Part shown: piece by piece, positions 1-64,000 of the stretch
How positions within the stretch are numbered: position 1 is the stretch's first letter
How the letters are laid out: each line of letters begins with the position of its first letter
DNA from: Theileria orientalis strain Shintoku
Taxonomy: Eukaryota; Apicomplexa; Aconoidasida; Piroplasmida; Theileriidae
NCBI RefSeq assembly: GCF_000740895.1
Contig: NC_025263.1
Coordinates: 1 to 64,000 of the forward strand
DNA length: 64,000 bases
Direction of reading: 5' to 3'
Notes under the pieces: model-generated
The model's input: the letters and a program-made list of their open reading frames with translations, nothing else
Told to the model about the DNA's origin: nothing
Databases searched by the model: none
Made by a program: the position numbers and the translations under genes

Positions 1-321
1 TAAACCCTAAACCCTAAACCCTAAACCCTAAAACCCTAAACCCTAAAACCCTAAACCCTAAACCCTAAACCCTAAACCCTAAACTAAACCCTAAACCCTA
101 AAACCCTAAACCCTAAACCCTAAACCCTAAACCCTAAACCCTAAAACCTAAAACCTAAAAACCCTAAAACCCTAAAACCCTAAACCCTAAACCCTAAACC
201 CTAAACCCTAAACCCTAAACCCTAAACCCTAAAACCCTAAAACCCTAAACCCTAAACCCTAAACCCTAAACCCTAAACCCTAAACCCTAAACCCTAAACC
301 CTAAAACCCTAAAACCCTAAA
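1..321. repeat. Telomeric repeat array
   Basis: Continuous CCCTAAA repeats mixed with CCCTAAAA and a few degenerate units (for example CCTAAAA near 145-165 and a CTAAACTAAA junction near 82). On the other strand this reads TTTAGGG/TTTTAGGG, the type of telomere repeat known from Theileria and other apicomplexans. The strand orientation (C-rich at the 5' end) is that expected at a left chromosome end. The array stops sharply at 321 and unique sequence follows. Confidence 0.97.
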
Positions 322-1451
322 TTTGGTCATTCGGTATCATATCAGTACCATATCTGTATGACTCGTGTCATTATACTACCATATCTGACCATTCCGTGTG
401 TTGTTGCTACCACCTAAATGCTGTATGTACAATTCGACATTGCGTTGTTGCCCTGTCGGTGCCATACATAACATTTGACATGGCGTTGCTAACACCTAGG
501 CGACCCATCTGACATACCTGGACAGTCCACAGTATATACATCAGGGTGCCAAGGTAGCCCATATGCCCCTTATGCTACTATGTATGTCGGTCACAATGGC
601 ACACATGGCACATCAGCTACCCCGTATATCCATATCTAAGGCAGGCTGAGCCGTATACGTATACTTGAGGGTGTATACAAGGGCACATGGCCACTGTATA
701 CGGGCGCCATAACATAGTTAAGGGTGGCAAGTACCACGTGTGTGTTGGTTGTAGATAGTTATGGGTGGCCAGTACATGGATATGGGTGTCATGGATGCCG
801 TATCCGCTTATATATGAGGGCTATGGATAGTATATATGGGTATTGTGTACCGTATCGGATGGTTTAGAGGCCATATATGAGCGTTATGGATAGTATGTGT
901 GTGTTACAGTGAGCTACTGTAGGACAGGAGAGGCCATAAACGGTGCCGACGGAAGATGTACAGGGAGTATGGAGGCACACAGTACATAAAGTACGATAAG
1001 GGCATCATAACGGACGGATTTGGCGGCAATAAGAGGAGATGTTGGTGGCACATCTGGACCATCATGGAGGCAAAACGTAGAGCTAAAACATCAAGTACAT
1101 AGCCAGTAATCGAGGCTTAGCCAAGGTTAAGATAAATTTACTGGCGTTACTTAACAAACAGGACTATGCTTTACATAAGACGAGGGTTTTATGTGCTGGT
1201 TGGAGTGAAAAAGGGAGATAAAGACTAGAGGTGTGTGCTTGGTAACGTACAGGGTGTTATAATGGCAATCAAAAGGATAACATGAGGTGTAGTATTTAAA
1301 AATGTTGTTAGTTAAAGACATGACAATGAAAAATATTAACTAATTCATGGTTAATTTTGGTCACACATCAGAAGGGCGTAGTATGTATGCGATTAACATG
1401 CGTTGACAAAATCGTGAACATGCCAAGGAATGATTATATACAAATTTATTT
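322..1451. other. Subtelomeric non-coding segment
   Basis: About 1.1 kb between the telomere and the first gene. I see no coding frame. It is less AT-rich than most intergenic DNA here and is built of loosely repeated short phrases: two versions of a motif around GGATAGTAT with TATATGAG just before it, near 812-840 and 873-900, and several GTATAC and GGGTG-type words. Similar wording recurs around 18420-18620 and 29700-30240. The last 150 bp, AT-rich, should hold the promoter of the gene at 1452. Confidence 0.6.
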
Positions 1452-2519
1452 ATGAAAAAACTTGCAATACTATGGCTACTCATGTTCGGAGCAAATAATT
1501 CGATTTGCTCTGATAATGAGCTTAGTAATGGCAGTATTAAGCAGAACGAGGATGCTGGTGCCAAGGCAAAGTTTAAAGAGTATAATGTTCAGGTTTATAC
1601 AAAAGATGGGTCAAATAACAAAAAAGCAATCGATGAAACCAAATATGAAGTTAAGCCATACCAATACGGGTTCTATGTTGAGTTCAAGGATGAAGCTAAG
1701 TGTGTAGAGCTTGAGGTCAAGGGCACTACCTTGTGGAATAAAGGTTCATGTGCCGATGAAGTCAAGACTATATACTTTGACGAAACACTTAGTATAGCAA
1801 TAATCGTATTGGAAAATGGAAAGCTTATTGGATATGGATTGAGTGATACAGAGTCTTCTCTTATTGCGGAAAAAGATCCGGTCTTATCAGAAACTTATTT
1901 GGAAATTATTCTGAACGGTGGATCAAACCAGAAAGCCACCGAGAATCATTATAAAAAGGTCGATTATGGATACGGAACCGACTACATACTTAAACACGAC
2001 GTCAATTGTGTGGAAGTTAAACATAAAAATAATTCTCTCTGGAAAAAAGGGGATCAGAAAGTGAATGAGTATCCAATTAAAATTACAATTAATTCGTTTA
2101 ATGGATTTATCTTTATTATTTTTAAGACATTGTATTTATCTTACAAGTTTGATTATGGTTGGACTTTTGTTACGAAATCTGATTTTGAGCCTCTCGAATA
2201 TTCCAAATTTAAATTTGTTACAGTGGATTCCAATGGCGGCAATAGTTCAGAAAAGGACGACAGATTTACGAAAACCGGGAATGATGATCTTACCTTAAAA
2301 ACAAATGATGGATTCAAGTTTGAGGAAATAAAATACGATGACAATAGTGTGTGGAAGCATGCTGAAGACACTTCCTCAAAAAATCGTCCTGATAAAATAG
2401 TTTTAAAACTAAAATCTAGATGCGTCTGGGTTTACTTTAGTTTTATAGACTTTTGGGTCTACAAATACATAAATAAAGACTGGAAATTAGTATGGAGTAT
2501 TGAAAAAGGGCAGCAGTAA
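1452..2519 (+). CDS. Secreted protein with three FAINT domains
   Basis: A 355-residue single-exon protein. It starts with a clear signal peptide (residues 1-20, hydrophobic ILWLLMFG core, likely cut near CSD). Three FAINT-type units follow at about 40-130, 150-235 and 250-345. Each has a conserved Cys or Phe with E/V (KCVELEV, NCVEVKH, FKFEEIK), then a Trp pair (TLWNKG, SLWKKG, SVWKHA), then a beta-rich end with a terminal aromatic residue. FAINT domains are a Theileria-expanded family in exported proteins; their biochemical role is not established. There is no transmembrane segment or GPI-like tail, so secretion from the parasite is the likely fate. It is the gene closest to the telomere. 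The ATG at 1452 is chosen because it gives the signal peptide. Confidence 0.88.
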   Translation: MKKLAILWLLMFGANNSICSDNELSNGSIKQNEDAGAKAKFKEYNVQVYTKDGSNNKKAIDETKYEVKPYQYGFYVEFKDEAKCVELEVKGTTLWNKGSCADEVKTIYFDETLSIAIIVLENGKLIGYGLSDTESSLIAEKDPVLSETYLEIILNGGSNQKATENHYKKVDYGYGTDYILKHDVNCVEVKHKNNSLWKKGDQKVNEYPIKITINSFNGFIFIIFKTLYLSYKFDYGWTFVTKSDFEPLEYSKFKFVTVDSNGGNSSEKDDRFTKTGNDDLTLKTNDGFKFEEIKYDDNSVWKHAEDTSSKNRPDKIVLKLKSRCVWVYFSFIDFWVYKYINKDWKLVWSIEKGQQ

Positions 2520-2980
2520 ATCGTTTACATGAGCTTAATTTAATTTATTTTAATTTATGAATACGTGTTAACATAGCTATATTTTATATCTTTGGCTCTA
2601 CTTTACAAAAATGAGTTTTTGGTTTACTTCTTCAATTTCGTGGAGTAAAACTTATGATGTATTGTTTTTAGGGTTTTAGTAATTAGTCAAAGAGCGATAG
2701 TTGTTTGTATTTACAAAAATTTCTATATCTATGATAAATTAGTATATATGATACATATAAGCAAACACCAAGGTTCCATGGACAATGATCCATTAACAAA
2801 GTTCCATTAACCACTAGCCATGAAGTTTTTTGTACAAGCCATGGCTAAACTGGTACGTCAAACCGTGTTAACCTGAGTATAACCATGTTGCAAAAATTGC
2901 TTATTGGAGCAACTAATGAACGGTAACAATTGATCTAGTCGCGTCAACCAGGTATCCATAAACACCATGGCAGATGTCGT
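2520..2980. other. Intergenic region after the first gene
   Basis: AT-rich to about 2760, then a stretch with repeated CCATTAAC/CCATGG-like words (2770-2960). No coding frame seen. It probably carries the 3' end of the gene at 1452 and leads into the conserved upstream block at 2981. Confidence 0.5.
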
Positions 2981-3205
2981 AGACAACATGTGTCATTTAC
3001 TGGCTGTTGTAGGCGCCTGTCGCTATACCTGGTGTTTCGACAATAACATGAATCGCATGAGACTCTGCAGGACCCTTTTTCGTAGTCGGTAAATGCAATA
3101 CACTGCCAGTGTATGTACCTGTTAATTGGCGTAGTCGTAGTGGACTGACCCCAGCACCACCCATGGTTGATCCTTGCGACCCTGATCTCAGTGACATTCT
3201 ATAAC
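2981..3205 (+). promoter_or_regulatory. Conserved 225-bp upstream block, copy 1
   Basis: The 225 bp before the ATG at 3206 align without any gap to 30655-30879 before the ATG at 30880 (constant offset 27,674), with only about five or six differences. Conservation begins abruptly at AGACAACATG and runs into the signal-peptide codons. Inside is a perfect 8+1+8 palindrome at 3098-3114 (arms ATACACTG and CAGTGTAT), present unchanged in copy 2. The block has several in-frame stops on the coding strand, so it is best read as shared promoter plus 5' leader. Function is inferred from position and conservation only. Confidence 0.75.
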
Positions 3206-5584
3206 ATGAAGATTAATACCATCAGTGCATACTTATTGGTATACCTGTTGGCACGCGGCCACTGGAATCTCATGGTACCAGTGAGAGCAGACGATGCTGA
3301 TGGCACTTCGACAGGCGGTGGAGCAGGTTCGGCATCTGCAGGAGGCAGTATGGCAGGATCAGCCGGCGGATCAGGCTCAACTCGTAAAGCAGGTTCCAAA
3401 GCTGGCTCTTCTGCTGGTTCAAGTGCTAGTTCGACAGCTGGTGAAGTAGCTAATCTTGCAGAGGTGACAACTCCAGATACCGATGGTACTGACGGGAGTT
3501 CAGCAGCACCTGAGGCTGGCTCATCAGGTGAAGGAGCTTCAAGTGGAGGCACTGATGCGGGCCATGCATCTAGTGGAGAAGCTGCAAGTTTGACAGTATC
3601 CACCGGAGCTGACGGCAGTGTCGCATCATCTGAAAATGGTTCAGGCACTGATGCTGACGCTGGCTCCTCAGAAGGTGGAGAGGCTAATGCTGAAGCTGAT
3701 GGTAACGCTATGGCTACACCAGCAGCGAAGGTCGAACTCGGTAGCCTGTTCCCTGATTACGGTTCATCAGTAGTTGAATTTACCGAAGGGTCATATAAAG
3801 CTGCTGCAGAGAAGGAAGCTCTAGATGCCAAAAAAGAAGAGGCTAAGCAGGTTGCTGCGGATGCAATGAAAACTGCACAGCAACTATTTGAAGCTGCTGA
3901 GAAGATTAAGAATGAAGCTGATGAACTGACAAAAGCAGCGGAAGATGCTACAAAAGTAGACGAGCTCGTCGCTAAATTGGAAGCTACAGCCTATAAAGTG
4001 GGAGTAGAGAGGTCACAAGCCTCGGAGTTTGCCAAACCACCGGATATGATGATTTATAATGGCTTCCCAGACGGCCATCACCGTCTCATTGACCACGCAT
4101 CATTGTTAAGATTCTATAAGTTACACAGGTGGGAACATGGCACAATGTATTACGACGGCTTCCCCAACGGATGGCACGGCCTAGATTTCGGGAATCTTGA
4201 TGCAATAGAAAAGGACGCCAAAGAATTCAGAATAAAGAAATATGCGGCTGAGAGAGATGCTAAAAATCAACAAATTATTGACAAAGAAAGAGAAATTGAA
4301 GAAAAAGACAAACATATTGCTGATAAAGTTGGTGAAATCGGCCGTAAAAAGGTTGACGTAGATGCGAAATTGGCAGAACTAAATGCTAAAAAAGGAGAAG
4401 TTAATCAGATGAGAGATATTATAACAGAATTGACCAAGCAATTGAGAGATCTAGAGAATGAAGCTAGAACACTTACTACCGAGTATGCTACCCTATTATC
4501 AAGACATAGTCTTTTGGAGGTTGATCTTAGGAAACTTGAGGATGATAAGAGTAAACTACAGAAAGATCACGCTGCCCTTGAAGAAGATGATAGGAATATT
4601 GTCAGAGCCTACTATGAATTGAGCGGAAGGACGAGTTATTTAGATGGAAAACCTACGGCAACCGATCCTTTCGTTGATCCTAGAGACAACTTTTCATTTA
4701 CTGAAGAACTGGGACTAGTTGAAGTAAAACCTAAGGATGATGTTTTCATAAATCCTGCTGACAACTATAGCGACCATCCATTATATACAGGAGCTTCATT
4801 ATCTGGTGGATCGGCAGCTCCAGCAGCTGAAGTGGAAGTTGGTGAATCAGTCCATGAGACTTTAAATGAAGCAGCTGATGCGTCTATAACAGCAGTTGCT
4901 GACGAATCTTCCGAAGCTGCCGAAGCTAAACCAGCAGAAGCACTTGTAGCATCAACCCCCGTAGCAACTCCAGCCAACGAAGAGGCGGCACCAGAAGCTA
5001 AACCAGCTGAAGGTGCAGCCCCTCTTGCTGAAGGTTCTCAATCGGTCCCCGCTGAAGTTAGATTGTTCAAGTCTGATACAGATGGCAATTATGTAGAAAT
5101 GCTCGTAGCAGACTATACAAAGAAACAGGCCTCCGGTGATGACAGATATGAGTTTGTATCAGGAGTCTCCTGTACTAAGGTCATGTTTGGATCACATGAT
5201 GTGTGGAAGAAGGGTGACCACAATGTTAATGAGCCTAAATTAGTCGCATATAATGCCACTGCTGGTGTGATTGGTGTACGTGATAGTGACAGAGCAGTTT
5301 TATATAAAAAGGATGCTAATTCTGATGATTGGAAGCATCATAAGACTGTTGAGAGATCTAAGTCATCAGGAACTTCCAGATCTGCAGCGCATACTGGTTC
5401 ATCAGCCCACACAGGAACATCAGCTCCAGCTTCATCCCCAGAATCAGCACCAGAACCAGGATCTCTAGCTAACAGCTCTGCCTTGTCTGGATCAAAGTTG
5501 AACCTTGCTGAACCCGAAGAGACTTCCAGCGTTTCATCTGAAGGTTCTGAAGGCGATTCTGGTACCGGCTTAAGAGGTGCATGA
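3206..5584 (+). CDS. Secreted Ser/Ala-rich coiled-coil protein with C-terminal FAINT domain
   Basis: A 792-residue protein read from the ATG at 3206. The open frame extends 13 codons upstream to a TTG, but the ATG gives a proper signal peptide that matches those at 30880 and 46571 (MKxxTI..YxLVYLL). Order: signal peptide 1-28; Ser/Ala/Gly/Thr low-complexity tract to about 165; Ala/Lys/Glu helical region 180-275; two GFPxGxH motifs near 283 and 316; charged coiled coil about 335-458; a VDPRDNFSF motif near 490; Ala/Glu/Pro-rich linker; FAINT domain about 616-711 (CTKV, VWKKGD); Ser-rich tail ending in LRGA. No membrane span. It belongs to the same family as the gene at 30880 and recalls the subtelomeric variable secreted and SfiI-fragment-related proteins of Theileria. 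Likely exported toward the host cell; function unknown. Confidence 0.87.
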   Translation: MKINTISAYLLVYLLARGHWNLMVPVRADDADGTSTGGGAGSASAGGSMAGSAGGSGSTRKAGSKAGSSAGSSASSTAGEVANLAEVTTPDTDGTDGSSAAPEAGSSGEGASSGGTDAGHASSGEAASLTVSTGADGSVASSENGSGTDADAGSSEGGEANAEADGNAMATPAAKVELGSLFPDYGSSVVEFTEGSYKAAAEKEALDAKKEEAKQVAADAMKTAQQLFEAAEKIKNEADELTKAAEDATKVDELVAKLEATAYKVGVERSQASEFAKPPDMMIYNGFPDGHHRLIDHASLLRFYKLHRWEHGTMYYDGFPNGWHGLDFGNLDAIEKDAKEFRIKKYAAERDAKNQQIIDKEREIEEKDKHIADKVGEIGRKKVDVDAKLAELNAKKGEVNQMRDIITELTKQLRDLENEARTLTTEYATLLSRHSLLEVDLRKLEDDKSKLQKDHAALEEDDRNIVRAYYELSGRTSYLDGKPTATDPFVDPRDNFSFTEELGLVEVKPKDDVFINPADNYSDHPLYTGASLSGGSAAPAAEVEVGESVHETLNEAADASITAVADESSEAAEAKPAEALVASTPVATPANEEAAPEAKPAEGAAPLAEGSQSVPAEVRLFKSDTDGNYVEMLVADYTKKQASGDDRYEFVSGVSCTKVMFGSHDVWKKGDHNVNEPKLVAYNATAGVIGVRDSDRAVLYKKDANSDDWKHHKTVERSKSSGTSRSAAHTGSSAHTGTSAPASSPESAPEPGSLANSSALSGSKLNLAEPEETSSVSSEGSEGDSGTGLRGA

Positions 5585-6982
5585 GCAGCAGAATATGAAC
5601 CTGTATCCATGCCACAAGTGAATTATCGGTTATAGTTTAAAGTATTTAACAAGCAATATACAATGGTAATAATAGCGATGTATCTGCCTATTGCAACGCA
5701 AGGTCATATTAGCCATGTCATAGCATTTGATTGCCAATGGCTATGTCAACAATAACCAACATGAATCACCAATATTTGGCATCATTACACAAAAAATTGC
5801 TGTAAATAACCAGCAATAACTCGAAACAGCCAACAACTATCACCAATGTTTAATGCAGTGGATTGGATTAACACAATAATTGTACCTAAGTAAATTTAAA
5901 AGGTCAAAACTCATCCATGTTATGGTAACTTCCATTTATTAAATCAATTAAAGGGACTATTATCCATATGAAATAATGGTAGTGGTTGCCTAACTAGCGA
6001 TATCCTTGATAGCCTTTTGGTATTATTGTATCAGTGGCATCCTAACAAGTGATATCCTCAATAGCCATATGATATTAACTAGTAGTAATATCCATATGTA
6101 TTAATCGTACAGTGCTAGCCTAACTAGTGGTAACCTTATTTTCCTGTAGCGATTAAGGCATTATCAGTAGCCTACCCGAGGTACCATTAATATACGTATG
6201 AGATAATAGTATCCCATTCTTGTAATCAGACATCAATGAGTGCCTGAATAATAAATTATTACTGAATTAGTCAACAAATTTAGCAACAAAATTAAGTTCA
6301 ATGCACTATATATTCGTGTTTATGTTTTTTATATCAACTTAATATAATTTGTGTGAGTACTGTATATGTTGTGTGTACAGGCTGTGTATGCCTGGTATTA
6401 GTGCCAAAAGTGAAATGATGATTAAGATTTGATGGTTTTTACATTGAATAAATAGATACATGATCAATATGCGCAAATTAATAATGTTATTATAGTTGTA
6501 ATCATTAAAATGATATCAATAATATGGTAATGACGATGAGGTACCAGAATCAGGTTAGGATCTAGTATTCCAATGTTATATCATAACAAAATATCAATAA
6601 GGGAATTAGATAGGTTGATACATATTTATGCAATGACGTAAAAATAAATGGTCATATTGTAAGGGGGTATCATGATGGATGTTACAAAATATTTGTATCA
6701 TATTTCATTATATTTTTTAATTATAACACATTTCTATACACATTTTAACGAATATTTGAAAATTATTCTAATCAGTTTATTATAGAGTGTATGACAAAAT
6801 TTGTTACACATTATTATAGCTCTACACATTAACACACTGTTATCATAAATTTATTAAAAATCACCAAAATATCTATACAGATTACTTAACAATACTTATA
6901 ACACATAACTAAAGGTTAATTATAAAATTAAAGTCATCTATAACTCATTAAACTGTAGAATCAATCTTTTGAATAATGGTTA
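5585..6982. other. Intergenic region with diverged 3' module and ABC 3' flank
   Basis: Lies between the convergent genes at 3206 (+) and 6983 (-). The 5590-5850 part is rich in AATAACC/CAATGG words. About 5930-6260 is a diverged copy of the downstream module seen at 33790-34466, 43950-44200 and 55022-55569: ATTATCCATATG, then CGTATGAGATAA, then CCCATT followed by ATCAAxGAGTGCC. From about 6487 to the ABC stop codon the sequence resembles the 3' flank of the next ABC gene (12345-12933). No coding frame is seen. Confidence 0.6.
6487..6670. repeat. ABC 3'-flank duplication, copy 1
   Basis: Closely similar to 12345-12520. Both copies share ATGATATCAATAATATGG, GACGATGAGGTACCAG and CCAATGTTATATCATAAC in the same order. 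Homology continues, more loosely, to the stop codon of each ABC gene (shared GGTTAATTATAAAATTAAAG). It marks the 3' edge of a tandem duplication of an ABC gene plus flank. Confidence 0.75.
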
Positions 6983-9900
6983 TTACATAACTGTATTTAC
7001 ATGTTGAGGTTCATTCTTTTTCACATTTTGCTCAATAATAGATGCGATAGACTCATTTGCCGATACATCACTGGCTTTACAAGTTTTAACTAGGCGCCCC
7101 TCGTGTATAACCCAAACAGAGGTACAACTCTTCAAAACTGTTGCATCATGTGCTACAACAAAAGTGGTACAGTGACTAAAGTATTTCTGTATAAGTTCAT
7201 AAATTGGAACCCCTAGGTCATCATCTCTACGAGTAGGATCAAACAAGTCTTCTTCTGGTGGCTCGTCTACCACTATTAATCTGAAGAACTGCCTATACAA
7301 TACTAATCTGGCCAATGAAAGCGTTCTGAGTTGATTGTAGGAAAGTAGCAATTCATTATCAACACCGGATTTAGACGATTCGAGGGACTTGGATTTCCCA
7401 TTATCCAAAGTGTTAGGCCTTACTACATCTTGTTTCTTATAGTATAAAAGGGGCTCCTCTGGCGCTAGAATCGTATCCAGCAGCTTTCCGCCTGAAAGGT
7501 GGGTAACAAATTCCAAAAGACCACACTGATTAAGGGCGCTATTAATATCATCATCATTGAACAACTTTCTAGGATCAAGGAACCTACGGATAGTCCAACC
7601 CTTGAAGACAAATGGCAGTTGTGGTAGGACACCTATTATTTGTCTAAGAACAACCCTGGGGATTTCATTCAGGTCCTTGCCATCAAGCAGTACTTGACCA
7701 GTTCTGTTACTAACAATGTTCTGTAACACTGACAACAGGGTTGTCTTACCAGCACCTGTTCTGCCAACCATACCAATAATCTCAGATTTATTGGCAGTTA
7801 CTGTTAGATGTTTCAATATCATACTCTCTGGGTTACGGTCAAGAGAAGTGTACACACACACATCTTTCAATTCAACACCGGTATGTTCGGGAGTTATGTA
7901 CTTGCCAACATCGAGGATGTGTATTTTAGGATGATAGAATAGCCTTCTCAATCCATAGAATTTTCTGTTTTCAGACTTGAACTCAATCGCCCTTCGTTTC
8001 AACAGCTGCTTCTTGTCGAGGTCACTAACGTCTTTATTGGTTGGATTAATTAAATGTTCTTCATGGGTATTGGGACTTTTATCGAATCTAAGCTTAGTTC
8101 CCAAAGGAATAAAATAGCGGAACCTCTCGATTGAACTTATAACCATTCGAGTGCAAGCATACATAAACGAAAAGTCGCTGAATGACTTGTTCACATTCGT
8201 ACAAAGCGATAATGCCAGCCCAAAATATCCTACTGTCATTTTGTGTTTAGTGAATTTATCTAATACGATCGGAATAACAAGTATAATGAATGTAGTTAAT
8301 GGGAATATCCAAGTAAACAAGATTGTTGACCAAGAAACGGCGGCAGCAAAAAGGAACTTGGTTCTAGCATTATAATCCCTATGTTCGAGGAAATCACCTA
8401 GAAGATCTGAATTTCTGTTGAAGCTTCTGTAAACCGACCATCCGGAAATAGAACTTTCTATCACCGAGTTCATTTGAGCAAGAGATTCCATGAATCCAAA
8501 ATTCAATGCTACTGAAGTGTTTATATACCTCATCAATATGTAAATGTATATCAGAACCAGAGTTAGAAGAATGAATGGTACTGATATAGGAATCAAATAG
8601 AACAACGTAATTATGTTAGTGGCAGCCTGAATGAATGATAATAATACCAATGAAATGTTAAATCCAGTAATATCATCAGTCATCATAAGATCTCCGGACA
8701 GAAACGTTATCACCTGATTAATCTGCCTCTTTATTTTAACTACTGAAGAGCTATAGTTGAAAATTGTGTTGATGCAATATTCGTGAAGCTTGCGACATGA
8801 TACTATAGAGCCAGCTGTAAGCGCTACAGTTGCTAGAAATGATAATACAATAATGACTGATACAAATATGACTGTCACTCTCAATGCTGAATTACTACGT
8901 GATTTAATACCAGCAAGATCTACAAGAGCGCCCTTGTTGAAGTCGTTAATATTCTTGGTTATAAAATCTGATAAGTTGGTTGAAAAAACAAATTTAAGGT
9001 AATCTAATATGTTAAATGCCACTGTCAGAATTATGTATATAGAGAATGTAACCATGGCTGGCTTCATGAAAACAAGATATGGGTTGAATTTAGCATTTCC
9101 AAAGTGGTCTTTGATGTATTTCACAAAGGATTGCTGGTAGAGATTCTTGATTATCTCGACGCGGCGCGACCTTGAAGTGTTAGATAAACACAAACCAAGC
9201 ATATCGTTGGTTAAGCCATTCAAGGTATAAGGGCCGGTTCTAGAGGATGTTAAATACTTGAAGTCGCCCTCGTGCTTCTTGTTCTTCATAAAGTTGTGTA
9301 TAGTACTAACGAACTTCAATTCCCTGTTTTTTATGTTATAAATTGGCGTATTCTGGAATTGCGCTGGTTCACATGATTTGATGCAGATGTCCAGGATTTG
9401 TTTTGATGTTGTTAAAACAACACTCAAATCATCCTTAACTAATAACCCAGTTTTTATATTAAACAGGTTATTGAATATAGTTTTGGATACATAAGGATCT
9501 AGACCATGCAATGAAGAATCCAAGCACATCAAGAATGAACATTGATTGTTATTATACTCCTTGTTTACATTGTGGAATATCAAATAAGCATATATTGCAC
9601 GAGCCATTTCTACTCTCACTCTCTGACCACCACTCAATGAGTGTGCCTTATCTGACACTACCCTGAGGTCACCATTCTCCCAGGTTGATATGTCAAACTC
9701 AAGATCAACTGCCTTTAACACAGTGTTGTATATTTCTTCATCAAACTTATAACCAAATGTAATGTTGGATCTAATGGTACCCTGTTTTAGGAATATATCC
9801 TCAGAAGCATAGAATATAGGCATAGATGTGTGTAGAGGAATAACTGCCATGGAACCCCCAACCAGGGTCATCTCACCAAGCATTGATTTGATAAAGTTAG

Positions 9901-11563
9901 ATTTACCTGAACCCAGAACACCTGTGACAATAGCCATCTCACTACGTTTTAGTTCAAAGTTGACGTTTTTCAAAAAGGGTTTATAGTTCTTATTTAGTAG
10001 ATCCTGTCTAGAGTTGACCCATGTGAAGGCGGCGTCTTTGAAATATACGATAACATTAATAGGTATTTGGTCTGTGACATCAGTTAAAACAGCGGATGTT
10101 TGTGTAGAACCAACAAATTTATTATCAGCGGCATAGAAATTAGGAGGACAGCCAGAGAGATATTTATTTAACCTTTTATAACAGACAACTGCCATTCCAA
10201 CAATATTTATGGCCCTCGGAATTAAAAACATCGAAGTGACTATTCTCATGTATATATAAAACGTTGTCATAAATGCTGCGGTGTTAATATCAGTAATGAC
10301 AGCTGCATTATTAACAGACTTAACAAAGTACATTTTAATAATGTAAAAAGAGACGTTAATAGTTGTGCTGAATAGAAACATATTGACAAATGTGATGAAA
10401 ATTTTAACAACGATTAATGAAAGCTCATTATTCCTTGTTTGAGTAATAATATTAAATCCAATATCGTCGATCAACATTTTCTTTATAATACTTAATGAGC
10501 CAAGGATATCATTGTACTTCGTTACTTTGTAATCTCTCATGTATATGACGTACTTAAATATAACGGCGTTGAAAATTTCAATGACAACCATGAAGAACAG
10601 GAACAATGATCCTGTAACGTATAATACCCATAAATTACCCTTAACATGTCTCGACAGCAAATATACTCCATAAATAAAATTTGTTAAGAATTGTACAATG
10701 AATTTAGTTGACTCGAATGCCATTGCAATGTTAAAGGAGTCATAAAACACGTATGTGAAAATCTTGGGAGTAACTTCCTTGCTCTGATATCTTAGAGCTG
10801 GACAGAACAATGGGTTCTTGGAGCATTGTGAATGTGGATCACAGCTGTGAAGTACCTGATCACAGGTGTTCAAAATATTCTTGCCATTGATATTGTTGTA
10901 GAATACGCGCCTATGTGATAGAGAGTGGCGATAAGGTACGGTACCGTACAAGTAATGGAGTGTATAAATCATCCTGTAAAGATAATAATTCACATTTTCA
11001 AGTATAATCCCATCCAATATATGAAAGCCCATAATAGCCAACAACAACAATATTGAATTACTCACATGAATTGAAGGATCGTTTAAAATTTCAAGCAATT
11101 TTTTGACCAAAATGGATATGCTCATACTCAAAACGTTTCCAACAACGAGCCCTAAAAACAAAACAATCGACTTTCTCCATGACGTTAATAATATAGCGCG
11201 AAGGAGAATGGACCCGTATGGTTTAACGGGCTTCTTACTAGTCTTAGTGGCCTCGTGGAGGTCCAATCTGACCAATCCATCACTAACATGTTTGGAAAAA
11301 ATAGGTTCCCACTTCAATATTTGATCAGAAACCTGTAAGGGGTGGAGTTTATACGGTTCAATGTATTTTTTAGATAGCACTGAGACCCATCTGTTTACCC
11401 AGTGAAAAAATAAATATTTAAGAACGCTCGTCTCATCATAGTAACGGAATCCTTTATTTTTCCTATTTTTAAAATAAGATTTATGATACAGTTCACTATC
11501 CCAAAACAGAGAATCAGGATCGTCTTCACAAATCAGATTTTTATTATAGGAGCGTTCGTTCAT
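6983..11563 (-). CDS. ABC transporter, ABCC-like full transporter (paralogue 1)
   Basis: 1,526 residues from the ATG at 11563; a TTG two codons upstream is also in frame. Layout is TMD1-NBD1-TMD2-NBD2, as in ABCC/MRP-type transporters, in a single exon. Hydrophobic helices occur at about 120-520 and 850-1160. NBD1: Walker A GVLGSGKS near 546, LSGGQRVR near 644, Walker B FLMCLDSS near 677, where the catalytic Glu is Ser and the switch His is replaced (VVLTTSK). NBD2: Walker A GRTGAGKT near 1267, signature reduced to LSYNQ, Walker B VVDEPPEED near 1429 with Glu kept, and a switch His in VVAHDA near 1471. So only one composite ATP site looks canonical. It forms a tandem pair with 12934-17457. 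Substrate is unknown; Theileria subtelomeric ABC families have been described. Confidence 0.93.
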   Translation of the reverse strand: MNERSYNKNLICEDDPDSLFWDSELYHKSYFKNRKNKGFRYYDETSVLKYLFFHWVNRWVSVLSKKYIEPYKLHPLQVSDQILKWEPIFSKHVSDGLVRLDLHEATKTSKKPVKPYGSILLRAILLTSWRKSIVLFLGLVVGNVLSMSISILVKKLLEILNDPSIHVSNSILLLLAIMGFHILDGIILENVNYYLYRMIYTLHYLYGTVPYRHSLSHRRVFYNNINGKNILNTCDQVLHSCDPHSQCSKNPLFCPALRYQSKEVTPKIFTYVFYDSFNIAMAFESTKFIVQFLTNFIYGVYLLSRHVKGNLWVLYVTGSLFLFFMVVIEIFNAVIFKYVIYMRDYKVTKYNDILGSLSIIKKMLIDDIGFNIITQTRNNELSLIVVKIFITFVNMFLFSTTINVSFYIIKMYFVKSVNNAAVITDINTAAFMTTFYIYMRIVTSMFLIPRAINIVGMAVVCYKRLNKYLSGCPPNFYAADNKFVGSTQTSAVLTDVTDQIPINVIVYFKDAAFTWVNSRQDLLNKNYKPFLKNVNFELKRSEMAIVTGVLGSGKSNFIKSMLGEMTLVGGSMAVIPLHTSMPIFYASEDIFLKQGTIRSNITFGYKFDEEIYNTVLKAVDLEFDISTWENGDLRVVSDKAHSLSGGQRVRVEMARAIYAYLIFHNVNKEYNNNQCSFLMCLDSSLHGLDPYVSKTIFNNLFNIKTGLLVKDDLSVVLTTSKQILDICIKSCEPAQFQNTPIYNIKNRELKFVSTIHNFMKNKKHEGDFKYLTSSRTGPYTLNGLTNDMLGLCLSNTSRSRRVEIIKNLYQQSFVKYIKDHFGNAKFNPYLVFMKPAMVTFSIYIILTVAFNILDYLKFVFSTNLSDFITKNINDFNKGALVDLAGIKSRSNSALRVTVIFVSVIIVLSFLATVALTAGSIVSCRKLHEYCINTIFNYSSSVVKIKRQINQVITFLSGDLMMTDDITGFNISLVLLSFIQAATNIITLFYLIPISVPFILLTLVLIYIYILMRYINTSVALNFGFMESLAQMNSVIESSISGWSVYRSFNRNSDLLGDFLEHRDYNARTKFLFAAAVSWSTILFTWIFPLTTFIILVIPIVLDKFTKHKMTVGYFGLALSLCTNVNKSFSDFSFMYACTRMVISSIERFRYFIPLGTKLRFDKSPNTHEEHLINPTNKDVSDLDKKQLLKRRAIEFKSENRKFYGLRRLFYHPKIHILDVGKYITPEHTGVELKDVCVYTSLDRNPESMILKHLTVTANKSEIIGMVGRTGAGKTTLLSVLQNIVSNRTGQVLLDGKDLNEIPRVVLRQIIGVLPQLPFVFKGWTIRRFLDPRKLFNDDDINSALNQCGLLEFVTHLSGGKLLDTILAPEEPLLYYKKQDVVRPNTLDNGKSKSLESSKSGVDNELLLSYNQLRTLSLARLVLYRQFFRLIVVDEPPEEDLFDPTRRDDDLGVPIYELIQKYFSHCTTFVVAHDATVLKSCTSVWVIHEGRLVKTCKASDVSANESIASIIEQNVKKNEPQHVNTVM
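9552..9973 (-). repeat. 422-bp NBD1 tract identical between ABC paralogues 1 and 2 (copy 1)
   Basis: By eye I find no difference between this tract and 15485-15906 (constant offset 5,933), while sequence on both sides diverges at once. It covers Walker A through the signature motif and the region before Walker B of NBD1. This pattern fits recent gene conversion rather than selection alone, since synonymous sites are identical too. Confidence 0.85.
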
Positions 11564-11854
11564 ACTCAATAATCAGAACAATCCCTTCACTATTTATATA
11601 AGAAACATCATTAATAATAATCTATAATACATCAAATATAATCTGTGTAAATAATAATCTAACATTAAACATTAAACATTTAACATTTTTATGGTGTAAA
11701 AAAATAAAATATATTTCATCAAGTTCCACTTATATGATTTCATTATCATAGATATAATTAACTTAAAAATAAAATATACTACATTAAGGTGTGTTAAACA
11801 CTGATTTGTATACCAGAATTCTCTGTTTAAGACAACGTTCAATTTTATCATTGA

Positions 11855-12037
11855 CTACATCGGAGATCTTACACATTCTTCGATAATTGATACTATGGAA
11901 TCACTAGCTGATATATCACTTGCTTTACATCTTTTAGCTTGATAATTTTCATCTATTATCCAAACTGATATCCTGGTTTTAACTACATTTGCATCATGGC
12001 CTACATACATTATAAAATCCCTTCTACCCTGTCTGTT
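11855..12037 (-). pseudogene. ABC transporter C-terminal fragment
   Basis: On the minus strand this reads the last ~55 residues of the ABC family with many changes: a switch-His motif (VGHDANVVK), SVWIIDE, CKASDIS, DSIVSIIEE, then a TAG stop at 11857-11855. The intact genes have AHDAxVLK, SVWVIHE, CKASDVSANESIASIIE. Nothing upstream continues the protein, so it is a remnant of a third ABC copy removed by deletion between the tandem pair. It could in principle be a diverged terminal exon, but I see no body for such a gene. Confidence 0.82.
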
Positions 12038-12344
12038 TACATTTTATATGGTCTAATGTTATTTTCTTGGTATCATTTATAACATGTGATCATAGACTAT
12101 CCTTTATCCCTAATATATGTTATATAGTTGATGTTCAATGTTTCATAAATGATATGGAATTTTATTATATATCGGTGAATATTTTCTATAATTTAATGAC
12201 AATAAACTAGGTAATCATTTCTAATAGTATATTGTATATGATTAGTATATATTTATTTGCAAGCTTGTACCTAATTTATGATAAGTCACATTTTAATAAT
12301 ATTTATAGAATGTAGATGATACAGACGTAACCAAACAAATTCAG

Positions 12345-12520
12345 GGAATTAGTATAGTTGTAATTATTAAAATGATATCAATAATATGGTGATGACGATG
12401 AGGTACCAGAATCAGGTTAGGATATAGTCTTCCAATGTTATATCATAACAAAATCTAAAATCCAATGTTATTGGTACATATTTATTCCAATGTGAGAAAA
12501 TAAATGGTAATTTGTTAGGG
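12345..12520. repeat. ABC 3'-flank duplication, copy 2
   Basis: Counterpart of 6487-6670, with the same ordered shared blocks and an indel after the ATCATAACAAAAT phrase. It lies about 410 bp beyond the stop codon of ABC paralogue 2. Confidence 0.75.
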
Positions 12521-12933
12521 TTATATCAAGTAGTATATTGGAACATATCTATAATATATTTTAATACATTTTTTTTATTTTAATAAATTTATATACACAT
12601 TATTATACATTTTTGAAAATTATTATTCTATTTTGGTTATCTTTGAGATTACACCGATATTGGTCAACCATTACTTTCTATATTGCCACACATTAATAAA
12701 TTATTAATACGACTACACTCAAACATACAAAATATCTGATCACACCCAAACATTATAGGTAATAACTGGACACACTCATAAAACAGTCAATACACATTTA
12801 TCGGCTTGTTAATAATAATTATCACACATATTTAGAGGTTAATTATAAAATTAAAGTCATGTATAACTCATTAAACAAACTGCATTTCTAGTCTTTTGGA
12901 CTATGGTTATTAAACAACTAAATTTAAACAAAG

Positions 12934-15900
12934 CTAAATCCTTTTAACGTATTGCTCAATAATAGATGCGATAGACTCATTTGCGGATACTTCACTGGCT
13001 TTACACGTTTTTACTACACACCCCTCATGTATCACCCACACAGAGGTACAAGATTTTAATACGTTAACATCATGTGCAGCCACAAAGGTAGTACAATGAT
13101 TAAAGTTTTTCTGTAGAATATCATAAATTGGAACTGAAAGATCATCCTTTCTGACGTCGGCTTTTTCGGTATCTTCCTCCGGTGGTTCATCAACTACAAT
13201 AAGCCTAAAGAAGTGCCTGTATAACACAAGTCTGGCCAAATACAATATTCTAAGCTGATTGTAGGATAACAGCATATCATAATTGATATTCGGCTCTGTC
13301 AATTTGTTATAGCTTGAGGATTCGTCATTGTATCGCTTTGGTATGGATTGCGCATTCTTCGATTTCCGGTAGTACAACACTGGCTCCTCTGGAACCAATA
13401 CCGTATCCAATTTCTTACCGCCCTGTAGTTCATTTACGAAGTTCATAAGACCAGACTGGTCAAGCGCATCATTTATCTCATCATCACTAAACAGCTTTCT
13501 CGGATCAAGGAACCTCCTAATAGTCCAACCCTTGAACACAAATGGCAGTTGTGGCAACACACCTATAATCTGTCGAAGGACAACCTTGGGGATATCATTC
13601 AGGTCCTTGCCATCCAACAACACCTGACCTGTACGATTAGTCGATAAGTTCTGCAGTACAGATAGTAGTGTGGTTTTGCCGGCGCCTGTTCTTCCAACCA
13701 TACCAATGATCTCAGATTTACCAGCTGACACAGTGAAGTGTTTTAGAATCATGCCTTCTGGGTTAAGGTCGGGTGTTGTGTACACACACACGTCTTTCAG
13801 CTGGACACCTGTGCGATCATGGGTTAGGTAATCGTTGACATCGAGGATATGTAATTTAGGATGGTAGAATAGTCTTCTCAAAGCATAAAACCTTTTGTTT
13901 TCAACTTTAAATTCTATGGCCCTTCTCCTTAACAATTGTTTTTTATCCATCTCACTAACATGTTTATTCGCAGGATTAACTACATATTCTTCATGGGTGT
14001 TGGGACACTTGTCGAACTTGAGCTTTTGACCCGGAGGAATGAAATATCGGAACCTCTCAATTGATCCCATAAGTTGTTCAGTACAACCATACATAAACGA
14101 AAAGTTGCTGAAAGATTTGATGACGTTCATGGAAAGAGATAGGGCCAAACCATAATAACCAACCATCATATTGTACTTGGTGTATTTGTCCAGAATGATT
14201 GGGATTACCAGTATAATGAATGTGGTTAATGAGAATATCCATGTAAACAAGATTGTTGACCACGAGACGGCAGCAGCAAAGAGGAACTTCGATCGAGCAT
14301 TGTAATCCCTCTGCTCCATGAACTCTCGGAGTAAATCCGAATCCCTATTAAAACTTCTGTAAACAGATCCTCCAGAAATAGAACGTTCGATAACAGAGTT
14401 AAGGTGAACAAGTGATTCCAAAAACCCATAGTTCAAGTTGACTGCAGTACCTATAAACCTCCTCATAACATAAATGTATGTCAAAACTAGAGTGAGGAAA
14501 ATAAATGGAATTGAAATTGGAATTACAAAGAACAAAGTAATTAAGTTGGTGACAGTCTGAATTGATGAAAATAAGAATAAAGCAATAAATAACCCTGTAA
14601 TATCATCAGTCATCATAAGATCGCAAGAAAGGTATGTGATAACTTGACTAATTTGTTTCTTAATTTGAACTACAGAAGAACTATAATTGAAAATTGTTGT
14701 GATACAGTATTCATGAAGTTTCCGACATGAAATCAAAGAAGCCGCGGAAATGGCTAAAGTGGCCAACAAGGACAATGCGATAATTACTGATACAAATATT
14801 ACTGTCACTTTTAGTGCCGAATTACTGCGGGATTTAATCTCAGCAAGGTCCACTATGGTCCCCTTGTTGTGATCGTTGATGTTTTTGGTGATGTAGTCTG
14901 ACAAGTTGGTCGACAGAACGAATTTAACGTAATCCATAACATTTAATGCCACTGTGAGTAGTATATATATAGTGAATAAGAACGGTGCAGGCTTCATAAA
15001 TACAAAATATGGATTGAACTTATCTGGTTTAAAGTTGTCTTTGATGTAATTTACAAAGGAATACCGGTATAGTTCCTTGTTTTTCTCAGGGCGGCCGGAG
15101 CTGGAGCTTGAGCCCGAGGCGCACAGAGTGAGCATGTCTTTGTTTAGGCAATTAAGGGTGTAGTGTCCGGCTATAGCAGATGTCAAATAGTTGAAGTTGC
15201 CCTCGTGCTTATTGTTCTTCATAAAGTCGTGCAAGTTACTAAAGAATTTTATTTCTTTGTTTTTTATGTTATAAATTGGACAGTTAAGGAATTGGGCTAA
15301 ATCACATGACTTGGTGCACGTATCCAGGATCTGTTTCAATGTTGTTAAAACAACTGACAGATCATTCTTTGACAGTAACCCAGTTTTAAGGTTAAACAGG
15401 TTATTGAAAATGTTTTTGGATACGTAAGGATCTAGACCATGAAACGAGGCATCCAAACACATCAAGAACGAGCATTGGCTGTTGTTATACTCCTTGTTTA
15501 CATTGTGGAATATCAAATAAGCATATATTGCACGAGCCATTTCTACTCTCACTCTCTGACCACCACTCAATGAGTGTGCCTTATCTGACACTACCCTGAG
15601 GTCACCATTCTCCCAGGTTGATATGTCAAACTCAAGATCAACTGCCTTTAACACAGTGTTGTATATTTCTTCATCAAACTTATAACCAAATGTAATGTTG
15701 GATCTAATGGTACCCTGTTTTAGGAATATATCCTCAGAAGCATAGAATATAGGCATAGATGTGTGTAGAGGAATAACTGCCATGGAACCCCCAACCAGGG
15801 TCATCTCACCAAGCATTGATTTGATAAAGTTAGATTTACCTGAACCCAGAACACCTGTGACAATAGCCATCTCACTACGTTTTAGTTCAAAGTTGACGTT

Positions 15901-17457
15901 TTTCAACATTGGTTCATAGTTCTTGTTTAATAGGTCGTTGCGTGTGTTGACCCATGTGAAGGTGGCTTCCTTGTAGTAGACGACAACTTCATTGGGAAGT
16001 TTGTTTGTCACTGAATTTAATTCTGACGTAGCATGCGTAAAGCCAGTAAAGCAGTTGGCCTTGTTGTAAAAATTCGGCCCACACTTTTTCAGATAAGTGT
16101 TAACGCGCTTGTAAGATACGTAAGCCATTCCAATGATGTTGATTGACCTGGGAATAATAAACATAGAACTGACTATTTCCATGTATATGTAAAACGTTGC
16201 CAAAAAAGCTGCTGGGTTAATTTCATTAATTTCATTAGCACTATTGACCGACCTTACAAAATACATTTTAATAATGTAAAACGATATGTTAATAGATGTG
16301 CTAAATGAACACATATTAAGGAATGTAATAAAAATTTTAACAAAAATTAGCGAAAGCTCATTATTCCTGGTCCTAGTAATTATATTAAATCCAATGTCAT
16401 CACAGAACATTTTTTTAATATTACTTAGTGAGCCGAGGATATTAGTGTACTTAGTAACTTTGTAGTCCCTCATGTATAGGATGTACTTAAATATAACGGC
16501 ATTGAAAATCTCAATGACAACCATAAATAGCAGGAACAAACCTCCGGTAACGTATAATACCCACAAATTACCCTTGACATGTTTCGACATCAGGAACACT
16601 CCGTAAATAAAATTTGTTAAGAATTGTACAATGAATTTAGTTGACTCAAATGCCATTGCGATGTAGAACGAATCGTAAAACACGTAGGTGAAAATTTTGG
16701 GAGTCATTTCTTTGGTCTGATATCTTAGAGCTGGACAGAATAATGGGTTCTTGGAACAGGGCGAATCAGGCGAAAAGCTATGAAGTACCTGGTTGCAGGT
16801 GTTCAATAAGTTGGATCCATTGATGTTGTTGTAGTATAGGCGCCTGTGGGACATACCGTGACGATATGGCACTATGCCGTACAAGTAATGGAGTGTGTAA
16901 ATCATCCTGTAAACATAGTAATTTATATTCTCAAGGAGAACTCCCGTGAATATCTGAAGTGTTATTATGGCCAGCAACAACAATATCGTGTAGCCTACAT
17001 GAATCGAAGGGTCGTTCAATATTTCAAGCAATTTTTTTATCAGAATGGATATGCTTAAACTCAAAACGTTTCCTAATACGAGCCCTAAAAACAAAACAAT
17101 CGACTTTCTCCATGACGTTAATAATATAGCTCGAAAAAGAATAGAGCGGTAGGGGTTAGGGGACTTCTTAGTGGACCCGCGAACATCCAATCTTACTAAC
17201 CCGTCACTGACATGTTTAGAAAATATTGGTTCCCATTTTAAAATCTGATCTGAAACTTGTATTGGGTGTACCTTATAAGGTTCCATATACTTCCTCGAGA
17301 GTGCCAAGGCCCATTTGTTGAACCAGCTATAAAACAGATACCTGAAAATTGTTGCATCATCGTAATAGCTAAATCCATTGTCTTTTATTTTTTTAATATC
17401 GGATTTGTTATACACATGGCTCTCCCAAAACACGGGACTCGGGTCCTCGTCGGCCAT
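12934..17457 (-). CDS. ABC transporter, ABCC-like full transporter (paralogue 2)
   Basis: 1,507 residues from the ATG at 17457. Same TMD1-NBD1-TMD2-NBD2 layout. NBD1 has GVLGSGKS near 531, LSGGQ near 629 and FLMCLDAS near 662, where Ala takes the place of the catalytic Glu. NBD2 has GRTGAGKT near 1253, LSYNQ in place of LSGGQ, VVDEPPEED near 1417 and AAHDVN near 1459. The gene is a mosaic: its first 43 codons and 64 bp upstream are identical to ABC paralogue 3 (42894-43088), while a 422-bp NBD1 tract is identical to paralogue 1. A poly-Ser patch (SGSSSSSGR) replaces the segment between NBD1 and TMD2 that varies among paralogues. The product should be an integral membrane transporter; substrate unknown. 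Confidence 0.93.
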   Translation of the reverse strand: MADEDPSPVFWESHVYNKSDIKKIKDNGFSYYDDATIFRYLFYSWFNKWALALSRKYMEPYKVHPIQVSDQILKWEPIFSKHVSDGLVRLDVRGSTKKSPNPYRSILFRAILLTSWRKSIVLFLGLVLGNVLSLSISILIKKLLEILNDPSIHVGYTILLLLAIITLQIFTGVLLENINYYVYRMIYTLHYLYGIVPYRHGMSHRRLYYNNINGSNLLNTCNQVLHSFSPDSPCSKNPLFCPALRYQTKEMTPKIFTYVFYDSFYIAMAFESTKFIVQFLTNFIYGVFLMSKHVKGNLWVLYVTGGLFLLFMVVIEIFNAVIFKYILYMRDYKVTKYTNILGSLSNIKKMFCDDIGFNIITRTRNNELSLIFVKIFITFLNMCSFSTSINISFYIIKMYFVRSVNSANEINEINPAAFLATFYIYMEIVSSMFIIPRSINIIGMAYVSYKRVNTYLKKCGPNFYNKANCFTGFTHATSELNSVTNKLPNEVVVYYKEATFTWVNTRNDLLNKNYEPMLKNVNFELKRSEMAIVTGVLGSGKSNFIKSMLGEMTLVGGSMAVIPLHTSMPIFYASEDIFLKQGTIRSNITFGYKFDEEIYNTVLKAVDLEFDISTWENGDLRVVSDKAHSLSGGQRVRVEMARAIYAYLIFHNVNKEYNNSQCSFLMCLDASFHGLDPYVSKNIFNNLFNLKTGLLSKNDLSVVLTTLKQILDTCTKSCDLAQFLNCPIYNIKNKEIKFFSNLHDFMKNNKHEGNFNYLTSAIAGHYTLNCLNKDMLTLCASGSSSSSGRPEKNKELYRYSFVNYIKDNFKPDKFNPYFVFMKPAPFLFTIYILLTVALNVMDYVKFVLSTNLSDYITKNINDHNKGTIVDLAEIKSRSNSALKVTVIFVSVIIALSLLATLAISAASLISCRKLHEYCITTIFNYSSSVVQIKKQISQVITYLSCDLMMTDDITGLFIALFLFSSIQTVTNLITLFFVIPISIPFIFLTLVLTYIYVMRRFIGTAVNLNYGFLESLVHLNSVIERSISGGSVYRSFNRDSDLLREFMEQRDYNARSKFLFAAAVSWSTILFTWIFSLTTFIILVIPIILDKYTKYNMMVGYYGLALSLSMNVIKSFSNFSFMYGCTEQLMGSIERFRYFIPPGQKLKFDKCPNTHEEYVVNPANKHVSEMDKKQLLRRRAIEFKVENKRFYALRRLFYHPKLHILDVNDYLTHDRTGVQLKDVCVYTTPDLNPEGMILKHFTVSAGKSEIIGMVGRTGAGKTTLLSVLQNLSTNRTGQVLLDGKDLNDIPKVVLRQIIGVLPQLPFVFKGWTIRRFLDPRKLFSDDEINDALDQSGLMNFVNELQGGKKLDTVLVPEEPVLYYRKSKNAQSIPKRYNDESSSYNKLTEPNINYDMLLSYNQLRILYLARLVLYRHFFRLIVVDEPPEEDTEKADVRKDDLSVPIYDILQKNFNHCTTFVAAHDVNVLKSCTSVWVIHEGCVVKTCKASEVSANESIASIIEQYVKRI
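15485..15906 (-). repeat. 422-bp NBD1 tract identical between ABC paralogues 1 and 2 (copy 2)
   Basis: Partner of 9552-9973; both edges are sharp. It carries the whole Walker A to signature segment of NBD1. Confidence 0.85.
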
Positions 17458-17521
17458 CTACGTTTTATTAAAGTGAGTCATTATCGTTTATGTTACATTA
17501 TATGGATGAACTTCCTGTATT
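17327..17521 (-). repeat. 195-bp identical 5' end of ABC paralogues 2 and 3 (copy 1)
   Basis: Identical by eye to 42894-43088 (offset 25,567). It spans codons 1-43 plus 64 bp of upstream DNA. Beyond 17521 the upstream regions stay recognisably similar for roughly another 150 bp with indels, so these two genes share a promoter type. Confidence 0.85.
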
Positions 17522-18854
17522 ATTTTAATTAATTAAAAAGATGTAATTATCGAGTTTCATCGCCGTGTGTGTAAATAATGACAAATTTCCATTCAAAGTG
17601 AAATCTGGTATTTAAATCTCAAGGTATTAAATCTTATGAAGAAAAAATCTCTATTTTTGTTTATTTCTGACTGTATACAATCACTTAAATTACTCATATT
17701 ATTCCGATATAATATTTTCGTCGAATAAACCATATATTATTCATCCTTGTTATGAGTGGAATCATAAGCTGTAGGCATTAATTTCAATCCATAACAAAAT
17801 TTACTGTTATTAAATATAAAATTAACCGGTGTATTGTATTTGAATCATCATTTTTTGGTTTTTGTCTAGATAATTTTTTAGATTATTTCCATTAAGAGTA
17901 TACAAGCTATTAATAAAAACCCTATATAATATTTTTATCAAAGAATAAATGGTTAATTTTAAACTTATACACCTTAGAGAAATTAGAAAAATTTTCCTAT
18001 ATTATATTTCATATCAATTCTGATTAATTTGAATTGGATCGTAGTTTGTACCTATCCACATAATGAGCTAACCGTTTAAAGTTATCTCATTTATAACTTA
18101 TTATTGTTAACACATCAAGTATATTTACCGTAAAAATACAATATATAACATTGTATATCTATAACGGTAATATATGCCCGATGCATATCACACGAACATC
18201 AACTTGACATAAGTGAGGCTTAAGAATTGTATGTATATAAAGCTTGTACACCTGCACATAATATGTGCGATGTGTGTACTTTACATTGCCATTGTGAATA
18301 TAGTAATGTATGGGTTATATGTAGGTGATTTAGCATATATACAACAGAATTGTTGTAAATGAAATAACTGTCTACCAGCTTGAATGGTAGTCTTTATGCT
18401 ATTTTATACTTAGTGTCTTTTCGACCGTGTATATATACGGGGGTGGCCACTCGCACATAGACTGGCTGAGTGTATTGACGGTGGTGCCCATATGGATGGT
18501 TGGCATCTACCAGCCCATAAGCATAGGTACGGCCTCCGGACTGGGTTATCATGTGTTAATGGGCAACATGTTAGCTTATGGATGACTGATTATGGCTTAT
18601 GGATAGCGTATGAATAACTAAGGGTTGACACACGAGTGAACTGGTAATATATAGTGATAATTTAACATAACTTTACACATCTTCCAGTAGTTTTAATGAC
18701 TAATATATGTATCATCTGTGATTAATAAATCCTAGTTTGGTAATATAGATTTGGCTGTATAAATGTTTGACTAAACACTAATCATCTATGGTACATTATC
18801 TTTTAACAGAGTTACTCGTTTAAAGCCACCATTCTACCTACGCATCTGTGATTG
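17458..18854. other. Intergenic region between ABC paralogue 2 and the large modular gene
   Basis: The first ~200 bp is the promoter region shared in type with ABC paralogue 3. The middle (17650-18240) is plain AT-rich DNA. From about 18230 to 18620 the composition shifts, with GTATATATAC, GGGGTGG and repeated GCTTATGGAT words like those beside the telomere. The rest should be the 3' flank of the gene ending at 18855. No coding frame seen. Confidence 0.5.
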
Positions 18855-21212
18855 TTATTCGTGGAGGTAGTTTGAAGCTTCTCTGCTTTTTCTCGGCCTA
18901 GTCGGCACTGATGAATCGAAGTCGAGCTTGTTAATGAACTTGATCCGTTCACAATATCTTGAATATTCCTCTTGGCGATTATTGGGAACTACTGGCTCTA
19001 CTCCTACAAAAAAATAGTCGTATCTAGAAAGACAATATTTAAAGGTATCGTTGTTCCATGTTCTACTTGTATTTATTATTCTGAACTTGTACACAAACAG
19101 TGTGTTAGTGAACACGAGTATTACAATGTCGTATGTATTTGCTTCTCTCATATACCACTCGACTCTATGAGGGTATACGCCCGCTGGGAATGTGTATAGA
19201 TCATATCTGTGGTGTTTCAGCCTGTTAAATGCATAGCCAGGGTTTGTTTGAGCGTATAAAACGTTATCCTTAGCATTTCTAGCATAATCCCATTTCATAT
19301 GATAGTAGCTTCTATGATAATCGGTGTCAAACTCAATTTTATTGAGTGTTCTATGTTTTTCAGTTTCTCGGTCCTTTTTAAATGTGTCAATTGGGTATGG
19401 AACGTTATCCATAACTATTATCCTGAAAGGATCTGTTATGTATTTCATGGCCTCATCATCGACTGACAAGTCTAGTATATTTTTGGCACGTTGAATGTCA
19501 TTTTCCGTATAAATACCCGTAAATTGAGCAACAGACGTTAAAGTGGTTAACAATTGATTGATTTCTTCTGTTGAGAGTGTGGTATAATCACATTTTTGTA
19601 TTTGATTAACCTTTATCCATTTGGAAAAGTAGCTGTTTTTATCATTGGGTTTGAAAGCACTTCCGTGCAAACAGAACAACAAGGGGTGATTATAGTTCCG
19701 GTAATAGTAGACGTACACATCGCCGTAAGCGTAGTCGTAAAAAAGCTTATCTATTGCCTTTTGGCCGGTTTCGTCAAACAACTGGATAATGGCGTCCTTA
19801 TTGTTCCTAACGGGAAGCGACATCTTCAGGGCTGTTATATAGTACAGATGGATAGTCTTTACGGAGCTTATTGCATGTTTGTAACATTTAAAACCTTTTT
19901 TTTCCAACTCGGAACAAGACTCCTTGGATACGGTGATGCTCGTCTGGGTCCCAGATAGGGTTGTATACTCGGTTGTGCCTTGGTGATTTATTGCGGAGAA
20001 TGGGTAGCTGGGCCTTGTGAAGTGCAGCTGCATCTTGGCCGAATACTTGAGGTTGTATCTGACGTCGTTCAAAAATTCAAGAAGTCGGATCTTATCATTC
20101 ATAATAGTTGCAACAGTATCATCTTTGTCCCACTGCATAGTTCCAGGGACTTCGTTACTTCTGACAGTGAGTTTGTAGTACTCATTGGTGTTAGCAGTAC
20201 CAGCAGTGCCGTCCTTGAACTCCAAGATTACTAGCAGAGGGTCTTGGAAATCTGTGTCAAAAGTGTGGAAATATCCCGTGACCTTGACCAAATGTCTCAT
20301 TTTCTTGGCTGGTTCCTGGGTGGCAGTGGCGTAGTTCACCTTGTAAGCGTTATAGCCTCCATGGGCACTTTTGAATATAACATCACCCAGCGTGAATCCA
20401 TTGCTATCATTGGCACCCTGCAGCCCGTTGTGTTCATACGTGTGCTTATTGTAGGATTTTACGGTGGTCTTAGTGATCTTAATGGTGATGATTTTCTCGA
20501 CAACATAATCGTGAATGGAGTATATGGCAGAGGCATTTTCCTTATTACTTGATATTTCGGATCTGGCATTTTTGGGCACAGTATCGAGACAGAGCTGCAC
20601 TGGATTCAAGTAGCCCATGATAGAAATTAGATTATCCAATAGTTTCTGCGTATTAGAGTCACTGGAACCGGTTCCCGTATTGACACAGCTAGTGAAACCC
20701 TCAACCTCTACCCACTTGGCATAGTCAATGTTGACCTGTATGTTGCGCTCTGGGTCGCCTGTTCTCAAAGGTTTATAAACCTTGTTTTCATAGCACACCA
20801 TCAGTGGTCTGGGATCCAGACCGTAAAAATAAACATACAAATGGTTGTACCCATTCTTATAGGTCGTTTTTATTTTGGTGTTGCCTGAACTGTTGTAGAA
20901 ATTTGCCTCAATGTATTTCGGAGTGTTTGTAACGGTATATTGTTGTCCTCGTGCAGTCAAAGTAACATTGATGCTGGGTATTAAGAACTTGATCTCGTCG
21001 GCTCTTGTGGCACTAATGGTTTGTGAAAAGCACTTGAAATTGGAAGCTGCTAAGATTGGGATGTCTACGGCATTGACTGGTATATTTTGAGGCTGCCCAG
21101 ATGTCGTTCTGGTAAGATCAGGTATTTGAGGCAATAAAATTCTAAGGGCGCTATCTACGTCAGATTTATTGTATTGAGTCTGCTTATCTATCAGTGCGAT
21201 TGCTGTGTACAA
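18855..21212 (-). CDS. 3' reading-frame block of the large modular gene
   Basis: A 785-codon open block whose first in-frame start-like codon is TTG, so it is not an independent gene. It continues the module series of 21537-27477: type A near block residue 131 (PRPLMVCYENKVYKP), type B near 324 (DPLLVILEFKDG), type A near 507 (HPLLFCLHGSAFKP), and a terminal C-like unit near 680-715. Its opening residues align with an internal segment of exon 1 (TAIALIDK against NTIVLLTEK) exactly where the upstream frame (ending at 21191) loses register. Either the gene is inactivated by a one-base loss or the base is missing from the assembly. Confidence 0.7.
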   Translation of the reverse strand: MYTAIALIDKQTQYNKSDVDSALRILLPQIPDLTRTTSGQPQNIPVNAVDIPILAASNFKCFSQTISATRADEIKFLIPSINVTLTARGQQYTVTNTPKYIEANFYNSSGNTKIKTTYKNGYNHLYVYFYGLDPRPLMVCYENKVYKPLRTGDPERNIQVNIDYAKWVEVEGFTSCVNTGTGSSDSNTQKLLDNLISIMGYLNPVQLCLDTVPKNARSEISSNKENASAIYSIHDYVVEKIITIKITKTTVKSYNKHTYEHNGLQGANDSNGFTLGDVIFKSAHGGYNAYKVNYATATQEPAKKMRHLVKVTGYFHTFDTDFQDPLLVILEFKDGTAGTANTNEYYKLTVRSNEVPGTMQWDKDDTVATIMNDKIRLLEFLNDVRYNLKYSAKMQLHFTRPSYPFSAINHQGTTEYTTLSGTQTSITVSKESCSELEKKGFKCYKHAISSVKTIHLYYITALKMSLPVRNNKDAIIQLFDETGQKAIDKLFYDYAYGDVYVYYYRNYNHPLLFCLHGSAFKPNDKNSYFSKWIKVNQIQKCDYTTLSTEEINQLLTTLTSVAQFTGIYTENDIQRAKNILDLSVDDEAMKYITDPFRIIVMDNVPYPIDTFKKDRETEKHRTLNKIEFDTDYHRSYYHMKWDYARNAKDNVLYAQTNPGYAFNRLKHHRYDLYTFPAGVYPHRVEWYMREANTYDIVILVFTNTLFVYKFRIINTSRTWNNDTFKYCLSRYDYFFVGVEPVVPNNRQEEYSRYCERIKFINKLDFDSSVPTRPRKSREASNYLHE

Positions 21213-24200
21213 TGCTTTGATTCAAGAGTGCGCAATAGTTTGATGAGGAGTTCGTTGTTTTTATCTGTCAATTCACTGTGAGCCTGTTCCTTGCTGAACT
21301 CTTTTATCAACTCTCTGGAGGAAGTATAATCTAATACTTGCCAAAATAATCCTTTCTCGTACTTTTTATGATAGTAATATTCCCATCTAACGCGGCCTGA
21401 ACAATTTATATACACACAAATAAGTATTTAGGCAGTTAATTGTAGTCACGTGTACATGTGTGTATGGATATATAATAACTGATAAAAGATCTTGATCAGT
21501 TAGTAAATAAACGTATTAGTTATATAGGCTGCTTACCGCCAGCATTGTCTTTAAGCTCAAAAGCTGCCAGCAAGGGGACACCAACCTTGTTACTGAAATA
21601 AACATTAACGGTATTCAATATTTTATTCTGGAAATCGTTAATTGCTCCAGGCTTATTCGCACCACTATTCCAATAAGTCAGAATGTTAGAATTATATATT
21701 ACAAAAGAAGCTTTGTTGACTGCATTTTTGGGAGTGTGTGTGTACCTTGTAAACCCTTCGACGGGATTAGTGCTGTGTGCCACTTGAACCCTGCTGTTAT
21801 AATTGTCGTCCTTTTTGTCCAACTGGTAAGTCACTGTGTCGTGAGCGGTATCATTGTCTGCAATCATATGGTCAAATATTGTTTTCTCATCAGTATAAGT
21901 TTCCAGATCCTTTATGTTTTTACCGGAGCTTTTATCAGTGTCGAATAAGGACAGCCGATAATACCTTTTTGCGATACTATTATTCTTAAAATTTATAGAC
22001 ACCAGTAATGGCTTGTTGTGACTTGTATGATATCTGTTGTAGTACACCTCCTCTTGGGCAATAGAACTGTTTTTATCCTTGATATCATTTTGTAAAACTA
22101 GCTTAGTGGTACAACTGTCTTCCCTGCATACGTTAACGTCGCAAGGCTTCGGACTGGTATGTTGGTACACATAAGGAACGAATAATTTTGATGAGTCGTC
22201 AATCTGGGACTGAGTTGGATATTGGGACCAGTTGACAACATTTGAACATTTGAGCTCGCTAAATAGAGCATCCAGCAGTTGCTGATTGGGATTTGTTTCA
22301 TCAATTGTACAAGATTTAATTGAATCTACTTTAACCCATTTGGTATGCTCGGTGTCCTTATTCAGTGGCCTGTAAGCCTTATTCTCATGGCACAGCAACA
22401 CAGGCCTCGGATCATCTTCATATGAATACGTATAATACTTAGTAACTACAGCCGTACTGGAATCTTCAGTTTCTAATTTTGGACAAAATAAATATTCTCT
22501 ATTCTGTAAACTTGTAGTATCAGTACTGGTTTTATAAAGTGAAATTTCGGTGTAAGAAGGAGTTGGAGTCCCACCAGTTGGTATTAAAAATCTCAATTCA
22601 GTTTTATCGTTTGCTTTAAGGGAACGGCCCTCCCGGCCAAACCTAATTTCGTGTTGGTACATATTGAATCCCAATTCTTCTAACTTATTAGATTCCTTTT
22701 TAGTGACAGATATTGGATTAGTTGGAATGTTTGTGAGCTGAGGATTCGGTATAAGTTCGGGATTAGTCTTTTTAATGGCTTCATATACAGTATTATTATC
22801 ATATGCATCATGCTTTTCTGTTAATAATACTATTGTATTGATGGCCAAAAACTCTATTTTTTGCAACAAATTTACCAACACATTTTTATCCGAAGTGAGT
22901 TTGGAGTTTATTTGGTTAATGTCAATAGATTGCCCTAATAGGCTACTATACTCATTCTGATCCAGTAACTGCCAATAAAGTTCGCCATTCTTCTTTTTAT
23001 GGTAATAATATTCAACACTGTTGTTTTGTTTGGTAAATTGAACCAATAGGGGCAACATAACTCTATTACTATGATAAACACTAAGGCTATTATAGACAAT
23101 ATTTTGGAGCCCAGTAATTACAACCATTGCTCCACTCTCATTCTGACTCATAAGGGCATCACCGTTATATATTACACAGGCCTTTTTGGAATTATTGTTT
23201 GCTGTAGGCGTGTGAGTGTATTTACTAAAGCCTTTTTGTTGAAGTTCCTGAACCGATTCCTCAGCTAGGCTGATCTTGCCGCCATTGTAATTATTTTGGG
23301 TAGTACTGTCAATCTTTTGATCTATTCTGTAGGTAATCAGGATACTTAGACCGTCATTCTCCTCCAATAGGGGTGTTAGCACACTGTGGTCGTCAGTGTA
23401 ATTGTCCATTGTGGATATATTTTTGCCCTGAGCCTTGTCAGTTGTAAAGCCGGACATTTTATAGTACTTTGTGCCACCGATGAAGTATAAAACGATTAGT
23501 AAGGGAGTGTTTGTCTCATCATATTTGTTATAGTAGACTTCGGAACGTGAGTAGACCATCTTAGCATATTCTCCGTCAGGCTTTAGGGTGAGCTTTTCGT
23601 TGCCAGCCTTCAACACAGTAATGTTTTTTCCACTCTGTTGGCTCGCTGGCGTAAACTCATATTTGAGCATCAGCTTGCATGGCACATACTCCTGACTACT
23701 AGTTGGCTTTTGGTAGGTGATGATGGAATTCGGGCTGCTGGCCAGACCAAATTTGTAATATGTTTGTTCTGCTACTTCTTTTAACTTAGATAACAATTGA
23801 ACCATCAGCTTATTGTCATTGTTGATCAACTCATCGTGTATATTGGCCTTATTGATATTTTTTCCTAAAAACGCATTTATGGCGGTTTCATTTATCGGTT
23901 CCCAGTGTATAGCGGTTTTTTCGTACAGTTTTTGATAAAAATAGTCAACCTTATTATTATGGAAAAATCCGACCAATAGAACCTCGTCCGATTCGGGGCT
24001 AAAATAGACATCAATTTGTTTTATCATAAGTTCTTGTACATTATCAATAGATACTGCTTTCTTGTTGCTGGTGTTCCACTGCGTTAAAATGTTGAGCTTA
24101 TGTAATATATAGGATTTTTTGATGGTTCCACCTTTAGGTGTGTGTTTATATCTCATAAAGCCACTGCTCTTAATTTTATTTGAATTATTGGTTGTGTTTT

Positions 24201-27200
24201 CTACATTTACCTTAGAACTGTTGTAGGTGTTGTCCTTGTGGTCGATCTGGTAAGTTATGCTGCCGAGAACTGCGTCGTTGTCCGCAATCATCAATGACAA
24301 AAACTCCTTTTCGCTCGGGTACGCCGGGAGCCCAAATGTGGTCTTGGCGCTGGTGTTGGTTTTATCGCTTTCAAATTCTGAGAACCGGTAGTATTTTTTG
24401 TGATCCTGACGATTCTTCTCCTCGCAATATAACACTAACATAATTGGGTGTGTGAATGTCATATCGTATTTGTTGAAGTAGAGATACTGGGAGTAGACCA
24501 TGTAGTTTTTGTGGTCTCCTTCCCTCAGTATCACCTTGTTACTGCATTGTGCATCTTTGCAAACTTGAATGTCACCGATCTTGTCATACATTAGCGCGTT
24601 CCTGTAAAATTTGAACAATTTGCAGGTCGAGTGTTCAGTGGTTGCTTTTGGAATTATGTAGGTTTCAATCACGTTCAACATCAGCAATGTTTTACGAAGT
24701 TCTTCCAATAAAGTAGAATTTTGACCTGTTTCGCAGGGACACTTGGTAATAGTATCCACAGGTACCCATTTGGTATAGTAGCTCTCTTTGTTCAAGGGTT
24801 TATACGCTTTGCCTCCATAGCAGACCAACAGAGGCCTTTTGTCCATATCTTCGCTGAAAAACACTTGAACATTCCCCTTGCAAGTGTTGTAAAAGAGCTT
24901 GTTTATGGGCGTTAGGCCATTTGAATCTGAGTACAATTTTATTTCTAAAACGTTGTTATGTCCGCGGAGGCGAAGGAACAGCCGTAAGCCGCCAATGGCA
25001 TTTATTCCCGTTTCTCCGTCGAGTCGATGTTCATAGTACTTAAACCATTTAAATTCACCCTCTCCTGGCAACTCTACTGCATCAGACAGGGATATTGGTA
25101 AGGTAGGACCGGTCTGTACCTGCCTGCCACTAACTTCGTAAATTTTACCTCTATAAGTTTTAGATCCGCCGTCTCCCTGCCTGTTGCCGATTATAACCTG
25201 GAGTGTATTGGCACAATCATAACGTATCTGATTCAGTTTTTCACCGAGTGCTTCAAAATTGGCAAGGTCAATTTGTTCATCGACCTTTTGATAAAGCTTG
25301 GCTGGGCCCGTATTTGACTTCAATATGTAATATGGCCGATAACTATTGTCGTTTTTGACAGCAACCAACAGTGGCACGCTGAAATCAGCATCATCTTTGA
25401 AGTAGTAGGTCACCACCTCGGAGGCGGTGGTGTAAGGATTTACAGCTATGGTTGCAGATATGCACTTTGCGTCACGTTCATTGGTACCAAATTTGATGCA
25501 ACTTGCATCGTAGGACACATTTCCTAGTCTGTACCCCTGTTTAGCAGTGTGAACATATTTATCATAGCAGAATTTGCAGCCAGTAACTGATGTGCCGGCC
25601 GTTTTGCTAACCACATTCTGTACGGGGGTTCCATTGAATGTGTGTACTGTATATGGAGCTTGGCCAGAAAGCTTTATATTTACTGGGTTTAGCAACTCGC
25701 TGACTTGAACGAGAGTTTCAATCAACTTATTGACTTCACTTCCCGAAACTAGAGCCTCGCAGTGAGAAATAGAACTAACACGGACCCATTCCTCAAAATA
25801 TTTATCCAAGCTGTGTGGTCTATAGGCCTCACCTCCGTAGCATAGTAACATGGGTCTAGCATCAAGTTGATTTCCGGGAGCTGAGTAATAGGTATATAGT
25901 TTATTATTGTTATCGTTGCCAGAAGCTTTTAGATAGTAAATGAAATCCCTTTTGGTTTTGTCGTCATTGTAAAATGAGATCTCAGTGTATTTCCCTGCCT
26001 CGGCACTGGTGGGAACTAATACTCTTAATTGTAAACTTTCTGAAGATCCGTTAGGTTGAATTGAATGAGAATAGCATTTAAATCCAGATGATTGAAGAGG
26101 TGTGGAATTTTCAAGGAGCACATTAACTTCATTTGGCTGATGTTCGTAATTGGATTCAGATAATGTTGAAGGAGTTGCTGATGCAAGAACTGATGTAACA
26201 AGGCTCTTTTCGTATAGGCTCGTTTTATCCAGTAGTAATATAATATTATCACCGTCCTTCCACTCTCCATTTTGGAATTTGTAATGATAGAGCTTGTTCA
26301 AATAGTCAACGAAAACCATCAAATAAGGCTCGTGATTGAGATGTTGATAGACTCTAACACTTTTTATGACCTTTGGTGTGTCCTTCAACTGTATTACAGT
26401 TGAATTATGCATCAGATGGTCCACGAAAAACTTTTTTCCATTGGATGCGGTGTGCTCTACACACCCGTATCCAGCGGTTTTGAACTTGTCGTTTTGGAAA
26501 AAACTAGCCTTCAGGCTGTTTTGGGTAGTCTCTACTATGTCCGATTCCACGCAGTAGTTATCAATATTGTATGCGTGATCGGATTCGGTAGTGACCAGCG
26601 CCACGTTAATTGTATACTTGAACCCATTCTTGCAAGCGTAATAATTGAGTTTATCATACAAGAAATCTAAAAAGGAAGGATCGTGAAAAGCTGGAAAGTA
26701 AACGTGATGCCATTTTTCCTCAGGTGTGTAGCCATAAAATTGTCTTTTGTCAAATGTGTACAAAAATTCTATTAAAAGAGGAAAATCGTTATATGAATAA
26801 ACCAGTATTGAATATACATTGTTTTTGTATGGAATGTCCAAATTTGACTCAGTAGACCTTTTAACATCATTTTCAAATTTAGTTTTCAATTCTGTATTAT
26901 TATACAATATTTTCCCTAATCTTGTTGACTCCAAGTTATAATTTCTTAATGTGTACCTTTTAAACCTATCTTCTGAAAATTTCAGATTTGTAACATAAAC
27001 TTTAGAATTATTACTGTCATAATCAGCAATATTAGACAAATCTATATCAACAATTGCATCAATATCTGAATGGATTCTGGGCTTTATGTTTGTAACTAAT
27101 TTTTTAGAAAAAATAGCCTGAACATCTAATGATTCCTTTTCATTTATAAGTAAAACAGAAGATTGTTCTAAATTTAATTGAATAATGGAAGGAGTTTCAA

Positions 27201-27477
27201 ACGACCATACGACAGATGCTGACAGCAGCAGCTGGTCGCTCACAAGAAGCGGGTCGAAATACAGTCTTTCCTTTCCATTATATATGTCTTTTAATAAAAC
27301 TGGATTGGAAAACTTATGTGTATATAAATTTTGTAACTCTGTCGTTTTTTTTACGGTAACCTGACTAGATCCGCTGGAATAGTCTGCGATTTTACCGATA
27401 TTTAATTCTAAACAGATAGTCTTTTGAATAAAAAACCTAAATAATAAATATGAAAAAAATGTGTAAACAGTTTTCAT
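18855..27477 (-). CDS. Very large modular secreted protein (spliced; apparent frameshift)
   Basis: Gene model: ATG at 27477, exon 1 to 21537, intron 21536-21397, exon 2 to the stop at 18855. The exons total 8,483 nt, one short of a whole number of codons, because the frame slips at 21216-21218. With that slip ignored the protein would be about 2,827 residues. It has a signal peptide (residues 1-24) and no later membrane span. Three recurring beta-rich module types appear. Type A has RPLLVCYGGxAYKP then KWVxV. Type B has PLLVxxxF then KYYRLSxF. Type C has VYxS, PLL, YYYHKK, then W. Their order is roughly C C A B A B C B C A B C A B A C. I do not recognise a named domain; the modules may be distant FAINT relatives. 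Probably exported; function unknown. Confidence 0.75.
21397..21536 (-). other. Predicted 140-bp intron in the large modular gene
   Basis: Minus-strand donor GTAAGC at 21536 and acceptor TTGTTCAG ending at 21397. Splicing joins a phase-1 codon (G|GC = Gly), so that DNAGG continues into RVRWEYYYHKK. This restores a type-C module seen uninterrupted elsewhere in the protein (EYYYHKKKNGELYW), which is strong support for this intron. Without splicing the frame ends within 17 bp. Confidence 0.88.
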
Positions 27478-30400
27478 TGTAAATAAATGTGTACGCCATT
27501 AGTTTAGAGTATTATTTTCATAATATTAAAAAAGAAACTTGCATCGATGACTAAGACCATCAGAACTTAACTGTATTTAAATTAGAAACTAGAAAATATT
27601 TAAAAGTAATTTAATAGAATTTTGTACTCAACAGATGTGCCCTACCCCTAGAATTGCACATTATTTATGTGTTATAATTAATTCTTTGGTCTTTTTTTTA
27701 ATCAAAATAAACTCGAAATCCGTCTAGAAATATACCTAAAAACATAAATTATATACTATATATATAACTCAAGAAAACTAGGTTAAAGGTTATGATCATT
27801 CAAGTAGGTAAACTTATAAAACATTATATTTTACAGTTAAACTTAAAACAAGGTGAAAATATTTCAACTGTTATACATCAAAATTTTAGACCTAGATAAA
27901 CCTTCATGAGCTATTAAAGAGTAATCTGGTCTTAAGGTTACAAATTTGATGTTTAATAGCTTAGAGTCAAATAAGAATTAAACCCTAAAGGATCGATCAC
28001 TGGGCTACTATACAATGACAATATTAATTCAAATTATTATCGTAAATCTTTAATCACGTTTTTTATTGGCATTATTTTATTAATGTCGATTTCATACACA
28101 TAATCCCGAGATAGGCTTAAGACCACAAAAAACTTTTAAGAGTATATCAAAACAACATATACCACAACAACATATCATTACACATTTCGCCAGTTTAACA
28201 TAATTACTAAAGGATCCGTTGCAGGGAACGACAAGACTAAAACCGAATTGTACATAGTTAACTATTACTGCAAAGATAAAATGTCGATTTATCCTAACAC
28301 ATCGTGCTTATAAATACAGATTCAAACATAATAGTAGATCTTTAATAATGAAGTGTGATTTAAAAAGAGATAAAAAAAGTTTGTGTGTGTGGATGTGTGA
28401 TAAAAACAAATACAAAGAATACCTTAAAATAACCATTTAAAAGAAAATCTTAATAAACCAAAACCTTCCAACTTCAAAATAAACTTTACATCTATCTAGA
28501 CCATAATCACTTGATATCTACTAGTGTGAAAATAGTATATAAAAACCAGCTACACATTTTTAACAACCAAGATAGCGGCAGTAGCCACATCCATGAATCC
28601 CCGAGTAATCTTATATCTTCATATAGTATTAGCCCAAAGATATCATTTTTAGAGCCCAGACTCGATTATATGTTATACATTAGGTTGTATGTAAACAATT
28701 AAACCCAACATATTAAAAACGTGATACTGGACAATATACACATTTTCATTCCATCTAAATTTAAGACAACCATACCACAAAAACTGTAAAAATCATTTTA
28801 TTTGAAATAACAAATACAGCACAATGACAGGATTAAGAAACGTTAAAGATAAAACAACTTTATTTCCTTATATCGCAGTTTCATTTAATTCCATAGTCGT
28901 TCTCCAAGAAGATGTAAAAGTCTCCCACAGAATTTTGGTAGAGTTAGTTTAAATAACGTCACAAATAAATAAGTTTAGTCATGTATAGTATACTTATTAA
29001 ACACATAATTATGTAAATAAAGATAATGAAGGTTAAAGAATCCAGTATCACAATTTATTCAGATTCATAGGGTAAAAAGAGGAGATTTAAATCACTTTGT
29101 TAAATGTAAAAATAAAAGTATTGTTACATGTGCAGTTATTAAATTAATAACCAAAATACGATCTTTTAGAGGCGTTTGCGATTAATATTCCAAATGTAAA
29201 AAAAGGGTTTATAGATTCGCTTCGTGATAACGCACTCGAACCTCAAGTTTAAAAGTATGAAGTAACGTGGGGAACTACATACCTAAAAACACAAATAAAT
29301 GGTTAATAGAATTGCCTGTTACCTAAATATCTGATATATATATATCTGGATTAAAAATTCGATAATACACATCTCAGTAATTAGGGGTTTTATATTAATA
29401 TTTGAGCTTGTAAGTGTGTGTATAGTAATTGTTAGTGTTTGGTGTTTATTGTATATAAATTGATGTTTGCCATTAAGATTCCTGGATACGCAACGATTGT
29501 ACGACAAACTAAAACCACTCAATTATTTTAAAGTCTGTTTCAAGGTTCATAAAACCATTTACCTGAAACCCTCAATTTCCGACTTATTACCTCAATAAAA
29601 ACCTAAAATTATAAAAATATACTGTGGTTGGCTTTACTTTTAATTATTCAATGTCTATGCTAATTTTGAAAAGTTTGACATAAAGCCATCATTTAACTGA
29701 TAAGTATTTAGTTGGTATCATTTATGTTGCCACCTAATACTACAATACACATACAGTGAGTGTCAAATATGATCTCATTGTATTTAAACCATTTATTGCC
29801 ATTGTACATTGAACCATGGTTGTTTATCCAGAGTGTACATTGGACCTGTGTCATGTGTTTCGTTAGCATATGCCTTTTGTGTAGCATATCTAGGCCATTT
29901 GCCATTATGGCAACATACGGAGGCACTACGTATTTTAAACGGGATATTAACATATGTACTTGGCAATGACATTATCTGTACCCTGTGTGTAGCATACCTA
30001 GGTTATGTGAGTATTCAATGTGTTATATGAAGGTGATGTTGGCATATGTATAACAGGGTCTATGTTAGTCCGTAGTGCATATGGCTGTAAAGTATTAACA
30101 TAAATACCTCACGGTATTACTTGACTTACTAGAAGATGCTGGATACCAACACTTACGGGTAAAATATGACTCATACCAGGGTACATAAGTGTGACATTGG
30201 CTTAACATCAACAAAGTAGTAGCACACAAGTGGCCTAATGGCATAACAACAACCTAGAAATATCGGACATATAGTAGTCTATAAGTCACATTTCGTTATG
30301 GGAAGTACTAATATGTTTTACTAGGTAGAATTATACAATCACCTAATCACAGGACTGGCTTTACCAAGTTACACATATCAACGGCTGTAGATACTCATAC

Positions 30401-30654
30401 AGTAAGTCACAATCACTGCCATCACCGATCGGCCAACATCCGGGCTCATAACACATCACAACCATGAACCTGGCCAACCATCATCAACAGGTTGACCATC
30501 TCATAGCACCTATAAACCAGGCTATCACACTTTATTCTGGGTAAAACCGACAAAAAACACTCTTCAACAATCGCTCATAACATTAACAAACGCACAGCAA
30601 CAGTTAACATAACACAGCCGACACGGTATGCAGGAATGCCTTGACCCATGCCAT
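27478..30654. other. Long non-coding region
   Basis: About 3.2 kb with no convincing coding frame on either strand. 27478-27720 should hold the promoter of the large minus-strand gene. 27720-29650 is AT-rich with scattered stops; short frames such as 28511-28702 have no family features. From about 29700 to 30650 the DNA becomes less AT-rich, with recurring words (GTATTxAAC, CATATG, GTAGCATAxCTAGG), resembling the sequence next to the telomere. No RNA gene was recognised. Confidence 0.5.
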
Positions 30655-30879
30655 AGACAACATGTGTCATCTACTGGCTGTTGTAGGCGCCTGTCGCTAT
30701 ACCTGGTGTTTCGACAAGAACATGAATCGCATGAGACTCTGCAGGACCCTTTTTCGTAGTCGGTAAATGCAATACACTGCCAGTGTATGTACCTGTTAAT
30801 TGGCGTAGTCGTAGTGGACTGACCCCAGCACCACCCATGGTTGATCCTTGCTACCCTGATCTCAGTGACATTCTATTCC
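30655..30879 (+). promoter_or_regulatory. Conserved 225-bp upstream block, copy 2
   Basis: Gapless match to 2981-3205. It includes the perfect palindrome at 30772-30788 and ends at the ATG of the second Ser/Ala-rich gene. Upstream of 30655 the two loci are unrelated, so the block edge is sharp. Confidence 0.75.
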
Positions 30880-33390
30880 ATGAAGATTAATACCATTAGT
30901 ACGTACGTGTTGGTATACCTCTTGACAAACGGCCACTGGAATCTCATGGTCCCAGTCAAAGCTGATGGAGGTTCAAAATCAGGTAGTGATGCAGGCTCAA
31001 CAGCCGGTAGTGATGCAGGTTCAACGGCAGGTAGTGATGTAGCCGAAGTTTCAACTTTGGGAACTGACGGTTCGACATCCTGTGATGCCAATGCCAGTCT
31101 AGCAACACCAGCCAACGAAGCCGACGGTAGCTCATCATCTGCTGGAGCTGACGCAGGTTCCAGTCTACCATCTGGCTCATCAGGTGAATCTGCCGATGCC
31201 AGTCTTGCATCAGTACCAGCTGAGGGAACATCATCATCTGGTGAATCTGCCGATGCCAGTCTTGCATCAGTACCAGCTGAGGGAACATCATCTGGTGAAG
31301 ATGGCTCGTCTGGACATGCAGCCCAGACAGTGCTACTCAACGGATTATATCCTGAATCCCATTCAGGTGGAGCTCATAGTTACGAGGAAACTACTGAAGA
31401 TCCAATTCGAAAGGCCTATAAGGATGATGCTAATCGTCTAGCTGCCGATGCAAGAAAAGCTGCTGAAGAACTTATGAAAGCTGCAGAGAAATTGAACAAA
31501 GAAGCAGAAGAATTAAGTAAAGTAACACTTACTGCTAGTGCTGAAGAACTCAAGGCTAAAATTGATCTCACAGCCGCCAAGGTTCAGGTCGAGATGAAAC
31601 AGGCAGACAAAATAGCCCACGAAAATGATATGACATACTACAGTGGATTCCCTAACGGATGGCATGTAGAACACGATCCAGTTCGCGAAAAGGATGAACT
31701 CCTAAGTAAAACTATGATGTATAGAGGTGATTTTCCTAACCCATGGCATGACATGAACTGGCCAATGTTAGACGAAGCAAATAAAAACAGAGAAAAGAAG
31801 TACAAAGAAGACAAAGAAGGAATGAAAGTCAAAATTGACGGCAAGGAGGCCCAAATTGTCTTGAAAGAGGAGCAAATTGCAAGTAAAAATACAGAATTGT
31901 TGGTTAAAAAGGAAGAGTTAGAGGAGAAAAGTGAAGAATTATATGCCAAAAAACAAGAAGTAACTGATATGAAAGAACTCATCAAAGAGCTCCAAAAGGA
32001 CTTGAAAAAACTAGAGGCGGAAGCCAAAATTATAGCAAGTGAGCATAGTACAATCAATAGAGATGTTGTGAGGCTCGACATAGATAAAAGAAAACTTGAT
32101 GAGGAGCGCGATAAACTTAATAATGAATTCTTAAACTTGTTGGAGGATGATCGTAATCTCGTAAGAGCGTTTTATGATACGAGTGCAAGTATTGGGTATT
32201 TACATGAAAAACATACTGGTGGTACCTATGGACTATACAGCGAAACCGATCGTAAAGTTGATCCTAGAGACACATTTTCACCGTATAATGTTGAGGTGGA
32301 GCGACTAAAACACTACGACCCAAATATTCGAGATCAAGTTACAAAATCCTATTTTGGTGATTTATATCCTGACATGGGAGGAAGCTTAGTAATCGTTAGA
32401 ACGGCAAAACCGGATGAAGATGTGGTGGATAAGAAGGAATGTGAATCATCAGAATCATCTCCTCAAACCCATACAGCATCTACAGACTCTACAGCTCTTC
32501 CATCCACTGATGCATTTTCAGGTGCGGGACAACCAAAGGTAGAAGAGGCCGTCCCTGAAGCTGAAGGTTCGGGTGCAGCACATACTGTACCAGGTGCTGG
32601 ATCCCATGGAGCTAAACCAGAGTCAGAATCTGCTAAAGCTAAGGCCCCTGAAGCTGAAGACAAGGCAGAGGCTGCTGCAGTTCCGGAGACCAAGCCGGAA
32701 GAGGCAGCTCCTGTCTCTACACCAGCCCATACAGCCACACATGTCGCAGCTCCTCCAGCTAAGCCATTGGCACAGGCAGCACCAGCAACACCTGCAACAT
32801 CAACAGGTGTTAAATTTTACAAGGAGGGAGCAGATGGCAAAGAAGTAGAGTTAGTGGAAAACACTGACTATACAAAGAAAAACGTAGCTGGTGATGACAA
32901 ATACGAGTTTAAGGCATCTAGTCCATGTGTAAAGGTAACATTTGATGGTAATGAGGTATGGAAGAAGGGAGATCAAAGTGTTGACGCACCTGTTTCAGTA
33001 TCATATAGAGAAATGTACAATGCAATTGTAGTACGCGATGATACCAAGTCAGTGACTTATAAGAAGAAACCGGATAAAACATGGGTTTATGATACTACCA
33101 TAACGAGAGCTGCAAAAACTGGATCATCCGGTAGAACAGCAGCATCAGCTCGAGGAACCGCAGGCGGATCAACTACGAACCTTGCCAGTGCTAGCGCTAA
33201 ATTAGGAGGATCAGTGACGAACCTTAGTGCCGGCTCAACAACAGGATCTGACGAAGGTAAATCTACTGGAACAGAGGACGTTGCCAATCTCAAGGAAGTA
33301 GAGGAAGATACATCTGGATCAGGGTCAGCTGGCTCAGCTAGTACAACGACCTTAAGAGGATCAGCATCAGCATCACCAAGAGCACATTAG
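30880..33390 (+). CDS. Secreted Ser/Ala-rich coiled-coil protein with C-terminal FAINT domain (paralogue)
   Basis: 836 residues from the ATG at 30880; a TTG 13 codons upstream is also in frame but is not a likely start. Order: signal peptide 1-28; AGSDAGSTAGSD-type low-complexity tract; a tandem SADASLASVPAEGTSS duplication (DNA 31183-31293); helical Ala/Lys/Glu region; GFPNGWH near 252 and DFPNPWH near 281; charged coiled coil about 300-423; VDPRDTFSP near 461; Ala/Pro/Glu-rich linker; FAINT domain about 643-741 (CVKVTFDG, VWKKGD); Ser/Ala/Gly tail with TTLRGS. It matches 3206-5584 in every segment, with the ends and motifs better conserved than the low-complexity parts. Likely exported; role unknown. 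Confidence 0.87.
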   Translation: MKINTISTYVLVYLLTNGHWNLMVPVKADGGSKSGSDAGSTAGSDAGSTAGSDVAEVSTLGTDGSTSCDANASLATPANEADGSSSSAGADAGSSLPSGSSGESADASLASVPAEGTSSSGESADASLASVPAEGTSSGEDGSSGHAAQTVLLNGLYPESHSGGAHSYEETTEDPIRKAYKDDANRLAADARKAAEELMKAAEKLNKEAEELSKVTLTASAEELKAKIDLTAAKVQVEMKQADKIAHENDMTYYSGFPNGWHVEHDPVREKDELLSKTMMYRGDFPNPWHDMNWPMLDEANKNREKKYKEDKEGMKVKIDGKEAQIVLKEEQIASKNTELLVKKEELEEKSEELYAKKQEVTDMKELIKELQKDLKKLEAEAKIIASEHSTINRDVVRLDIDKRKLDEERDKLNNEFLNLLEDDRNLVRAFYDTSASIGYLHEKHTGGTYGLYSETDRKVDPRDTFSPYNVEVERLKHYDPNIRDQVTKSYFGDLYPDMGGSLVIVRTAKPDEDVVDKKECESSESSPQTHTASTDSTALPSTDAFSGAGQPKVEEAVPEAEGSGAAHTVPGAGSHGAKPESESAKAKAPEAEDKAEAAAVPETKPEEAAPVSTPAHTATHVAAPPAKPLAQAAPATPATSTGVKFYKEGADGKEVELVENTDYTKKNVAGDDKYEFKASSPCVKVTFDGNEVWKKGDQSVDAPVSVSYREMYNAIVVRDDTKSVTYKKKPDKTWVYDTTITRAAKTGSSGRTAASARGTAGGSTTNLASASAKLGGSVTNLSAGSTTGSDEGKSTGTEDVANLKEVEEDTSGSGSAGSASTTTLRGSASASPRAH
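31183..31293 (+). repeat. In-frame tandem duplication in the Ser/Ala-rich gene
   Basis: Two adjacent copies of a 57/54-bp unit starting GGTGAATCTGCCGATGCC at 31183 and 31240. The second lacks one TCA codon. The length change stays in frame, as expected for slippage in a surface or secreted antigen. Confidence 0.9.
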
Positions 33391-33499
33391 GTCAATGAGC
33401 AGTAACAGCCATGTAATAACCAATAATAGGGTGTACTAAGAATAGGCAAAAAGCTACCAAACAAGAATAGCCAGTGGTAATGCTAGGACACCTGTAACC

Positions 33500-33562
33500 A
33501 GTCAGCAATAGCCATGAAACAGTCAGCAATAGCCATGAAACTGTCAGCAATAGCCATGAAAC
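33500..33562. repeat. Three 21-bp tandem repeats
   Basis: Unit AGTCAGCAATAGCCATGAAAC at 33500 and 33521, and with one change (T for A at the first base) at 33542. Looser AATAGCC-containing variants occur on both sides. It lies 110 bp after the stop codon of the Ser/Ala-rich gene, in its probable 3' UTR. Confidence 0.9.
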
Positions 33563-33919
33563 AGCCACAGAATAGCTAACAACTGGCACGGAACAGACAA
33601 TTATCACAAATAACTATAAACAGTCACTAGCCTGTAACAGGGGGATAACCAGGATAGCCCGTCCTCGGAATAATAAAAGGACAAACACAAACATGGTATA
33701 ACAGCCGGTTATAGTAGCGCATGTGTAATGACAACAGCCAACGAACGATAATAGCCACTGATCGGATATGGCCACTAAACACCTAAATCAGTCTAGGGAA
33801 CGTTATCCATATGGAATAATGGCACTATTATTAGGGGTAGATCAAGTGATAACCATAGTAGCCTCGATAGCCATAACTGCCATCATACCCTTAGTTGTAT
33901 ATTAAGGGTAGCCTTAGTG

Positions 33920-34466
33920 CCCATAGCAGCCTATCAAGGGTAACATCAACAACCTAACCCTAATAAAGGTAACATTAACATCCGTATGAGATAACAGCAT
34001 CCCATTGTTGTACGAGGCATCAAAGGAGTGCCTTAGATTATAAGTTATTGCACAATTACTAAACAATGTAGTAACAGTGTAATTTCAATGTAGTATATGT
34101 TTGTATGTGTTAGTGTTATAGCAGAATCGGTGTGTTTGCAGTTGCTCAGTACAAGCACTTTAGAATCCATCGACTCATTGTTGTGTGTACCGACAATATA
34201 CGTTTATAACACGTACTAGAGGTGTATCTTCGTTTATGATAGTATAGTTATAGTGGTATCTTCACAAAAGGAGTGTAAAAAATAAGAATGTGTAAGATTC
34301 ATTGAAAAAGTATAATAATTGAGGTGATATCAACAATTAGGTGATGGGTATAACATTACCAGAATGTTTTTATAAGGTTATTATGATTTATGATATAGTA
34401 TTGAAATGATGTGTATTAGCGAAAAATGTTAAAAAAAGGTCGGTGCATATTTAGACAACGTTTTAT
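33920..34466. repeat. Duplicated downstream module, copy 1
   Basis: About 547 bp nearly identical to 55022-55569; the offset changes by one base across the block. Differences cluster in two short places (about 34133-34160 and 34285-34320). The right edge is sharp at ACGTTTTAT. It follows the second Ser/Ala-rich gene by about 530 bp. Diverged relatives lie at 5930-6260 and 43950-44200. Confidence 0.88.
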
Positions 34467-35751
34467 ATGGGCATGAGTTTAGGCCAATAAGAGATGCTTG
34501 GTTAAGAGGGGTGAATGAGAGTTGGGGCACGTTTTAAAGATTTTCACACATTTGGTTGTATAAATAGTATTATATGTGAAATGGTTAGTATTTATTAATT
34601 ATCCTTCAAAATGTAAATGGATAAAGGATATTGTGTAAAAAAATGATATAAGAAGTGCGGGAGGTATTAAGAAAGTAATGAAGCATACAATGACAGTTGG
34701 TATGATTCCATAATTTCCTTGTATAAAATACTAAAGTATTATGACAAACATTTATGTTATATAAAATGATCATAGAACAATAACTGTGTGCAGCAATCTT
34801 ACTGAAATCATTTGTTAATGGGGAAATTAAATCTAGGTATAACTGTTGTTTTGTTATATTTTTTGATTCATATGACTATGTAATGTAACAGTGATAATAT
34901 TTTTTGGTTAGATAAGTATTATAGTAAGATGTGTATACTTGAGTGGGAACTATTCAGTTAATTAGAAGTGAAGTTTATGGTGAGGTTGATCCACTTCAGA
35001 GCGGAATTATAGTGTATTTTCAGAGTGAAAAGCTCTTTATTTAACACATAGACTCATTGTCGGTTGGTATAATTTTTCGGAGGATTAAAGTGATACTTTG
35101 ATTGATATACCGGATCGACAATGGGATCAAAGTTATATAGTTGGATTCGTTCGAATCTATTTATCTAACAAAATATTCTGTTTTAGGGTTGGTTGATTGG
35201 GTTTGTGTTATCTAATCTATCGGTTTAAGTAAATTTAGATAATTGTTAGTCACTCATACTGAGGTGTCTAAACTGGAGTGAACGTCGTCACCACCATAGT
35301 TTAATTGTAGTTACTATACCGTAGATTGTGCATAACGGTTTGAATTGTTTTAATTATTTGTACCATAGTCTTTTTGAATGACAGTGTGATTGATCATATA
35401 TAACTGTCGACTTGACTTAAAGTCATTCCTCCTCATAATTATATTGCCATTTTATCAAATGCGAATTAACAGTTGATACTATCATTTGTGAATTGTCCGA
35501 TATTAACCATGGCTAATCATATCGCAACAGGTGTAGGCTCTGGATACATCCGAGTTTAAAATTTCTACTTCTAATTTGCCTATCTCCAGTTATTTCTGAA
35601 TATAGAGTGTTATAATTCATTATAACACAGTTGTATCACTATAAGGTACATTTAGATTTGCCTGGATTTCAATATACTCATTTTGTTTTGACACTAAACC
35701 TTGGTATCTTCTATATTTTGTACAATTATCTTAAACTAATAGTAAGCGGAA

Positions 35752-37209
35752 ATGAGCGAAGAAAAAAAAGACTCTGAAGGTATAGCCGAAGGCCTCGCAT
35801 GTAAGGCAATTGTTGCAATGACTTCAGTGGCGCTATACATCATGTTTTTTCAACTTGATATTATTTCAGCTCAAGTACTTCTTGCGTTCAAAATCCCAGT
35901 ACAGACTACGACTATTTATATTGAAAAAATATATGGTTTAAGATTTCTAACATTTTCTTTAGGTACCATAATAGTATATATTATATACGCAATTTATGAA
36001 AATATAAAACCTGATATGGATCATCACCATACAAGGGTGACAATCAAAAAAACATCATTTGTTGTTATGTTGATTGGGCGTGTTATTTTACTATTGGTTT
36101 CATGTTTTTCTTCAAATATACCATACCACGTATATTTAGCATTAACTTTTGAATCTTTTGGGTTAGGAGCCGCTGCAACGTATAATATTGCTACTGTTCC
36201 TCAACATAGCACTGTTGTTATTATGTCCGCTCATTTGTCACGTTTAGTAACATTTCTGGCTCAGTTACTTCTTGATTTTGTATATCGAGATAATCCTCTC
36301 CCAAAAGTAAGATTTCAATTTCTATTATGTTCAACTTTAAATGCCATAGCGGTTGGATGTTTATTTTACTATCATGATAAATCTCCTTGTGAAATTCGTA
36401 ACACTCCAGATAACCCTGAGCCTAAAGAAAACGGAGATGGTAATACGAGTACACAGGATACAAGTGGAGGAGGACACGGAGGAAGTAATGGCGGAGGTGA
36501 GGTATCGAAAAAAGAATCCGAAAGGTGGAGTTTCGGAACAACCTTTTCTAAGGTCGCATCTCCGTTTTTCATGTATTCGGCCGGATCTACGCTTTTTGAT
36601 ACGGTTCACCCAGGTGTTATTCCTTATGCGTTATTACCAACTAAAAAATGTCACTTAATCAACATGATGTCACCAATAGCCAATCTAACTGGACCTTTAA
36701 CATTGTTCGCCTTGGAAACCGCAGGCCTATATAATGATTGGAATAGTTCTTTTAACGCAGGATGGCTTTTTACTATTCCTATGATAATTATATCGGTATA
36801 TTCCATTTTAGCTGTGCACACCAGAATACCATCTGCCAGAATAATAATAAACAATAGACCTAGAGTCTTGGCTATGACATTTTCAGGGGCACTAGGAAAT
36901 AGCTTCATGGATCCACTTAGTTTTTCAGGAGTTGCAAAAATACTGTTCGTGCCAAAAGGACACATTCCCGATCTTGGCGTTCTTTTGCTACATGAGTTAT
37001 TTTGTATGGTCGTTCGATACTTCAACGATAAACTTTCTGTTGGATATAATGTAGTGAGAACTAGTCTTGGGTATGTGTTCCCCAAATTTAGACCCAACCA
37101 CAGAATGTCTAAATGGAATACATTTTGGTATGTGTTGAAACAGACGTTTAGAAAGGCAATAAGAGATGCGAGAAGTGACCTAAATTTGGATGTAAAAAAG
37201 TACCTATAA
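35752..37209 (+). CDS. Multi-pass membrane protein, Tpr-like (candidate)
   Basis: 485 residues, single exon. A short hydrophilic N-terminus is followed by about six hydrophobic spans between residues 20 and 205, then a long Gly/Asn/Asp/Glu-rich loop (about 208-260, with GGGHGGSNGGGE). About five more spans follow (265-425), ending in a basic, Trp-containing tail (PKFRPNHRMSKW and KKYL at the end). This 6 + loop + 5 shape is that of equilibrative nucleoside transporters, but I see no diagnostic ENT motif. The best family guess is the Theileria Tpr-related membrane proteins, which are also subtelomeric; this rests on recall of that family. A broken relative lies 0.6 kb downstream. The ATG at 35752 is the first in frame and the N-terminus is plausible. 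Confidence 0.75.
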   Translation: MSEEKKDSEGIAEGLACKAIVAMTSVALYIMFFQLDIISAQVLLAFKIPVQTTTIYIEKIYGLRFLTFSLGTIIVYIIYAIYENIKPDMDHHHTRVTIKKTSFVVMLIGRVILLLVSCFSSNIPYHVYLALTFESFGLGAAATYNIATVPQHSTVVIMSAHLSRLVTFLAQLLLDFVYRDNPLPKVRFQFLLCSTLNAIAVGCLFYYHDKSPCEIRNTPDNPEPKENGDGNTSTQDTSGGGHGGSNGGGEVSKKESERWSFGTTFSKVASPFFMYSAGSTLFDTVHPGVIPYALLPTKKCHLINMMSPIANLTGPLTLFALETAGLYNDWNSSFNAGWLFTIPMIIISVYSILAVHTRIPSARIIINNRPRVLAMTFSGALGNSFMDPLSFSGVAKILFVPKGHIPDLGVLLLHELFCMVVRYFNDKLSVGYNVVRTSLGYVFPKFRPNHRMSKWNTFWYVLKQTFRKAIRDARSDLNLDVKKYL

Positions 37210-37800
37210 TGTAACTCCATAGTAATTCACTTAGTTGGTCATTCACGTTAACCAACTTAACTATAAATATAGTTTTATTCAATATATGTAATAATTATTG
37301 TATAATTTCATAACATTTATGGGATTTATTTATCAATATTGGAAAAAGTAATGAATCAATAAATGTATATGGTCCACTGGTAAATATAGAAATTGTTCAA
37401 AGAGAAATAGTTAATTTAACATTCAAAAAATATCAACTAAAATAGCAAAAAACAAACTCAAAATTATTTAAACGGATATTATATAGTAAATAATATAATC
37501 TAATAGTCTGGGGAATGGGATGACTATTCTAATTACAATTATCATACACATTCTTTAAATTTTGATTTATATTGTACCCTATGTCTATGTGGGCTTTATA
37601 GGTATATATGACTGATATGGTAGGTTGTACTTATAATTTTTTTCCATTATTCCATACTGATCTTTCAGGATATATTTTTTAATAAATTTCGCAACATAAC
37701 CTAGGTAAATTTTTGTGGTCTTGATAATTTTTATCATTACAAATTTTATATTTGGGTGTGTATGTTACTTTGGCATTAGTATAATCGTGACTATCATTAG
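37210..37800. other. Intergenic AT-rich region
   Basis: No coding frame or recognisable repeat. It probably holds the 3' end of the membrane protein gene. Its right edge meets the membrane-protein relic at a TAG near 37800. Confidence 0.5.
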
Positions 37801-38144
37801 TTCGAAGTAATCTCCACCGGGTACTTCAAGAGAAAGAAGCCTGATATCAAGGGGCCCACCATGTCCTTCTTCAGAAGGCTGTCCCACGCCTTCTCCCCTC
37901 TGGTGATGATCGTCGTCATTACGATTCAGGCCCTTTTAGTGTTATTTATGCAATTCACTATATTTATGTTATCAGCGGGTTACGTTAAACAAGAATCAGT
38001 CTGGGTTACTGTTTTCCCAAATTCAAACCCACCCACAGGATGTCCAAAAGAAATCTTGGATGGTACATATTCGAACAAACCTTTGTGAGAACGTGGAAAG
38101 ATGCCAAAAAAAATTTTAAATTATATATCAACAGATATTTGTAA
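37801..38144 (+). pseudogene. Broken relative of the Tpr-like membrane protein
   Basis: Two pieces in different frames. The first (37801 to about 37990) reads a basic segment, then SFFRRLSHAFSPLVM and a hydrophobic run; it aligns with SFGTTFSKVASPFFM after the big loop of the intact protein. The second, in another frame (about 37990-38144), reads SLGYCFPKFKPTHRMSK to a final NRYL and stop, matching SLGYVFPKFRPNHRMSK to KKYL. About 150 residues between them are missing. The first piece is strikingly GC-rich for this region. A 75-residue open frame at 37861-38088 spans the junction but is not a credible gene. Confidence 0.82.
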
Positions 38145-38524
38145 AGTATTCCAAAGTATTTTTGTGCTAGGTGTTGTATATAATTATGAAGCTATTGTTA
38201 GGTCACTTATCATACTGGGGATTGTCACAATCTCAATTCAATAATATACACTTGAATATATTAAAATTTAAATGGTTTTAATAAGTAAATTTATTTTCTC
38301 GTTGTCTATCATCTGTAGGGCTAGATGTGTGGATTCCGTATTGTAATTAAATTACTATTATTATATATATATATATATATATTTATGTAATGTTTATAAT
38401 AACCAGTATATAAATGTCACAAATTTTTAAAATTAAAATATTAAATTAATTTTTTAAAATACTGTGCTATATATAAAAACACACATTTACTTTGCTACTT
38501 TCGAGCCAAAACAACATGTTACAA
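38145..38524. other. Intergenic region with a TA microsatellite
   Basis: Very AT-rich; contains an uninterrupted (TA)n run at about 38362-38382. It separates the membrane-protein relic from the 3' end of ABC paralogue 3. No coding frame. Confidence 0.6.
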
Positions 38525-41500
38525 TTAACTTTTCTTAACATTTTCTTCAATAATTGATGCTATTGATTCGTTTGCTGATACGTCGCTGGCTTTACAAGTT
38601 TTTACTAGTGAACCCTCGTGTATAACCCATACCGAGGTACATGTTTTTAAGACGTTAACATCATGTGCTGTGACAAACGTGGTACAGTGGCTGAAGTGTT
38701 TCTGTAAGAGCTCATAAATTGGAACTGCAAGGTCGTCCTTTTTAGCAGCGGCGGCCTCTGGATCTTCCTCTGGGGGCTCATCAACTACTATAAGCCTATA
38801 GAAGTGTCTATACAGCACAAGTCTAGCCAATGAAAGAGTTCTGAGTTGAGTATTGGACAGTAACATATCACTTTCATCTCCAGGTTTAGTATATTTCTTT
38901 GTGATGGATTGAGCACCTTTTGTTTTCTGATGATACAAAAGAGGCTCCTCAGGTACCAAAATACTATCCAACTTATTAGCTCCAGGAAGCTCGTTAACGA
39001 AGTTCAAAAGACCACACTTATCCAAGGCGATACTGATATCGGCGTCACTGAACAGCTTTCTGGGATCTAAAAACCCCCTAATAGTCCATCCCTTAAATAC
39101 AAAGGGTAGTTGTGGCAACACACCGATAACCTGTCTGAGGACAACCTTGGGGATATCATTCAATTCTTTACCATCCAACAACACCTGACCTGTTCTGTTG
39201 TCAATTATGTTCTGTAGTACTGACAACAGGGTTGTCTTGCCAGCACCCGATCTTCCTACTATACCAATAATCTCTGCTTTATGGGCTGCCACCGTAATAT
39301 TTTTCAAAATCATACCTTCAGCGTTGAGCTCTGGCGTTGTGTACACATAAACATCCCTCAATTCAACTCCTGAATGATCAGAATTTAGGTAAAGGCCAAC
39401 ATCGAGTATATGTATTTTAGGATTATAGAATAGCTTCCTCAATCCGTAAAACTTCTTGTTATCGGTTTTGAACTCAATAGCCCTTCTACTTATCAATTGT
39501 TTTTTGTCAACACCGGTAAGATCCTTATTCGAAGGATTAACTAGGTATTCTTCATGGGTGTTAGGACATTTATCGAACTTAAGCTTGTGGTCCATAGGAA
39601 TGAAGCACTGGAACCTATCGATTGAACTGATAGTTGTTTGAGTACATCCATACATAACCGAAAAGTTGCTGAAAGATTTGATCACATTCATAGAAAGGGA
39701 TAGTGCCAAACCAAAATAACCTACGGTCATCTTGTATTTCGTGTATTTGTCTAGCATGATTGGTATAACCAGTATAATGAATGTGTTTAGCGAGAATATC
39801 CAAGTGAACAATATTGTGGACCAGGAAACGGCTGCACCGAAGAGATATTTAGTTCTGACTTTATAATCACTTTGTTCCAGGAAATCTCTGAGCAAGTCTG
39901 AATTTCTATTGAAGCTTCTGTAAACAGAACCTCCTGATATGGCACGTTCTATTACACAGTTCATTTGAGATTGGGCCTCCAATAACCCAAAATGTAAGTT
40001 CACCGTAGCACCTATATACCTCCTCATAATATACATGTATATCAGAACCAGAGTGAGAAGAATGAAAGGAACTGATATGGGAATTACATAGAACAAGGTA
40101 ATAACGTTTGTTACGGTCTGAATGAAGGAAAATAATAATAAAGCAGTAAATAATCCAGCGATATCATCTGTAATCATAATATCACAAGACAGGAAAGTTA
40201 TAACTTGATTAATATGTTTCTTAATTTTGACTACCGCTGACCTATAGTTGAAAATTGCATTGAGGGAGTATTCATGAAGCTTCCGACATGATACTATAGA
40301 TCCTGCTGTTAGTGCGACCGTGGCTAAAATGGACAACGTGATAATTATTGATACGAATATGACTGTAAGTTTCAGTGCTGAATTACTACGCAATTTAATT
40401 TCAGCAAGATCTACTAAATCTCCCTTATTGTAGTCGTTAATATTCTTGGTTATGTAGTCTGATAAGTTGGTAGACAGAACAAATTTTACGTAATCTAATA
40501 TGTTTAATGCCACTGTCAGTATTATGTATACCGCGAATATAACTGCAGCGGGCTTCATGAACATAACATACGGCTTGAACCGAAGTTTTCTAAATAGATT
40601 TTTTTCGTATTTTACAAATGAATCCCTGTATAGTTGTTTGTTTAACTGGGCACGACTCGACATGGAATTGTCAGATAAACAAAGACCTACCATATCATTT
40701 GTTAAGCTATTCAAATCGTAAGGGCCGCTTCTAGCCGATGTTAAATACTTGAAGTCGCCTTCGTGTTTCTTGGTCTTAATAAAGTCGTGCAGGGTATTCA
40801 AGAAATCACATCCCTTGTCTTTAATGTTATAAATGGGTGGATTGGGAAATTGAATTATATTACATGATTTAGTGCACTTGTCGAGACCCTGTTTAGAGAT
40901 TGTCAAAACTACTGACAGGTCATCCTTTACCAATATACCAGTTTTTACGTTAAACAGGTTATTGAATATAGTTTTGGACACATATGGATCTAAACCGTGA
41001 AACGAGGCGTCCAAACACATCAAGAATGAACACTGGCTGTTGTTGTACTCCTTGTTGACTTGATGGAACACCAAATAAGCATACACTGCTCTAGCCAACT
41101 CCATCCTTACACGTTGACCTCCGCTCAATGAAGGTGCATTGTCTGACAATAGTCGGAGGTCACCCTTCTCCCAGGTTGATATGTCATACTCAAGTTCAAC
41201 TGCACTCAACACAGTTTTATACAGGTTTTCATCGAAACGATGACCAAACACAATGTTGGATCTAATGGTACCCTGTTGCAGAAAAATATCCTGCGATGCA
41301 TAAAATATGGGCATTGAGGTGTGTAGTGGTACAACAGCCATAGAGCCCCCAACTAGGGTCATCTCACCAAGCATTGATTTTACAAAGTTAGATTTACCAG
41401 AGCCTTTGGAACCAGTGACAATGGCCATCTCGCCACGTTTCAACTCAAAGTTTATATTTTTCAAATAAGGTTCGTAGTTCTTGTTTAGTAGATCACGTCT

Positions 41501-43024
41501 AGAGCAGACCCATGTAAATGTGGCGTGCTTATAGTATACAACAACATCATTAGGGATTTGGTTGGTGGTGCTAGTAATGTGGGTGGACGTCCGAGTGGAA
41601 CCAGTAAACCTATTGACACTGATATAAAAGTTTGGCGAACAGTTAGAGAGGAACTTATTCAACCTTCTATAGGATGCATATGCCATTCCGACGATGTTTA
41701 TGGACCTAGGAATTAAAAACATTGAAGATACTATTCTCATGTATATATAAAACGTTGTTATGAATCCGGCGGTATCTATATCAGTAATAACATTGGCATC
41801 ATTCACCGACTTAACGAAGTACCTCTTAATGATATAAAAAGATACGTTAATTGAGGTGCTGTACAGACACATGTTAATGAACGTGATGGCAATCTTAATA
41901 AAAATTAGAGACAGCTCGTCGTTCCTGGTCCGTGTAATAATATTATATCCAATGTCGTCACTGAACATTTTCTGAATATTACTTAGTCTTCCAAGGATGT
42001 TATTGTACTTCGTTAGTTTATAATCTCTCATGAATAATATAAACTTAAATACAACGGCATTAAAAATCTCTATGGTAACCATAAATACCAGGAACAAAGC
42101 TCCTGTAACATATAGTACCCACAAGTTGGCCTTTACGTGTTTCGACATAAGATAAACTCCATACATAAAATTCGTTAAGAACTCAACAATAAATCTGGTC
42201 GACTCGAACGCCAGTGCCATTTGAAAAGAGTCATAAAACACATATGTGAATACCTTGGGACTCATTTCCTTGTCTTGATGACGCAAAGCTGGGCAGTATA
42301 ATGGATTCTTGGAGCACTTTGAATCGGGCGAACAGCTGTGCAGTACCTCATTGCAAGTGTTCAAGAGATTGGATCCTTCGATGTTGTTGTAATAATAACG
42401 CCTGTGACAAATAGAGTAGCTGAAGGGCACGATACCGTACAAGTAATAAAGTATGTAAACCATCCTGTTAATATAATAGTTAAGATTTTCAAGTAGAAGC
42501 CCATCCAATACTTGAGATCCCACAATAGCAAACAACAACAGTATCGTTTTGGCTATATGTGTCGATGGTTCGTTTACGATCTGAAGCAATTTTTGGACTA
42601 AAATGGATATGCTAAGACTCAGAACGATGCCAAACACTAGCACTGAAAACAAAACAGTAACTCTTTTCCAGCAAGTTAACAGTATGGCTCGAAGCAGAAT
42701 GGATCTGTATGGCTTAACAGGCTTCTTGTTGGACTTAGTGGCCTCATAACGGTCCAATCTGACCAAACCATCACTGATATGTTTAGAAAATATTGGTTCC
42801 CATTTTAAAATTTGATCTGAAACTTGTACGGGGTGTACCTTATATGGTTCCATATATTTTCTTGAGAGCGAAACAGCCCATTTGTTGAACCAACTATAAA
42901 ACAGATACCTGAAAATTGTTGCATCATCGTAATAGCTAAATCCATTGTCTTTTATTTTTTTAATATCGGATTTGTTATACACATGGCTCTCCCAAAACAC
43001 GGGACTCGGGTCCTCGTCGGCCAT
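38525..43024 (-). CDS. ABC transporter, ABCC-like full transporter (paralogue 3)
   Basis: 1,499 residues from the ATG at 43024. TMD1-NBD1-TMD2-NBD2. NBD1: GSKGSGKS near 535 (the SKG form, shared with paralogue 4, differs from VLG in paralogues 1 and 2), LSGGQRVR near 631, FLMCLDAS near 665 without the catalytic Glu, and SVVLTISK in place of a His switch. NBD2: GRSGAGKT near 1256, signature changed to LSNTQLRTLSLAR, VVDEPPEED near 1409, TAHDVN near 1451. The N-terminal 43 residues and upstream 64 bp are identical in DNA to paralogue 2, and the NBD1 core is nearly identical to the oppositely oriented paralogue 4. Membrane transporter with one canonical ATP site; substrate unknown. Confidence 0.93.
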   Translation of the reverse strand: MADEDPSPVFWESHVYNKSDIKKIKDNGFSYYDDATIFRYLFYSWFNKWAVSLSRKYMEPYKVHPVQVSDQILKWEPIFSKHISDGLVRLDRYEATKSNKKPVKPYRSILLRAILLTCWKRVTVLFSVLVFGIVLSLSISILVQKLLQIVNEPSTHIAKTILLLFAIVGSQVLDGLLLENLNYYINRMVYILYYLYGIVPFSYSICHRRYYYNNIEGSNLLNTCNEVLHSCSPDSKCSKNPLYCPALRHQDKEMSPKVFTYVFYDSFQMALAFESTRFIVEFLTNFMYGVYLMSKHVKANLWVLYVTGALFLVFMVTIEIFNAVVFKFILFMRDYKLTKYNNILGRLSNIQKMFSDDIGYNIITRTRNDELSLIFIKIAITFINMCLYSTSINVSFYIIKRYFVKSVNDANVITDIDTAGFITTFYIYMRIVSSMFLIPRSINIVGMAYASYRRLNKFLSNCSPNFYISVNRFTGSTRTSTHITSTTNQIPNDVVVYYKHATFTWVCSRRDLLNKNYEPYLKNINFELKRGEMAIVTGSKGSGKSNFVKSMLGEMTLVGGSMAVVPLHTSMPIFYASQDIFLQQGTIRSNIVFGHRFDENLYKTVLSAVELEYDISTWEKGDLRLLSDNAPSLSGGQRVRMELARAVYAYLVFHQVNKEYNNSQCSFLMCLDASFHGLDPYVSKTIFNNLFNVKTGILVKDDLSVVLTISKQGLDKCTKSCNIIQFPNPPIYNIKDKGCDFLNTLHDFIKTKKHEGDFKYLTSARSGPYDLNSLTNDMVGLCLSDNSMSSRAQLNKQLYRDSFVKYEKNLFRKLRFKPYVMFMKPAAVIFAVYIILTVALNILDYVKFVLSTNLSDYITKNINDYNKGDLVDLAEIKLRSNSALKLTVIFVSIIITLSILATVALTAGSIVSCRKLHEYSLNAIFNYRSAVVKIKKHINQVITFLSCDIMITDDIAGLFTALLLFSFIQTVTNVITLFYVIPISVPFILLTLVLIYMYIMRRYIGATVNLHFGLLEAQSQMNCVIERAISGGSVYRSFNRNSDLLRDFLEQSDYKVRTKYLFGAAVSWSTILFTWIFSLNTFIILVIPIMLDKYTKYKMTVGYFGLALSLSMNVIKSFSNFSVMYGCTQTTISSIDRFQCFIPMDHKLKFDKCPNTHEEYLVNPSNKDLTGVDKKQLISRRAIEFKTDNKKFYGLRKLFYNPKIHILDVGLYLNSDHSGVELRDVYVYTTPELNAEGMILKNITVAAHKAEIIGIVGRSGAGKTTLLSVLQNIIDNRTGQVLLDGKELNDIPKVVLRQVIGVLPQLPFVFKGWTIRGFLDPRKLFSDADISIALDKCGLLNFVNELPGANKLDSILVPEEPLLYHQKTKGAQSITKKYTKPGDESDMLLSNTQLRTLSLARLVLYRHFYRLIVVDEPPEEDPEAAAAKKDDLAVPIYELLQKHFSHCTTFVTAHDVNVLKTCTSVWVIHEGSLVKTCKASDVSANESIASIIEENVKKS

Positions 43025-43088
43025 CTACGTTTTATTAAAGTGAGTCATTATCGTTTATGTTACATTATATGGATGAACTTCCTGTATT
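42894..43088 (-). repeat. 195-bp identical 5' end of ABC paralogues 2 and 3 (copy 2)
   Basis: Partner of 17327-17521. The identical part ends at CTTCCTGTATT, after which the two upstream regions diverge by substitutions and small indels. Confidence 0.85.
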
Positions 43089-43270
43089 TAAAGTAATTAA
43101 AACAAGGTAATTATCGAGTTTCAAAGCTGTGTATGTAAATGACAAATTTCCGATTCGAATATTCAACAAACAGTATTTAAATATCAAATCTTATAATGAA
43201 AAATTTTCTATTTTTGTTTATTTCTGATTGTATATAATTAATTCAAGGGCACTTCCATTATGTTATTTTC

Positions 43271-43665
43271 AAAAATGGGCAATAGATTACTCAATGTTGG
43301 TATGGGTGTACTTGCTGAACGTGATAACGATAGTGGAATTTTATATAAAATGGAAAACCAATCCTGATGCATGAAATCATAATAATAATGTGAGAGCAAG
43401 GGGAATGGGAACTGTCATAACTTCAGACCTGACAGCACCAGCACCAGCAACACTCACCTCCGGCTTGTCGTCATAAAAGACCAACCTTGAAACTTCTTCA
43501 CCAGGTACACCACCAACAATTGAATCACAGAATGAAGAGAATATCACTATCGTTCCACCTGGAGGTAGTGAACCTACTGAAGCCAATTCAGGTAGTGCCT
43601 TAAGAGGACCAACAGGCTTGTCTGCTGAAGATTCGGCAGAAAACACGGCAGATGAAGCTTCCTAA
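43271..43665 (+). pseudogene. Broken C-terminal part of a Ser-rich FAINT-family gene
   Basis: Frame 1 of the relic (43293-43367) reads NVGMGVLAERDNDSGILYK then stops at TGA; this matches NATAGVIGVRDSDRAVLYK in the FAINT domain of the gene at 3206. A different frame (about 43420-43665) reads a Ser/Pro/Thr/Glu tail with GLSS, an in-frame TAA, KTNLETSS, then GSALRGP and DEAS before the TAA at 43663. Intact paralogues have LNLAEPEETSS and LRG in the tail. So at least one frameshift and two stops separate pieces of a once-intact tail. The front of the gene is gone; the promoter of ABC paralogue 3 abuts it. Confidence 0.8.
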
Positions 43666-46570
43666 GGTGAGGGTTCAGCAGGTCAAGGTATGGCAGTTAA
43701 AGATTATTAATCTGCATTCATTGATTAAGATAATAAAGTCATATGTGCCAAGAATATAATCAGTCATGATTATTATATAATAGCAACGTTATAACCAATC
43801 ATAACCAACTGAAATAATATGTAAACAACCAATGGCATCAAGCAATATAAACAAATAATAGCCAATATCTGAATCCGTGAATAAAATAAGCAAGGTAAGA
43901 GACTCTGGGTAAATTAAGATGAATATATATCAATGTTATGGTAATGCCAGTTGAGGGTCTGTTATCTATATGATATTATGGTAATATTGGTATACTATCA
44001 GTCGTACCGTTAATATTTGTATAAGATATTAACACCCCATTGTTGTAACGAGTCATCAGCTGAGTGCCATAAATAGCAAGTTTTTATTAAAATAGCCAAC
44101 AAACTAATAACAACTGTAAATTACATGTAGTATAGTTTCTACGTTAGTCTTATACCATAATGTGTGTGTTAGCAGTTGCTCAGCAGGAGCATAGTAGAAT
44201 CCATTGTAGCTATTGTTCCGTCTTTGTGGGATGACTACAGTAACCGAGTTTTTTACACTTATTGCCAAGTTTTTGTATTTTAACAAATTCCAAATCAAAT
44301 TTAGCTTGGTATTTTAGATAGAAAACCTTTATAAGTACATGGAAAAAGGTACATATAGTTGTAAAATGAACACACTAGATTATTTATGGCATACTGTTCA
44401 TATACATTACATGGTATTTGTTATTTACACAATATTATCTTTTTTACATTTATTTTATATTCATTAATTTTAAATTACATATTTTGACATTTGACTTAAA
44501 TATCAGTAGTTATATCACGATTTAACTCAATTACATATATGAATTCGTATAGGGTCAACCTCCAGATTCCATACATATACCTAATAACGTACAAACCAAT
44601 ACACATTTTCGAAAATTTTGTTCGGTCAGTTTTGTTAAATCAATAATGATTAATATTTTATAATAAATTTGATAAAGACACTTAATAGTATAAATTATCA
44701 ACATACCATAAATCAATATAATATAATATGGCAGACAGAATGTGGTCATTTGGAATTAATCACTATTAATACATTTATGTAATATATTCGCGACTAGGAT
44801 CAGGACATACGTTATATTGTAAAATATCCTGATATATTCTAATAATAACTCACTGGGATATCATCTGATGACATACTAGAACTGGAATATCATTGTTTAG
44901 TGTTTCAAGTTTTTGTATTGTTGTCATACGACACTCAATCTTACACCTAGAACCAATCGAATAACACTAAAACCATGCCTTGTTGTTATACATACATTAG
45001 GTGTACTTTATACACAGTTATCCATTTTAAGGTTAATGTGACGACGGTGTCTCCACTGAGTACGACCAGCTGGTGATCAGGTACTCTTTCCATAACTGTG
45101 CCACACTCATCCTATTAGCACGTTAGGGTCAGTTGGGTCACCCTGATGTACCTGTGCATCCCCTGCTCCTTCATTGTACTTGAACATAACAACTATGGAC
45201 AGTTAATGTGTGATGCCATTGTAGCCAAATACGCCACCGTATATTGACCTATTATCCAGTTATCCAATGGCAAAACTAATAAAACACACCTTGATGTGCG
45301 CAGGTGAACAGGCCACGTCCCAAAAGAATTCACTCTGGAGCAAGGCAATATTTTACTGGATACCTCGTATCTGTTACTATACACATACCAAACCCACTAG
45401 CAAAGGAAACATCTGGCTCTGTCCTGAACTAAAATAACAAACTATCCAATTAGGATCTTATTTGGTACCAGATGGATTACTTGATATATTGCTGTCATCT
45501 GAGACACAACTAGGAATAGGCTATTTGTCACTGGATTCTACTAGATTCTTCATATAAACATCATGTGGATAAACGAATTACTATACTCAGGTGTTATACC
45601 TGGCCATATGTACATTATGGCCAGTTAACACTGATTCATGGATTGTTTACTGAACTTGTGTAACTGAAAAATGAAATTTGGAGATTTTCTATTCTGTGTC
45701 GATATCATCTCATACTTACAAAAGATTGATATTTATATTCCTTAGTATTTCAGTTTAACATGGTAGGCAGACAGCTAAATAATATGATATGGCTGGGGTA
45801 TCACAAGTCAATACTAGCCTTATAACTGGGTTAGAACAAACGATATTATGTATTATTGTTAGGATAGTCTGGTTATAAAGTGGACCATTTAAATTTGATA
45901 GTTTAACACGTATATATTCAACGGCTTTGTTCATAGCTTTCCACTTGTTCACCTTCGTTAATCATATATTATAAACACAGTTAACGATATAATAATGAAA
46001 ATATTGACACTTTATATTCTCAATTGAATGTAGAAATCATTTCCTATGTATAAAATGTTTTAATAGTTTAACGTTAATAAAAGCCTTAAACTTGAGTTAA
46101 GCCTCTGTAGTATAAACCAATACAGATCCGTTTTAAATGTAGATTAAATTACGCCCATTAGAAGACAAACATAAAGTGTATTAAAGATTTAGTGCATTGC
46201 TTGTATCCAAACACAAAATTATGTTCTATCTGAATAACGATCCATAATACTGTCGAACACTAAAGGATCATTATGAAAACGACACTAATTCAAATCAGCG
46301 ATATTATGTGTAACCAATAACACATCAATTCAGAATATTTATACACACTGATATGTACACATTAAACATACTACAATATGTTCATAAAATTGATCGCAGT
46401 TTTGTTAATTATAAATAAATCGCAATAAATTATAAACTCATGGTTAGTACACACAAAAGATATGTACACTTAATACACTTGATAGTGTACGTGATCTAAT
46501 AAAAGTATACCATAATAATAAACTGGTATTGTAGGACCAAGTTGCACAGATATAACCAATATACTGTACC
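43666..46570. other. Long intergenic region with diverged 3' module
   Basis: 43740-43900 has AATAGCC/AACCAAC words like the 3' flanks of the Ser/Ala-rich genes. 43950-44200 is a diverged copy of the downstream module (TTATCTATATGATATTATGG, GTATAAGATATTAACACCCC, GAGTGCCATAAATAG), which supports the pseudogene just before it. 44300-44900 is AT-rich. 44930-45480 is less AT-rich with no coding frame. 45480-46570 is AT-rich and should include the promoter of the giant FAINT gene. Confidence 0.55.
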
Positions 46571-49500
46571 ATGAAGGTAGATACCATTTGTACATATATA
46601 TTGGTATACCTGTTAACATGTGTCCGTTTCAATGTGCTTGTAAAAGTAAATGCAGTTGCCAGTCAGCCAGCCGAAACCTCTTCAGATTCCCATTCAACTT
46701 CACTCCCTGAAAAAGAAGGGATAGTTCTTAACATAAAATCAGACACTAAATCCAATAAGAAATTTGATCATAAAAAGGTTGATCAATATATCACCTATAC
46801 TTCCAAAGATAACTACGCCTTCAAACATGTTAAAGAAGATGCAACTGAATTATGGCAGGCCACTGACGCCAGCGAATATTCCAACAAAGTTGAAGTAGAT
46901 CTTCTCGATAACAACTCCAAAGCTGTTACTATACACTTACCAGGAAACAAGACTAAGGTGTTCAAAAAAGATGGCTATAATAAACCCTGGACTGAAATCG
47001 ATACTTCCAAATTAAATCTTAAGTCGTTTAACATCAATTATCCTTACGAAACCTACTTTTTCACAAATGTTTTTAACAATAATTTCAGAACATTTACTGC
47101 TAAAATTGGTTTTGCTTTTAGAGGTGCCAATGAATTCATTGATGATCAAAAAATAGATATTTGGAAATCTGATAACGAGAGTGAGTATGCATACAAATTC
47201 GAAGTAGATTACATGAATAACGATTCTAAAGCACTGACTGTTCATATGTCTGGAAATAAAAGTAAGTTGTTAATGAAAAGTAGTACCAATCAACCATGGA
47301 ATGAAATTGATACCAGTGAAATTAATCCCAAGTCAATTGATATTAGCTTAGATAAAGAAACCTACTTTTGTTCCAACAGGTTGGATAAGGATGTTAGAAC
47401 ATTTAGAGCTAAAACCGGATTTGCTTTTAATAAAATCAAAGATGGCAATACTGATATATGGACCACTAGTAAAGAGAATGAATATTCTAAGAATGTCCAG
47501 ACAAAAGGAGACAAGAAGTTGATCATATATACCGGTGAAGACGGCAAAGCAAAGGTATTTAATAAGGGAACTAACTCTAAATGGAGTGAAGATATATCTG
47601 CAGCATCTACTGCAGCCAAAATATCTTCTGAATTACAGTATATATTCTCAGAGGCTAAGACTTCCACTCCTAAAAACGGTGTTGATCTTAACATTAAGTC
47701 AGATATTAAATCTACTGACATTTACGAATATCAAAAGGTTGGTAAATATGTCACCTATACTCCCAAGGGACTGAATGCATTTAAACTTGTAAAGTATTAC
47801 AAAACTGAAATTTGTAAAGTAACCAACCCCAACGATTATTCTCTTAGAGTTGAAGTAGATCTTATAAATAAATACTCGAGAGCAGTTACTGTTTATACGC
47901 CTGAAAATACGTTTGTGTTAATTAAAGATGGCTATAATAAACCCTGGACTGAAATCGATACTTCCAAATTAAATCTTAAGTCGTTTAACATAAATTATCC
48001 TTACGAAAGTTACTTTTACAAAAATAAATCAAAAGGAAAAACGAGAACATTTACCGCCAAACCAGGATTTGCTTTTAAAGGTGCCCATGAATATGTCGAT
48101 GGTGATAAAGTTTTAATTTGGGAAACTGATAATTTGAGTGAGTATGCATATAAGATTGTTAATGAAGGAGGTAAAAAAGTAACAATTCATATAGCCGATG
48201 GTTCTACAAAGGTGATTGAGAAAAAATCTGATGGAAAATGGCCAGAATACACTGAAGCTAATCCTATGAACGGTATACAACTTAACATATCGTCATGCAA
48301 TAAATCTTCTGACATGTTGCATTACAGTATGTCTGGAAATGTTGTAACTTATAGTGCCTTAAACAAATTTGGATTTAAATCAATATATAAAGGAGGTTCT
48401 TGTAATAATCCACAAAAGATTCTATGGGAAACTAAAAGTGATAAACATTATGGAAAGAAAGTCGAACATATTGACTATTGGTATAAGGATATGGAGGAAA
48501 TAAACATAGATTTATACGATGGAACTAAAAGAAAACTTTATAAAAGTCATAATTTGCCATGGACTGAGGTTGACTTATATAAAGTGAATCCCAAGACAAT
48601 GAACATATCTTATAAAAAGGAGACATATTATCATACAGCTACTGTTGAGGACGGTTTTAAAGTATATATTTCCAAACCAGCTTTTGCTTTTAATGATATT
48701 ATTCAATGGAAGTGGCCCTTCCGTAATAATACTTGGACACAAGTATGGAACACTACTAAACCTGAAGAATATGTCACTGAAGTGTATAGAGATGGTACCG
48801 GTTGCTCAGGCATTAATAACGTCACAATGCACCTAATTAATGGAGAGTATAGACATGTCAAAAAAGATAAAGGTAAATGGGTTGAAAAATCTTGTCGTAT
48901 AGAGCTTGATATTAATAATAAAAAAACCACATTTGAATACACCTATACTGTAAATAACTCCATTCATACATTTGAACCAAATTTCGATTTCTTAATTACT
49001 AAGGTGATGAATAAAGGTTCTGGCTCCAATAATTTACAACCGATTATCTGGGAACGAAAAGATAACGATGACTACCCAAACAAAGTAGTGACAGAGGGAG
49101 ATAACAAGGTGACAATATACACAGGCAATGATGCTACAGCAAAGGTCTTTAATAAAGGAACTGACGGGAAATGGATAGAAGATACCGAAGCTTTGACTAA
49201 GTTAAATGAACTATCTTCTGAACCACGCAAAATTTACATATTGGGTAAGAGTTTTGATCATAAAAAATGTATTGACCTAGATATAAATTTCGATACTAAG
49301 TCTACTGACAAGTTTTATTACAAAAGGCTTTACAACTATGTCACTTATACAGCAAAGAAAAACTACACTTTCAAATTTGTTAAAGAAGGTAAAACCAAAA
49401 TATGGGAGGCTATTGATTACACTAATTACTCACATAAAGTTATTGTAGATAATATGAATAACGACACTAAAGCAGTTACTATCCATTTCCCTAGAAAAAA

Positions 49501-52500
49501 GATGACAATGTTTACGAAAACTGGCAATACCGAATCCTGGATCGAAATCGATACGACCAAAATCAGTCTTCAGTCAATAAATATCAATGATGATCACGAT
49601 CGTTACTCATACAAAAATGTGTTGAAAGATAACATCAGAACATTTAAAGCTAAATATGGATTTAGTTTTAAAGCTGTTAATGAATGTGTTGAAGGTAAAG
49701 AAGTTGATATATGGAAATCGCATAACGATACTGAATACGCTACTAAAGTCGAAGTAGATTACATGAATAACGATTCTAAAGCAGTTACTCTTTACTTTCC
49801 CGATAACAAGTCTAAGTCGTTTATGAAACATAATAAGAATGATCCATGGACTGAAGTTGATATCACCAAAGTAAATCCTAAGTCGTTTAACATAGATTAT
49901 CCTCACGAAACATATTTCTACACAAATCAAATACGAGGTAACTTCAGAACATTTACTCCTAAGAATGGGTTCGCATTTAACTGTGTTAATGAATATATAA
50001 ATAATGAAAAGGTTGATATTTGGAAAACTGAACACGATACTGAATACGCTACTAAAGTCGAAGTATATTTTTTGAATAACGATTCCAAAGCCGTTACTCT
50101 TTACTTTCCTGATAAAAAGACTAAGGTGTTCAAAAAAGACGGTAAGAACCAGCAATGGAATGAGATTGGCACATCCAAAGTAAATCCTGAGGGAGTCAAC
50201 ATAGATTCTCATTACGATTGTTACTCATACACAAATGTGATAAAAGACAAAATTAGGACATTTCTCCCTAAGACTGGATTTGCTTTTAACTGTGCCAACG
50301 AATATGTCAACGATAAAAAAACTGAAATATGGAAAACGAATAATGAGAGTGAGTACGCCAATAAAATTGAAGTAGATAATATCAATAACCACACAAGAGC
50401 TATCATCATCCATTTTCCTGAAAACAAGACTGAGGTCTTTTGGAAATATCGTAAAAATGACAAATGGAAGAAGTTTGATACCACCGAAGTTAATCGTAAG
50501 ACAATAAACATCAGTTATCTTCAAGAATGTTACATATTCAAAAATGAGTTAATCAATAACGTTCGAACTTTTACCGCTAAAAAAGGGTTTGTATTTAAAG
50601 GCACCATTGAATTTATTAATGATAAAAAAGTTGGTATTTGGAAAACTGACAAAGAGAGTGAGTATTCGAATAAAATTGAAGTCGATCTGATGAATAACGA
50701 CGCAAAAGCCATCACTTTTTACTTGCCAGAAAACAGGACGAAGGTGTTAAAAAAAGATGGTATTAACGAGTCATGGACTGAAATTGATACAACAAAATTA
50801 AATCCCATGTCACTTAACATCAGCTCACATAACGACACCTACTTTTATTATACTAAGTTGCATGGGTCTATTAGAACATTTGAACCCCGAATTGGATTTG
50901 CATTTAACGTTGTTGATGAGTTTATTGGTGGCCAAAAAGCTGAAATTTGGACCACTACTAACCAGAAGGAGTTCGCTAAGAAAGTGGTATTTGCGAAACA
51001 TTCCTCCGGAAAATTTGATGTAACAATTCATTATGGCGAAGGATATAAAAAGTTATTTATAAAGGAGAGTGAGGATAAAGGGTGGAAAGAGGTAGATATA
51101 ACAGTAATTAATTTCAGGACCCTGAATATCAAGTATCAGTATAATACTTACTACTGTTCTACTAGGTTGGATAACGGTGTTAGAAAATTTGAAGCCAGAG
51201 ATGGATTTGCTTTTAATGTTGTTAATGAACTTATTGGTAAAAAAGGCATCGAAATTTGGACCGCAAATAAAAACAAATATGCTAAGAAAGTGATGACAAA
51301 AGGAGATAACAAGTTGTTAATATTCATAGGAGAGGGTGATAATGCCCATAAAAAGGTTTTTACCAAGGTAGCTGGCGGTCAATGGAGAGATGATACAACA
51401 GGAACTATTACAGTACCTTTACATTTTGAAACTACACAGCCAAGAGTCAGGTTATTTAAGGTCAATCCTTCGGACTTATCCAATCTATTGTCATTAAGTA
51501 CTAACGAATTTTCTTCGATTACAAGCGGAAACGTGGTTAAGTACCAGATTGCCAATGGTGTTAATTGTACCCGATTGATGATTGACGACGTTTTATTGTG
51601 GGAATACGACTCTTCAAAATATGGAGATCGATATCCCAGATCAGTATACCATAATACAGAAACCGATATTTTATTACTCAGGATATCAGGTGTAGATATC
51701 ACATTTGAGAACACCGCTGAAGGTTGGATATTCACTGAATCAGGACCACTAGCCGTCAAGTTCCACATAGTTGATCCTAACAACCCTAGTAATACTGTCG
51801 AACTCACTGACAATCAATTCACAGTAGCTGAAAATCGTGAGATCACCACGTTCAATATCGCAGACAATGTTCATCCTATCGCATTAACTTATGGTGCATC
51901 TCTACTGTGGCAGCATGATGCCAACAAACACAGTGGTATGCATCCTAAGTCACTACATTTTTATAAAAGAACAGAGACACTAGTACTTCAATTTGAGAAT
52001 TTAGATATGTCATTTGCAAAGAATAACGAAGGTGTATGGGAGTACACAGAGACTGATACCTCTGATAGTGAAGCAACTACTACACAACCTGAATCAGATG
52101 GCACTTCAGAACCTGGTGAAGGTGCTTCTACTACACCTCCACCTGAATCTAGTGGAGAAGGTACTCCAGCTACACCATCAGCTCAAACTGGACCATCCAC
52201 TACACAGCCAAGAGTCAGATTATTAAAGGTAAATCCTTCAAATCCTGATAGTCTTATCGAACTAGGTGCTAATGATTTTAGTTTTTCTACAAGTGGTAGT
52301 GTGGTCTTATACAAGATATCATCCGGTGTTAATTGTGTTCAGTTAATATTTGACAATGTTTTATTGTGGGTATATGACTCTTCACAGTATGGAGATCGAT
52401 ATCCCAGATCAGTATACCATAATACAGAAACCGATATTTTATTACTCAGGATGTCAGGTGTAGATCTAACTTTTGAGAACACTCCTGAAGGTTGGATATT

Positions 52501-54619
52501 CACTGAATCAGGACCACTAGCCGTCAAGTTCCACATAGTTGATCCTAACAACCCTAGTAATACTGTCGAACTCACTGACAATCAATTCACAGTAGCTGAA
52601 AATCGTGAGATCACTACTTTCAATATCGCAGACAATGTTCATCCTATCGCATTAACTTATGGTGCATCTCTACTGTGGCAGCATGATGCCAACAAACACA
52701 GTGGTATGCATCCTAAGTCACTACATTTTTATAAAAGAACAGAGACACTAGTACTTCAATTTGAGAATTTAGATATGTCATTTGCAAAGAATAACGAAGG
52801 TGTATGGGAGTACACAGAGACTGATACCTCTGATAGTGAAGCAACTACTACACAACCTGAATCAGATGGCACTTCAGAACCTGGTGAAGGTGCTTCTACT
52901 ACACCTCCACCTGAATCTAGTGGAGAAGGTACTCCAGCTACACCATCAGCTCAAACTGGACCATCCACTACACAGCCAAGAGTCAGATTATTAAAGGTAA
53001 ATCCTTCAAATCCTGATAGTCTTATCGAACTAGGTGCTAATGATTTTAGTTTTTCTACAAGTGGTAGTGTGGTCTTATACAAGATATCATCCGGTGTTAA
53101 TTGTGTTCAGTTAATATTTGACAATGTTTTATTGTGGGTATATGACTCTTCACAGTATGGAGATCGATATCCCAGATCAGTATACCATAATACAGAAACC
53201 GATATTTTATTACTCAGGATGTCAGGTGTAGATCTAACTTTTGAGAACACTCCTGAAGGTTGGATATTCACTGAATCAGGACCACTAGCCGTCAAGTTCC
53301 ACATAGTTGATCCTAACAACCCTAGTAATACTGTCGAACTCACTGACAATCAATTCACAGTAGCTGAAAATCGTGAGATCACCACGTTCAATATCGCAGA
53401 CAATGTTCATCCTATCGCATTAACTTATGGTGCATCTCTACTGTGGCAGCATGATGCCAACAAACACAGTGGTATGCATCCTAAGTCACTACATTTTTAT
53501 AAAAGAACAGAGACACTAGTACTTCAATTTGAGAATTTAGATATGTCATTTGCAAAGAATAACGAAGGTGTATGGGAGTACACAGAGACTGATACCTCTG
53601 ATAGTGAAGCAACTACTACACAACCTGAATCAGATGGCACTTCAGAACCTGGTGAAGGTGCTTCTACTACACCTCCACCTGAATCTAGTGGAGAAGGTAC
53701 TCCAGCTACACCATCAGCTCAAACTGGACCATCCACTACACAGCCAAGAGTCAGATTATTAAAGGTAAATCCTTCAAATCCTGATAGTCTTATCGAACTA
53801 GGTGCTAATGATTTTAGTTTTTCTACAAGTGGTAGTGTGGTCTTATACAAGATATCATCCGGTGTTAATTGTGTTCAGTTAATATTTGACAATGTTTTAT
53901 TGTGGGTATATGACTCTTCACAGTATGGAGATCGATATCCCAGATCAGTATACCATAATACAGAAACCGATATTTTATTACTCAGGATGTCAGGTGTAGA
54001 TCTAACTTTTGAGAACACTCCTGAAGGTTGGATATTCACTGAATCAGGACCACTAGCCGTCAAGTTCCACATAGTTGATCCTAAAGATAACACCAAGACT
54101 GTCGAACTCCCAACTACTCACTTAACGCTAAGTGAAAGTGGTGATATCACTACTTTCAATATCGCAGACAATGTTCATCCTATCGCATTAACTTATGGTG
54201 CATCTCTACTGTGGCAGCATGATGCCAACAAACACAGTGGTATGCATCCTAAGTCACTACATTTTTATAAAAGAACAGAGACACTAGTACTTCAATTTGA
54301 GAATTTAGATATGTCATTTGCAAAGAATGAACAAGGTGTATGGGAGTACACAGAGACAGCTATATCGGCCGGTGAAGCAGACACTTTATCAGAATCCGGT
54401 TACACTTCATTACCTGAAGAATATGAATCTTATGCATCGACTGAATCAGAAGATGGTAAATCTGTTGTGGAAGATCCACATACTAGACTAATACCTATGC
54501 CATCTTCAGCCAGTCAACAAGATAAATCATTAAAACCTATTCCTTCCGATACAGGCAAAACAATGGGAGTAAATGGTAATGGATTTAGTTTGGGTAAAAC
54601 TGAATATGTGCCATCATAA
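46571..54619 (+). CDS. Giant secreted FAINT-repeat protein (about 23 domains)
   Basis: 2,682 residues in one exon. The signal peptide (1-28) resembles those of the Ser/Ala-rich genes. Fifteen divergent FAINT units of about 80-100 residues fill residues 40-1615; each shows a Phe-rich strand (TFTAKxGFAF), an IW/LW pair, a Tyr, then a beta strand and the next unit. In the fourth unit the Trp is Cys (EICKV). The last third has four pairs of FAINT units (LLWxYDSS and LLWQHDAN types). The first three pairs are each followed by a Thr/Ser/Pro/Glu/Gly linker of about 60 residues. These pairs are encoded by near-identical 768-bp repeats. A charged, Ser-rich tail closes the protein; no membrane span. 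Likely secreted into the host cell; function unknown. Confidence 0.9.
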   Translation: MKVDTICTYILVYLLTCVRFNVLVKVNAVASQPAETSSDSHSTSLPEKEGIVLNIKSDTKSNKKFDHKKVDQYITYTSKDNYAFKHVKEDATELWQATDASEYSNKVEVDLLDNNSKAVTIHLPGNKTKVFKKDGYNKPWTEIDTSKLNLKSFNINYPYETYFFTNVFNNNFRTFTAKIGFAFRGANEFIDDQKIDIWKSDNESEYAYKFEVDYMNNDSKALTVHMSGNKSKLLMKSSTNQPWNEIDTSEINPKSIDISLDKETYFCSNRLDKDVRTFRAKTGFAFNKIKDGNTDIWTTSKENEYSKNVQTKGDKKLIIYTGEDGKAKVFNKGTNSKWSEDISAASTAAKISSELQYIFSEAKTSTPKNGVDLNIKSDIKSTDIYEYQKVGKYVTYTPKGLNAFKLVKYYKTEICKVTNPNDYSLRVEVDLINKYSRAVTVYTPENTFVLIKDGYNKPWTEIDTSKLNLKSFNINYPYESYFYKNKSKGKTRTFTAKPGFAFKGAHEYVDGDKVLIWETDNLSEYAYKIVNEGGKKVTIHIADGSTKVIEKKSDGKWPEYTEANPMNGIQLNISSCNKSSDMLHYSMSGNVVTYSALNKFGFKSIYKGGSCNNPQKILWETKSDKHYGKKVEHIDYWYKDMEEINIDLYDGTKRKLYKSHNLPWTEVDLYKVNPKTMNISYKKETYYHTATVEDGFKVYISKPAFAFNDIIQWKWPFRNNTWTQVWNTTKPEEYVTEVYRDGTGCSGINNVTMHLINGEYRHVKKDKGKWVEKSCRIELDINNKKTTFEYTYTVNNSIHTFEPNFDFLITKVMNKGSGSNNLQPIIWERKDNDDYPNKVVTEGDNKVTIYTGNDATAKVFNKGTDGKWIEDTEALTKLNELSSEPRKIYILGKSFDHKKCIDLDINFDTKSTDKFYYKRLYNYVTYTAKKNYTFKFVKEGKTKIWEAIDYTNYSHKVIVDNMNNDTKAVTIHFPRKKMTMFTKTGNTESWIEIDTTKISLQSININDDHDRYSYKNVLKDNIRTFKAKYGFSFKAVNECVEGKEVDIWKSHNDTEYATKVEVDYMNNDSKAVTLYFPDNKSKSFMKHNKNDPWTEVDITKVNPKSFNIDYPHETYFYTNQIRGNFRTFTPKNGFAFNCVNEYINNEKVDIWKTEHDTEYATKVEVYFLNNDSKAVTLYFPDKKTKVFKKDGKNQQWNEIGTSKVNPEGVNIDSHYDCYSYTNVIKDKIRTFLPKTGFAFNCANEYVNDKKTEIWKTNNESEYANKIEVDNINNHTRAIIIHFPENKTEVFWKYRKNDKWKKFDTTEVNRKTINISYLQECYIFKNELINNVRTFTAKKGFVFKGTIEFINDKKVGIWKTDKESEYSNKIEVDLMNNDAKAITFYLPENRTKVLKKDGINESWTEIDTTKLNPMSLNISSHNDTYFYYTKLHGSIRTFEPRIGFAFNVVDEFIGGQKAEIWTTTNQKEFAKKVVFAKHSSGKFDVTIHYGEGYKKLFIKESEDKGWKEVDITVINFRTLNIKYQYNTYYCSTRLDNGVRKFEARDGFAFNVVNELIGKKGIEIWTANKNKYAKKVMTKGDNKLLIFIGEGDNAHKKVFTKVAGGQWRDDTTGTITVPLHFETTQPRVRLFKVNPSDLSNLLSLSTNEFSSITSGNVVKYQIANGVNCTRLMIDDVLLWEYDSSKYGDRYPRSVYHNTETDILLLRISGVDITFENTAEGWIFTESGPLAVKFHIVDPNNPSNTVELTDNQFTVAENREITTFNIADNVHPIALTYGASLLWQHDANKHSGMHPKSLHFYKRTETLVLQFENLDMSFAKNNEGVWEYTETDTSDSEATTTQPESDGTSEPGEGASTTPPPESSGEGTPATPSAQTGPSTTQPRVRLLKVNPSNPDSLIELGANDFSFSTSGSVVLYKISSGVNCVQLIFDNVLLWVYDSSQYGDRYPRSVYHNTETDILLLRMSGVDLTFENTPEGWIFTESGPLAVKFHIVDPNNPSNTVELTDNQFTVAENREITTFNIADNVHPIALTYGASLLWQHDANKHSGMHPKSLHFYKRTETLVLQFENLDMSFAKNNEGVWEYTETDTSDSEATTTQPESDGTSEPGEGASTTPPPESSGEGTPATPSAQTGPSTTQPRVRLLKVNPSNPDSLIELGANDFSFSTSGSVVLYKISSGVNCVQLIFDNVLLWVYDSSQYGDRYPRSVYHNTETDILLLRMSGVDLTFENTPEGWIFTESGPLAVKFHIVDPNNPSNTVELTDNQFTVAENREITTFNIADNVHPIALTYGASLLWQHDANKHSGMHPKSLHFYKRTETLVLQFENLDMSFAKNNEGVWEYTETDTSDSEATTTQPESDGTSEPGEGASTTPPPESSGEGTPATPSAQTGPSTTQPRVRLLKVNPSNPDSLIELGANDFSFSTSGSVVLYKISSGVNCVQLIFDNVLLWVYDSSQYGDRYPRSVYHNTETDILLLRMSGVDLTFENTPEGWIFTESGPLAVKFHIVDPKDNTKTVELPTTHLTLSESGDITTFNIADNVHPIALTYGASLLWQHDANKHSGMHPKSLHFYKRTETLVLQFENLDMSFAKNEQGVWEYTETAISAGEADTLSESGYTSLPEEYESYASTESEDGKSVVEDPHTRLIPMPSSASQQDKSLKPIPSDTGKTMGVNGNGFSLGKTEYVPS
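51433..54360 (+). repeat. 768-bp tandem coding repeats
   Basis: Units start at TACACAGCCAAGAGTCAG: 51433, 52201, 52969 and 53737, exactly 768 bp (256 codons) apart. Units 2 and 3 are almost identical. Unit 1 is diverged in its first FAINT domain but identical afterwards. Unit 4 is identical at first, then diverged around 54080-54150, and lacks the linker. One visible difference (ATCACCACGTT or ATCACTACTTT) has the first form in units 1 and 3 and the second in units 2 and 4. Each unit encodes two FAINT domains, with the linker in units 1-3. Confidence 0.95.
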
Positions 54620-54664
54620 CAGATAACAAACGGGGGTAATTATATGGCATCAACCTATTGAACC

Positions 54665-54934
54665 ATTTTATTGTGGGAGCTCTATCCAAGTAAATACAGT
54701 GACATATATCCCAAGTAATTATACTATATTAAAAGTACAGAGACACTACTGCTTCGGTTTGAAGGTTTAGATATCGCATATGCAAAGAATGATCAGAACA
54801 TATGGGAGTACACGGAGACTGATACTTCGGATAGTGGACCAGATAATGTAAATAGAGATGATACTAGGAGTGCACTTGATCGACCGAAATCATTGTCTGA
54901 TATTTTCAGTACTGATAACTTTATTGAATTATGA
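54665..54934 (+). pseudogene. FAINT domain relic downstream of the giant gene
   Basis: Reads ILLWELYPSKYSDIYPK, a TAA, then LYYIKSTETLLLRFEGLD, YAKNDQNIWEYTETDTSDS and a 30-residue tail to the TGA at 54932. This is the LLWQHDANKHS to EYTETDTSDS part of the tandem repeat unit with many changes and a nonsense codon. It begins about 45 bp after the stop of the giant gene, so an earlier version of that gene probably ran through it and ended at 54934. Confidence 0.82.
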
Positions 54935-55021
54935 AGATAAAGAACACAAATTGAATGTAGTCCACATTTAAAACCTTTGTAACATAATGTATTGTATATA
55001 TTTATACTAGTTTGTCAATGA

Positions 55022-55569
55022 GCCATAGCTGCCTATCAAGGGTAACATCAACAACCTAACCCTAATAAAGGTAACATTAACATCCGTATGAGATAACAGC
55101 ATCCCATTGTTGTACGAGGCATCAAAGGAGTGCCTTAGATTATAAGTTATTGCACAATTACTAAACAATGTAGTAACAGTGTAATTTCAATGTAGTATAT
55201 GTTTGTATGTGTTAGTGTTATAGCAGAATCGGTGTGTTAGAAGTTGCTAAGTAATAGCACTTTAGAATCCATCGACTCATTGTTGTGTGTACCGACAATA
55301 TACGTTTATAACACGTACTAGAGGTGTATCTTCGTTTATGATAGTATAGTTATAGTGGTATCTTCACAAAAGGAGTGTAAAAATTAAGAATGTGTAAGAT
55401 TCCATGGCAAAAGTATTATAATTGAGGTGATATCAACAATTAGGTGATGGGTATAACATTACCAGAATGTTTTTATAAGGTTATTATGATTTATGATATA
55501 GTATTGAAATGATGTGTATTAGCGAAAAATGTTAAAAAAGGGTCGGTGCATATTTAGACAACGTTTTAT
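55022..55569. repeat. Duplicated downstream module, copy 2
   Basis: Partner of 33920-34466, with the same edges and about 97% identity by eye. It begins about 90 bp after the end of the FAINT relic, so both copies sit 3' of FAINT-family coding sequence. Confidence 0.88.
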
Positions 55570-56423
55570 AAAAACATTGACAATATTAGGGTACAATTAA
55601 GTTGGATATGATAAAGTATTAGTAACACCTTAGTATAATATTTTCAACTTTTTATTATATGCTTTTTTATTTTCACTTTATATTGCCTTTTTATGTGGTC
55701 TTGGAACCTTAAAACACATTTAACATTATACAATTGTATTTTATTTATACTAAAGAGAATAAACACTTACAGTAAACAACTAAATAAATAATGAAATTTT
55801 AATTGGTACCACACATTTTGTTTAACACAATATTATGTTATACTCATTTTGGATTGTTCCAAATATGTAGATAAGGGTAATATTTTATTGTCTTAATATA
55901 TAAAACACAAAAAAACAAGTTATTTATATTTTTGCATAATATTCTATACTCTGTTTATTTGTATTAATCCATTTGATTAATCATTATATATTAAATAGTT
56001 TGACTTCCTAGAGTTGTAAAATTAACCATTTAGTTACCAAACTGTTAAATATTATTTTTTAAGATTATATATATGTGTTTTTTGTTAACACTATATACGT
56101 GATTCCACTTCAGACAATCTCACGTCACCAGTATTTATCTCTGTATATATAATATAAATTGAATTATTTGGTTTGTAACATAGTCATATATATGATTTAC
56201 GTTTAATTTAGAATTATAATTTCCCTATTCTCCTTTGTACAATATAAGGGCACTGATACTGTCTTGTACCGTTATTCTATACTTGTTTCAACACAATGGC
56301 TTATATATTTGAATCGAAGATTTATACACATGTAAAATTAATTTAAGGCTGAGTACCGCTCGGTTAGGGCGCCATGGACGCCTTTGGTGTTTGTCCAATA
56401 CAGATTCCTAAATTTAACACAAC
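55570..56423. other. AT-rich upstream region of the 477-residue gene
   Basis: No coding frame. AT-rich throughout, with a short less AT-rich leader just before the ATG (about 56345-56395, GGGCGCCATGGACGCC). That leader contains an out-of-register ATG at 56373 that does not open a long frame. Confidence 0.5.
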
Positions 56424-57857
56424 ATGAAAGTCCGCTCACAATACTGTACCATATTAACCTTGGCACTTTTGTGTCATTTCAGCACTGTCACCTGTCCAGA
56501 TATTTATAAAAAATCGTTCGATTTTTGTCACGACAGGGGAACCGATGTATTTCTTTTATGTGGAGAGAAATCATACTCTCCGCCTCGTAATACACGATAC
56601 AAACCTGAGGGTCACTTTATTACTCTAAACATTTGGGACACCTTCAATTCCCGAGCGGTTAAGTTCATAAGGGACGATCGGAAGAACGCCGACAACTTCA
56701 TCGCTAGGTACCCTTACCTGTTTTACAGGATCAAAAGCGGGGATAGGGTTTTGTGGCGTTCCAAAGGCAATAAATATGTTCACAAGTTAAAGGTAATATA
56801 CACCGAAAATGGTAAGTACCGAATAAAGGTGGTTTTTGTTGAATTCAATCGTCGGTCTGGTCAATTCACACCCCCTGGCCATCCTATTGTTAATATAAAC
56901 ATTAAGCATTGCCGCAGCACCGACGTTTTCAAGTACAATAATCGGGGCCACGTTCACATTTTCACTGCCAGGAGGCCCTACCTCTTCAACACGGTCTTTA
57001 ATGGCAACAACGTTATATGGGCTCCCAGGACCTACGAGTATCCTGACATTGTCTTCGTTAAGTTCCGCACATACGGGAACAACTTACTGCGAGTGTATTT
57101 TCCCAGAGAAGCCGCCACTTACCTTGACTTATCAAGGCATCGACATCGCAGACCTCTTGGTTACGAATCCTTTGACGGCGGGGAGGACACTGTTCAAAAG
57201 CACAGGGACGATGCTTACAAACTCTTACAGGACATTAAAATAATCACTGAGGGCAGTTCGCAACAAAACGATGTTACTAAATTTGATGTTTACAAAGTCG
57301 GCAATACTGACGACTTCTACTTGTTTAAGTTTAAGGACGGCGTACAGTGTACTGAGGTCAAATACGTTCACAAGATGACGAACCCTCGCTCAGCTCAAAT
57401 TTTAACCGAGGAAAGGACTGTATGGAAACACGGATTGTTTGACAACGCCACTTATCCCAGGGCCATATATTCTCACGGGGTTTTCAAGTTCATGTTCCTT
57501 GAGTTCAATGAGAACTACTTTATATTTTATCGCAAATCTGCCTCCGGCAAGGAATGGAAGCACGTGTTATTGCAAAACGTCAGTACTCTAGACATTTCTA
57601 GGGTGAAAATTATAACTTACAGTCGCCACTATCGTGATCTGACTGAACTGCCCCCTGATCGGTATCTGCTTTACAACCTGGGCTTCGCCTACCAGTTTGT
57701 CTTTAAAGACGATGCTAGGTGTGAGCAGATAAAGTTAAACGACGAGTTTTTGTACATTCATGACCGGAGTAGGGAATATCCCTTGTTTATTTACCTTTTG
57801 TTCAACAAATCGTGCGAAGTGGTCTATCGTGACACTGCGCACTATGTTTACGCATAG
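56424..57857 (+). CDS. Secreted protein with four FAINT-type units
   Basis: 477 residues, single exon. Signal peptide 1-24 (TLALLCHFSTVTC). Four FAINT-like units: about 65-150 (VLWRSKG), 155-225 (VIWAPRTYEYP), 270-370 (CTEVKY then TVWKHG and ATYP), and 385-470 (CEQIKLN then a LYIHDRSREYP where Tyr replaces Trp). Units 1 and 2 share RYPYLF/RRPYLF. A Cys-rich stretch follows the signal peptide (FDFCHD, FLLCGE). The codon use is visibly GC-richer than the giant FAINT gene next door, suggesting different expression or history. No membrane span, so secretion is likely. The ATG at 56424 gives the signal peptide directly. Confidence 0.87.
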   Translation: MKVRSQYCTILTLALLCHFSTVTCPDIYKKSFDFCHDRGTDVFLLCGEKSYSPPRNTRYKPEGHFITLNIWDTFNSRAVKFIRDDRKNADNFIARYPYLFYRIKSGDRVLWRSKGNKYVHKLKVIYTENGKYRIKVVFVEFNRRSGQFTPPGHPIVNINIKHCRSTDVFKYNNRGHVHIFTARRPYLFNTVFNGNNVIWAPRTYEYPDIVFVKFRTYGNNLLRVYFPREAATYLDLSRHRHRRPLGYESFDGGEDTVQKHRDDAYKLLQDIKIITEGSSQQNDVTKFDVYKVGNTDDFYLFKFKDGVQCTEVKYVHKMTNPRSAQILTEERTVWKHGLFDNATYPRAIYSHGVFKFMFLEFNENYFIFYRKSASGKEWKHVLLQNVSTLDISRVKIITYSRHYRDLTELPPDRYLLYNLGFAYQFVFKDDARCEQIKLNDEFLYIHDRSREYPLFIYLLFNKSCEVVYRDTAHYVYA

Positions 57858-59196
57858 GTAATCCTGTGATCGAACGAATTTACTTGTTCGGCGATTCTGT
57901 AAATAAGTTGTTTCTTATATACAGATTAAATTGTAATTTTAATCATACACATTAGAATATTTTTACTTGATCACCTTAAACACTCCCTCTGTATCAACAA
58001 TTTAAGATTTAGGCGATGAAAGCTGATTTAATGTTAGAAATTATGATTTTTAGTGAACACACGTGGTTCGGACTTCCATTTCAGGTAAAAAGATACGACA
58101 CTACTGTTGTATTGTGTGATAGATCGTTTGTAGTGTGGTGTATTAAATCATTTTACAATTTGCTTAATTTTTATTTTTTTAATATCTGGATCCAGAAACA
58201 TGTTATTCATTTTTAGTTTTAATATCCTATCTCATATGTGTCAATCATCTACAAATTGTATTTTTTTCCCATCTAATACAAAGAAAGGAAGATTAATACT
58301 CATATTTATTGAATCCTCTTGTTATTCTGATGAAAATAGTAGAAAATAATTTAGACTCTATTCCTTATAATTTTCTAATGAAAAAGTATCCACCTTGTTT
58401 TACTGATTCGGTCGTCAAAAGGTAATACACAGTTTCCTTCCTGATTTAATCTGAAAGTAACTAGCAATTTCAAGCTTTATAATCATAACATATAGGTGAT
58501 ATCAATGTAAATATTCAACGATTATACATATTCGTTTACTACCAACTTATTAAGAGGAAATGCTAATATTATAACTTCCACAGAAGTGAGGAAAATCAAG
58601 AACGACTACTTTATTCAACTCTTAAACATAATTTTGAACCTGACTCCTTATTTTTGAGGTCTAGTGTGTAACAACGGACTATCGATTATAACTGTGGAAA
58701 AAAATGTTTATCGTTGAATTATTCACAAATATCATGAACTATATTCATTTATCATAATTCCCGCGTATCAACTAAGATGATATGGTCGTTATATTAAATA
58801 TATTCGTGTGATGTTTCCCCCCACGTATAATATCCGCAGTGACGTTGTTTTCGCTTATTTTCACATATATGAGATGTTTTAAGTTAACTATAATATGTAC
58901 TCAGGTTTTTATAATTATGGTTTCAATTTTTCATAATTTTCTGTTTTACTTTCGGAGAGGATTTGGTTTCTTGTCAATGTAACTTTTCTATGTTTTTTTC
59001 AAACACATTGTGTCGATTTTCAGTATTTTAATCGCAACTCACAGTTCATAATAAATGACTTATGATTACAGGAATATAGTTTGTTGATATTTGCTTTCAT
59101 GGCCATTTAAGGCTTCCGGATCTTCTGCCCCTTATTTCGCTGGTTATAAGCACTAAATGTAGTTCTAATAATTTAGACAATATCGTATTATTTATT
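57858..59196. other. Intergenic AT-rich region before ABC paralogue 4
   Basis: No convincing coding frame; a 66-codon frame at 58016-58216 has no family features. There are AT-rich tracts throughout and no copy of the shared repeat blocks that I can see. It is the likely promoter region of ABC paralogue 4, which has a different upstream sequence from paralogues 2 and 3. Confidence 0.5.
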
Positions 59197-62100
59197 ATGA
59201 ATGGTTCCTCCAATTCTAAGGATTCAAGTCATGAAGATGGGCCCGAGTCGTGCTTTTGGGAGAGTTTTTTGTATTCAAAATCATATTTCACCAAATTAAA
59301 GCACAAAAAGTTCCGTTATTATGACAACTCTAATATTTTTAAGTACCTGTTCTTTCACTGGGTAAGTCGGTGGGTTTATTTGCTCTCAAAGAGGTATGTT
59401 GAGCCTTATAAATACCATCCTCTACCGATCTCGGACCAGGTTTTGAAATGGCAACCAATATTTTCTAAACACGTTAGTGATGGGATAGTTAGGTTAGATT
59501 CTTATCACTATTCCAAGTCACAATCCCGGGATACCAAGGCCAAGAAGCCTTATAGCTCTATACTTCTGAGAGCATTGTTCCTGACCATATGGAAAAGGGC
59601 ACTTGTCGTGATAATAGGTTTAGTTTTAGTCAATGTTTTGAGCATGAGCATTTCAATCCTTGTTAAAAGGCTGGTTGTTAAACTGGGCGATAACTCGTTT
59701 GGCTTTATCAACATATTTTTGCTATTGCTCGTCATAATACTATGTCAAATACTAGACGGATTGCTCGTTGAAAATATAAATTTTTACTTTTTTAGGCTTA
59801 TTTGTATTGTCAACTATTTGTACGTCATTGGAATATTTCAACATGGATTGTCACATAGACGAAAGTTTTCAAATAACATTGACGGCTCGAATTCCTTGAA
59901 TGTGTGCAACCAAGTTATTCATAGTTGTTCCCCTGACTCAGAATGTTCAAAGAATCCATTATACTGTCCTGCTAGAAGATATCAAAGTAAGGATATCAAC
60001 GGCCAGATCTTTAACTTTGTGTATAACGACTCGTTTTATGTTTCACAGTCAATTGAGGCACTTAAATATATCATAGAGTTTATGACCAATTTCGGCTACG
60101 GAGTGTACTTGCTTTCATTACAGGTTAAAGTTAACATATGGGTTTTATACTTCTTGGGTATCTTTTTCGTGTTTATTATGGTTGTTGTTGAGATTCTCAG
60201 TGCTATTACAATCAAATTTGTACTACATTACAGGGATTACAGGTTAACCAAGAGTAATGATATTGTATCATCGCTGGCACTCGTAAAGAAAATGTTTTAT
60301 GACGATATCGCAATCAATATTATTACTAAAAGTAGGAATAATGAGCTTTCAGTTCTTTTCGTCAACATGTTCCTTACGTATTTTAACATGACATTGTACA
60401 ATATGTGTATCATAATAACATTTTATATGGTACAAAGGTATTTTGTGGCATCTGTAATAGATGCATCAGTTATTACTGATATTGATACTGCAGGATTTAT
60501 GACATCATTCTATATTTTCCTAAGAATTGCAATATCCATGTTTTTATTACCAAAGTGTATCAGATCTATCGCAAAATCTTACGTGTCATTTAAAAGGATG
60601 GGAATATATATAAAGGATTGTTCTCCTAATTTCTACATAAGTGATAATATATGCACTGGTTCTGTACAAACATGTACAAATATAACTTATTTGGCCAATC
60701 AAAGACTTAGAGATGTAGTTTACTACAAAGACGCCACATTCACATGGGTCAACACACGCGACGACCTATTAAACAAAAACTATGAACCGTTATTGAAGAA
60801 CGTCAATTTTCAACTAAAACGTAGTGAAATAGCCATTGTCACCGGTTCTAAAGGCTCTGGGAAATCAAATTTTATCAAATCAATGCTTGGTGAGATGACC
60901 CTAGTTGGGGGCTCTATGGCTGTTGTACCACTACATACATCAATGCCCATATTCTATGCATCAGAGGACATATTCCTACAACATGGCACCGTCAGATCCA
61001 ACATTGTGTTTGGTCATCGTTTCGATGAAAACCTGTATAAAACTGTGTTGAGTGCAGTTGAACTTGAGTATGATATATCAACCTGGGAGAAGGGTGACCT
61101 CCGACTATTGTCAGACAATGCACCTTCATTGAGCGGAGGTCAACGTGTAAGGATGGAGTTGGCTCGTGCTGTGTACGCTTATTTGGTTTTCCATCAGGTA
61201 AACAAGGAATATAACGACTGCCAATGTTCGTTCTTGATGTGTCTGGATGCCTCGTTCCATGGTTTGGACCCATATGTGTCCAAAACTATATTCAATAACC
61301 TGTTTAACGTTAAAACAGGGCTATTGGTTAAGGATGATTTAAGTGTGGTTTTGACAACATCAAAACAAACTCTTGATATATGTTCAAAAATGTCTGATAT
61401 AAACCAGGTTCCAAATCCTCCGGTTTATAACATTAATAACCAAATGTTGAAATTTTATTTAAATCTTCATGACTTTATTAAGAATAAAAGAGTAAATAAT
61501 ATAGACAATAATTACATATCACATAATATTGGCTCTTACATGAGTTATTTAACTTATGACATGCTCAGCCTTTGTTCCTCTGGAGCTAATACTAGGCTAC
61601 GTCGAATAAAATTGACCAGGTCCAAATATAGCAAGTCGTTTAAGTCATATGCTAGGGATGAATTGGCTGGCGTTAAATTTAATCCATATAAGGTTTATTT
61701 GATGCCCTCTTTAGGATTTTTTGTGATTTATCTATTGATAAACATCATTGTCTCTGTCATGGATAATATAAAATATGTATTGTCCACTAGATTGTCTGAT
61801 TACATATCCAAGCACATTAGAGACTTTAAGAATGGCCAATACTTTGATTTAGCCGAAATTAAAGCACATAGCACTTTCTGGTTAAGAATAATGACATTAT
61901 TTGTTTCAGTTATTATTGTTTTAACCATTTTGTCCACAATTTTGTTTTCCATTTTGTCAAATATAACTTGTCGTAAAATTCACGAATACGTTGTCGATTC
62001 AATTTTCAAAAATAGTTCATCTGTAATAAAAGTAAAGAAACAAATCAATCAGGTCATGACTTATTTGTCTTGTGATACCACTATGACCGATGAGGATGTA

Positions 62101-63738
62101 GGATATATTTTATTGTTATTTTTAACTTGCTCCATTCAGGCAATAACCAACATAGTTACATTGTTTTATTTGATTCCTATTTCAATCCCTTTTTTCATTG
62201 TGTCATTGAGTATTTTATTCAAATTTATACTTTTGAACTTAATCAATTGTGCCAAGAACAAACAGATCGCAATGTTAGAATCTATGTCACAGGTCAATTC
62301 TGTATGTGAAAACGCCATATCAGGATCTTCAATTTATAGAAGCTATAAAAACGAACTCTCCCTGGTTATTAATTTGATTGAAAATATCGATTACAAAGTT
62401 CGAAGCCGTTTCTTGTACAGGTTAATTTTAACTTGGTGTGCTTTGATATTTAAATACGTATTTTCTGCTACGACATTAATAGTCCTTGTTCTACCTATAA
62501 TCTTGGATAGATTCACTAAATATAAAATGAAGGTTGGCTATTTTGGATTGGCATTATCGTTATGTATGAATTTAGCAAAATCATTCTCTAAATTTAGTAC
62601 AACATATGCTAAGCTCGAGATTTATTCCTGTTCTCTCCAAAGGTTTCAATATTTTATTCCTCCTAAGAAAACTCTTCAATTTAGCTCATTTGTTAATACT
62701 CATGAAGAGTATGTAGTCATTCCTGATAATAAAGCACATGTCAAGTTTCAAAGGGATCAACTGCTAATTCGCAGGGCTTTTGAGTTCAAGGCCGAAAACA
62801 AAAGGTTCTATAAATTAAGGAAATTTTTCTATGATCCTAAGTTAACAATCATTGATGCTGGAGATTATTTACCTTATGAGCATTCAGATGTTTTGTTGAA
62901 TGATGTGTGTGTCTATACCACTGCTGACCATAATCCAGAAAGTATGCTTTTGAATCACTTTAATGCATCTGCTCATCGATCTGAGATTATTGGTATTGTT
63001 GGTAGAACCGGCGCTGGTAAGACAATCTTATTATGTGTTTTACAAAACATCATGGCTAATAGAACTGGCCACGTAATATTGGATGGCAAGGACCTGAATG
63101 ATATCCCCAAGGTAGTCCTTAGACAGATTATAGGTGTGTTGCCACAACTGCCTTTTGTGTTCAAGGGATGGACTGTGCGTAGATTCCTTGATCCCAGAAA
63201 GCTGTTTAGTGATGCTGATATTAACCAGGCCTTAAATAAATGTGCTTTATTAAACTTTGTTAACGAGCTTCCTGGAGGTAAGAAATTGGATACCATTTTA
63301 GTTAAAGAGGATTTGAGATATTCCAGTCATAATTCTAAAAAAGGCGAAATTGATATGAATTTCAAATCCAACCACGAATCTTTAGAAAGTAATGTGATAC
63401 TATCCAATACCCAACTCAGAACTCTTTCATTGGCCAGATTAGTTTTATATAGGCATTTTTATAGAATGATACTCGTGGACGAACCTCCAGAAGAGGACTT
63501 GGTTGCAGGGGCCAGTGGGAGACAAGATGATCTTGGAGTTCCAATTTATGATCTATTACAGAAACATTTTAGTCATTGTACCACTTTTGTGGCTGCACAT
63601 GATGCTAATGTTTTGAAGACTTGTACTTCAGTCTGGGTTATACACGACGGCTGTCTAGTAAGGACCTGCAAAACGAGTGATATCGCAGCAAATGAGTCGG
63701 TAGCAAGAATAATAGAAGAATGTTTAAAGCAGTTTTAG
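59197..63738 (+). CDS. ABC transporter, ABCC-like full transporter (paralogue 4)
   Basis: 1,513 residues from the ATG at 59197; the only ABC copy on the plus strand. TMD1-NBD1-TMD2-NBD2. NBD1: GSKGSGKS near 549, LSGGQRVR near 644, FLMCLDAS near 678 (no catalytic Glu), no switch His (VVLTTSK). NBD2: GRTGAGKT near 1268, followed by Ile where the paralogues have Thr; signature changed to LSNTQLRTLSLAR; LVDEPPEED near 1424; AAHDAN near 1464. TMD2 and the NBD1-TMD2 linker are the most diverged of the four copies, while part of NBD1 is almost identical to paralogue 3. Integral membrane transporter; substrate unknown. Confidence 0.93.
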   Translation: MNGSSNSKDSSHEDGPESCFWESFLYSKSYFTKLKHKKFRYYDNSNIFKYLFFHWVSRWVYLLSKRYVEPYKYHPLPISDQVLKWQPIFSKHVSDGIVRLDSYHYSKSQSRDTKAKKPYSSILLRALFLTIWKRALVVIIGLVLVNVLSMSISILVKRLVVKLGDNSFGFINIFLLLLVIILCQILDGLLVENINFYFFRLICIVNYLYVIGIFQHGLSHRRKFSNNIDGSNSLNVCNQVIHSCSPDSECSKNPLYCPARRYQSKDINGQIFNFVYNDSFYVSQSIEALKYIIEFMTNFGYGVYLLSLQVKVNIWVLYFLGIFFVFIMVVVEILSAITIKFVLHYRDYRLTKSNDIVSSLALVKKMFYDDIAINIITKSRNNELSVLFVNMFLTYFNMTLYNMCIIITFYMVQRYFVASVIDASVITDIDTAGFMTSFYIFLRIAISMFLLPKCIRSIAKSYVSFKRMGIYIKDCSPNFYISDNICTGSVQTCTNITYLANQRLRDVVYYKDATFTWVNTRDDLLNKNYEPLLKNVNFQLKRSEIAIVTGSKGSGKSNFIKSMLGEMTLVGGSMAVVPLHTSMPIFYASEDIFLQHGTVRSNIVFGHRFDENLYKTVLSAVELEYDISTWEKGDLRLLSDNAPSLSGGQRVRMELARAVYAYLVFHQVNKEYNDCQCSFLMCLDASFHGLDPYVSKTIFNNLFNVKTGLLVKDDLSVVLTTSKQTLDICSKMSDINQVPNPPVYNINNQMLKFYLNLHDFIKNKRVNNIDNNYISHNIGSYMSYLTYDMLSLCSSGANTRLRRIKLTRSKYSKSFKSYARDELAGVKFNPYKVYLMPSLGFFVIYLLINIIVSVMDNIKYVLSTRLSDYISKHIRDFKNGQYFDLAEIKAHSTFWLRIMTLFVSVIIVLTILSTILFSILSNITCRKIHEYVVDSIFKNSSSVIKVKKQINQVMTYLSCDTTMTDEDVGYILLLFLTCSIQAITNIVTLFYLIPISIPFFIVSLSILFKFILLNLINCAKNKQIAMLESMSQVNSVCENAISGSSIYRSYKNELSLVINLIENIDYKVRSRFLYRLILTWCALIFKYVFSATTLIVLVLPIILDRFTKYKMKVGYFGLALSLCMNLAKSFSKFSTTYAKLEIYSCSLQRFQYFIPPKKTLQFSSFVNTHEEYVVIPDNKAHVKFQRDQLLIRRAFEFKAENKRFYKLRKFFYDPKLTIIDAGDYLPYEHSDVLLNDVCVYTTADHNPESMLLNHFNASAHRSEIIGIVGRTGAGKTILLCVLQNIMANRTGHVILDGKDLNDIPKVVLRQIIGVLPQLPFVFKGWTVRRFLDPRKLFSDADINQALNKCALLNFVNELPGGKKLDTILVKEDLRYSSHNSKKGEIDMNFKSNHESLESNVILSNTQLRTLSLARLVLYRHFYRMILVDEPPEEDLVAGASGRQDDLGVPIYDLLQKHFSHCTTFVAAHDANVLKTCTSVWVIHDGCLVRTCKTSDIAANESVARIIEECLKQF

Positions 63739-64000
63739 TTTAACAACTTAAATCACCAAACGCAGTTAATTACACACTAAATTAACTCATGTAATTTAAT
63801 ACACTCTAAAATTGAGTGTAAAATATTCACCTTTTAATTTATTTTAATTCTATATTTATCTTATTCTAAAGATCAAATTTGTTATAATTTGTATGTAATG
63901 TTGTGTCGTTGTTTGGATTTGTACGATGGTGGATACAAAGATTATTATCAAATCAGTAACATTGTTGTAAAATATACATAGACTAACGTAATATATAAAT
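63739..64000. other. 3' flank of ABC paralogue 4 (window end)
   Basis: AT-rich sequence after the stop codon; includes a local inverted-type TTACACACTAAATTAACTCA region but no clear gene. Cut by the window edge. Confidence 0.4.

What the first reader, a model, noticed from the sequence alone, without database searches (positions are those of the whole stretch)
18855..27477. Possibly undescribed modular protein with three alternating beta-rich module types
I do not recognise the repeats: type A (PLLVCYGGxAYKP then KWVxV), type B (PLLV then KYYRLS), type C (VYxS then YYYHKK and W). They alternate along about 2,800 residues behind a signal peptide. All share a PLL core strand, so they may descend from a single ancestral fold, perhaps an outgroup of FAINT. 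This is the best candidate here for an unnamed exported family.
Basis: partly seen in the sequence, partly recalled or inferred. Interest (0 to 1): 0.75.

Follow-up and report, generated by a model that had tools for sequence, protein, structure and literature searches.

The report
Giant secreted protein of FAINT-like beta-domains
A cattle blood parasite carries, some of them near its chromosome ends, a family of very large, probably secreted proteins built from about sixteen small beta-sheet domains that protein databases do not recognise but that look like strongly diverged relatives of the parasite's well-known yet unexplained FAINT domain.

Summary
On the minus strand at 18855-27477 lies a gene of about 2,830 codons: exon 1 with a signal-peptide-like start, one GT-AG intron, and exon 2, whose frame breaks near 21215-21218. 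Profile HMMs find 15 modules of three types (order C C A B A B C B C A B C A B A) plus a weak FAINT-like last module. None of 42 modules matches PF04385 or another Pfam family significantly. Family proteins match 29 loci in this genome, 6 within 50 kb of a chromosome end, with mosaic identity between copies. Best reading: an unnamed, divergent branch of the FAINT superfamily forming long binding or scaffold proteins. Function is inferred.

The parts
21537..27477 (-). Exon 1 (ATG at 27477), 1980 codons plus 1 base; signal-peptide-like N-terminus MKTVYTFFSYLLFRFFIQKTICLELN
21397..21536 (-). Intron, GT-AG, 140 bp
   Evidence: read from sequence; gap between tblastn pieces
18855..21396 (-). Exon 2 to the stop; reading frame changes near 21215-21218, so this copy is broken as assembled; annotated relatives P0003-P0005 run on
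26707..26982 (-). Module, C-like (P0001 166-257)
   Evidence: 42 bits
26209..26490 (-). Module C (P0001 330-423); the equivalent module of a chromosome-2 copy, not this one, is reached by the FAINT-only profile
   Evidence: 65 bits
25750..26079 (-). Module A (467-576)
   Evidence: 96 bits
25303..25605 (-). Module B (625-725)
   Evidence: 74 bits
24712..25041 (-). Module A (813-922)
   Evidence: 122 bits
24307..24651 (-). Module B (943-1057)
   Evidence: 111 bits
23866..24189 (-). Module C (1097-1204), keeps a Trp at the place aligned with the FAINT Trp
   Evidence: 107 bits
23389..23706 (-). Module B (1258-1363), in the AlphaFold2 model
   Evidence: 102 bits
22936..23259 (-). Module C (1407-1514), in the AlphaFold2 model
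   Evidence: 127 bits
22279..22662 (-). Module A (1606-1733), in the AlphaFold2 model
   Evidence: 96 bits
21883..22218 (-). Module B (1754-1865), in the AlphaFold2 model
   Evidence: 121 bits
21544..21768 (-). Module C (1904-1978), first part; split by the intron
21305..21391 (-). Module C, last part (the YYYHKK and W stretch) in exon 2
20664..21035 (-). Module A (P0002 60-183)
   Evidence: 111 bits
20118..20483 (-). Module B (P0002 244-365)
   Evidence: 99 bits
19563..19889 (-). Module A (P0002 442-550)
   Evidence: 123 bits
19050..19283 (-). Last module, weak direct FAINT match over most of the FAINT profile (P0002 644-721; E 0.13 and 0.079, not significant alone)

Best explanation
The gene encodes a probably secreted, soluble chain of about 16 small beta-domains joined by short, partly helical connectors. 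The domains (types A, B, C) share one predicted fold of seven to eight strands and a closing helix, and are a strongly diverged branch of the FAINT (PF04385) superfamily that Pfam misses; the Ile-Trp signature of FAINT is mostly lost. How it most likely works (inferred): the signal peptide sends it out of the parasite, and the string of domains acts as a long multivalent binding or scaffold protein for host or parasite-surface partners. Copies near chromosome ends exchange segments, which diversifies the array. Shown: sequence anatomy, modules, copy number, mosaic identity. Supported but not proven: common descent with FAINT. Predicted: fold, signal peptide. Inferred: location in the host, binding.
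For: Modules. FAINT link: hhalign of 25 FAINT against 14 C modules scores 23.9 (P 5e-4), collinear over 73 columns, best of 100 column permutations 14.3, reversed 6.8; against 42 mixed modules 21.4, best permutation 12.9. In that alignment the invariant FAINT Trp falls on a column with Trp in 5 of 14 C modules, and the late Trp on one with 11 of 14. A 135-row FAINT-only profile hits one module of a chromosome-2 copy at E 8.7e-5 (short edge fragment L034) and 0.0022-0.0025 (the same module in the full frames L018 and L012), and P0013 at 0.0078, in register with strands 5-8. AlphaFold2: FAINT pLDDT 89.4, B-C-A-B pLDDT 83.7, same order of strands and final helix. 29 loci. Mosaic identity between three telomeric copies. 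dN/dS 0.33 over exon 1 against the chromosome-1 copy. No clear membrane helix.
Against: 0 of 42 modules reach FAINT in Pfam. A first 30-seed FAINT profile hit none of the 18 proteins at E below 1. In the FAINT-only search no module of P0001 itself was listed; the match lies in other copies. Type A alone against FAINT is hardly above controls (score 12.4, best of 60 permutations 11.9). hhalign probabilities stay low (at most 31%). On equal slices FAINT is further from the modules (P 0.0055-0.053) than B from C (2.9e-4). One shuffled control reached E 0.044 in one round. The two models could not be superposed (no coordinates available). Nothing shows expression, location or binding. This copy is frame-broken as assembled.
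Confidence: 0.6

Rival explanations
1. The modules are an independent beta-domain, not homologous to FAINT; the likeness comes from convergence on the same simple strand order.
For: No Pfam hit; type A against FAINT is near the control level; on equal slices the modules are nearer to each other (B-C 2.9e-4, C-A 1.4e-3) than to FAINT (0.016, 0.016, 0.053, 0.0055); simple beta proteins (OspA, LolA, beta-propellers) also appear at low Z among PDB matches.
Against: In-register profile matches for type C with controls; the FAINT Trp column is Trp in 5 of 14 C modules; the linkers of the same alignment give P 0.81 and 0.58.
Confidence: 0.2
2. A variant surface-antigen or decoy family: the main role is antigenic diversity by subtelomeric recombination, and binding is secondary.
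For: 6 of 29 loci lie within 50 kb of a chromosome end, where 4.5% of the four chromosomes lies; mosaic identity between copies.
Against: 23 of 29 loci are further in; no membrane anchor in the subtelomeric form; dN/dS 0.33 shows net constraint.
Confidence: 0.3
3. A decaying subtelomeric pseudogene family without function.
For: The window copy has a frame break; the match at C2:2181104-2182420 contains 3 stop codons, though introns could explain some.
Against: Continuous annotated proteins of 2824-2828 aa in three records; dN/dS 0.33; matches at 29 loci.
Confidence: 0.12
4. Part of the Tpr family.
For: Tpr proteins are a hypervariable Theileria multigene family with variable N-terminal regions (passages of PMC10730637).
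Against: Tpr is defined by a conserved C-terminal block with five membrane helices (PMC10730637); no such run of hydrophobic segments ends this protein.
Confidence: 0.02

Closest known systems
FAINT domain, PF04385/DUF529 (Theileria secreted proteins)
   Same: Small repeated domain in secreted Theileria proteins; same predicted order of strands and closing helix; collinear profile alignment with type C; type C of a relative reached by a FAINT-only profile; FAINT Trp column is Trp in 5 of 14 C modules
   Different: No Pfam-level match; the Ile-Trp pair, with Trp invariant in 25 FAINT rows, is mostly lost; a PLL strand and, in type A, a CYGGxAYKP-like stretch; larger modules with helical connectors
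Neighbouring FAINT-repeat protein of the same window (46556-54616)
   Same: Giant repeat protein with 23 FAINT matches, subtelomeric
   Different: Ordinary FAINT by Pfam; no A, B or C match at E 0.01
Tpr multigene family of Theileria
   Same: Fast-evolving Theileria multigene family
   Different: Defined by a five-helix C-terminal membrane domain (PMC10730637), absent here
SVSP family of T. parva and T. annulata
   Same: Subtelomeric, secreted (names and abstracts seen); FAINT-bearing (recalled)
   Different: Not compared by sequence here

Membership tests
FAINT (PF04385) | Score above the Pfam cut-off | tested here: not met
   0 of 42 modules list FAINT at E up to 10; P0001 and P0002 none up to E 10; P0008 and P0017 none up to E 0.01
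FAINT (PF04385) | Near-invariant Ile/Val-Trp in strand 4 | tested here: inconclusive
   Trp invariant in 25 FAINT rows; the adjacent Ile-Trp pair is not seen, but the aligned column holds Trp in 5 of 14 C modules and in 6 of 42 mixed modules
FAINT (PF04385) | Sequence-profile relationship | tested here: inconclusive
   Type C: P 5e-4 and FAINT-only HMM E down to 8.7e-5 in another copy, with controls; type B weaker (P 0.0045) and type A near control level (P 0.037); hhalign probability at most 31%
FAINT (PF04385) | Same fold | tested here: inconclusive
   Same strand and helix order in AlphaFold2 models; coordinates could not be superposed and strand directions were not seen
FAINT (PF04385) | Found in secreted Theileria proteins | tested here: met
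   Signal-peptide-like N-terminus (no SignalP run); all 16 homologues found are named T. orientalis
Tpr family | Conserved C-terminal block with five membrane helices | tested here: not met
   No strongly hydrophobic C-terminal segments; definition from PMC10730637
SVSP family | Sequence similarity to T. parva or T. annulata SVSPs | not tested
   No SVSP sequence was compared

The most novel reading that the evidence does not exclude
A, B and C modules and FAINT are branches of one piroplasm-specific fold with no clear counterpart in the PDB, from which T. orientalis built a family of about 29 loci of giant secreted or membrane-anchored multidomain proteins (B-C-A-B core, with a C-terminal hydrophobic helix in several inner-chromosome members) that database annotation has missed.
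Probability: 0.5. Interest if true: 0.65.

Novelty: new variant of a known kind. Interest (0 to 1): 0.5.

Why it matters
FAINT domains are abundant in Theileria secreted proteins and have no known function. If these modules are diverged FAINTs, the FAINT-type repertoire of T. orientalis is larger than Pfam-based counts (142 FAINT-domain proteins in Shintoku; PMC9323827, passages), and models of the fold are at hand on which binding surfaces can be tested. It would also name a family of very large, probably secreted proteins in a parasite that harms cattle through its blood stage.

Full report
Source. The window is the first 64 kb of contig C4 of a 9.01 Mb, 6-contig genome and begins in telomere repeats (1-322). 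Contigs C1 (2,746,313) and C2 (2,216,979) have exactly the lengths given for the contigs of two proteins named Theileria orientalis strain Shintoku (P0004, P0011), so the genome is very probably that strain.

Gene. On the minus strand, an ORF of 1985 codons (21520-27477) and one of 785 (18855-21212) are parts of one gene. P0004, a 2828-aa protein, aligns collinearly over both. Exon 1 ends at a GT at 21536, exon 2 starts after an AG at 21397 (read). Within exon 2 the frame changes near 21215-21218. This copy is therefore broken as assembled, while relatives of 2824, 2828 and 2825 aa run on there (P0003-P0005); the C-terminus of P0005 is nearly identical to that of the window gene. No base is proposed to mend it. 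The N-terminus looks like a signal peptide. The most hydrophobic 19 residues of P0001 (mean 1.64, residue 1533) and of P0002 (1.50) are no clear membrane helices; the former lies in a modelled helix-strand connector.

Modules. Profiles seeded with 5 A, 5 B and 3 C modules were iterated on 18 proteins (P0001-P0018) and gave 53, 71 and 125 matches in the last round, the C round including A and B members. Seed-only profiles find their own type, with one cross match (C to an A module, E 0.018); the types are joined by iteration over the relatives. Best-type assignment in the window gene: C C A B A B C B C A B C (P0001) and A B A (P0002), with a last module that only the FAINT profile sees weakly. 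All 16 homologues found carry all three types; all are named T. orientalis. Identity to the query is 27-91%. Those searches were limited by length and shared words, so they do not prove species restriction.

Fold. From 25 FAINT sequences (3 from the window), AlphaFold2 gave a FAINT model with mean pLDDT 89.4: strands 12-17, 20-25, 33-36, 39-43, 51-57, 61-66, 71-77, 83-85 and helix 87-100. From 13 rows it gave a B-C-A-B model (608 residues, window 21883-23706) with mean pLDDT 83.7. Module C: strands 145-150, 160-167, 175-180, 186-188 (and 194-196), 205-213, 219-226, 231-239, 242-247, helix 250-257. Module A: 332-337, 347-355, 369-377, 384-391, 421-429, 435-440, 443-449, 453-460, helix 475-483. 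Module B: 4-7, 10-18, 29-34, 37-42, 51-60, 70-76, 78-83, helix 84-90 (seven strands of 3 or more residues). Strand directions and contacts were not shown, so an antiparallel meander is my inference. Between C and A the model has helices and one strand (250-312). Neither model has a convincing PDB relative.

Link to FAINT. Against: 0 of 42 modules list FAINT in Pfam, a 30-seed FAINT profile found nothing at E below 1, and the Ile-Trp pair is mostly lost. For: hhalign of FAINT (25 rows) with C modules (14 rows) scores 23.9, P 5e-4, probability 31%, collinear over 73 columns; 100 column permutations reach at most 14.3 and the reversed profile 6.8; with 42 mixed modules 21.4 against 12.9 and 10.2. 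In that alignment the invariant FAINT Trp falls on a column that holds Trp in 5 of 14 C modules, and the late Trp on one with Trp in 11 of 14. On slices of the B-C-A-B alignment without secondary structure P is 0.016 (B1), 0.016 (C), 0.053 (A), 0.0055 (B2), against 0.81 and 0.58 for the two linkers; module against module it is 2.9e-4 (B1-C), 1.4e-3 (C-A), 2.9e-3 (B1-A), 2.1e-4 (C-B2), 0.026 (A-B2), so FAINT is further off than most module types are from each other. With larger alignments (135 FAINT) P is 8e-4 (C), 0.0045 (B) and 0.037 (A); scores 17.9, 15.4 and 12.4 against best permutations of 10.5, 10.9 and 11.9 among 60 each. A profile built from FAINT-only loci, searched against all held ORFs in four rounds, hits the C module of a chromosome-2 copy best at E 8.7e-5 (short fragment L034), 0.0022 and 0.0025 (full frames L018, L012), P0013 at 0.0078, and the last module of the window gene at 0.13 and 0.079, in register; no module of P0001 was listed; 108 reversed or shuffled controls had best E 14, 0.044, 0.47 and 3.5 in the four rounds. 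I conclude common descent for C (likely), B (probably) and A (through C and the fold).

Family in the genome. Protein searches with P0001, P0017, P0002 and P0012 (E at most 1e-3) merge into 29 loci; the best E is below 1e-10 at 25 of them (the script printed 26 because I had typed 3.8e-10 as 1e-10). 6 of 29 lie within 50 kb of a chromosome end, where 4.5% of the four chromosomes lies. Not every locus was checked for modules. Counts are lower bounds. Two shapes appear: long forms with a signal-peptide-like start and no membrane helix (this gene and its closest relatives), and shorter frames with B-C-A-B-like order, four of which end in a hydrophobic C-terminal segment (ORFs in L016, L017, L021, L024; 1.71-2.37; a fifth, L020, reaches 1.37).

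Evolution. Exon 1 of the window and the chromosome-1 copy differ by dN 0.048 and dS 0.148 (ratio 0.33; 0.31 without residues 250-370), with dS from 0.03 to 0.39 across seven segments. Identity among the window, chromosome-1 and chromosome-2 copies is mosaic: around residues 59-358 the other two are 99-100% identical while the window differs (down to 0.70); around 459-558 the window is nearest chromosome 2 (0.98); around 959-1158 nearest chromosome 1 (0.98-0.99). This is what exchange between chromosome ends would give.

Neighbourhood. The window also holds four ABC transporter genes and five ORFs with FAINT matches (with a profile slightly mixed with family members), one with 23.

Literature. 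Passages were seen of PMC9323827, PMC5921998, PMC3505731, PMC10730637 and PMC11237503, plus section 16 of PMC10730637, and abstract and sections 13 and 18 of PMC9610513. [quoted passage not shown] PMC9323827 mentions 13 Shintoku hypothetical proteins with a single C-terminal membrane helix (ENOG502RZ20) that could be the inner-chromosome members; this was not tested. None of the passages or listings seen describes these modules; supplements were not open to me.

Function. Not shown. The most economical reading of a secreted, soluble chain of beta-domains in a fast-exchanging family is multivalent binding at the host interface.

Noticed in passing
window 46556-54616 (+): ORF of 2687 codons with 23 FAINT matches; from about residue 1752 on, matches recur with the same E-values every 256 residues, which suggests near-identical tandem units.
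   Followed up: partly
window 6983-11569, 12934-17457, 38525-43024 (-), 59197-63738 (+): Four ABC transporter genes beside FAINT genes in the telomere-proximal 64 kb.
   Followed up: partly
window 1-322: CCCTAAA telomere repeats: the window starts at a chromosome end.
   Followed up: yes
   Followed up: partly
L016, L017, L021, L024 (ORF ends); L061-L063: Shorter inner-chromosome members with B-C-A-B-like order end in a hydrophobic C-terminal segment; at L061-L063 a FAINT ORF lies downstream on the same strand.
   Followed up: partly
P0017 (MACK_002559): A diverged member carries Gly/Thr/Cys-rich low-complexity inserts between modules.
   Followed up: no
window A modules, e.g. 24712-25041: Type A has a recurrent cysteine pair (PLLxC and a Cys after the KWV stretch) in the five seed modules, possibly a disulphide (alignment).
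   Followed up: no
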